Part shown: in pieces, positions 1-40,994 of the stretch | How the letters are laid out: each line of letters begins with the position of its first letter | Numbering within the stretch: the stretch's first letter is position 1 | DNA from: Chrysochromulina tobinii | Taxonomy: Eukaryota > Haptophyta > Prymnesiales > Chrysochromulinaceae | Length of the DNA: 40,994 nt | Assembly: GCA_001275005.1 (NCBI GenBank) | Contig: JWZX01002572.1 | Span: 1 to 40,994, forward strand | Reading direction: 5' to 3' | The notes under the pieces: generated by a model | What the model saw: the letters and a program-made list of their open reading frames with translations, nothing else | Told to the model about the DNA's origin: nothing | Database searches by the model: none | Made by a program: the position numbers and the translations under genes

Positions 1-3000
1 TCTGGGCGGGCCCGTAGGTGTCGCTGAGGCTCGCACGCGACTGCACGACCGCGACGTGAGTCCACTCGTTTGCGGGGAATGATGGCGCTGAGCTTGCAAA
101 AAGATATTCGTTGGAATACCCAGGATGGAAATAGTACAACATTGGGCCCTGAAATGACAAAACGACGTTGTCGTTGCCGAAATCGATGACGCGATCCGTA
201 TCTGAGCCTGTCCGCGTGCGGTAGACCCACGCGCAGAGCGTGAAGCCAAGCCCCCCGCCGACGAGTCCGGTGCGCGACGTGGCCGTCAAGTAGGAGGTCG
301 CCGCCCCGGTGAAGGTGTACGCGCCGTCGACGGCGCACAGCGGCGGCGGCGGTGGCGGCGGCCGTGATTGCGGCGGCGGAGACGCGCGGCATACGGCGCC
401 AAAGCTATTTGAACAAGGCCCATCGTTCCAGGTCCCACTAGGATAGATCCAGGCACAATCCTCGTCGCCCTGGTTGTTTGGCTCACCAGGGTGCCAGCTG
501 GAGTAGTCCCACGGAGTGCCATCGGACCACCTCCAGGTGCCCTCGCTTACCGCGTCGGTCGCACCGATCCAGGCAGTGGCGGATTGAGGGATGACGGCAA
601 ACGCAGCGGCATTATCCGCGGCGCTGTGGAAGCTTGCGAGATCGCCGCCGAGAGCCTGGCACGCTGCGCGCCCAGCCGCCCACGTGCCGACGGTTGATAT
701 ATAAAAGAGGGGCAAGCGCGGACCGCAGTCCGTGCAGTCGGTGCCGAGGGCGCAGTTCAGGAACTCGGAGCCGGGGCCGCCGTCGTCACAATCGGAGTCG
801 AAGGCCCAATTGCACGTCTCCGTGCAGGTGGTCTGCAGCTCACGGCGGTGGCTGGGCACAAGCGACGCCGAGGTGACGCTGCCCACGATCGACCCGGAGC
901 CCACGATGGTTGTGGAGTGCGCGAGCTGTCGCCCATGATGCTGGCTGCTTGGGAGGGCTCGTCCGAGCTCCGTCAAAGGCGATCGCGGTGGCGGCGATGG
1001 CCGGGCGAGTGGCATCGGTAGATGTGACTGTACTTCGTGCGCCATGGCAACAGGGTGGCTCGTTACGGCGCCTGCCAAGACCATGAGGTCCGAGGGGCCA
1101 GGCGGGGGAGGCGAACACGTTCCGCACGCGACCGGGCAAGTGGTCCGCGCGATGGAATAGGAAGCGCAAGCAGTGGGCTTTGCTGAGAAGTAGGAGCACG
1201 GCATGGGTGCGCCATTTAAGTTGAAGGCGCCACTGCTCAACTCATCCGTGCACAATTTGATAAACAACGGCGGCGGCGGCGGCGGCGGCGGCTGCGGCGG
1301 CGGCGGCGGAGGCGGCGGAGGTGGAGGAGGCGGAGGCTTCGGCGGCGCCGCCGACGCCGTCTGATGCGCAGCAGTTCCATCACCATCAGGCCGTGTCGAT
1401 TCCATGGCGCTCACCCTCGGGATGCAGAGCATGAGGAATGCCAAGGTGAGGCACTGGTTACGGTTGGACCGATTTTGCCTCCAGCTTACGGCGAAGACGA
1501 GCGACCCCAGCCTTAAGAGTGCGTTGCCAAAGTCGAGCCACTCCACCGCATCCCAAGGCACACCGCTGCCGTCGCTGACCACATGCGCCGCTTCCTCGAC
1601 GGTGGGGCGAACGCGATTGCCGGTATAGTGCACGACCTTGCCGGTGTTGCCTGAGCGCAGCTCTGACGTATTGTAAAGCAGCAGCGGGGGCGGCTGTGCG
1701 CGCGGGCCGCAGTCCGCGCACTCTGTGCCATACTTACAGTCAGAGAACTCGGTGCTGGCGCCACCTTCGTCGCATGGGCCACCGTCGTCGCGATTGGAGC
1801 CGCGAGCGTGCATTCCGAGGAACGCAGCAGTTGAGCACAGGCCGGGAGGCGATGGGGTCGCAGGCGGGGCCCTTGGAGGCGATGGTGGCCCATGCGGGGC
1901 CCTTGGCGATGGTGGCCCAGGCGGGGCCCTTGGAGGCGATGGTGGCAAAGGTTGGCGCGGTCCACAGCCCACGCAGTCGGGGCTGTACGCACACATCGTC
2001 ATCTCGGAGCTGGAGCCGCCGTCGTCGCAATCGGCGCAGAAGCACGTCTCCAAGCAGATGTCCTTGCCGGGGGTGAACCAGGGGGGTGAACTGGTTGTCG
2101 GCAGTGGCAGCGATTGTCGCATGCCGCAGTCGATGTCGTACTGGCAATCCGGGTACTCGGCGCCCGGGCCGCCGTTGTCGCAGCAGTCACCCAAGGCATC
2201 AACTGGCATTCCGATGCGAGTGACAGTGTTGGTGCAAAGGGCAGAGGGTGCCGCGGGTGCCAGAGGTGTTGACACGGGAGGGGGCGGTGGGCTGGAGACA
2301 GGCGGTTGCGAAGGCGAGAGCGCCGTGGTGGTCGTCTTGTCTGAATGCACCTGCAGGCGAGATATTGCAGCGTACCATCGCTCGGCCGTCAGCTCATTCG
2401 GAGAGCACTGCATGGCGTGGACATGCCATGCGGAAGGTGGAGGCGAGGCAGGGGCGATCATGGCGCAGCGGCCACAGGCGTCCCCTTGGGAATAAGGGCG
2501 CCGTACTGGGCGGGGCCTGCAGGCTGCGGGCTCCGGGCTCGCACTCGTGCAGTGCAGTGATTGCGCGCACCGCAAGCGGCTCATCGTGCGTGGCGCCTTG
2601 GCCGGCGGCGGCCGAGGCGTTGTTGTCCTCATGAAGCTGGTAGGACGAACCAGGGGTCTCGCCGACTGCGGTGGGCGGCGAGAAGGTCTTGTCATGTGAG
2701 GGCTGCGCGCAGGCACGAGAAGCGTGTGAGCTGGGGCACGGTCGGTGGAGTGGAAGCGGGGTGCGAGTGGCAGGCGGTGACGTGAGTGGCGGTGTGGTGT
2801 GTGCAGTGTAGATGCAGGCGAGTGCTACACGGGTGAGTGGGGTGTAGGCTGGCGTCGTGCGAGAGGCGGTGATGTGGTGGACCCGTGGCGAGAGGCGGCG
2901 CCGGCGTGGCAACGCCCTTGGTTCGCATGGCGCCGATGACCAGGACGGAGTCGACGGGGCCGCTGTTGATGGTAAGCGGGTCGAGCAGTGCGCCGACGGG

Positions 3001-3808
3001 GCCGCAGCCTCGAGGACGCCCACGCCCGGCTCACAGGCACTGGCTTCACAGGCACAGGTCCGCGCCGCCTGGGCCATGCGGGAGAGCGCGGGCGTGATGG
3101 CGGCCGGATCCTCTTGTGACCGTGGTGTCGACGTTGCACCTACCGGTCGTGGCGGAGATGTCGAGGGCGAGGTGGCCGTCGTGCCCGACCGCTCGCAGCC
3201 GCGGCTGCCTGCACCGGGGAAGCAACGCGCAAGCCGTCAGCAAAACAAGCGAGGCGGCGCGTTCGCACACGAGCCGATGGCCAGCGCAAGTTGCATCGCG
3301 CCTCGGCGGGCGCGGAGTCTACGGAGTCGGGCAGGCGCGGGAGCGGACATTGCGCGCGCGCGTGGCTTCGTGCGCGTGCACGTGCAGCATGCGCAACGGC
3401 TTCGCGCGCGCAGCGGCAGGGCCGACCGAAGCTGCGCCGCATGCGTGATAGCCGGCCGGGCTGGGGGCACACTTGTGGATGGTGGGTTGGTATCCCTGGT
3501 CTCTGGAGAGGTTGGTGACGACGTAGATCGAAGGGTGGTTCGTCTTGCCCGCATTCTAGTGCCGCGGCGCGTCCCTTGTGATGTGTGCGGCTGGCGGGTG
3601 TCGTGCTTGCGGAGTGGAGTGTGTGGCAGGGCTGTCGTGTTGATCTCGCGTGGCGGCTAGGGCGAAGAGGGCGGGACCCGGGCGGATATCGCACCTCGAT
3701 CTGCAGCGGAAACTGCACCTCGATCTGAAGGGCGTCGATCTCCTGTGCGTCGAACGCCGCCGGCGATGCGACGACGAGTGGTAATGCGACGAGCAGAAGG
3801 CGCAGCAT
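1..3808 (-). CDS. Secreted multidomain lectin (Cys-rich repeats, ShK-like, C-type lectin, LamG-like), 3' end outside window
   Basis: One minus-strand frame is open from 2824 to base 1 with no stop. In order it encodes CDDGG-type Cys repeats near 2240-2120, 2060-1965 and 1790-1700 (for example CDEGG...GTECADCGPR), a hydrophobic stretch near 1410, a long proline run, an ShK-like module ending CPVACGTC (about 1240-1110), another Cys repeat (805-715), a C-type lectin domain (about 690-385) with WIGA, the Ca/mannose-type EPN motif and TWNDGPC, a second proline linker, and a LamG-like concanavalin fold (about 335 to the edge). ATG 3808 starts a good signal peptide (MLRLLLVALPLVVASPA). Between 3750 and 2540 protein-like stretches such as IYVVTNLSRDQGYQ and VDSVLVIGAM lie in different frames, so several introns are likely. 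I could not fix every junction. Role inferred: an extracellular glycan-binding protein at the cell surface. Domains are confident; the 5' exon structure is not. Confidence 0.68.
1268..1352 (+). repeat. GGC/GGA-rich low-complexity tract
   Basis: A run of ggc, gga and related triplets which on the minus strand encodes the uninterrupted proline linker between the Cys-repeat part and the ShK-like module of the lectin gene. Tracts like this usually vary in length between strains. Confidence 0.8.
1864..1950 (+). repeat. Three tandem 27-30 bp units in the lectin gene
   Basis: The units begin gcggggcccttgg at 1864, 1894 and 1921 and are 30, 27 and 30 bp long. On the minus strand they encode a Pro-rich PPSPPRAPPG-type linker between two Cys repeats. 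The lengths are multiples of three, so the frame is kept. Confidence 0.85.
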
Positions 3809-4208
3809 TAATCTTGAGGCTCACGGGTTCGGTGTCTTGAAGTCTTCAGGATGAAATCTGCGTAGGAAAGCAGGCGGGCGGGTAGCGCGCGATGAGTCGC
3901 GCGCTATCGATCGCCGGCGTGCAGCCACTGGGTTGGCTCGCGCGCGTGCGCGCCCAGCGAAGTTGCTCGGCGCGGGCGTGCCCAGCAGCGCAATTGCTCG
4001 GCGCGGGCGCTGCGGGGCTGGCGCCAGCACGCGCCACGGCGCTGGGCATGGGAGCGATGATGGTACGCGTCTGCGCTCGGGGCCAGGCCAACGGTAGTGC
4101 AGACGGATACCTTTGCGCGCGCGCGCAGCTTATGGGCAGGCAGCTGCGTGCCGGTGCACACCAAGAAGGATGAATCGTGCACACAGTAACAAGTGTTACA
4201 TGTAGGGG
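3809..4208. other. Intergenic, upstream of the lectin gene
   Basis: No convincing gene. It contains two imperfect tandem copies of a roughly 30-bp unit (3952-3979 and 3980-4011, core ttgctcggcgcgggcg) and runs of alternating CG. It should hold the promoter and 5' UTR of the minus-strand lectin gene. No TATA-like box is obvious. Confidence 0.5.
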
Positions 4209-4315
4209 CTGCTGCTGCTGCTCAACACAACGCGCACACTCTCCGGACCCCCAAGCACGGGAGCCACTATCACTATGGACGGAGGTGTGGCCGACACAGC
4301 CCGTGCTAACACAAA
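4209..4315 (+). repeat. Dispersed repeat, copy 1
   Basis: About 107 bp closely match 32354-32460 in the same orientation. Shared blocks include gctgctgctg, cgcgcacac, cccccaagcacg and ctatggacggaggtgtg. Neither copy encodes a recognisable protein. No terminal inverted repeats or target-site duplications are visible, so the element type is unknown. Confidence 0.75.
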
Positions 4316-4337
4316 TAACTCGTGTGAACACAAGCCG

Positions 4338-5305
4338 TTAGTCGGCGGATCTTGGGGGAAGAGAGAATACCGGACTAGCATCTGCGCCAGCCTGGTGCCA
4401 CCCTTCCCCCGAATGTATAGCAGAGGAACCAATAGGACCGCTGTTCGCAGCGGCCACAGCTGCCGCCGCACGCACGCGCGAGCGCCGCGGCGGCGTGAGC
4501 CCCGTGAGCCGGATCCGCACTCGCCACTCGTACCCCATCCGAGGGGTGGGCCCGTGAAGTCTCCGAGCCAGCACCCCTCTGCGCATGTCGCGCGCAGCCG
4601 TGCGCATACGCAGCACGATCTCCTGCACCGCGTGGCTAGCGCCCGCCACCTCGCGGCGCAAGGTCATGTAGCTGGCCACGATCGCCGATCGACGGGTCGC
4701 CCGTAGTCGATCGTCGAGGCTCAAGACGTTCGCGCGACACCTGCGCGCAGCAGCGCGAGCCCGATCGACCATGTCAGCGGCTCCCGGGCACGCATCGAGG
4801 CGTCGTTTAGCGAGAAGAAACTGGACGGTTGAATCTGCCTCCTGTGCCGCGTCGACGCTCGTCGCAGCGCGCGAATTTCACACAAACTTACGGTACCTTC
4901 ACAACGCGCGAGTGGAAAAATCAAACATGGTTCAATGGGGCTAAGGGCGGTGGTGACCATGGCGACCTCAACAAACAGTGACTCGAGCGCCTGGTGAGCG
5001 CTGCCGTGCAGCTCGTGCAGACGGTGTTGATCTCGTCGTAGGATTCCTACACGAGGCACCTCGAAGCGACGTGCCCTCGTGGACGGGGCGGTGTGAGGAC
5101 ACCATTTGCACCATTTGAGCTCGAGTCGCTTGAGTCCTTTGTCGCGGCGATGGAACCGGCGTCGCGCCTCGCTCTCGCTGGAGAGTGGTGTGATGTATGT
5201 CCCCGTGGTGGCGATCTCAATTGCGGTGGCGATCTCAATTGCGATGGCGATCACTGTTGAGATTGCGATCTCTGTCGAGATGCTCTTTATGTCGCTCGCT
5301 GTCAA
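4338..5305 (-). CDS. Candidate two-exon helical protein, unknown
   Basis: Minus-strand exons 5305-4892 and 4841-4338 can be joined across a 50-bp intron (4891-4842) with a consensus GTAAGT donor and a GGCACAG acceptor, keeping phase 0. The joined product is Arg/Ala-rich and helical, with stretches such as LHELHGSAHQALESLF and LRREVAGASHAVQEIVLRM, and has no domain I recognise. The proposed ATG (5305) overlaps the 3' end of the glycosyltransferase frame by about 70 bases and opens with a short tandem I/A/E repeat, which is weak support. The second exon could instead be a distal exon of the neighbouring gene, or the whole region could be non-coding GC-rich sequence. The intron is the best evidence. 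Confidence 0.3.
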
Positions 5306-6680
5306 GGAGCATGGCTATCGAGAGCGCCGCGGAGCCATTGACAAGATCGGGAGCATGATCATTCGCCATCACAAACGGGACGGCACTCGTTCTCAGCTCG
5401 AGCTTGAGCTCTCGCGCACAGTCAGCTCGCACCTTGAGGCAGCCTCGCACTGCCCTCGACGTAGATGTGGCATGGAGGGCGGTCGGTCGAGCGCAGCGGC
5501 GCGATGGCGTCTCCACGTGGCCGTGGCTGCGCGTGGCTTTGGATTTGCCAAGGGGCACACACACGCTGAGTGGCACATGCTCCTTCGTCCACTCTCCCAT
5601 CGAATGCAGCGCAAGGAAGTAGGTCGCGTACTCGGTCCACGGCTGCGACACGTCAGCCAGCAGAAGCTGTGCGAGGCGCTCCCATCGATCTTCCAACTGT
5701 CCGGTCGGCGGCGGAGTGCCTTCTGACGGAGTGCCTTCTCCGAGAGAGCCGGGATGGCTGCGCGCGAAGAGCACGCCTTCCATCTTATCCAGGCCGCGCC
5801 TGCTCAGAATCTGAGGCGTCCAGCCGAGTACCAGGCGCGTCGCGCCCCGATGAGCGTTGTACGGACTCGCATCCACCCATTGACTAAAGTTCCATCGGCG
5901 GGCTGAGCGAGCGATGTGCAGTGCGCCGTGCCACCCATTGAGCGGCTCGACGCATGTGCGCACTCGACCGTCGGCCGCGATGAACGCGTCCGCCAACGGA
6001 GTGCGCCAGCCGCGCGTGCACAGCGTGTCCGAGTCGAGCATCAGCAAGTACTCGCTACCGCCAGTGGCATGGTGGTGAGCGCTCAGCAGCTTGATCGCTT
6101 GCTGGCGGAGCCATCGATTGGACCAACCAGGAGAGTCTATGAACTGCCGCCGGCGTGCCACCGGGAGGACCTCGTCCTCGGCAAACAGAGCCCAGTGTGT
6201 GGGCAGCGCGAGCAACGACAAGCTGGGAAGGTCTGTTGATGGCGCAAAGATGAGCACACGCGACACGCTGCTCGGCGAGAGGGTCGAGCGGCACGTTCGC
6301 AGCTTGGCTCGCAACCAGTTGATGTCGCGGGCAAGACAAGGGAGCACCGCCACGATATTCGAGGTCGTGCGTCCGTCAGTAGCCGCGGTGGCGCACTGAT
6401 GCGGTCGCGTCTCTACGTGCGTGCTCGCGTGCTCGTGTGAATATTTTATTGCGAGCACGAGCACCACCATCAAAGCCATGATGCAAAGAGCGATGAGGCG
6501 ATGAGGCACATCCGCGAGCGATTCTTCTTCTGGTGCGTGCTCGCCTTCACCAGCTCGGCGATGCCCCTCTCCGTCTGCGTGGCGGCGCTCTCTATGTTGG
6601 TCTGGATGTTGTCGATCTGCGAGCCCTGCTCCTAGCGGTGTGGAGACACCTCCATTAAAATTCATCCATTGATCCTTCAC
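5235..6680 (-). CDS. DUF6492-type glycosyltransferase-like type II membrane protein
   Basis: The 481-residue frame has one hydrophobic segment (about residues 62-80, CIMALMVVLVLAIKY) followed by a luminal domain resembling DUF6492 (GT-A-like) proteins: a GWSNRWLRQQAIKL segment, a DxD-type LMLDSDTL, a LGWTPQILSR segment and a WTEYATYFLALH end. Such proteins are predicted to transfer sugars in the Golgi or ER; donor and acceptor are unknown. The first 60 residues are unusual: they are the out-of-frame reading of a syntaxin SNARE motif (see 6441-6631). A shorter start at the ATG inside the hydrophobic segment would give a normal signal anchor and is equally possible. The C-terminus ends in a D/R/N-rich stretch coded by short tandem repeats at 5217-5270, so the true 3' end may be spliced. 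Confidence 0.7.
   Translation of the reverse strand: MKDQWMNFNGGVSTPLGAGLADRQHPDQHRERRHADGEGHRRAGEGEHAPEEESLADVPHRLIALCIMALMVVLVLAIKYSHEHASTHVETRPHQCATAATDGRTTSNIVAVLPCLARDINWLRAKLRTCRSTLSPSSVSRVLIFAPSTDLPSLSLLALPTHWALFAEDEVLPVARRRQFIDSPGWSNRWLRQQAIKLLSAHHHATGGSEYLLMLDSDTLCTRGWRTPLADAFIAADGRVRTCVEPLNGWHGALHIARSARRWNFSQWVDASPYNAHRGATRLVLGWTPQILSRRGLDKMEGVLFARSHPGSLGEGTPSEGTPPPTGQLEDRWERLAQLLLADVSQPWTEYATYFLALHSMGEWTKEHVPLSVCVPLGKSKATRSHGHVETPSRRCARPTALHATSTSRAVRGCLKVRADCARELKLELRTSAVPFVMANDHAPDLVNGSAALSIAMLLDSERHKEHLDRDRNLNSDRHRN
6441..6631 (-). pseudogene. Syntaxin C-terminal exon remnant (SNARE motif plus TM), frameshifted
   Basis: Minus frame from 6631 reads EQGSQIDNIQTNIESAA, continues with a QTERGIAELVKAS segment and ends KKNRSRMCLIAS. 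This is the C-terminal half of a Qa/syntaxin SNARE motif and the pre-membrane basic stretch. It then hits a stop, while the expected membrane anchor continues in another frame (CIMALMVVLVLAIKY). The two frames are separated by an 8-bp tandem duplication at 6491-6506. Upstream of 6631 the frame has a TAG, but the sequence there is CCGCTAG|GAG, which fits a splice acceptor, so this looks like a terminal exon. No other syntaxin exons are visible in the window. The anchor part is reused in frame by the glycosyltransferase gene. Confidence 0.75.
6491..6506 (+). repeat. 8-bp tandem duplication (cgatgagg x2)
   Basis: Two adjacent perfect copies of cgatgagg. Counting one copy only, the SNARE motif and the hydrophobic anchor would lie in a single frame, so this duplication is the simplest explanation for the frame break in the syntaxin-like remnant. 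Confidence 0.9.
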
Positions 6681-6968
6681 ACGTGATTATAATTAATTAA
6701 ACACACGACACGTAACGAACACCACTACGTGAAAGCAATACAGGAGTCGCGAAATAAGACACATGCAGGCGCATGCAGGCGGAGAGCTCCATAAAAGAGA
6801 AAGTGCGGCGGGACCCATGAACATGTCCACGTACCGGTAACTCGGCGGATTCCAATTGGCGGATTCACAACAAACGGTTCAGAGTCGCCATACCCCGGGT
6901 CAATCCCGGGTCTGAGCCCGTGCAACCACCTGGACCGTGCTTACATACCCGTGCAGACTGCAGTCACT

Positions 6969-7868
6969 TCACAGCAACAGACCGACATGAGTCAATTCGA
7001 TCGGCGGGCCCTGTTCCTGCCCCGTCCTGATTTCAGCACTATCGGTACTGGTACCTGTATACGGAGCCGAGTCCGTTCGGCACCCTCCCAGCTCGGGAGG
7101 GAGACTCTCGGCGCCACAACGCTCGCACAGTGCGGCATGCGCTGCGGTCGTTTCTGTCCAGGAGAAGATTTTTACCTTGTATCGGGTCTGTATCGCCACG
7201 AACTCTGAGATCACCGCCCAAGCTGCAGCGACTGCGCGCGAGACGTTGAGGATGAAGATCATGCCGATTGTGTTCGGGAAGTGTGCCGCGTCCAATCGCG
7301 ACATCTCTCCGAACACGACGTGCAGCCCTCGCCATCCAATGATGCTCCAGGGCAGGTCCTTCGCGTCGAATACCAGTGTCGCCCTCATGTCGACCGGATG
7401 GCCGACGGCGGAATGCGAGTCTTTCTGAGCAGCATGGTTCTCATCGACGAGGCGACGAATACGCTCCGAGACCAGAAAGTGCGCTCGCATGACGGCCTCT
7501 CGCGACTGCGGATCCGAGATGACCTTGCGGACGGTGGCCAAGTCCCACGCACCAACCCGCTCGACGAGGAGCGGACGTGAGTGAGCATCCACCGAAAGAT
7601 GATAGAGTAGAACATGCGCCTGCAAGTCAGCCTCGAAGATGAGCAGCTCCTTGTCTGTTTCCATGTTTTCGAGACCCATCTCTTCTCGCCACTTTACGGT
7701 GCTCATCAGAAACAGAAGCGCATCTTTTGCCGTCTGCTTGTTGTCGCGTGCGGCGACCATATACCGACTGCATACAGTGGCGTTGCAGAACTGTCGCGCC
7801 TCTTCACTCAAGCCTTGGGCCGACTCGACGAGCAGCTGCACGTCCATGTCGACGTAGTCGTTCGACAT
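6969..7868 (-). CDS. SEC14-like CRAL-TRIO lipid-binding protein
   Basis: The 299-residue protein has an N-terminal CRAL-TRIO-N-like helical part (about 25-75, ending LLFLMSTVKWREEMGL) and a CRAL-TRIO domain (about 85-265). Typical features are the strand ATLVFDAKD, the block FPNTIGMIFILNVSRAV, which corresponds to YPxxxxxxxIxNxP in Sec14, and the closing LPPELGG, the usual LPxEYGG. Family members bind phosphatidylinositol, phosphatidylcholine or other hydrophobic ligands and support membrane traffic; the ligand here is unknown. There is no signal peptide or membrane segment, so it is probably cytosolic. Size is normal for a stand-alone domain and ATG 7868 is the first good start. Its 3' flank separates it from the glycosyltransferase on the same strand. 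Confidence 0.88.
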   Translation of the reverse strand: MSNDYVDMDVQLLVESAQGLSEEARQFCNATVCSRYMVAARDNKQTAKDALLFLMSTVKWREEMGLENMETDKELLIFEADLQAHVLLYHLSVDAHSRPLLVERVGAWDLATVRKVISDPQSREAVMRAHFLVSERIRRLVDENHAAQKDSHSAVGHPVDMRATLVFDAKDLPWSIIGWRGLHVVFGEMSRLDAAHFPNTIGMIFILNVSRAVAAAWAVISEFVAIQTRYKVKIFSWTETTAAHAALCERCGAESLPPELGGCRTDSAPYTGTSTDSAEIRTGQEQGPPIELTHVGLLL

Positions 7869-7914
7869 CTTCCGCGGCGGCGCGCGAATCGCTCAGCACG
7901 GCGTTCTAGTTTTT

Positions 7915-7926
7915 GGTACCGGTACC
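7915..7926. promoter_or_regulatory. GGTACCGGTACC palindrome upstream of SEC14-like gene
   Basis: A perfect 12-nt palindrome flanked by tttt and tttc, 47 bases upstream of the minus-strand ATG at 7868. Related GGTACC palindromes occur at 22521. A regulatory role is only a guess. Confidence 0.35.
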
Positions 7927-8088
7927 TTTCGACACCCAATCATCGAACCCTGCAGAAAATTGGGCTCATGACAAAACAAAAAATGAAAGCGTACGGTGCA
8001 GTACTGAATTGTACTTCACATGCAACCCAGTGAGGAGGACCGCCGCCCGCTTTGGCATGCGAGCGAGCCACTTCACGCGCCTGCCTTC

Positions 8089-9150
8089 TCAGACCCAAGC
8101 AGTGATCCTGCCTGATGACCTCGACCGTCCGCTCTGGAATCCACGCAGACCTCCGGCCCAGGCCTGGTCCTTTTGCCGTTGCACTCCATGGCCCGTCCTG
8201 GGCTCTGAGAGCGCCATAAACTGCTGGTTGGAAGGCACCCGCGAGAGGGCCTCGTATGCGTGCACTTCCTTGTGCCACTGCCGTCTGGGCGTGAGACGAG
8301 CCTGCTGATTCGGGTGCGACGTGGGATACCACGTTGGCGGCTTGAAGGTCGTCTGTACGCTGAGGAATTGTGGCGGTGCCGCGACCCGCATAGAACTCGG
8401 CTCTGGCACATAAACCTCGTTCCAGACGGATGTGCTGCCCAGTCCGGCGGCTGCGCCGCGGATGTGGCCCTTGTAGCCGGGAATTGATGCCTCCGAGATG
8501 TGCTTCGCCTCGCCTCGACGATGAACTGGAGGAGGCGGTGGAGGTGCTGCCCGACTGCTCGTCGCCCGCACGGTCACCTCGTGCTCGCACCGAGTGCGAG
8601 CCGACTGGACGTGCCGCGGATCGTTCATCGTGGCATCGTAATCCTGGAGTGCAGGGTTGCACGCGCCGATTCCCTTGTGCCTTCGCCCTCGCTTCAGAAG
8701 GTGATCATGCGAGAGCTTCCAGCGACGTACGCGCTCCGTGGAGGGCAGCTCCGATGAGGATGTCGACAGAGCGCCCATGGCGAGTCGAGGGACAGGCGGC
8801 TTGGGGCGGACACTGCTGCTGGTGCTGGTGCTCGTGCATTGTGCGACACGCTGATCCCAGCATGTGGGTGTGGTGGAGCTGGCACCCTGCACCCACCAGA
8901 GCGAGCTATCGCGGCCAGCCGGGTCCTTGCTAGGAGCCGATTGCGGTCGAGCAAGCCAATTGGCAAATGCCGTGCTCATCTTTCCAGCTCGCGGCGTGCT
9001 ATTTCCTGTAAAGTTGTACGGGCTGGCCTTGCGCGCGGCCCAATCAACCTCGAAGTCACCATGAGGCTCGCGCACCGAGCGATCTGCCCACCAAACCGCT
9101 GGGTCTTTCCACCACAAGCCGTCCGCGGCCGAATTGCGGTGCGGTGGCAT
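8089..9150 (-). CDS. IPGYKGH-motif protein, possible axonemal or cytoskeletal protein
   Basis: A minus-strand frame with no enzyme domain. Recurrent Trp/Asp motifs (GLWWKDPAVWWADRS, GDFEVDWAARKASPYN), a Ser-rich centre, a proline run near 8540 and the segment ASIPGYKGHIRG are visible. The PGYxGxxxG motif is reminiscent of short repeats in FAM166/CIMIP2-type microtubule inner proteins of cilia, which would suit a flagellated alga, but the resemblance is limited to the motif. I chose ATG 9150 (354 residues). An in-frame ATG at 9297 would add 49 unremarkable residues and leave only 42 bp to the divergent gene at 9340. No membrane segment is seen. Real coding is likely; the function is an inference. 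Confidence 0.6.
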   Translation of the reverse strand: MPPHRNSAADGLWWKDPAVWWADRSVREPHGDFEVDWAARKASPYNFTGNSTPRAGKMSTAFANWLARPQSAPSKDPAGRDSSLWWVQGASSTTPTCWDQRVAQCTSTSTSSSVRPKPPVPRLAMGALSTSSSELPSTERVRRWKLSHDHLLKRGRRHKGIGACNPALQDYDATMNDPRHVQSARTRCEHEVTVRATSSRAAPPPPPPVHRRGEAKHISEASIPGYKGHIRGAAAGLGSTSVWNEVYVPEPSSMRVAAPPQFLSVQTTFKPPTWYPTSHPNQQARLTPRRQWHKEVHAYEALSRVPSNQQFMALSEPRTGHGVQRQKDQAWAGGLRGFQSGRSRSSGRITAWV

Positions 9151-9339
9151 GAAAACAGAGTCCCGGGAAAAGAGACATTTGTCGTTTCGCAAAGCAACTT
9201 GAGCGCGCGGGGCGGGTGCGACCGTGTTGGCTTCGAGGCTTTCATTTTTTTGGATATAAGCGCCGTTCTGGCTGCACTTGACTTGGAGCCCCACCACACA
9301 GCTCGCGCCAACACCGCGGACGCCCGCGTCGCGGAGAGA
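9151..9339. promoter_or_regulatory. Divergent promoter region between IPGYKGH gene and HIR3-like gene
   Basis: About 190 bp separates the two starts. An AT-rich patch near 9240-9261 (catttttttggatataagc) is unusual in this GC-rich window and lies about 80 bp upstream of the plus-strand ATG, where core promoter elements are expected. The TATA-like reading is uncertain. Confidence 0.4.
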
Positions 9340-12300
9340 ATGCTACGCATCGTGGACATCGACCAGGCTTCGAAGCCCGCCGCGGCCGACGCCGACGGCA
9401 CTGCCACGCCACTCTCGGTGGAGGCGCAGGAAACGGCCAACCATCAGCTCTACGAGGATGCGCTCGAGCTCAAGCTGGCAGGCAACATTATGGCGGCGAC
9501 CGCGGCATACCAACGGCTGCTCGCACAGGAATTGATTGCAAGCGCCGATGTGCACGAGAGTGCGACTCTGGAGCCCTCGCAGCCTCAGCGTCCGGCGCTG
9601 CACCTCAAGTTCCTCGCCCTGCGTAACCTCGCCGAGCTGCATGAAAAGGAGGGCAAGCTGCAGAGTGCCCTCGACTGCCTGCTGGTAGCGGTGCGCCTGC
9701 AGGATCGCGACGCGCTGGTGTGGCAGCGGCTCGGGTCACTCGCCGTGCGCACAGGCCGGCCACACCTGGGTCGGCTTGCGCTCGAGCAGGCGGTCGAATG
9801 CAGCCCGCACAATCAGCTGGCGGCACTGCGGCTGCGTGAGCTGCTCACCTCCCTCGGGGACCGCTCGGCGCTCGCACAGCTGCATGCGCGCGCGGTGCGC
9901 TCGCTCCCCCACCTCGCGCCCCATCTGACGCCGCCACCACCGCCCTCGCTCTCGCACGTCCTTGCCCTGACACCGCCCTCGGACGACGCCGACGCCGACG
10001 CCACGGTGGACACCCATGCGGACGACGCGGACGCGGACGTACCGCGACGCCCGAAGCGGCAGCGCGCTGACCATTGCCCCACCCTCGTGGTGCGCCTGCC
10101 GGAGGCTTCATGGGCGGCGGTGGCCAGTGCGCTTGTTGACACGTGGCGACGCCTCACCACAGACACCATTTCCACAGACACCACTTTCGGCGGCGCCGCG
10201 CCCGACGCCGGCACGTACATCCGTGCCTCTCTGGCGGCGCCGCCGCTGCCGTCGCTCGGCCGCCGAATCTCCCTCGTGCCACCGCCACCGGCCGCCGTCG
10301 TTGCACCGCCACCTGCGCCCGCGGCGCCGCCGGCGGAGGCCGTCGCAGTGGACGACGTGGAAATGATCGATGGCCGAGCAGCGCCTCGCGTCTCGTTAAT
10401 GATCGATGCCCCAGCAGCGCCTAGCGTCTCGGCCGGCGACAACACCCAGATCGATGCGGCACCGACGCTCGCGCCTGCCACCGCTTCCGACGCGTCCCTC
10501 AGCATCGTCGCCGCACCGGAGCCTGAGACCGACCCTGACTATGATGAGGCGCTGGGGGCGGCGGTGGCAGCGGCGGCGATAGAGGAGGCGTTGCAAGCGA
10601 GCGGGTCGCACCGGGTCGCAGCGAGCGTCTCGCGCAAGTCGAGCCGCGTCGACCCTCGCAAAACGTCGCCGCTCGACGTGCTGGCATGCGCTGACCGAGT
10701 GGTGCCGGGTGGTCCGGGGCTCACCTACACGGTGGGCGGCGCGGAGGCAGGGGGCGTCGATGCCGAGCGTGTGCTGCGCGAGGTCGAGATCGACGACGCC
10801 GCGCTCAACCTCACCGGCCCATTTCTGGTGTGCCGGCGCATCGCGCTCTTCCGGAGCGGCCGCGTGGTGGCCGCGGCGGTCTTCGAGCTGCACGCGGCCG
10901 CCAACGTGCTCGAGATCCCCATCTTCGCCTCGTCGCGCGCCCACCGCCAGCAGGGTAACGGCTCCGTGCTGCTCGCGCTGCTCGTCGAGCTCGCCGTGCG
11001 CCACCTGAATGCGAAGGTGCTCGTCGTCTCCGCCACTAATGAGAGCCGGCGCTTCTGGCTGAGCATGGGCCTGCACGTGGCTGCCCACTGCCCGCCGCCC
11101 GTGTCCGCCGCGCTCCGCTACCTCAAGGCGCACGGCTACGTCGCCATGGGCTTCTTCTCCTCGACGACGCAGATGGCGAAGGCTTTACCGCCCGCGGTGA
11201 GCGAGGCTGGAGAGCTCGTTAAGATGGCTTTGCAGCGCGCCGCCTCGAAGACGGCCATTTCGCGCAACGGGCTCTCGGCCGCGCGCGTCGCCGACGTCCT
11301 TGGCTACGCCGACCTCGCCGCCGGCACCCCCTCCTTTGTCCTCGAGCGCGCGAGCGGGGCGCGTGTGCCCCTCGGATATGGCGCAGCGGGCGCATGCCAG
11401 AGCGGGGTGCAGCCGTGGCGGCTGCAGGCCTTCGAGCGGACCGAGGGGGGCGGGGCGGGCGTGGGCGTGAGCGGCTGGGGCGAGCCCGGCTGGGGCGTCC
11501 GCTGCTCCACCGCCCTCGAAAAGGGCCAGGTCGTCGTCGAGGTGACTGGCGAGTGGCTCAACGAGGAGGCACACAAGAACCGCACGGACGTTCGCTTCAT
11601 GCTCCCTCTCGACGACAAGACAGCGCGGCGCGAGGGGTTGGCGCCGACCTTCTTGGACCTGCGCGAGGCGGGCTCACTCGCGCGCCTCGTGTCCGTGTGC
11701 GTCGAGGCGCCCAACCTCGAGCTCCTCCTTATCCCCACAGGGGTGGCCGCGCCCATGCCCGCGCCCCTGAAGCCCGCGCCCATGCCCACGCCGCCACCGC
11801 CCGCCGCTTCGACCGACGGCGCGACGGCGGAGGCGGCTGAGGGCGATGTGCCCATGGCGGATGGCGCGGCGCCGGAGACTGCCTCCTCCTCAGCTGCGGT
11901 GATGCATGCGCTCGATGCAGCGCTCGAGGATGCAACCGTCGTGGCAGCGCCCGCAGCTCCGCCGGCACCGGCGCTGGCGCCTTCGATGCCCATGCAAGTG
12001 CTCACCACGGCGCCGGTGCCTCCGATGCTGGTGCGAGCCTACTTGGTGGCACGTCATGACATTCCTCCTATGGTCGAGTTAACGTGGGCGGGGCCGAGTG
12101 GCCACACGGCTCGCCAGCCCGCGTCCTCGGCACCGCCCGAACCCTCGCGTAAGCAGCCCTCGCGCCCCTCCCGCAAGCGTGCTTCTGCCAAGCTCGAATC
12201 AGACCCACGCACCTCGCCTGCCAAGCGGCTGTCCATCGCGCCACTCCCGCCCGTGCCCAAGCGAGAGCTCTCGCGACTGCTCGCACAGTTTGCATGCATG

Positions 12301-15300
12301 CCTCCCTCGCGAGCAGCGATGCAGCCCAGCCCGATGCGACGTGCCGCCGCGGCCGCGGCCGTGACCGGCCTCGCTGCAGCCACATCCGCTGATCAGACGC
12401 CACCGGCGGCGGCAACTGATGGAGTCGTGAGCACCGTTGTGAGCGCTGCGGAGGAGGCGCTTGTTCGGCGCTGGCTAGCGCGCGCCGAAGTGGGCGCCAA
12501 CAGTGGCATCGTCCACCTCGCCTCCCTCCTTCTCACACACGTCCTCTGCGAGACCGATGACGCCGATGACCCCCATGACGACGCGAAGGACGCGACCGAC
12601 GCGGCCGGTGCACCCAACGGCGAGTTGTCGATGGCGGCAACGTCGCCGGCGGTGGATGGCTTCGGGTGGTTGCTGCGATCGATGCCGGCGGCGCACCGCG
12701 CGCGCCTGGGCAATCGGATCCTCGACCTCGTCGCGCTCATGGACGACGGGCCGTGCCGTGCCCACGGCATGGGGTCCGCCGCGGCTGCGGCCGCCATCGC
12801 CATCGGCGGCGGCAGCTCGGGCTGCGGACGGTGGCCTTTGGCGGTGGCGATGTCGGTGATTGAGCTTCAGATTGCAGCTGCGACGGCGGCGACGGAGAGC
12901 GCACGCTCAGCAGCGGGCGGCGGGCGGGTCTTTGCGGGCGACGGCTTGACAGCGCTGGCCGATCGGCTTGCGGTGATGGTCGCGAGGATGCGATGGTCGC
13001 AGCCGGGGCCATCGACGCCGCGGACGGGCGTGCGGGCAGCGGGGCGGCTGGGCGTGCAGCTGGATGTGCAAGAGGACGAGCAGGCAATGTGCGATCATGT
13101 GCCTGCATCGGCTGCGCGGCTGTGGCTACGGCTAGGCTGGGCGCGTGCTCAGAGCGACGAGCTGCGAGGGCGGGCCGCCGCCTCCATCGACTCGCTGCGC
13201 GCATGCAAGTCGCTCCTCTTGCACGCACCCGCCTTCCTAGGCACCGTGCGTCCAGTGCCGCTGCTAGGGCCTCCGTGTGTCATCGAAGCGTCCATGCTCG
13301 CGGCGGCCGAGGGGCGGCAGGCGGAGCGGCGCTTGCTGCAGGAGGCACATGCGGCGCTGGCGGCGGTGGAGGTGCAGTGTGGCGCGTGCGTCGGTGGCGA
13401 GTGGGTGAGCAAGCTTCGGGTGAAGGACGAGGCGGCAGCAGGCGAGGGCGCACTTCGCTGCTTCGCTGCATGGGAGGAAGCCCTCGCTGCAGCCGCGACC
13501 AAGGCCCGCACGCTGCTTTTCAAGGCTGCCGCCGCCGAGCCAAGCGCCGTGCCGGGCACTGGGCCGGCCGCCGAGTCAAGCTTGGAACCGGGCGCCGAGC
13601 CGGGGTCGTCGACCGCGGCCGCGGTTGCTAGCGGCGCACGTGCCGTCGCAGCGGCGGCGCAGCTGATCGCCTCTGATGACGCCGCGTTGCCTGTCGCGCT
13701 CGCCCTCTTGCATACGTGCTGGGTGGGTGTGTGCACTGCACCACCCGCCGCCGCCCCTACGGCGGATGCGATTGCGCCGGCGGCTGCGCTGGCGCCCTTG
13801 CTTGGCGTGTACGACGACGCGCTGCACGGCGCCCTTGGCGTGTGTGCGCGCGCGGCGGCCCTGCCCGATGAGCCAATCGAGGTGTCGGCCCAGGCTGCAA
13901 GCGCCATGCTGGGCGCTGAGGGTGCGCCGAGCCTCGGGACGCTCGTGTGTGGGGTTCTCGTGCGTCCTCTTGAATGGCGCCTGACAGGCTGGCTGCTGAG
14001 GCTCATGGCGGCGCTCGATGCCTTTCAGCAGCATGAGAGGCGGCGGCTGGGGCGGGTGGGTACGGTCCCTCTGGGTGTGCAGAGCGAAGCGAGCGATGCA
14101 TCGGAGGCGATGGAGGTCGACGGCGCGTACGCGGGCCATGAGGAATCGTGGGCAGGGGCGGTCGAGAGGCTCATGCCGCGTGTGGCGGCGATTGCCGAGT
14201 ACGCGAGCACGGGGCTACCAACCCAGGCTCAGTCAGTTACCCGGCCAATGCTCCACCACGCGCTCACGTGCTTTGGTAAGCTGTGGCTGCTCCGGCCGCG
14301 CCCGTCGGCCGAGGCCCTACTGTTGCTCGAGGGGCTGTGGAAAGCCGCCGCTGCCTTCCACGTCACGTCCACCCCCGTCGTCGACGACGTCAGGCTCGAC
14401 GCTGCCGGTGGTGGCGTGGCAGCGGCGGCGGCACGGGCGGCGCGGGCAACGGCAGGGCGGCGGCAGGTCTGGGAGGCGCCCCTCGCTCAGCTGTGCCTGG
14501 TGACGTCGTTGGCCGAGCTGGAGCGGCTCGAGGCGGCCGGGCAGACCGAACGCGATGCGCCGCGGCTTGAGGAACGCGCCGCCACCGCTACCGCCACCGC
14601 TACCGCCCCCGCTACCGCCCCAGCTGCTGTCCCGGCCGTCGCCTCTGCGCACGGCGCGGACGAGGAAGGGGGGTCGGAGGCAGGTGGCTGCGTGGTCGAT
14701 GACGGCGCGGGCAGAGGTGCGGCGCTGACGCCGGGGGAGCGCGAGCGACGGATGGTGCTGTTCCATGCGCTCGAGGCGGCGGTGCGACATGCCAGGCAGC
14801 TCGAAAAGGCGGGCGACGCGCCGGTGTCTGGCGCGGAGGGGTGGCTGGTGCGATGGAAGCCTCGGGCGCGCAAGAGTGCCGGTGGCGTGAGTGGCGATGC
14901 GTACATGATCTCACCAACCGGCGTTTCGTTCCGCTCGTTTCGTGAGGCGCAGGCGTTCCTTGGGCTGTCGGAGGCAAGTAGCGGTGTCCCCGCAGCTGCT
15001 GCCTCCGCCGACGGAAGCGATGCCTCCGGCTCCACCGCGCTGGCGGCGCTGCCGGCCCCTTCGCTGCCCATCTCGATGACGAAGCCGAACCGCGCCGCCG
15101 CGTCTGTTGAGGGGCGAGCAGGGGCGCCGGCTCCGGGCGCGGCCGACACGACGGCGCATGAGGGGTTGCGAGGCGCGGCCATGGCGGAGCCACACACGAT
15201 GTCAGAGGGGTGGGAGTGCCTGCTACATGCATGCTGCCAGCACCTGTACGGCACACGAGCCGACGCCCTCTCTCCCGCCGTACGCGCCCCTCTCAAACTG

Positions 15301-18300
15301 ATCGACGTCGAGGCCGACAAGGCGCGGCGCGACGAGCGGCGGCGGGCGTTGCAGAGCGAGTCGGTGGCCGAAGGGCATGCGACACTGCTCACCGTGCTCC
15401 TCCGCCTCACACCAGCCCTCCCCGCGCTCCGGGGGGTTCTTGGGTCGCTCGGGTTTGAGGGCGCGTCCCTCCGAGCTTTTGGGGCGACTGCACTTCCGCC
15501 CTCCCTCGCGCGTGCGGTGGCTGAGGCGCGAAATCGGGAGCTCAAGCTTCATCTGCGCCGCTTGATGCCGCCAGAGGTGTGCCCGGCGCCTAAAGGATCT
15601 CTCGTGGCCGAGGGCGAGGGGTCGAGGCTGTGGCTTGTGCCGCCGCCGCTCAGTGCGATGCCGGCGCATGCGCTCAAGCTCCTGAATGCCATCGGAGGCG
15701 CATACAGCCTTCGTACGACCGCCGAGGGCGCGACTGCGGAGGAAGCGGCGGCGTGCGGCAGTGCGGAGGACCGCTCGTTGGGCGGCCAGCTGTGCGCCGC
15801 CCTAGGCGCCACCGAAGCTTCCCTGGCGGAGGCAGAGTGGGCGGCGGCCGTATGTGGAGACTCTGTGCTTCTACGGCTTGATCGCGGCCGGCTCGCGGGT
15901 TCGACTGACGACAAGACGCGCCGCTGGATGAAGCTCCTCAAGTGGTCGATGGCGCTCGTGGCGCAGTCTGTGCGCCTCTGTGCATGGCAGGCGCCCTCGC
16001 CTCTGATCAGCTCCGCCAGCCCCTCGGGCTCCACGCTCGTCGCCGCACCCCCGCGTCCACTGAGCACGCCGCGCCTCTTCGATCGTCCCTGGGAACTGGC
16101 TCTCTCCCTCGGCGTGATGGCTCGCAAGCTGTGGCACCTGCAGCTCGACGCATGCCTTGGCCCGACCGGACCTCTCACCGCCACTTCCGACGACGTCGCG
16201 TATGACGAGCCGATCAGCGTGGCCGAGCCTCGCCCACGGGCCGCAAGGCTGCCCGACTACAGCGAGCGCAAGCTCATGGACTTTAGCGCCGCCGCCGCGA
16301 GTAGCGCTGCAGCCCTCGCGCAGCATTGCCTGCGATGGGTCCTCGCTCAACCCCTTCTCTGCCCGCCGCTCAACACTGAGCCGTCGACGGCTTTGTGTGC
16401 CGAGCCGGCGCCCGCCTCGGCGGCGTCACGCACTCCGCTGGGCACGCCCGTGGGCGTGCGTCTGGCGGCGCGCGCGCGCGAAGAGCTTGCTCTGTGTGTG
16501 CGAACCGAGGCTGGAGTGCTGGTACGCGCGGAGCGGATGCGCGGCGGCGCGGCGCCCATGCTGCCGCTCGTGCTGCGCCCTGAGCGCCATGATAGCAGCG
16601 GCGCGGCGTGGGCGGAGGTGGCGGCGCTGTTGCGGGCGCAGGGGCTCGACACCCTTGTGGGATGTGATCTGCTAGTGCACTGGCCATTAGATCGGCGCTG
16701 GTACCGCTGCCGCGTACTCGCCCACGACGGCGCGCGTGCGGAGGGGCATCATCAGGTGCGTTACGAGGCGGACGGCATGCTCGAGTGGCTTGATCTCGAG
16801 GCGGAGGTGTGGCGACTGTGCCCAGCCTCTCAACAGCCCGCCGCAAATGCTGCTGCCAGTGCTGGCGCCAGTGCTGGCGCCGGCATGCAAACGGCGGACG
16901 CGCTCGCGCCCTCGGCTGAGTGTCTGCTGAGCGGTGCGCGGGGCTCGCTCGCGCGTCGGCTGTACGGCGAGGCGCTCTCTCACACTGGGGCACCCGCGCG
17001 CCTCTGGCTGCGGGAGCTCTCTCTCGCTACACGCCTCGCCGCCGCCGAGCCCGCCGGCACTCCGCGCAGCCAGGCCGCAGCGCTCCACGCCCTCACCGCC
17101 GCACAAGCGAGCCTGCTCGTGCGAGCGATGCGCGCCGACGATGACGCGCGCGCCGCTCCGGACGACGCGTGTTACGGCGCCGACGAAGGCATTGAGGCCG
17201 CCGAGGGCGCTGCTGACTTGCCGTCGGCGACGGCAACGACGACGAGCGGCGACGGCGATGCTGTCGCAAAACTGCGGCTGCTTTTGGAGCGCTTCGGGGT
17301 GGCTGAGACGACCAAACAAGTGCGGGTGGGGTCCGCATCGGCGCGAGCAGCCTATGCGGCGGCAGATTATGCGGTGGACGAGGCCGAGGCGGAGGGTGAC
17401 CTCGATGAGGTCGAGGTCGAGGTGGAGGTCGAGGCAACCGAGCCGGAGCCGGCCTCTGCGGATGCCGCCATGGTGGAGGCGGCCGAGGAGGCGGCCGAAG
17501 AGCCCACCGAGGAGGCGGATGAGGTCATAATGACCGCGTTGGAGGACGACGAGCTGGCCTCCGACACTGCCAACTCGGCCGCCCCCACCGCCGCCGCTCT
17601 CGCGGCAGCCAACATCGTCGCGGCAGCCTCGGCGGCGAAAAGTGGCACTGCCGGTGCTACCGGGTCTGGTACCACGTGTGCCGCCGATACCGCTACCGGT
17701 ACAGGAGCCGCGACGGCGGACATTCTCATCTCCGATTGCGAGGTGGCACTCAATCGCTGCCTGCAGCAAGACCGCTTCCATCACCGCTCACGGCTGCTCC
17801 TCGCTCAGCTTGCGTGGGCGCCCAGGAGGCGCGTGAGCGTGGCACGCGCCCAATGCGAGGCGCTGCTGACCAAGGCGGGTAAGCTTGCCAAGAAGCCGGC
17901 TCTCTGCTGGAATCTCTGGCAATACTCGACCGCCTCGAGTGATGACGAGCGCGAGGGGACCTCACTTCGAGCTTACGAGCTGCACGAGGATGCGATCGAG
18001 CTCGCTCGCCTTTACGCGGCCGTCCTGCTCTCCGACGGCTCTCCGCCGCCGCTGCCGCCGCTCTCGCCCAACGCGCCCGCCGCTGCCATCGCGCCACCGG
18101 CCGCAATGCCACCCGACCCCTCGCGCCCGCTGCTGCTGTTGCGAACGCTTGCAGACTTTGCACTGAACGAGGCGATGCCTTCGCTTCGGCGGCATGTCAT
18201 CAAAGGCTATCTGCACTGCCTGGTCCGTCACGTAGATGCGCACAGCCGCATGCTCGCCGCCCCGCCCCACGAAGCCGCGAGCGACGGCAGCACGGTCAGC

Positions 18301-20226
18301 GGGGGCAGCACGGTCGGTGACGGCGTCGGAACAGGCACGATGGCCGATGCCGCGGGCGCTGGCGGCGGCAGCAGCGGCCCGAGCGGCGCGGGTGGGCCGA
18401 CGCCGCTCGAACGTCAGCCCTCGCAGGCAAACGTGGCGAGGCGCGCCAAACAGGATACGGAGCTGCTCAGCCGACGGCGCGAGCTGATGCGATGTGCTCA
18501 CGAGATCACGAGCGAGCTCGAGTACGCCACGCTCCTTCCCCAGCTCGCGCGCGGGCGCACTGCCGAGACGCTCCTCTCGGATGCCTTCCGCGCGTACCGC
18601 ACGCTGCAGCAGGCGATCTATGATCAGCAGCGCCAGCAGCAGCAGCAGCAGCAGCAGCTCGCACAGCAGCAGCAGGCTTTGCAGGAGCAGGCTCTGCAAC
18701 AGCACGTGCTGAAGCAGCATCAGGCTATGCAACAGCATGTGCTGCAGCATCAAGCTATGCCCATGCAGCAGGCGATGCCCATGCAACACGCAATACCCAT
18801 GCAGCACGCTATGCAAACGCAGCAGCAGGCTAGTTCCATTCGGCAAGCTATGTCTATTCAGCAAGCTGTGCCCATGCAGCAGGCTATGCCCATTCATGCT
18901 GTGGCGGGGGCGTCATACTCAACCATGCCCGCGTCGTGGCTCCCGGCCGCCGCGCCCTCAAGTTGGCCACCTGCTGGCATGGCGCCTGCGCACATGGGCA
19001 CGTATCAGCACCAGCACGATGGTGTCTCCGCCCCGACCGCCTCCGCCGCACCTTCTGCCCCCTCCGCCGCGGCCGAGTCGGCAAGTGCAGATGAGGCGAA
19101 GCTGCCGCACCAACTCCTTGCTGCACGTATCCTCGCCAGGGTATCATCGGCCCCAGCTGCCGCCCCACCTGCAGCCGCCCCACCTGCTCCCGTTCCACCT
19201 ACTGCCGCCGCGCCCGCTGCTGTCCCCCCTGCTGCGGCCACCGACGGCATTTCAAGCTATGCCGCGGCCTTCGCCGCCGCCACCGCGGCCGCTGCCGCCG
19301 CCCCCGCCGCCTCTGCCGCCACTGCCGCCACCGCCGCCGCCGCCGCCTCCGCTGCTGCTGCCGCCTTTGCCGCCCAGTCGCGCATTCCTTGGCCAAATCC
19401 TATCCACCCGTCGCCTCTGGCCGACTACCGCGCGCCGGGTCTCCTTCCCACAGCCAGTCTTCCAACAGCCAGCAGCAGCCTGCCACCGTCCTTCGCTCAC
19501 GCTCTCAATCATGGGCCGTTGACAACAAACTTTCTCACGTCCTACTCGATGCGACCCTCGCTGCCTTCCTCGCTGCCACCCTCGCTGCCCTTCTCCTCCC
19601 TGCTGCCACCTGGGCCGCCATCCCGTCCGCCGCCGCCGCCGCCGCCGCCATCTGCCCACCCGCCGTTACCGGCAGAGAGCGCTGGCGCGACGGAAATCGC
19701 CGCCTTCTGCACCTTGGCCTTCGGAGTGGATCCTAAGCGAGCGCCCAAGCCCCTTGCCTCGAAGCTGCCGCCCAAGGTTCTATCCAAGAGCCGTAGTGCT
19801 CTGGCGCTCAAGGACAGCCTCTGGCGCCCACCCGCCGGCTTTGGCGCTCCCGCAGATGCCCCTGGCGCCGCTGGCGGCTCCGGCGGCAGTGCGTCATCGC
19901 TCGCTCACGGATCCCGCGCCAACGACCTCGGCACCCCCCGCGCTCCTGCCCCACTCGCCGGACAGAGCGCGCCGCCAAAGGCGAGCGGTTACACGCAGGG
20001 GCAGATTGCAGCCGCGGTGGCCGCTCATGCAGCCGCGGCGGCCGCGGCGGCCGCGGCTTCCGCGGCTTCCTCGGGGCGTGCCGCGCCGAGCCCTGCGATG
20101 GGCGGCGCAACATCCGTGCCCTTGCCGCGCGCAAACTCCTCGACGGGCGCACCGGCGCCGGCGCCGGCGCCGGCCGTCGTGGCCGAGGAGCCGATGGAAC
20201 AGCTCATCGAGGAGCTCGATGACTGA
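9340..20226 (+). CDS. HIR3/CABIN1-type histone chaperone subunit with added GNAT, SET-like, MBD-like and Tudor-like modules
   Basis: About 3628 residues in one uninterrupted frame; the frame opens at 8839 but ATG 9340 begins the conserved part. Residues 28-195 match the N-terminal TPR region of HIR3/CABIN1 (LYEDALELKLAGN, LKFLALRNLAELHEKEGK, ALVWQRLGSLAVRTGR). A CABIN1-like C-terminal region starts near 2790 (CLQQDRFHHRSRLLLAQLAW). Between them lie a GNAT acetyltransferase-like domain (about 460-615, acetyl-CoA loop RQQGNG at 536-541), a SET-like domain (about 700-920, GWGVRC at 717, degenerate catalytic core), an MBD-like module (about 1832-1878, DAYMISPTGVSFRS) and a Tudor-like module (about 2437-2493, LLVHWPLDRRWYRCRV). 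There are also an RRPKRQR basic motif near 236, an acidic tract (2678-2744) and a Gln/Met/Pro-rich tract. HIR3/CABIN1 supports replication-independent H3.3 deposition by the HIRA complex in the nucleus. The orthology call is good; the activity of the added modules is inference. Confidence 0.85.
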   Translation: MLRIVDIDQASKPAAADADGTATPLSVEAQETANHQLYEDALELKLAGNIMAATAAYQRLLAQELIASADVHESATLEPSQPQRPALHLKFLALRNLAELHEKEGKLQSALDCLLVAVRLQDRDALVWQRLGSLAVRTGRPHLGRLALEQAVECSPHNQLAALRLRELLTSLGDRSALAQLHARAVRSLPHLAPHLTPPPPPSLSHVLALTPPSDDADADATVDTHADDADADVPRRPKRQRADHCPTLVVRLPEASWAAVASALVDTWRRLTTDTISTDTTFGGAAPDAGTYIRASLAAPPLPSLGRRISLVPPPPAAVVAPPPAPAAPPAEAVAVDDVEMIDGRAAPRVSLMIDAPAAPSVSAGDNTQIDAAPTLAPATASDASLSIVAAPEPETDPDYDEALGAAVAAAAIEEALQASGSHRVAASVSRKSSRVDPRKTSPLDVLACADRVVPGGPGLTYTVGGAEAGGVDAERVLREVEIDDAALNLTGPFLVCRRIALFRSGRVVAAAVFELHAAANVLEIPIFASSRAHRQQGNGSVLLALLVELAVRHLNAKVLVVSATNESRRFWLSMGLHVAAHCPPPVSAALRYLKAHGYVAMGFFSSTTQMAKALPPAVSEAGELVKMALQRAASKTAISRNGLSAARVADVLGYADLAAGTPSFVLERASGARVPLGYGAAGACQSGVQPWRLQAFERTEGGGAGVGVSGWGEPGWGVRCSTALEKGQVVVEVTGEWLNEEAHKNRTDVRFMLPLDDKTARREGLAPTFLDLREAGSLARLVSVCVEAPNLELLLIPTGVAAPMPAPLKPAPMPTPPPPAASTDGATAEAAEGDVPMADGAAPETASSSAAVMHALDAALEDATVVAAPAAPPAPALAPSMPMQVLTTAPVPPMLVRAYLVARHDIPPMVELTWAGPSGHTARQPASSAPPEPSRKQPSRPSRKRASAKLESDPRTSPAKRLSIAPLPPVPKRELSRLLAQFACMPPSRAAMQPSPMRRAAAAAAVTGLAAATSADQTPPAAATDGVVSTVVSAAEEALVRRWLARAEVGANSGIVHLASLLLTHVLCETDDADDPHDDAKDATDAAGAPNGELSMAATSPAVDGFGWLLRSMPAAHRARLGNRILDLVALMDDGPCRAHGMGSAAAAAAIAIGGGSSGCGRWPLAVAMSVIELQIAAATAATESARSAAGGGRVFAGDGLTALADRLAVMVARMRWSQPGPSTPRTGVRAAGRLGVQLDVQEDEQAMCDHVPASAARLWLRLGWARAQSDELRGRAAASIDSLRACKSLLLHAPAFLGTVRPVPLLGPPCVIEASMLAAAEGRQAERRLLQEAHAALAAVEVQCGACVGGEWVSKLRVKDEAAAGEGALRCFAAWEEALAAAATKARTLLFKAAAAEPSAVPGTGPAAESSLEPGAEPGSSTAAAVASGARAVAAAAQLIASDDAALPVALALLHTCWVGVCTAPPAAAPTADAIAPAAALAPLLGVYDDALHGALGVCARAAALPDEPIEVSAQAASAMLGAEGAPSLGTLVCGVLVRPLEWRLTGWLLRLMAALDAFQQHERRRLGRVGTVPLGVQSEASDASEAMEVDGAYAGHEESWAGAVERLMPRVAAIAEYASTGLPTQAQSVTRPMLHHALTCFGKLWLLRPRPSAEALLLLEGLWKAAAAFHVTSTPVVDDVRLDAAGGGVAAAAARAARATAGRRQVWEAPLAQLCLVTSLAELERLEAAGQTERDAPRLEERAATATATATAPATAPAAVPAVASAHGADEEGGSEAGGCVVDDGAGRGAALTPGERERRMVLFHALEAAVRHARQLEKAGDAPVSGAEGWLVRWKPRARKSAGGVSGDAYMISPTGVSFRSFREAQAFLGLSEASSGVPAAAASADGSDASGSTALAALPAPSLPISMTKPNRAAASVEGRAGAPAPGAADTTAHEGLRGAAMAEPHTMSEGWECLLHACCQHLYGTRADALSPAVRAPLKLIDVEADKARRDERRRALQSESVAEGHATLLTVLLRLTPALPALRGVLGSLGFEGASLRAFGATALPPSLARAVAEARNRELKLHLRRLMPPEVCPAPKGSLVAEGEGSRLWLVPPPLSAMPAHALKLLNAIGGAYSLRTTAEGATAEEAAACGSAEDRSLGGQLCAALGATEASLAEAEWAAAVCGDSVLLRLDRGRLAGSTDDKTRRWMKLLKWSMALVAQSVRLCAWQAPSPLISSASPSGSTLVAAPPRPLSTPRLFDRPWELALSLGVMARKLWHLQLDACLGPTGPLTATSDDVAYDEPISVAEPRPRAARLPDYSERKLMDFSAAAASSAAALAQHCLRWVLAQPLLCPPLNTEPSTALCAEPAPASAASRTPLGTPVGVRLAARAREELALCVRTEAGVLVRAERMRGGAAPMLPLVLRPERHDSSGAAWAEVAALLRAQGLDTLVGCDLLVHWPLDRRWYRCRVLAHDGARAEGHHQVRYEADGMLEWLDLEAEVWRLCPASQQPAANAAASAGASAGAGMQTADALAPSAECLLSGARGSLARRLYGEALSHTGAPARLWLRELSLATRLAAAEPAGTPRSQAAALHALTAAQASLLVRAMRADDDARAAPDDACYGADEGIEAAEGAADLPSATATTTSGDGDAVAKLRLLLERFGVAETTKQVRVGSASARAAYAAADYAVDEAEAEGDLDEVEVEVEVEATEPEPASADAAMVEAAEEAAEEPTEEADEVIMTALEDDELASDTANSAAPTAAALAAANIVAAASAAKSGTAGATGSGTTCAADTATGTGAATADILISDCEVALNRCLQQDRFHHRSRLLLAQLAWAPRRRVSVARAQCEALLTKAGKLAKKPALCWNLWQYSTASSDDEREGTSLRAYELHEDAIELARLYAAVLLSDGSPPPLPPLSPNAPAAAIAPPAAMPPDPSRPLLLLRTLADFALNEAMPSLRRHVIKGYLHCLVRHVDAHSRMLAAPPHEAASDGSTVSGGSTVGDGVGTGTMADAAGAGGGSSGPSGAGGPTPLERQPSQANVARRAKQDTELLSRRRELMRCAHEITSELEYATLLPQLARGRTAETLLSDAFRAYRTLQQAIYDQQRQQQQQQQQLAQQQQALQEQALQQHVLKQHQAMQQHVLQHQAMPMQQAMPMQHAIPMQHAMQTQQQASSIRQAMSIQQAVPMQQAMPIHAVAGASYSTMPASWLPAAAPSSWPPAGMAPAHMGTYQHQHDGVSAPTASAAPSAPSAAAESASADEAKLPHQLLAARILARVSSAPAAAPPAAAPPAPVPPTAAAPAAVPPAAATDGISSYAAAFAAATAAAAAAPAASAATAATAAAAASAAAAAFAAQSRIPWPNPIHPSPLADYRAPGLLPTASLPTASSSLPPSFAHALNHGPLTTNFLTSYSMRPSLPSSLPPSLPFSSLLPPGPPSRPPPPPPPPSAHPPLPAESAGATEIAAFCTLAFGVDPKRAPKPLASKLPPKVLSKSRSALALKDSLWRPPAGFGAPADAPGAAGGSGGSASSLAHGSRANDLGTPRAPAPLAGQSAPPKASGYTQGQIAAAVAAHAAAAAAAAAASAASSGRAAPSPAMGGATSVPLPRANSSTGAPAPAPAPAVVAEEPMEQLIEELDD
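18600..18900 (+). repeat. CAG-rich tract encoding polyGln and MPMQQA-type repeats
   Basis: Imperfect cag/caa runs followed by degenerate copies of atgcccatgcagcaggct within the HIR3-like gene. They encode a Gln-rich stretch and then alternating Met-Pro-Met-Gln-Gln-Ala units. Length variation between strains is likely. Confidence 0.85.
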
Positions 20227-20614
20227 CCCGGCGGCGCGCCGGGGATGGCGGTGGGAGTAGAGACCCAGACGACGGACCGATACGGCCCACTGTACCCGTG
20301 CTGTCGGTACGCGCTAGCCCGGTGGCGCCGTGACCAAGAGGTAGAGCGTCTGGTCTCTGGAGTGACCGATGAAATAAACACTTACACAAAAGTGTGAGTT
20401 ATCCGCGCGGGTTCGTATCGTTCCATTTCGATGCCGCCAAGCGCCACTGGCGCCGCCACACACCGAAATGAACACACTCGGCAGGCGCACCACGACGAGG
20501 CATCCGCCATCCCGCACCCGGGGTTTCGAGCCTCGAAAAGTGGGCGCACGCTCTTTGTCTTGCGGCCGTCCCTTATTGGTCGATGCGTGCATGGTGCGCT
20601 TGAGCGGTGCGCGG
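20227..20614. other. Convergent 3' intergenic region
   Basis: Lies between the 3' ends of the HIR3-like gene (+) and the coiled-coil gene (-). It should hold both 3' UTRs. No conserved gene, canonical AATAAA signal or RNA gene was seen. Confidence 0.6.
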
Positions 20615-21757
20615 TCACGCGCCGAAAGGCTGACGCGCATCGGGGCGTACGGTCGCGAGCACAACGCCCGCGGCTGCCGCTTGCTCGAGCTGCTCCTCGA
20701 GAAGACGCTGGCTGCGACGCAGATCAGAGACCGCCGTGAGCAGCCGCAGCCGCTCCTCCTCGTCGAGGCGCACGATCGTCTCGACGGCGGTTTGGGTGCG
20801 CACGCTCCTTTCGAGGTCGGCGCAGCGCGCATTCACAAAGTCCACCTGTGAAGAGAGCTGTGAGATCGCCATGCTCGCCGCCTCGCGCTCGCAACGGCGC
20901 TCGTCCGCATCGCTACCCGCCTCGCGCGCGCGAGCGAGCTCGACACCCGTCCGACGCAGCGCCTCGTCGCGAGCAACGAGCTGCTGTTGCGCCTCGGCGA
21001 GGGCAGCCTCGAGCTCCCCCACGCGACCCTCGGCCAACCCCACCCGTGCGAGCAGGGCAGTCAGCTGCCCCTCGGCCGCGCGCACCAGACGGGCGGGCAC
21101 CGCCGCGGGCACGAGCGCCGACGCCGCGCCGTCGGCGTTGCTCGGACTGGCGCTAGGTGGCGGCAGCCTCGCGCGCGTCGCCCCTGCCGGCGCCACGGGG
21201 CTGTGCGCCTCCATCCGTTCCTTGCGCCCGTGCCAGCGCACCTCGTGACCTGAGGGCAGCACAATGCCGTTGAGCTCAAAGGAGCGCGAGGCCATCTCGC
21301 GCAGGCCCGCGTTCTCGACTTCGAGCTCGCCCGCGCGGTGGCGGAGCGTCGAGCACACGAACGCGAGGTCGCGCACCTCCACACGCGCGCGAGAGAGCTC
21401 CTCGCCCTCTCCACGCCGCAGTGCCTCCACCTTCTCCTTCTCCTCGATGAGCGCGTGGTGGAGCTGCGCATTATCGCGCACCAGGCGCCCAACCTCGGCA
21501 CGTAGCCCCGGAGCTGCCTGCTCGGCGGCCCACAGAGCCTGCTCCTGACGGCGCATGTCCTTCGTGAGGAAGGCCGTCTTTGCGCGCTCTGACACGAGCG
21601 CCTTGAGCAGCTGCGAGACCAGGATCGCGCTGTCCTCTGAGAATTGCGCGTCGAAGCCGTGGGCAGCGAGCGATTGTCGTAGCGCCGGATGGGGCGAGCG
21701 GCCGCTCAAGAGACATCGCGGCAGCGTCGATGGGTCCATGAACTGGTCCATGGGCAT
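20615..21757 (-). CDS. CEP135/TSGA10-like centriolar coiled-coil protein
   Basis: The 380-residue protein is mostly coiled coil. The N-terminus (about residues 15-150) has the layout of CEP135/Bld10/TSGA10: a first helix ending in GFDAQFSEDSAILVSQLLKA, then LRAEVGRLVRDNAQLHHALI and RVEVRDLAFVCSTLRHRAGELE. CEP135 corresponds here with conserved LVxENNELHxELL and DLKFLNxQY segments. A Pro/Ala linker (about 190-235) precedes a second heptad region. CEP135/Bld10 builds the centriole cartwheel and basal body, consistent with a flagellate. The protein is much shorter than typical CEP135 (about 1100 residues) and closer to a truncated or TSGA10-like form; distal exons may have been missed. Coiled-coil similarity can mislead, so the family call is moderate. 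Confidence 0.6.
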   Translation of the reverse strand: MPMDQFMDPSTLPRCLLSGRSPHPALRQSLAAHGFDAQFSEDSAILVSQLLKALVSERAKTAFLTKDMRRQEQALWAAEQAAPGLRAEVGRLVRDNAQLHHALIEEKEKVEALRRGEGEELSRARVEVRDLAFVCSTLRHRAGELEVENAGLREMASRSFELNGIVLPSGHEVRWHGRKERMEAHSPVAPAGATRARLPPPSASPSNADGAASALVPAAVPARLVRAAEGQLTALLARVGLAEGRVGELEAALAEAQQQLVARDEALRRTGVELARAREAGSDADERRCEREAASMAISQLSSQVDFVNARCADLERSVRTQTAVETIVRLDEEERLRLLTAVSDLRRSQRLLEEQLEQAAAAGVVLATVRPDARQPFGA

Positions 21758-22554
21758 TTTTCAGTAGGCCGTCGATTGGGCGCGGGTTTTCAGCAAACCG
21801 CGAACCGGGCGCTGTGAACGTTAACACCGTCGTGGCCTCCGGACGGCTCCGCTGCCCCCGGTCAACACAAGTACAGAGTAATCGCTCTCGTGGGTCCATG
21901 GCTTCAATTGATAAATGAAACGATTGTTGCTTGAGTGAGGTCCAGGTCGTGCTCTCTGAAGTGCTCTCCCAGCGCACAGTGTGATACCAGCGCCGCTCGC
22001 AGCAGCCCGGAGCAGAATCAGAACAGAATATCTTGGGGCTCTTTGCGAGCGACGGTTTGCGGTCCGGCGCGGGTACGGTTAACGACCGCGAAGCGAACAG
22101 GGCCCGCCGAACACGGAACAGCGAAAACGACCCAGAGGGGACCTCCGCGGGTACACACGGTCACACCCAGCGACGCGCAGCGGTCCGCATTCATGATTCG
22201 ATTATGACTGATGTGAGATTTCTTCATTGTTGATAAACAGGCCGGCGCATACACCGCGCAAGCAGCGGAGACGCGAGAGCGCCGCGGCACCCGCATTCAC
22301 ACAAAGGACAAAGCACGCGCCCTCATACGCACCACACCACACACAGGCAGAGTCACACACGCCATGCTGATCAGAGCCCGCCCACGTCTCGCGTCACGGC
22401 ATGCCATGCGACTCGTGAGTCATGTCTCGTCCGCGCGCGCACACATGGTCACACGTGGTCCACCGCCCCGTGCAGCGATGTCAGCGTGGGCGCCACGCAC
22501 GGGTGAGCGCGTGGGAATACAAGGTACCCGGGTACCTTAGTAGCGGCCGGCCGC
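21758..22554. other. Intergenic, 800 bp, promoter side of the coiled-coil gene
   Basis: No conserved coding frame was found. It contains gtgaacgttaacac at 21814-21827, about 57 bp upstream of the minus-strand ATG at 21757, related to motifs at 26058 and 26126. CA-rich sequence lies near 22310-22360. Two palindromes (22521-22538 and 22543-22554) abut the 3' end of the next gene. Confidence 0.5.
22521..22554. terminator. Adjacent palindromes just after a stop codon
   Basis: AAGGTACCCGGGTACCTT (22521-22538) is a perfect 18-nt palindrome and GCGGCCGGCCGC (22543-22554) a perfect 12-nt one, directly downstream of the minus-strand stop at 22555. They could fold in the 3' UTR or mark 3'-end processing. 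Role unproven. Confidence 0.35.
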
Positions 22555-23334
22555 TCACTTGCCAAGGATGTCCTTGAGAAACGCGATGAGCCGATCGATC
22601 TGGCGGTCGAGCCACAACTCGTCCGAGGTGTTGCTCTTCTCGAGGAGCGGCTCCGTCACGCTCGGCCCCACCGCGCGCTTCACGAGCACATTCGGCCCAC
22701 CACCGCCGCGCTTCAGCACGAGTGTGAGCGCGCCCAAGGCGAGGGCAACCGCCGGGGCAATGGGGCCGCCGGGCACGCCTTTGGTCTTGGCGAGCAGGCT
22801 TTGGCCCAAGCCCACCGCTGAGCGGATGCCCTTGCTCCCCTGCTGCTGCATGCCCTTGCTCCAGCCGCCGGGCACGCCCCTCGCGGGCCGCGTGATGCCG
22901 CGCCGGATGATGGCGGCCGCGCGCTCGGGATCGAGCTTACCAATCTCCTCCTGGCTGTACCCGAGCTTGGACAGCTGCATGCGCATCTTCTGCGTCACCA
23001 CCCACTGGACCGACGCGGGGCCCGCGGGCGGAGGAGGAGGGTCGACAGGCGCCGCCGCAGCCGCCTCCTCCGCTCCGGCCGCCGCGGCCTCTGCGCTCGC
23101 GTCCCCGGCCTCGTTCGGTGGCGGCGGAGGAGGCAGCGAGGAGGCGGCTGCGGCCTCCGCGCTCGCGTCCCCGGTCTCGTTCGGTGGCGGCGGAGGAGGC
23201 AGTTCCGCCTCAGCCACGCTCCCGACAGCCTCGGCCACATTGGCCGAATCGCTCACGGGCTCATCGACGGCGCGCGCGCTCCCGACGAGCGCTAGCAGGA
23301 CGCCCACGAGTAGCAGTCGTCGCAACGGCTGCAT
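22555..23334 (-). CDS. Secreted or plastid-directed protein with KMRxxLxxLGY motif, unknown function
   Basis: The 259-residue protein begins with a clear signal peptide (MQPLRRLLLVGVLLALVGSARA), followed by an acidic region with two Pro6-NExGDASAEAAAA repeats. The centre holds VTQKMRMQLSKLGYSQEEI, then LDPERAAAIIRRGI and RPARGVPGGW. I associate this combination (KMRxxLxxxLGYxxxEVxxMxPExA, then RPxxGMPxxW) with proteins of diatoms and other chromalveolate algae whose function is unknown. A hydrophobic stretch near 195-212 (AVALALGALTLVL) may be a membrane segment, and the C-terminus is amphipathic. It is divergent from the uL6 gene, with about 230 bp between starts. Plastid or endomembrane location is inferred only from the leader. 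Confidence 0.75.
   Translation of the reverse strand: MQPLRRLLLVGVLLALVGSARAVDEPVSDSANVAEAVGSVAEAELPPPPPPNETGDASAEAAAASSLPPPPPPNEAGDASAEAAAAGAEEAAAAAPVDPPPPPAGPASVQWVVTQKMRMQLSKLGYSQEEIGKLDPERAAAIIRRGITRPARGVPGGWSKGMQQQGSKGIRSAVGLGQSLLAKTKGVPGGPIAPAVALALGALTLVLKRGGGGPNVLVKRAVGPSVTEPLLEKSNTSDELWLDRQIDRLIAFLKDILGK
23084..23202 (+). repeat. 53-bp near-identical direct repeat (66-bp period)
   Basis: Copies at 23084-23136 and 23150-23202 differ at two bases (ctctg/ctccg and ggcctc/ggtctc). The period of 66 bp is 22 codons, so it is an in-frame internal duplication of the Pro-rich, acidic region of the minus-strand secreted protein. Confidence 0.9.
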
Positions 23335-23566
23335 CGGTCAGTCGCCGTGTGATGAGGGTTGGGCAGCGCGTCGGTGAAGAGCTGCGACGCCGCGTGGTTG
23401 AGAGCTCGGTTCGCGAGATGATAAGATTGCCGTCTCGGCACGCGAAACGGCATGTTGCAAATCGCCAAGGCCCCGTTAGTCCACGCCTGCCCTTCTTGTG
23501 GCGACGGGCAGGGCCAAGGGTGGAACTCATCCAGGTGTGGGGGAAACTGAGTTTCTGCCAATTGCG
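23335..23566. promoter_or_regulatory. Divergent promoter, secreted protein / uL6m
   Basis: A 232-bp gap between divergent starts. It should hold both promoters. An in-frame upstream ATG for uL6 exists at 23498 but the added residues do not resemble a targeting signal. No known box was identified. Confidence 0.5.
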
Positions 23567-24556
23567 ATGCTCACGCGCGTCGCGGCCGCGTCCTCGTCGC
23601 CGCGATTCCGCGATGTGCTGCCCTCCGCCGTGCTGCTGCGCCACTTCGCGCGCCCCATGTCGCGCATCGGAAAGGTGCCTGTCAAGGTGCCTCCGTCGGT
23701 CGCCGTCAAGATCGAGGAGATACCAGCATCGGAGATCATGCCGTTCAAGCCGTTCTCAAAGCAGCGCGTCAAGTATAGCCTGCGCAACCGGCCGAGCGGC
23801 GATAGCTTCGCCGCCTTCGGCACGCCCACGCGCATCGTCTTCGAGGGCCCGCTCGGCAAGCTGGCGATGCCCGTGCACTCCTATTGCAAGGTCGAGCGAG
23901 GCGACGACGGCCAGCTGCGCGTGCAGCCGCAGTGCGGCGGGACGACGAAGCTGGGCAAGACGCTATGGGGCGTCACGCGTGGCTACCTGGCCAACGCGGT
24001 GCGCGGCGTCTCGCAAGGCTACCGCAAGGAGCTCGAGCTACACGGCGTTGGCTTCAAAGCGCGGGTGGAGCCGCAGGCGACGGCCAAAGCGCCGGCGGGC
24101 GAGCTGTTGCACTCGTACCGGTTGGGGACCGAGTCGTACGGCGAGAGCTTCCACCACAAAGCGCCCGGCCCGCTCCAGCGCCCCGACCCCATCCTCGGCG
24201 GCGCGCTGAGCGCCGGCGCGGGCGGTGGTTTCCGCTTTAAACGAGAGCCGCTGCGGCCGGCGCCCAGCAGCAGCGGCAGCAGCGGCAGCGGCGGCAGTGG
24301 CGGCAGCGGCGGCAGCGGCGGCAACGCGCTCATGCTGCGTATCGGCTTTTCGCACGAGGTGCGCGTCGACTTTCCGCCCCACCTGACCGTGAGCACGCCC
24401 TCGCCCACCACGATCGTCATCGAAGGCATCGATAAGCAGCAGGTGGGACTCGCGGCGCAGCGGGTGCGGCTGCTGCGCAAGCCCGACGCGTACAAGGGCA
24501 AGGGCATCCGGTACGTGGGCGAGGAGGTGAAGCTCAAGGCGGGCAAGCGCAGGTAA
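23567..24556 (+). CDS. Mitochondrial large-subunit ribosomal protein uL6 (L6)
   Basis: The 329-residue precursor has a basic, hydroxylated presequence (MLTRVAAASSSPRFRDVL, then RHFARP) followed directly by the bacterial-type start MSRIGKVPVKVP. The first uL6 lobe includes GPLGKLAMP and GVTRGYLANAVRGVSQGYRK with LELHGVGFKA. The second has LMLRIGFSHEVRVDFP, TTIVIEGIDKQQVG and the signature RKPDAYKGKGIRYVGEEV. uL6 sits near the sarcin-ricin loop of the large subunit. An insert of about 85 residues (about 170-254) with a Gly/Ser repeat separates the lobes and is absent from bacterial L6. A further insert lies near residue 50. There is no ER-type leader, so mitochondrial rather than plastid location is favoured. 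Confidence 0.93.
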   Translation: MLTRVAAASSSPRFRDVLPSAVLLRHFARPMSRIGKVPVKVPPSVAVKIEEIPASEIMPFKPFSKQRVKYSLRNRPSGDSFAAFGTPTRIVFEGPLGKLAMPVHSYCKVERGDDGQLRVQPQCGGTTKLGKTLWGVTRGYLANAVRGVSQGYRKELELHGVGFKARVEPQATAKAPAGELLHSYRLGTESYGESFHHKAPGPLQRPDPILGGALSAGAGGGFRFKREPLRPAPSSSGSSGSGGSGGSGGSGGNALMLRIGFSHEVRVDFPPHLTVSTPSPTTIVIEGIDKQQVGLAAQRVRLLRKPDAYKGKGIRYVGEEVKLKAGKRR

Positions 24557-24879
24557 GGCGAGAGGACTCGGCGAGACGCTCAGACGTTGCTCAGGGATGT
24601 TGCTCCATCTCACGCCTCATCAGGAGGACATGAGTAACGAGTCAACGAAAGGATGAACACCTTGTCTGGGTACCCCGTTGCCCTACCAGTGCGAAGAGTC
24701 TCGAAACTTGCTGCATTTGGGTTTTCTCTTTTCTTTGGGAACCCAGTGCTGGGGAGTGTCGCACACGCAGCAGTTCACGCAGCCACGCTCCGGCACCCTT
24801 CAGCCGAGGAGCGCACCGGGGCCCGTCAGACGTGCGGGAGATCGCGACGTGAGCGCTTTTTGAGCCCGAGCGACGTGCG
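24557..24879 (+). other. Intergenic / 5' UTR of the ankyrin gene with a possible upstream ORF
   Basis: A 76-codon frame at 24653-24883 (MNTLSGYPVALPVRRVSKLA...) overlaps the ankyrin ATG by an ATGA stop-start junction. It could be an upstream ORF affecting translation, or chance. No conserved domain is present. Confidence 0.3.
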
Positions 24880-25545
24880 ATGATTGTCAACCCGGTGGCT
24901 CCGAGGACAGTTGCCGAAGAAGGCGAGGATTGGCCCGACGACTACACGCCAAAAGAAGGGCGCTACTCAACCAAGTGGCCCGATGACTGGGATGAGGAGA
25001 GAATCACGGAGGAAGCGAGGACGTGCGTGGAGCACTACGTGGAGGACTGGGGTTGGGAGCTTCACAAGTATGCGCGGATCAACGACGAGTACCGGCTCAA
25101 AAAGGTCCTCCGGTATAAGGTCCAGCTCGATGACTTTGAAGGATACGGCAACCAGATATCGGTGCTCAATTGGCAGGATCCCGAGTTTGGCCAGACTGCT
25201 TTGTGGTGGGCGGCGCTCCACGGCAACCAGCACATAGCCGAGCTGTTGATAAAGGCAGGGGCCGACGTCAACCTCGCGGACATGGACGACTGGGTGCCGC
25301 TGAGCGTGGCAGCCTTCTACGGGCACAAGGAGTGCATCAAGGCGCTGCTTGCGGCAGGAGCCGACCCGAGCAAGGTGGTGAAGGATGGTGACACCGCTTA
25401 CGACAAGGCGGTCGCATGGGATCATCCCGACTGCGCGGCGCTGCTCATGGGCTTCGCGCCGCGCTCTCCGCGCAACGCACACGAGGCTCCCCGAGAACTC
25501 TCAGAGGGACCGTCTTCAGCGCCTAGGTCCATGGCGCGTGTTTAG
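24880..25545 (+). CDS. Ankyrin-repeat protein
   Basis: The 221-residue protein has an acidic, Trp-rich N-terminal third (EDWPDDY, TKWPDDWDEERI, EDWGWELHKYARI) and two to three ankyrin repeats (about residues 103-190): GQTALWWAALHGNQHIAELL-type, DDWVPLSVAAFYGHKECIKA and a weaker final repeat around DGDTAYDKAVAWDHPDCAALL. The turns IKAGADVNLADMD and LAAGADPSK are canonical. Ankyrin repeats bind other proteins; the partner cannot be told from sequence. There is no targeting peptide, so it is probably cytosolic. ATG 24880 is the first in frame and is followed by conserved-looking sequence. Confidence 0.85.
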   Translation: MIVNPVAPRTVAEEGEDWPDDYTPKEGRYSTKWPDDWDEERITEEARTCVEHYVEDWGWELHKYARINDEYRLKKVLRYKVQLDDFEGYGNQISVLNWQDPEFGQTALWWAALHGNQHIAELLIKAGADVNLADMDDWVPLSVAAFYGHKECIKALLAAGADPSKVVKDGDTAYDKAVAWDHPDCAALLMGFAPRSPRNAHEAPRELSEGPSSAPRSMARV

Positions 25546-26201
25546 CTTACAGTAGCAGCTGCGCCAATCTTAAAGGTTGTGTTGTCTTTAAACCAAACTT
25601 TTTGAGACTCAACGACTAACAACTCGGACATGGCACATGCGTGTTCCGCGCGCTGGTTGTCCGCGTCTGCCGTCTCTCGAATAGGAACCAATTGAATGGA
25701 ACTCCTCGGTGTTGGTTGGGCACGCCGAATGCGAAACCACTGGCGCCCCCCCGTGCCGGGCTGGGGGCTGCAGCCTCGTTCATGACCATCCTTCGCCTAC
25801 TCGCGCGCCAGACGCACCTCCCGGGCGCCACCGACAACACGCGGTACGGCGGAGGGTCGCGCGCCCCCCCGCAGCTTCCTCACGCACCATGTAGCATGTT
25901 GCTGAAATCTCCACCGCCATCCAAGCCGCCGACGCCCAAACCATCCTCAATGCCGCGAGCTCGCGCATGGGCCCGCATGCTCCGTGTCTCGAATGGGGTC
26001 ATTCACGGTGTGTGTATTCTGAGCGGGCAGTAACAGTGCCGTAGCACCGGTTGTCGCGTGAACTTTAACACGACAGACGCGACAACCGGTGCTACGGTGT
26101 CTTTTTTCCGTACGGCACGTGTCGTGTGAACGTTCACGACGGCCCGCGAACCACTCCGCGACCACGTCCACATCCTCGTACCCCCAGAATCCAGGTGGCG
26201 A
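25546..26201. other. Intergenic, 656 bp, with hairpin and short minus-strand ORF
   Basis: Contains AT-richer sequence after the ankyrin gene, a 40-codon minus-strand frame at 26002-25880 with a Gly-rich end (GIEDGLGVGGLDGGGDFSN), and the long hairpin at 26039-26097. The small frame might be a final exon remnant; no homolog was recognised. Confidence 0.4.
26039..26097. promoter_or_regulatory. Perfect 20-bp inverted repeat with 19-nt loop
   Basis: Left arm ccgtagcaccggttgtcgcg (26039-26058), right arm cgcgacaaccggtgctacgg (26078-26097), loop tgaactttaacacgacaga. The arms are fully complementary. It lies 105 bp upstream of the phosphorylase-oxygenase ATG. It may be a cruciform, an RNA hairpin in the 5' UTR, or the trace of a small mobile element. 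Confidence 0.85.
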
Positions 26202-28479
26202 ATGGCGTACCGCCCGAGTGGCGAAGTATCCAAGAAGCCCTCGTACCGTGGCACCAACGGCATGCCTCGGCAGGGCGACGACGAGCGCACGCTGCACGTG
26301 GGCGTGACCGAGGGCGACGTGGCGCAGCGGATCGTGACGTGCGGCACGGAAGAGCGCGCGCGAGCAGTGGCGGCGAGTTTCGACGGCGGCATCATCGAGC
26401 GTGAGATCTCATCGGCTCGCGGCTTCCTTACGCTCACGGGCAATTGCAACGGCGTGCCGGTCAGCGTGGTCGCCACGGGCATGGGCGTGGCCATGATGGA
26501 TTTCATGGTGCGCGAGGTGGTGGCAGTGCTGCCGGCAGTCTCCGTTTCGGATGATGACGAGCCCACCGCGGCGCGCGCGCTCATCGTGCGCTTCGGCACG
26601 TGCGGCTCAATACGCGAGGATGTTCCGGCGGGCACGGTCGTCGTGTGCTCGCCGGGCTCGACGATGGTGCGGCGCCAGCCGGACGCGTTCTGCATGCACG
26701 GACCGCAGGCGTGCGCCTACCACGTGTGCAACGTCGTCCCCTCGGATGGCGCCCTCTCGCGCGCCGTCGAGGGCGAGCTGAAGACGGCGCTCGGCGCGCA
26801 CTCAGTTGTGGCGGCACTCAACGTGTCCGGCTGCTCCTTCTACTCATCCCAGGGGCGCCAAGATGGGAGCTTTGAGGACGGCCATGAGCTGGGCGACCCG
26901 ATCGCTATGGTGCGTGCCGCCCACCCGGACGCGGCCTCGTGCGAGATGGAGACCTTCCACTTACTCGACGTCGCTCGGTGTGCGCGCCCGTATGGGCGTG
27001 CCGTGCGCGCCTCGGCGGCCGCGATTGTGGTGGCGCATCGGCCGTCGGGTGATGTGCTCTCGGGAGAGACGATCGAGCGGCTCGAGCGGCTTGGCGGAGC
27101 GGCCATCTTGCGCGCGCTCGCCGCCACGCCGCTCGAGATGCCGGCCGCCGCCGATGCTACCGCCGCGCCGACCGCGCCGGCGGTGCCGCGTCCCCTCGCG
27201 CCTCCAACGTCCAAGGCACACGTGGTCAAGCTCTCGTACGCCGACTTGCTCAGTGGTGCCGACGTGAACGCCCAGGTGTGAACGCCGCATGATGACCACT
27301 GGTTGCCACTGATTGCCTCGTGAGTACCACTGATTCGCGCCGCCACTGAGCGCCCAGGTGGCCGCCGCGTATGGATACGAGGGCCTCGGGCTGCTGCTGG
27401 TGACCGGGGTGCCTGGGCTGCTTGCAGCTCGTCAGGCGCTGCTGCCGCTCGGCGCATCAGTCGCGGGGCTGCCCGGTACGACGCTTGCGTCGCTCGAGAC
27501 GCCCGCGGCCTTCTATGCCGTCGGCTGGTCGCATGGAAAGGAAGCACTCGAGGGGAGGCCCGACCTCGCCAAGGGCTCGTACTATGCCAACCCGCTGCTC
27601 GATGCCCCGTTTGGTCGGCCCGCCGAGCCGAGCGCCCTCGCCCAGTTCCCCTCGTACGCCCACCCGAACGTTTGGCCGACGGCGGCACTGCCCGCGCTCG
27701 AGCCCGCCTTCAAGGCTCTCGGTCGGCTCGTCGTCAACGTGGGCAGCGTCGTCGCGACCGCGTGCGACAAGTATGTGGTCGCCGAGCTGGAGCGCAAGGG
27801 CAGCGCAACGGCCGGAGGCTACCCCATCAACCAACTGAGCCGAATCGTCTCTGACCCTCGCTGCTGCAAGGCCCGGCTGCTTCATTACTTCCCGCTGAGC
27901 CCAGATCATGGAGATCTTGGAGATCATGGAGATCATGGAAAGCAGGCCGAGGCCGACGAGAAAGCGAGCGCGCCCGAGGGCGGCGCCGAATTTTCGGACT
28001 GGTGTGGCTGGCACAATGACCACGGCTCGCTCACGGGGCTTGTGTCGGCCATGTACCTAGACTCGCGTACTGGCCAACCCCTTGCCGCGTCGCCCGATCC
28101 GACGGCCGGGCTGTACATTCGTGACCGACACGGCGCGCTCCACCACGCCGCGTTCCGAGCGGACGAGCTCGCATTCCAAATCGGGGAGGCGGCGCAGATC
28201 CACTCCGGCGGCGTGCTGCAGGCGACACCGCACGCTGTGCGGGGGTGCGCGCCGACGACGGAGCTCGGCCGGTGTGCGTCACGTGAGTCGTTTGCCGTCT
28301 TCATGCAGCCGTGGGCGCAGGATTGCATGGGCGTGCCCGCCGGGGTCGACCCTGCAGTCGCGCAGGCGCAGGCTGCGATCGAGGCTTTGCCCAAGCGCGT
28401 GCCGCCGCTCGCCTCGCGCTGGGAGAATGGCATCTCTTTTGGCGAGTTCACACTGCGCACGATCGAAAAGTATCACTGA
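26202..28479 (+). CDS. Uridine phosphorylase fused to a 2-oxoglutarate/Fe(II) oxygenase (one intron)
   Basis: Exon 1 (26202-27275) encodes a PNP/UDP-family phosphorylase: phosphate-binding GTCGSIREDVPAG (residue 132 on), substrate loop SFYSSQGRQDGSFED, and CEMETFHLL (EMET at 248-251). This fits reversible phosphorolysis of uridine. Exon 2 (27358-28479) encodes an isopenicillin-N-synthase-like oxygenase: CGWHNDHGSLTGL with HxD ligands (codons 28012 and 28018), then ATPHAVRG giving the third His (28231) and the 2OG-binding Arg (28240). Exon 2 has no in-frame ATG before a stop at 27331. Exon 1 ends with HVVKLSYADLLSGADVNAQ, which looks like the missing N-terminal strand of the oxygenase. An 82-bp GT-AG intron (27276-27357) joins them in phase 0. 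Predicted product: 731 residues, probably cytosolic. Confidence 0.8.
27276..27357 (+). other. Predicted 82-bp phase-0 intron
   Basis: Donor CAG|GTGTGA, acceptor GCGCCCAG|GTGGCC. If it is not removed, translation stops at TGA 27279. CCACTG occurs four times inside. The same CCCAGGTG string lies at both borders. Confidence 0.75.
27904..27939 (+). repeat. Four tandem 9-bp units in the oxygenase
   Basis: Units of gatcatgga/gatcttgga encode the DHGDLGDHGDHG insertion between the N-terminal part and the HxD motif. The insertion is in frame, probably a surface loop. Confidence 0.9.
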
Positions 28480-28956
28480 GCGCATGGAGCGCCGTACTGA
28501 GCGCATCGAGCGCCGCGCTTGCAACAAGGACGGAGGGGGGGAACGAGCGGGTGGGAGAGCCCGAGCCGGAGGTATGGTCGGAGAGGTGCCGCTTGCACCG
28601 AGGGTAGAGGACAAGAAGGAAGCCCGCGAGAAGAGTAGAGTCCCTCCTTTGTGGAGGAACAACTCAGAGGGGTCTCTTGCATGGCGGCACATGGGTCTAG
28701 TGTGACACCAAGTACCGGTACAGCCTCGGTCACACATTCCTTTGCAAAGGTCAGACTATTCACAGCTCCAAATTCACACATTCGCGACCCCGAATCCTCT
28801 CCCACACTGCCCGTCGCGGAATCTGGCGAGAGCGAATCTGTGTGAGTGTCTCGGAAACGTTTGCTCAGCACGATGCGGCACGTCAGTGTGAGAGTTTCCC
28901 GCGAACACAATTTGACGAAATTGAACGAAAATCTGCTTCTTTTTGCGGGCGCGGAG
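28480..28956. other. Intergenic, 3' UTR and promoter of the TLC gene
   Basis: Two same-strand genes flank it. Just after the stop there is a short repeat (gagcgc-atggagcgccgtactgagcgcat). agtaccggtac lies at 28711-28721. The AT-rich 28850-28950 stretch probably is 5' UTR. No gene was identified. Confidence 0.5.
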
Positions 28957-29751
28957 ATGGAGGTCCTGGCTTCGCTGGCGACCACATACACGCGGGCGAC
29001 GTACATCGCCGGGTGGACATGCGCAGAATTCGTCCTTTGTATTGTGCTATGGGCGGTGTGTGCAAACACATCGACGTTCAAGTCCAAACCGCTCGTGGCG
29101 GCGTTCATGCTTGCTCATCAATTCCCGATTGTTGGACTGTGCTACTACGCTTTGATTGGACGGCTCGACTGGATCATGGAGCAGCCAGCCACGCTAAAAG
29201 AGCGCATGTATGGCTTCGATCCCGCGGCTGAGCAGATATGCATGATTCAGGTTGCGCTCCAGATCTTTGTGACCACCATCGCGTTCGCCACGCGAGACGG
29301 GGGGCTCTTGAAGCCCGAACTCCTGGCGCACCATTCCGTCACTGCGACGCTCATGTGCATCTGCCTGCACCCATTCGGTCACTCCCGTGTGGGCATCTTC
29401 TTCGGCCTCACAGAGCTCTCGACCATCCCGCTCAACGTCATGGACGTCTTCAAGAACTTTCCGGACCTCGTCAAGAGCTTTCCATTCCTCGACGTCGTCT
29501 GCAAGATCTCCTTCGCCTTCTCGTTTCTGGTCCTTCGCGTGGGCCTGGTGACCAAGGTGAGCTACGACTTCCAGGCAGATCTCTACGAGCTCTACGCGAC
29601 CGGCACCGCCCACTCCGTCCCTGCCGTCTTCTTCATGTCCCTTTCCAATATCTTTGTCGTTGGGTTGCAGTTGTACTGGTCCACTCTGATCATCAAGGGA
29701 CTCTACGGGCTCGCGTTCGGCAAAGCGCCCAAGAAGGCCAAGGCCACCTGA
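28957..29751 (+). CDS. TLC-domain (TRAM/LAG1/CLN8) ER membrane protein
   Basis: 264 residues from ATG 28957 (GAGATGG context); in-frame ATGs at 28846 and 28873 would lengthen it through AT-rich, UTR-like sequence. Several membrane segments are visible, with the TLC pattern AEQICMIQVALQIFVTTIAF, then LLAHHSVTATLMCICL (HH pair), FFGLTELSTIPLNVMDVFK and a final IFVVGLQLYWSTLIIKGL. TLC proteins act in ceramide synthesis, lipid sensing or lipid trafficking. This one lacks the full Lag1 motif, so it is not clearly a ceramide synthase. The C-terminus KAKAT fits the KxKxx COPI/ER-retrieval signal, which supports ER location. Confidence 0.82.
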   Translation: MEVLASLATTYTRATYIAGWTCAEFVLCIVLWAVCANTSTFKSKPLVAAFMLAHQFPIVGLCYYALIGRLDWIMEQPATLKERMYGFDPAAEQICMIQVALQIFVTTIAFATRDGGLLKPELLAHHSVTATLMCICLHPFGHSRVGIFFGLTELSTIPLNVMDVFKNFPDLVKSFPFLDVVCKISFAFSFLVLRVGLVTKVSYDFQADLYELYATGTAHSVPAVFFMSLSNIFVVGLQLYWSTLIIKGLYGLAFGKAPKKAKAT

Positions 29752-30227
29752 TGAAAGGCTATCCATGTATCCCGTATTTGTGCATGTACCGAACACGTGG
29801 TCGGATGAAAGAGCGATCTCGTGACGCCGCCGTGTGATACAGGCATACACGCACCGCGGTCGATTTTACGTACACACCGAGACGTCGACCCGACCCGACC
29901 GAGAACCTACCGTGTCGGGACGTCGACAGACAGATGAAAATCACAACAACAACACATTTACTGTTTTCGTCATTTTTCTACTTGGCTTAAAATCCACGAC
30001 CACATCACCGCCAGGCACGAGGCAGACGCCAGACCGATTCGGGATTTTCGCATTCATTATATTGTCGTAATGCCGCGCACCCGCCGCACGCCCGCCGCGC
30101 TCTTACGTATTGGAAACCCGTTACGGATATTTGCTCCAAGGCCGCCATCCGTAAAGCGAAGTTGAGCATGAGTCCGGGGTCGCTGCGCGCGCCCCAGACG
30201 CCGTGACCCCAGGGCCGCGCCGAGCGC
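29752..30227. other. Convergent 3' intergenic region
   Basis: Lies between the TLC gene (+) and ORC4 (-). It includes repeated gacgtcgac near 29881 and 29909 and an AT-rich stretch around 29935-30000. No gene was recognised. Confidence 0.5.
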
Positions 30228-30312
30228 TCAGAGCGTGACGGTGGTGCCAAGCGCCTGATGGCGTTCGCAATCAGAGCGTGACGGTGGTGCCAAAGCGCCT
30301 GATGGCGTTCGC
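30228..30312 (+). repeat. Tandem duplication of the ORC4 3' end
   Basis: 30228-30268 (41 bp) and 30271-30312 (42 bp) are identical except for one extra a in the second copy. The inner copy encodes the ORC4 C-terminus (NAIRRFGTTVTL and TGA). The outer copy lies after the stop and is frameshifted by the missing base. Confidence 0.95.
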
Positions 30313-32311
30313 GAGGCCCTGGGAGCCCTTGACGTACTCGTAGATGACCTCCGCGTCGATGGCGAGTTGGAGTGGCAGCTGGTCGTTGGCGACGCCGCGA
30401 GGCCTGGGCTCGGCGTGGGCGATGAGGCCGAGCGCGATCAGATGCTCGAAGGCCTTCGTAAGCAGGTCACGCGGGTAGTCAAACTGACGAGTCCCGTCGG
30501 CGTCGGCCATTAGGAAGCCCGCGTACTCGCGAAGCACGAGACGGAAGGTATGCGGCGGCGGCAACTCCTTGTCGAGCAGCTTCTTGAGGCACAGGAGGAG
30601 GAGGAGCTCCACGTACGAGCACTCGACGAGGATGGTCTCCGGCCGCGGCAGCACAAGGGTCCGAAGCGCCGTCTCGAGCTTCTCAACGGTCACGAGCGGC
30701 TGCTGCTCGGAGAGCTCTAGAAGCGCCAGCCGCACCGCCGTCTGCAGCTGCCCGGCTGTGACGCCCATACTGAGCCGGCGCTTGAGCTGCGGGGCTTCGG
30801 TCGCGAGCGAGGCGCATACGGCGGCGCTGTTGGCGCTCCAGGCGGTGTGGAAGGGCTTCGCCTTGGCCGCAAACGCGCTCGAGTACGTGAGAAGCGAGGG
30901 GAGGCTGAGTGCCGCGCCGAGCACGCGCGAGCAGTCGTCGGCACCCGTGAGCGCTGGCAGGAGGAGCTGCCGTTGCGAGCAGCGCGAGCGCACGCGTTTC
31001 TCGAGTAGATCGGCCACGTCGATACGCGTGGTCAGGCCCACCACGGCCATCTGAGCGTCTTCTGTCTGCATCAGGTCGAAGAGGGAGTAGAGCTGCAGGC
31101 GTGGGGAGGAGGGGGAAGAGAGGGGGGGTGAGAGGAGAGGGAGGATGGGAAACAGAGCAGAGAGAGGAATGGGGGGAGAGGAGAGCGGGGGGAGAGCGGG
31201 GAGGAGAGGGAAGAGAAGGAGGAAGGGGGGTAGGAAAGCGAAGGAAAGGGCGGAGATCTGTTGGCGCCTCGAAGCCTACCAGCGTCTGCTTGGGGCGGAA
31301 GGTGAACTGTTCGAAATCATGGAGCACGAAGAGGACGGGACGTCCCTGAGCCTCGACGGCGCCCTCGCCCTCGCAGCCGGGGCGCGCACGACGGAGCAGA
31401 TGGAGCAGGTAGCGCAGTCCATCGCAGAACGAGCCACGCATCGTCATGCCGCCATGCGCCACGCGTAGCTGCGACGCGATCGCCATCAGCGCGGTTGGCT
31501 CGTCGGGTACCAGCAGCGCATGCAAATCGACACGATGGAACGCGAGCTCCTCCTCCTCCTCCTCGTGCTCAGGACCCCGGTCGGGCGTGGGCATTTGACG
31601 GAGCACGGCCGAGAGCAGCCGGTGCTTTCCACAGCCGCGCGGCCCAACAAGCAGCGTGGACACGTTCTCGATCCCGTCCACCGTGCGCTTGAGTAGGGCA
31701 TGCAGCTCGCGAAAAGCGGGTGCATGCGCTCCCTCCCGATGCACCGCGTCGAGCAGAGTCGAGCGCGTCGCCGGCGCGTTGAGCGTCTCGAGTACCGTGG
31801 CGCGTGCCCACGTGACGAGGCGCTTTGGGAAGCCACCCGCCGCGAGAGCCTCCTTGTGTGCGCGTGACGCCGCCGCTTTCGCCTCCTTGACCGCCGACGC
31901 CGATGGCGGCAGATCAGCGCGAGGCGGCCCACGGCCGCCGCCCCCGCCCTTGCCTCCGCCCATGGGCGGCGCATCCCAGTCTTCGGGCTCTCGCTGCCCT
32001 CGCTGCCCTCCTCTCATCGGCGGACCATCCTCACGCGGCGGCGGCGGGCCGCAGATGCGCGGTCGCTCGTTTGCAAATGGAGGACCCAGCTCGAAGCGGC
32101 TGCCGCCAAAGCCGCCTGCTGGCCCACCACCGCGAACAGGCGCAGGCCCACCACGGCTGCCGCCGCCGCTGTACCCTGCAGGCTCGATCTCCCCTGGCTC
32201 GAGCTCGCCCGGCTCGAGCTCCGGGCCGCGCCGCTTGCGGTTCGGGGGCGCCTGCGCGGGCGGGCCGTCCCAGCTTCCCGGGCGCTTGCCGCCATTGTTG
32301 CTGCTGCTCAT
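30271..32311 (-). CDS. ORC4: Origin recognition complex subunit 4
   Basis: Two exons: 32311-31280 and 31092-30271, 617 residues. The N-terminal ~190 residues are Gly/Pro/Arg-rich with ELEPGELEPGEIEP repeats and are not conserved. The AAA+ core follows: Walker A LLVGPRGCGKHRLL, Walker B-like VLFVLHDFEQFTFRPKQTL, and across the splice LYSLFDLMQTEDAQMAVVGL then TTRIDVADLLEKRVRSR, closely matching ORC4 (QTLLYNLFD, IGLTxRLDxxELLEKRVKSRF). The C-terminal part matches the winged-helix region (ELLLLLCLKKL, FEHLIALGLI). ORC4 is part of the complex that licenses DNA replication origins in the nucleus. The Walker A Thr/Ser is His here. The long basic Gly-rich tail may bind DNA. Confidence 0.92.
31093..31279 (-). 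other. ORC4 intron (187 bp) with homopurine/homopyrimidine tract
   Basis: Donor CTG|GTAGGC (31279), acceptor GCCTGCAG|CTC (31093), phase 0, restoring the QTL-LYSLFDL continuity. About 31101-31250 is over 90% purine on the plus strand, which gives a very long pyrimidine tract in the pre-mRNA. Confidence 0.88.
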
Positions 32312-32353
32312 GGCCTGAGTCTCTCGCAGAGGAAGTCTAAGACGGTGTCTTGA

Positions 32354-32460
32354 GTGCTGCTGCTGTGAAACACAAACGCGCACACGCTCCGGGCCCCCAA
32401 GCACGAAGGCCTCTATCGCTATGGACGGAGGTGTGACCGACGGGCCCCGTCTACGACAAC
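32354..32460 (+). repeat. Dispersed repeat, copy 2
   Basis: Matches 4209-4315 in the same orientation (blocks cgcgcacac, cccccaagcacg, ctatggacggaggtgtg). It lies just upstream of the ORC4 ATG, so it is within the promoter or 5' UTR of that gene. Confidence 0.75.
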
Positions 32461-32511
32461 ACATCGTAACAGAACTACACAATCGGTGGTAGATATGGTG
32501 AGGCAACCACC

Positions 32512-34584
32512 TCACCACCAAAGTGTTCCGAGAGGCTCTCGGGCAGATGCGCGCGCGCCCTCCGGTTGGCCTGGCCAGTCAGGCTCCTCTCCTCGTGAAG
32601 GGCGTCGGTAAGCTGGGCCACTCTCCCCGGGCATCCGTTGGCGAGGTACGGCGTCTGCAGCAGCCAGTGCTACCGCGGCCGCCAGCACAGGGGTTACTGT
32701 AGCGGCCCCTCGAGCGCGACTCGCCTTGCGCCTGTCCTCCTTCGCACGACGCCGGGCGTGCTTGGCCTCCTGGGCCTGAATGCGGTCCCTAGCGCTACCC
32801 GGGAGCCGTAGGAGCTGCCCAGTGCCGAGCTGGTGCGCCTTCTGAACTATCGCCTTTCGGCGCGCTTCCTCAGCAACGCGGGCGCGCTCGGCCTCAGCCA
32901 AGCGGCACTGGTGCTTGTGCTGGGCCTGGATGGAGGCGGCTTTACGCAAGGCCTCCTTGGCGTGCCTACGTGGTGTTCCCGGCTGGGCCTGTGTGGACGT
33001 TGGCCTGGCTGTTGCATGTTGCAGGGCAGTTGCCACCTCGAGTTGGAGATCCACCGAGGTGTCTGTGATCGATGGGGGCAGCAGTGGCGATGATGGCGTT
33101 GGTGACTGGGAAAAGAGCCTGCGTGAAACATCAGTCACATCTGCAAGCTGCGTGTGCCGGGGATGGACCACAGTACGCGGCGGAGTCGAGATTGGTCTTG
33201 CCGTCAAAGGCGATTTGGCTGGCAGCGTATCGGGTGCCTTGATCGAGCGCAACGGAGGAATGGCAATGAGCTGCTGCTCCTCTGGCTCTGCCGCCTCGGT
33301 CTGCAGATTTGATGCGGTATCCGCGGTCGAGGAGGTCGGCATCATGTGTGCTCTCCAGTCCCAGTGGCAGATGCACTCTGGGGTAACGCAGAAGCGCCAC
33401 GTCGTGCGCCCATCGGCTCCAAGCCACTTGCGGGGCAGCAGCCCCAGCAGGCTGGCCCTGCGAGTCATGTAGCGGGCATGAGTGGAGTCAATGCTGGGGT
33501 GAACAGCAGTGCTTGGTGCCGTGGCGGCGACCGGTGCTGGTGGTGGCTCGGGCGGCGGCTTCGGAGGAGTGGGATCAATCGCGTGCCTCGGCGATTTCGA
33601 CGGGTGGTCGTCGCCACTGTCGTCGGACTCGGAGTCCTCATCGTGGCTGTATGAGTAGTCGTCATCGTAGCCACCAACCATCGTCAGGTTGCAGGCACGC
33701 ACCAAGACGCTGCGGTCTTCGGGGTAAAGCTTCACAGGGTAGCGCCCGTCCGCTCTCTTGGCCCCCGTGATGATTCCGTACACGCCATTGAGCTCCGGTC
33801 GAGCGCAGAGACCATGCAGCCGGACAATCTCGACATCGGGTTCGGCGTCGAACGCCGAGGGCTCCTCCACCCAACCCTCTGACTCGGTCTCAGACTCGTG
33901 CGCAGACGCACCCCCGGCTCCGTCCACGGGCGTGCACGGGAGCGCTTTCTGGCGCGAGACCATGAAATGCGACAGCTCCTTCTCCTTGGCCCGCTCGGCG
34001 CGCTCGTGCTCGAGCTTAACGGTCCACTCGTCGATCGTCCGCTTGAGCAGCGCGGCGGCGGCCTCCCTCTCTTTGACCCGCTCGGTTTTCTCGTGCTTGA
34101 GCTCCTCCTTGGCGTGCAGCAGCTGGTCGTGCATCTTGAAGAGCTCGTCCTCAGCCTCCTGCGCGTGCGTCTTCTCTGCCTCTAGCTTCCTCTTCTCCTC
34201 GGCCAGCTGCGCGACCTTGAGATTGAGGTCCTCCTCAGGCTTCATCGCGCGCGCCTCGGACGCGCGTAGCGGGGCCTCGTCGACGTAGCCTACCTTCTTC
34301 TCGCGCACGAGCTGCTCCGCGTGCTCCTTGGCGCTGTCGAGCCATTCAGACATGCCGAGCTCGAAAGGCAGCAGATACGGTGTTGGTAGTAGCGGCCGAG
34401 CCGACAATGGAAGCGGGCCTGGTGGGCAACGGGCTGCTCCGTGGAACACGAACTGTGGAGGTGGCGCTGGCGGTCGTGGCGCTGGCGAAGGCTGTAGCAG
34501 CGGTGGCGTCGAAGACGGCTGGACCGGCAGTCGAGGTAAACCGAACGCGAACGGAGGTGTCGGTCGGGGTGGTGGTGACTCCAT
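32512..34584 (-). CDS. Coiled-coil protein with an NGxxG beta-barrel-like module, unknown
   Basis: 690 residues. A Pro-rich N-terminus (1-75) is followed by a charged coiled coil (about 95-215: KVAQLAEEKRKLEAEKTHAQ and similar heptads) and a module at about 250-300, IVRLHGLCARPELNGVYGII then GRYPVKL and VLVRACNL. The pattern LxGLxxRPxLNGxxGxV...GRxxVxL...xVxxxNL recurs in many algal proteins with MYND or ankyrin domains, and is probably a small SH3-like fold. Later there are an acidic Ser/Asp region, a CVTPECICHWDW segment, a Pro/Ser region and a second Arg/Ala/Lys helix (about 560-650). There is no signal peptide and no enzyme motif. It shares a divergent promoter with the armadillo-repeat gene. 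Confidence 0.65.
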   Translation of the reverse strand: MESPPPRPTPPFAFGLPRLPVQPSSTPPLLQPSPAPRPPAPPPQFVFHGAARCPPGPLPLSARPLLPTPYLLPFELGMSEWLDSAKEHAEQLVREKKVGYVDEAPLRASEARAMKPEEDLNLKVAQLAEEKRKLEAEKTHAQEAEDELFKMHDQLLHAKEELKHEKTERVKEREAAAALLKRTIDEWTVKLEHERAERAKEKELSHFMVSRQKALPCTPVDGAGGASAHESETESEGWVEEPSAFDAEPDVEIVRLHGLCARPELNGVYGIITGAKRADGRYPVKLYPEDRSVLVRACNLTMVGGYDDDYSYSHDEDSESDDSGDDHPSKSPRHAIDPTPPKPPPEPPPAPVAATAPSTAVHPSIDSTHARYMTRRASLLGLLPRKWLGADGRTTWRFCVTPECICHWDWRAHMMPTSSTADTASNLQTEAAEPEEQQLIAIPPLRSIKAPDTLPAKSPLTARPISTPPRTVVHPRHTQLADVTDVSRRLFSQSPTPSSPLLPPSITDTSVDLQLEVATALQHATARPTSTQAQPGTPRRHAKEALRKAASIQAQHKHQCRLAEAERARVAEEARRKAIVQKAHQLGTGQLLRLPGSARDRIQAQEAKHARRRAKEDRRKASRARGAATVTPVLAAAVALAAADAVPRQRMPGESGPAYRRPSRGEEPDWPGQPEGARASAREPLGTLWW

Positions 34585-34917
34585 CAGGAGCTCCTCTGTG
34601 TGCTCTTCTGGCCATTGGATGTTGTTAGCGTTGGGCGGTACGTGCTGCAGAAGGGGTTAAAAGACGCCCCGGTCGGGGCCAACACGAGGGACCGCGAATT
34701 TTGTGACGCTTAACATAACACCGCCGTGACCTTTATGAGCTTTGCGTCTTACATTGTATGATCGCGCGCCTTCGTGGTAACGGTCACAGTGCCAAAAACA
34801 GCCCGCCCTTCTGCGAGCCTCCGTCCAGAGCAGAGACGAGCGCACACCCGTGCGCTGTCCTCCCTGCGTACGTGCCACGTGAGTGGGTTGCAGCTCACGA
34901 AGCGCCGCAGCAGCAGC
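34585..34917. promoter_or_regulatory. Divergent promoter, coiled-coil gene / armadillo gene
   Basis: About 330 bp between divergent starts. A relatively AT-rich part (34690-34760) includes gcttaacataacac and a cattgtatgatcg stretch. Candidate core promoter; no defined box. Confidence 0.45.
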
Positions 34918-37284
34918 ATGTCACGAAAGCAAGATTCAAAGTACAACGCCGCGGAGGCCGCGATCGTGACCTTCGTTGAGGCGCTCGGCAAGCTCGCAGC
35001 GAACGCTGACATGCGCACGATGGTACGCGACGCGGGTGCGATCTCGCCGCTGGTTGCCCTGCTCGTTTCCGGCACGGGAAATGTGCCGGGTTTGGCGGCC
35101 TCGGTGCTTCGCGACCTCGCGTTGCACTCGGGCAATCGCACGGCCATCCTCGAGTCGGACGGTGTTGCACAGCTCGTGCGCATGCTCCACAACGAGTCGA
35201 AGGTGATCGCGAGTGAAGCGGCTGACGCGCTCCGCTCGCTCGCGGCCAACAATGGCGCCGTGTGCAAGGTGGTGCGTGACAACGGCGGCATCAAGATGCT
35301 CGTCAAGCTCGCGCAAGGGGGCAAGGCGGCCGAGGCGGCGACGGGCGCCATCTCCAACATCGCCGAGGCGGACCCGACGAGCCGGCAGGAGATTGGGGAT
35401 GAGGGCGGCGTCGCGGTGCTCGTGTCGCTGCTCGTCGACGGGCTCGACAATGTCGGCAAAGAGGGCGGGAGGGCGAGAGATACGGACTGGGCGTACTCAC
35501 ACGCGTCAGAGGAGACGTCAAAGGCGCTCGTCCAGCTCTCAGGCCACTCGAGCTGCGTCAAGCGTATGCTGGACGCAAGCATCGTGGGTCCGCTGGTGCG
35601 GCTGCTGCTGCGCGCGTACGGGCACTCGCAAACCGCGAGCAGCAACGCGGCGAGCCTGCTCGTGATGCTACTCACGCAGCATCCGAGCGAGGCGATGGTA
35701 CAGACCCTCGATGCGTTCACGCTGGCTCGTAAGGATGAGTCACTCGTCGTCGCAAGTCAGGGGTGGTCGCAGGCCTTCCCTGACCTCAAGACGCTGCTTC
35801 ACGCGGCGGTGGAGAAGAGGCTAGCCGCGGTCGAGGAGGGCAACTCCTCCGCAGCCATCCAGCAGGCGATCGAGATCGGGCGCGCCGTTGAGATTCCGGA
35901 TGAACGGCTCGAGGCGGCGAAGGCGACCTTCCAAGAGTTCCAGGACAAGCGCCGGCGAGAGAAGCTGGCGGCGGCGGCGGAGGAGCGGCGCTCGCGCAAA
36001 GAGGAGGAGCGCCAGCGCCAGCTCGAGCGCGAGGCGGCGGAGGCGCCCGCGGCTGAGGATGTGGGCAAGAGATCCACCCGAAAGGCGGCGCTCAATACAG
36101 GCGCGGTCAAGCCAGCCTCCCACACAGCAGCGCTGATAAAGAAGGCGGAGATACTGAGCGCACAGGCTGCACAGAGCGGCACGAGATCGTCAGAGGAGCA
36201 GAAGCTCGCCGCCGAGGCCGCCACGGTCACTGCCATGGAGGGCATGAATCCTCTGGTGCGTGAGCGCATGCTCAAAAAGATGGTGCGGGACGGCGTCCTG
36301 GTGCCGGGAGCGACTGGCATCCTCGCGGAGTATGCGACAGCCCTTGGGCTACTCCCGAGCGCGAGCCTCATCCCGGCGGAGGCGCAGAGCCTCACCCCGT
36401 CGGGACGGGGCGCGCTGCGTGGCCAGATGGAGTATGATGGCAACGGCGGCTACCGCCCGAAGGGTGACCTGACAGGGCTGATGGTGTCTGATGACGCCAA
36501 TGAGGTTCAGCGGCGTGCCGCGAATCGCGCGATGGAGAAGGCAAAGGCGCAAGCGGCGCGCAACGACCTAGCTTCCAAGGCGATGCAGCGGCGGCTCGCG
36601 ATGCTCGGTGGGCCGGGCAAGCAAGTGCCAGCCGAGGGCGACAACTACGACGAGGAAGACGACGATGACGATGACGCGTGGACCGATGGCTCTTCATATG
36701 ATGTAGATGAGGATGAGGATGAGGCTGCGGCCGCGCGCGCGGCCGCCCTCGTCGGTCTACCGTTGGGGAGCAATGGCGGCGCACAGCAGCAGCCCAAGAA
36801 GGGCTTCTTCGGGGGGTTCTTCGGAAAGAAGAGCGACCCGCCGCCGAATGAGGGCGACGCGGGCGCCGAGGGCACTCGTAAACGCCGCCGGCGCCGCCGC
36901 CGCCGTCGCCCCAAGGACGGCGAGACTTTAGGTCTCTCGGATGGTTTGCCCACCTCAGCAATCTCGAGCACAGCGGATGGCTTCAACTTGCCCTCGTACA
37001 TGATGCCCATGTTCAGCAAGATGCTCGTGCGCCCCGACGAGGGGCAGCAGCTATTCATGCTGGGGGGCAAGGATCCGATGAAGCTCGACGCGTGGCGGAA
37101 GCGGTGGGAGAATAAGTTCACCCACAACGACCGCCATATCTACGGAGCACCCACTGGGGGCACCACAACGGCGCTTGGCGATCGGGCGATGCTCGATCGA
37201 AACAAGCTGTCTGACTCGCAGTCCAATGCCGGCCTGACCGAGTCGCAATACGCCCAGCTCACTCGGGGCGCATACTCTGCATGA
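34918..37284 (+). CDS. Armadillo-repeat protein with basic/acidic C-terminal region
   Basis: About 788 residues from ATG 34918 (MSRKQDSK); an in-frame ATG at 34774 would add 48 residues of low interest. Armadillo repeats run through about residues 10-260: DAGAISPLVALLVSGTGNVP, SDGVAQLVRMLHNESKV, NGGIKMLVKLAQGGKAAEAA and IVGPLVRLLLRAYGH. A charged helix (about 340-380) follows, then an acidic run (EEDDDDDDAW), GFFGGFFGKK, a run of ten arginines that could be a nuclear signal or bind RNA, and a conserved-looking tail (LPSYMMPMFSKML, WENKFTHNDRHIYGAP). ARM repeats bind proteins; the partner is unknown. I recognise no orthologue. Confidence 0.8.
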   Translation: MSRKQDSKYNAAEAAIVTFVEALGKLAANADMRTMVRDAGAISPLVALLVSGTGNVPGLAASVLRDLALHSGNRTAILESDGVAQLVRMLHNESKVIASEAADALRSLAANNGAVCKVVRDNGGIKMLVKLAQGGKAAEAATGAISNIAEADPTSRQEIGDEGGVAVLVSLLVDGLDNVGKEGGRARDTDWAYSHASEETSKALVQLSGHSSCVKRMLDASIVGPLVRLLLRAYGHSQTASSNAASLLVMLLTQHPSEAMVQTLDAFTLARKDESLVVASQGWSQAFPDLKTLLHAAVEKRLAAVEEGNSSAAIQQAIEIGRAVEIPDERLEAAKATFQEFQDKRRREKLAAAAEERRSRKEEERQRQLEREAAEAPAAEDVGKRSTRKAALNTGAVKPASHTAALIKKAEILSAQAAQSGTRSSEEQKLAAEAATVTAMEGMNPLVRERMLKKMVRDGVLVPGATGILAEYATALGLLPSASLIPAEAQSLTPSGRGALRGQMEYDGNGGYRPKGDLTGLMVSDDANEVQRRAANRAMEKAKAQAARNDLASKAMQRRLAMLGGPGKQVPAEGDNYDEEDDDDDDAWTDGSSYDVDEDEDEAAAARAAALVGLPLGSNGGAQQQPKKGFFGGFFGKKSDPPPNEGDAGAEGTRKRRRRRRRRRPKDGETLGLSDGLPTSAISSTADGFNLPSYMMPMFSKMLVRPDEGQQLFMLGGKDPMKLDAWRKRWENKFTHNDRHIYGAPTGGTTTALGDRAMLDRNKLSDSQSNAGLTESQYAQLTRGAYSA

Positions 37285-37739
37285 CCTCTCAGTTGTGAGC
37301 TCAGACATTCAACTCAACCGAACTCGAGAAAGCCGAACTCCAGTCGTCGTGGACTAGTATAGCCTGAAGCCTCGGGAGTCGGGTGTGAGACAGCTGAGCT
37401 TTTAAGCTTGACGGCTATGGGCCTTCGCGCCGGCGCCTACGCGCGCTACGGCTCTATACCAGCGGTCCAGTTCGGTTACCACGGTTAAAACCACGTAGCC
37501 GACGTTCTCATCGTCCCCACGTCCGCGACCGTCTTAACTGTTGAACCGCGCCTATAACTAAAAACTAATCACAGGCCCGATAAGGTTGACTATACCAAGG
37601 GGGAACATACACGCGACCGCGACGGCACACCCCCGGGACCTGGGACAAAGGCAACCGCGCGCGGACAGGGACACGACACGACACCGCGACGTCGCGGGGT
37701 CCGTGCCCGCGACGACATCTCGTCTCGTAAGGTTGAGGA
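37285..37739. other. Convergent 3' intergenic region
   Basis: Lies between the armadillo gene (+) and the methyltransferase (-). Composition is more AT-rich near 37480-37600. No tRNA-like cloverleaf or conserved frame was found. Confidence 0.5.
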
Positions 37740-38909
37740 TCACCGGATGTAGCGCTCTGCGCGCCCCTCCGCCTTCGCCTCCCATGTCTTCAGATGCGAG
37801 TCTGCCTTGGCTGTCTCTGCGCGCCGATCGTCGATGGTCTCGGCCCGAGCGTCGACACCTCGATCAGGTCGGGTGGCGAGGAGGGCAAAGTGGCGGCCCG
37901 TCGCGGCTGCGAGTTTGATGGCGCCAAAACCGACCTCGCGAAGGTCGTGCGCCGGCCCTTGCTCGCTCGTCTGGTAATCGGCATAGACGTCAAGGTATGG
38001 CTCGGTCGACCTGATCAGGGAGAAGAGCACAGGGTTGGCTCGGAGCTTTGTGAATCCGTCGGTGGCAAAGTCCATCTCGGTGAGCCAGAGCTGGCCTGTG
38101 CCGGGGCGCAGGATGCGGAACGCCTCGGCCGCCACCTGCCGCGTCACCTCGGGCGGCAGCTCATGGATGACCAGCGAGAGGCACACCACATCTGCCTCGC
38201 CATCGGCCAAACACGTCCTCGCGGCATCCGCATGGCGCAGCTCGATGCGACGATCACGTCCGAGCGGCTGGACCCACGGTTGACCCACGGGCGCCACCAC
38301 GCCCTCGGCCTCCGGCGCCAGCTCGAGCAACCGGCGGCCCACGGCCAGGAAGTGTGGAGAGAGGTCAAGACCAAGGATCCGCGCCGCCTGCGGATGCGCC
38401 GCGGCCAGGCGGCGTGTGGAGATGCCAGAGCCGCAGCCGAGATCGACTATCGTCCCGCCGGGTGGGCACTTGGCACCGAGGGATGCCAGCGCCTCGTCAA
38501 AGGCCCCGCGGAAGGCGTCCTCGCCCTCGGCACCGTACTTGGGGTAATTTCGCGCACCGACGGCTCTGCTCGCAATCTCGCCCTCCCATGCCGATTCCCA
38601 GCACAAGTTGCCGTCTTCGTAGGCATGGAACGGCTGCCGATAGTAGTCAGGGATGATCTTCTCGTCGTGCTCGTCTAAGGTCCACGGCCCTTGTTCTTTA
38701 ATCCACGCCAGCTGTTCCCGCCAAGCCACGCCGTTGGACTCTGCCGTCTGCACCATCGTTGCTTTGGCCTGTGGCATGAGGACCGCCTTGTAAAGCGGCG
38801 AGCTTAGCGCGGCATCAAGCAGCCATCGACCGAGAGAAACAAACGGCGACGCGTGGACCGCGGCTAAGGAAATCAGGGCGAGGGTTCGCGAAAAGAGGGT
38901 TCGCGACAT
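37740..38909 (-). CDS. SAM-dependent methyltransferase, probably plastid-targeted
   Basis: 389 residues from ATG 38909; an upstream ATG at 38990 would add 27 hydrophobic residues. The leader MSRTLFSRTLALISLAAVHA is a signal peptide followed by SPF, compatible with the first part of a bipartite plastid signal. A class I methyltransferase fold follows: motif I GGTIVDLGCGSGISTRRLA, acidic motif II ILGLDLSPHFL, a VVCLSLVIHELP segment and ILRPGTGQLWLTEMD. The preceding YYRQPFHAYEDGNLCWESAW resembles plant chloroplast methyltransferases with an FHAYxxGNLCW motif. The substrate is unknown. It is divergent from the rhodanese gene, which also has a plastid-type leader. Confidence 0.85.
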   Translation of the reverse strand: MSRTLFSRTLALISLAAVHASPFVSLGRWLLDAALSSPLYKAVLMPQAKATMVQTAESNGVAWREQLAWIKEQGPWTLDEHDEKIIPDYYRQPFHAYEDGNLCWESAWEGEIASRAVGARNYPKYGAEGEDAFRGAFDEALASLGAKCPPGGTIVDLGCGSGISTRRLAAAHPQAARILGLDLSPHFLAVGRRLLELAPEAEGVVAPVGQPWVQPLGRDRRIELRHADAARTCLADGEADVVCLSLVIHELPPEVTRQVAAEAFRILRPGTGQLWLTEMDFATDGFTKLRANPVLFSLIRSTEPYLDVYADYQTSEQGPAHDLREVGFGAIKLAAATGRHFALLATRPDRGVDARAETIDDRRAETAKADSHLKTWEAKAEGRAERYIR

Positions 38910-39392
38910 TTTGTCTAGGACCCGGCTTGGCCTGATTGTCCACGCAATTAGAAGTAACCCCTGGAAGAAAAGTGCCCACTGAAGGCACACGTGCCTGTCT
39001 TAGCACTTCTGCTTTCGCGGGCTGTGGGAAGCGCGAGATGTTTGCTCGTCAGGGTCGCGCTGTACATTGTAACCCCACGCCTCGCGGCATTTCGTGTGTC
39101 ATCATCCCGCATTCAAGAATCAAGATTCATGGCTAGTGCTCGCGAGTGGGCGGCTTCCGAAGGTGCGAGCGCTTGACAGTCAGGAGTCAGGTGTTCCGTG
39201 TTATCACTTGTACATGTATCAGTGTCATGCTTTTATAACACTCGGCCCCACCCCTCCTGCTCTTAGGCGCCGCTTGACAACCCTCTCTCAACCCCACCCC
39301 GCTCACATACGCGCCCAAAAACAGTTCAAATTTTTGGTGCGCCCCCTCTCTTGTGATTTCTCAGCTGGCTCTGGGGACGTCGTTCGTCATCA
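38910..39392. promoter_or_regulatory. Divergent promoter, methyltransferase / rhodanese protein
   Basis: 483 bp between divergent starts, AT-richer than the flanking genes, with no conserved coding. It probably contains promoters for both plastid-protein genes. No light-responsive box can be named. Confidence 0.5.
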
Positions 39393-40994
39393 ATGCTCGA
39401 GACTGCGCGTGGCGCCCTATCACTGCTGCTGCTACTGCTGCTATGCGGGCGCGACGCGGGATTCGCCGCATTGCACGCGCGCGCCGCCTCGCCGCCCCGC
39501 CAGTTGGCGGCCGTCAGGGTGGTCGCGTGCGGCAGCGGCAGCGCCCGGCGACGCAGCGGCAGCGGCAGCAGCGGAAGCGCTGAGCGGACGGCTCTGTGTG
39601 GCCATCTACGGCGCGCGATCCCACGCGCGGGGCGAGGATGGCGCTCGCGCTCGCTGGTCGCATGCGACGGCGGCGACGTCGACCCCGACCTTGCGTCGGC
39701 GTGGCTCGACGAGGAGACGGCGTCTCCCCTCGCCGATGGTGGGCCCGAGGAGCTGTCGGTGGCCGAGGCGGCGGCGCTGCTGCGCGAGGGCGGCGCAACG
39801 CTCCTTGACCTGCGCACGCACGCGGAACACTGCGCGGCGCGGCCCGCGGGCGCCCTCTCGCATCCCGCGGGTGACCCCGGCACCCTCGGCCTGCTCTTTT
39901 GCTTCCGCGACAGCTTCGAGGAGGACGTGGTGGCGCGCTTTTCGCCGACGACGCCGCTCATCCTGCTTTGCGACGTGGGCGTCGTGTCGCGCATCGCCGC
40001 GATGCGGCTGCTCGAGCGCGCCTTCGCCTCAGTCCGCGTCGTCGCAGGCGGCTTCGAGTCGTGGAGCCTCGAGGCGGAGCGTCCCGGGGCCCATCTGCCC
40101 ATCGAGAGTGGACGCCCGGCTAACGCCGATTGGCCTAAGGAACAGGGCGTGGCGCCGACGCCGTCGTGGGAGGGCAGCTGGGACGAGGAGGACGAGTACG
40201 CTGCTGCCCGCCCGCGATGGCCCCTACCCCCCCGCGCTCACCCACCAGCCATTTCAAACCCCATCGGGCATGCGCCCTTGGGCGTGGCCTTGCTGCCATG
40301 GCCTTGGGCATGGCCGCTGAGAGCGCGTGATCGCGAGGGAGCGGATCGCGCCCTTTCTCCGCGCCCTTTCTCTCTTCCATCCTCCCACTCCCAGCCATCC
40401 TCACGCCGGCCCACTCATCCCCTACATCCATCCCCCTCTCCTCGCGCTCACGCAGGTATCTCGACATTGAGGCGCTCTATGCCGAGATGGACGGCGACGC
40501 GACATCCGCGTGGAGCAGCGTGCCCCTCGACGCCTCGTCGGCCCCAGTGCGACCTCGCCCGTATGGCGCGCTATACGACCCGGCGCACTCGGCGCGCGAT
40601 AGTCTCGAGGGCGAGCTGCGGAACATCGGCGAGCTAGGCGACGACGAGCTGGGCGGGGACGCGCTTGATATTGAGGAGCTCGAGGCCCTCTTGGCAGACA
40701 GCGGCGCCGAGGAGCCTCTCTACGCTGACGCAGCGGCGGAAGCGGCCGCGATGGCTGACGAGGCGTCGGCGACCTACGAGCCTGCCGCGAGAGGCGGCAA
40801 GGGCGCCGCCGTGGGCGCCGCCGAGGCGGCGGCAATGAAGACGATTCCGAACGCGCTCGCGGGTGACCAGGTCGATGACGATCTTGCCTCCCTCGTCGCT
40901 AAGCTCGATGCCCCGGCAGAGCTCGCGCCCTCTCGGAGTGCTGCCAAGCGCGTCGCTGCGGCGGCGGCCGCCGACGACGCCGCCGCGGCCAGCG
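39393..40994 (+). CDS. Plastid-type rhodanese-domain protein with acidic tail, 3' end outside window
   Basis: Exon 1 is 39393-40195 and exon 2 starts at 40456 and is open to the right edge. The leader MLETARGALSLLLLLLLCG, then RDAGFAAL, is a signal peptide followed by a basic region, as in bipartite plastid targeting. A rhodanese domain spans about residues 108-225 (LSVAEAAALLREG, ATLLDLRTHAEH, LILLCDVGVVSRIAAMRLLE, VRVVAGGFESW). Cys193 takes the catalytic position, but the loop reads CDVGVVS, so the usual Arg of CxxGxRS is missing. Joining exons across a 260-bp intron gives GSWDEEDEYLDIEALYAEM, a smooth acidic continuation. The tail is rich in Asp, Glu and Ala. It could carry persulfide or act as a docking protein. 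Confidence 0.85.
40196..40455 (+). other. Predicted 260-bp intron in rhodanese gene
   Basis: Donor GACGA|GTACGC, acceptor CTCACGCAG|GTATCT, splitting a Glu codon (GA/G). A pyrimidine-rich stretch fills about 40360-40440 before the acceptor. Without splicing, the frame leaves acidic sequence and becomes Pro/Arg-rich, then stops at 40637. Confidence 0.82.

Follow-up and report, generated by a model that had tools for sequence, protein, structure and literature searches.

Organization of the open frame and its orthologue

The analysed stretch of Chrysochromulina tobinii DNA (the window) comprises the 40,994 nucleotides of contig JWZX01002572.1 and carries a giant open frame, the features of which are listed in Table 1. 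The homologue search with residues 1-210 (3,210 candidates) found a single relative, P0002 (sources lgn and ena), a protein of 3,212 aa that is 64% identical over 95% of the query. A profile built from the window protein and P0002 and run up to E 10 against 5.8 billion proteins (2,269 candidates) returned P0002 alone. The two proteins are co-linear from end to end, from the start residues (MLRIVDID in the window protein, MLRFVDID in P0002) to the QLIEELD end, and show 50% identity in the full alignment. Start, TPR region, MBD-like stretch, Tudor domain and C-terminus are shared, whereas the GNAT-SET block is missing from P0002.

Table 1. Features of the giant open frame, in window positions
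Feature	Position	Strand	Basis
Single open frame, 3,628 aa	9340..20226	+	3,628 codons from ATG; co-linear orthologue P0002
Frame layout: TPR scaffold (HIR3/CABIN1-like), putatively inserted GNAT-SET module, MBD-like stretch, Tudor domain, C-terminal conserved region, low-complexity tail	9340..20226	+	
TPR region, residues about 25-195	9412..9924	+	TPR_2 E 2e-5, TPR_9 1.1e-4, below cut-offs
GNAT-SET block, probably captured, residues 430-931	10626..12131	+	Gap-free duplicate on contig C982; absent from P0002; GC3 step
GNAT acetyltransferase core, IDM1-type; RQQGNG acetyl-CoA loop at 10945 (residue 536)	10843..11064	+	IDM1_C, Acetyltransf_1
Degenerate SET domain, interrupted by low-complexity sequence; motifs RLVSVCVEAPN (residue 782) and ELTWAG (residue 913)	11488..12102	+	Pfam SET E 0.0018, below cut-off
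MBD-like stretch, residues 1833-1876	14836..14967	+	Pfam MBD 18.6 bits, cut-off 21
Tudor domain, residues 2439-2492; aromatic cage W2448, Y2455, Y2475	16654..16815	+	Profile match to 7de9
Conserved C-terminal region, residues 2796-2970; DRFHHR at 2811	17725..18249	+	53% identical to P0002

The start of the frame is the same in a third record, P0007. GC3 ranges from 0.70 to 0.86 along the frame and is 0.62 in the in-frame stretch upstream of position 9340, a drop that agrees with the assigned start. Residues 1-430 are single copy, the window being the sole match when the genome was searched with them. A chance open frame was ruled out by the end-to-end alignment with P0002, and a chain of several split genes by the continuity of P0002; one uninterrupted gene, as proposed in an earlier note made from the letters alone, therefore stands.

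At the N-terminus (residues 1-260), matches were found to TPR_2, TPR_9, TPR_14 and other TPR families at E values from 2e-5 to 3e-4, each under its own Pfam cut-off, and the N-terminal profile matched TPR chains in the PDB, for instance OGT and PEX5. The C-terminal region, which the earlier note had described as CABIN1-like, is indeed conserved in P0002; the name found no backing, as neither a Pfam family nor a pertinent solved structure matched the region.

Nearby frames whose Pfam matches pass the cut-off encode proteins of the phosphorylase superfamily (26202-27281, + strand), with armadillo repeats (34774-37284, +), with a rhodanese domain (39393-40637, +) and with DUF6492 (5235-6680, - strand).

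The GNAT-SET block, its duplicate and evidence on selection

The block has a duplicate at positions 17398-18903 of contig C982 of the same genome. The match extends over 1,506 gap-free bases, 95.5% of which are identical, and stops abruptly on both sides. Across the block, C982 has an open frame whose phase is that of the window frame, which in turn is kept across both junctions. In P0002 the site is empty: once the block is left out, the window flanks EALGAAVAAAAIEEALQASGSHRVAAS and PPEPSRKQPSRPSRKR align across the site with EALGFAVAAAAVACALRAAASGVHEARTVPEPSRRQPSRTSRKR. Searching the genome with the GNAT part retrieved five places, namely the window itself, C982 (96% identity), C437 (46%), C1178 (41%) and C2082 (33%). 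Base composition also sets the block apart. At 0.86 in the window and 0.862 in C982, its GC3 lies above that of all 2,195 overlapping 502-codon stretches of the frame outside the block, where values run from 0.693 to 0.793. A high GC3 does not characterise the GNAT-SET family throughout, as the GNAT piece of C437, a more distant relative, has a value of 0.764.

When scanned alone, the 181-aa GNAT piece scored 33.2 bits with IDM1_C (cut-off 33) and 21.7 bits with Acetyltransf_1 (cut-off 20.7); in the whole protein and in longer contexts both fell below cut-off. IDM1_C matches 10 of the 11 rows of the GNAT-SET family alignment (E up to 0.01), and the R, Q, G and G residues of the RQQGNG loop are invariant in all of them. 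Compared on its own with the PDB, the GNAT part retrieved nothing better than E 0.49. As far as profiles can tell, the GNAT domain is real and of the IDM1 type, and the GNAT-like fold with its acetyl-CoA loop had been correctly read from the letters.

The SET fold, too, is real by profile: against solved structures, the GNAT-SET family profile matched EHMT2 (2.3e-6) and ASH1L (1.2e-5). SET catalytic motifs are of the NHSCxPN type and, with the catalytic Tyr, of the ELTYDY type; the window protein has RLVSVCVEAPN and ELTWAGP at these places, where the C437 protein has RLINDCHEAPN and ELTWDYG. The missing motifs led us to reject an active SET domain; a working methyltransferase is unlikely, and of the SET-like writer that had been proposed the fold is retained and the writer role is not. 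The motifs are lost in P0004, P0005 and P0008 as in the window, and their loss must thus predate the capture.

The window block and its C982 copy differ at 68 of 1,503 bases (dS 0.10). dN/dS is 0.28 for the module as a whole and varies among its parts: it is 0.14 in GNAT residues 430-620 (7 nonsynonymous and 17 synonymous changes), 0.11 in SET residues 701-800 (2 and 6), 0.61 in the low-complexity insert and 0.72 in the SET end. In simulations of a neutral window branch, the conservation of the GNAT and SET core had a P of 0.003-0.008, for segments that were picked after the data had been viewed; for the whole module, with all 30 nonsynonymous changes placed on the window branch, P was 0.065-0.16. 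The block stayed open by chance in 20-30% of neutral runs (P 0.20-0.30), so that the lack of stop codons is no evidence of selection. Purifying selection on the captured GNAT is likely, short of proof.

These figures bear on a credible though unlikely alternative, according to which the insertion is real and has no function, being a neutral passenger in a disordered linker. The youth of the insert, as measured by its synonymous divergence, the failure of the whole-module substitutions to reject neutrality and the fast-changing low-complexity part would all fit such a passenger; the conservation of the GNAT and of the SET core, with the caveat on the choice of segments given above, speaks against it.

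The host scaffold and its predicted reader domains

The N-terminus of the host was compared with an approximate N-terminal sequence of a plant CABIN1. In this single comparison, the window protein showed 33% identity over 166 aligned positions (E 3e-19), and P0002 showed 33% identity over 172 positions. The likeness goes beyond the TPR consensus, as it includes EAQE, FLAL-NLA, SP-N and GD. The host further resembles HIR3/CABIN1 in being a giant scaffold, and genes for HIRA (69.3 bits) and ASF1 (three matches, the best at 228 bits) are present in the same genome. HUN (Ubinuclein/Hpc2) gave no match in a genome search in which the controls were silent too. The window protein differs from HIR3/CABIN1 in its Tudor and MBD-like stretches and its GNAT-SET block; HIR3/CABIN1 members are not known to carry any of these.

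PDB searches for HIR3/CABIN1, whether by whole protein, N-terminus, C-terminal region or full alignment, gave generic TPR or unrelated chains, the Tudor structure being the only match of the full-alignment profile below E 0.001. The approximate plant sequence itself matched no Hir3 chain in the PDB. Likewise, neither the homologue search with the N-terminus nor the profile search of 5.8 billion proteins retrieved a HIR3/CABIN1 record. This silence, together with the commonness of TPRs, would suit a host that is another giant TPR chromatin scaffold; against that reading, which we hold to be improbable, stands the likeness of both orthologues to the plant N-terminus beyond the TPR consensus. The host is thus likely, though unproved, to be HIR3/CABIN1, as judged from the approximate plant sequence. 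Of the HIR3/CABIN1 TPR opening claimed earlier, the TPR-like N-terminus is borne out by profiles, and the name depends on that same sequence.

A three-sequence profile of the Tudor region (window, P0002 and C437) matched the PDB entry 7de9 at 9e-10, while Pfam TUDOR reached just E 0.3, below cut-off. According to PMC8184781, 7de9 is the Tudor domain of Arabidopsis RDM15 bound to H3K4me1, with a cage formed by W616, Y623 and Y641. These residues align with the three cage aromatics of the window protein, which are kept in P0002 and C437. The Asp pair that confers the preference for monomethyl-lysine is not clearly kept, and the window Tudor, unlike that of RDM15, sits in a TPR scaffold. The domain is a real, RDM15-like Tudor with its aromatic cage kept, and is predicted to read methyl-lysine.

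The MBD-like stretch is less distinct. It falls below the Pfam cut-off, yet was matched in both orthologues. Of the 18 PDB rows retrieved by its profile up to E 1, 15 are methyl-CpG-binding proteins (one named attachment region binding protein) at 0.11-0.86, with MeCP2 and MBD4 at 0.11-0.18; a glycosyltransferase occupies the top two rows, at 0.043. The arginine of FRS (R1865), taken as one of the DNA-contact arginines of the kind found in MeCP2, is an aspartate in P0002. The stretch is likely to be an MBD by descent, and its function as a methyl-DNA reader is doubtful. Elsewhere in the genome, four MBD matches over cut-off were found, and C5-methyltransferases gave 12 matches on 9 contigs.

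The modules named in the earlier note are for the most part borne out, the MBD weakly. They do share one reading frame with the TPR N-terminus, and they did not arrive as one package: Tudor and MBD-like stretch also occur in P0002, which is without GNAT-SET, and on this comparison they are older in the host gene and the GNAT-SET block is a recent capture. That a TPR scaffold of this size has kept Tudor and MBD-like readers in two species suggests that reader functions have been built into a chaperone scaffold.

Origin of the block and its predicted role

Nine relatives of the block were found by homologue search, one of which (P0003) is the same reading as the C982 gene and another (P0007) a second record of the window gene. 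The C982 gene begins with an N-terminus of the SYxE type (VSYVEPDEDEF), which is also present in P0005, P0008, P0010 and P0011, four of the seven other non-HIR3 relatives, is not clearly seen in P0004, P0006 and P0009 and is missing from the window block. An Agenet tail occurs in P0008 (44.7 bits) and, just under the cut-off of 27, in P0004 (26.3 bits); the remaining five of the seven are shorter or end earlier than this tail. With presumed introns skipped by eye, the tail of the C982 gene is also of the Agenet type (22.8 bits, below cut-off). C982, with both the family's own N-terminus and an Agenet-type tail, thus contains a complete gene of the family, of which the window block is an internal piece. 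The GNAT-SET-Agenet genes (C982/P0003, P0004 and P0008) contain the same module as the window gene (94-96%, 61% and 41% identical, respectively), but are free-standing, about 600-730 aa long, with their own N-terminus and Agenet tail and without a TPR part. The block is likely to have come from C982 or from a close copy; a third, unsampled, near-identical copy could also be the true donor.

The reverse course, in which the block is old in the window gene, was cleanly lost from P0002 and was copied from the window gene to C982, is very improbable. It would be compatible with the one block-free orthologue known and with the 29 amino-acid differences between the copies, which when polarised by P0004 (5 derived in the window, 7 in C982, 17 undecided) give no direction. 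Donor-type genes with their own N-terminus and Agenet tail nevertheless exist elsewhere (P0004 and P0008), and C982 has both ends; the block is compositionally foreign to the host; and synonymous divergence between the copies is no more than 0.10, against 50% identity of the host proteins.

The left junction is also seen in P0007 (590 aa; source ena, contig 18,786), which comes from an independent assembly and has TPR part and GNAT joined in a single frame. Over 584 residues its sequence departs from that of the window protein at 4, none of them outside the host part; the LSLIHI with which it closes we take to be translated sequencing adapter. The right junction is present in the window assembly alone. 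An assembly chimera, in which the 1.5-kb repeat misled the assembler, is barely credible: repeats of this length are a usual cause of misjoins and the right junction has no second witness, but both flanks are one gene in P0002, the copy is set apart by 68 base differences, the left junction recurs in P0007 and the frame is kept across both junctions. No relative turned up in viral contigs, which were scanned with the N-terminus, with the GNAT-SET family and for the exact right junction.

The precomputed domain list of P0007 shows PF27596.1, which is absent from P0003. As P0003 is without it, PF27596.1 may lie in the TPR host part of P0007 and could name that part.

Taken together, these comparisons make it probable that a HIR3/CABIN1-type scaffold with old readers has recently captured a GNAT-SET block from a GNAT-SET-Agenet gene. 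The host would be a very large TPR scaffold, most likely the HIR3/CABIN1 subunit that serves the HIRA histone chaperone complex in this lineage; before the capture it would already have carried a Tudor predicted to read methyl-lysine and an MBD-like stretch. The linker that follows the TPR region would then have received, in frame, a 1.5-kb copy of part of the first coding exon of a GNAT-SET-Agenet gene (C982 or a near-identical copy). The captured GNAT may still acetylate, as its acetyl-CoA loop is kept and its amino-acid changes are few, and would thereby be tethered to the chaperone. The SET part, whose catalytic motifs are gone, would serve as a binding or structural piece, and the Tudor, perhaps with the MBD, would guide the complex to marked chromatin.

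An arrangement of this kind might couple H3.3 deposition to acetylation. On a stronger version, which we put forward tentatively and regard as possible rather than probable, the HIRA scaffold itself would be an acetyltransferase: the Tudor (perhaps the MBD) would read chromatin, the captured GNAT would acetylate histones under deposition, and the pairing of MBD and GNAT in plant IDM1 would have been rebuilt by capture. IDM1 (ROS4) of Arabidopsis has the make-up MBD-PHD-GNAT. The window protein likewise combines an IDM1_C-family GNAT and an MBD-like stretch in one chain, but its scaffold differs and its domain combination is of separate origin. No PHD family was found among the Pfam matches of the whole window protein up to E 1.

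Inference of domain capture mostly has to rely on old fusions that have become blurred. In this case the young insert, a likely donor and the empty-site orthologue are all visible, which makes it possible to follow how a new chromatin protein was born. The trail of the capture is unusually good, with the chaperone role and the enzyme activity predicted from sequence; it is datable and open to sequencing in strains and to tests of function. If the GNAT is active, the gene is a natural experiment: it would show whether a replication-independent histone chaperone deposits something different once an acetyltransferase is tethered to it. No title or abstract opening pointed to this fusion in a literature search whose coverage leaves out most subscription journals.

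The right flank of the insert (12132-12165, CCCTCGCGTAAG) is similar to the bases with which the block opens (10627-10640, GTCTCGCGCAAG), possibly as microhomology at insertion, or by chance.

Other members of the family show arrangements of their own. In C437 (13380-20786), a 2,469-codon frame contains a GNAT, a complete SET (37.2 bits, over cut-off) and a Tudor of the window's kind; here GNAT-SET has been joined to a reader for a second time and independently. In C2082 (3942-6071), a frame has SR-rich and KH-like sequence (KH by reading of the sequence) followed by a GNAT of 33% identity that is related to this family. Downstream of the GNAT-SET exon of C982, at about 19012-19135 and 19250-19500, lie intron-like inserts of repeated TGATTGCATGC / TGATGGCATC units ending in CTCATCAG, each side bearing a copy of the flank GTTCGTCAGCACGA[AG]CC or CCCTTTGATGACGACCACGTATGG; such inserts resemble introns of the introner type with duplicated targets.
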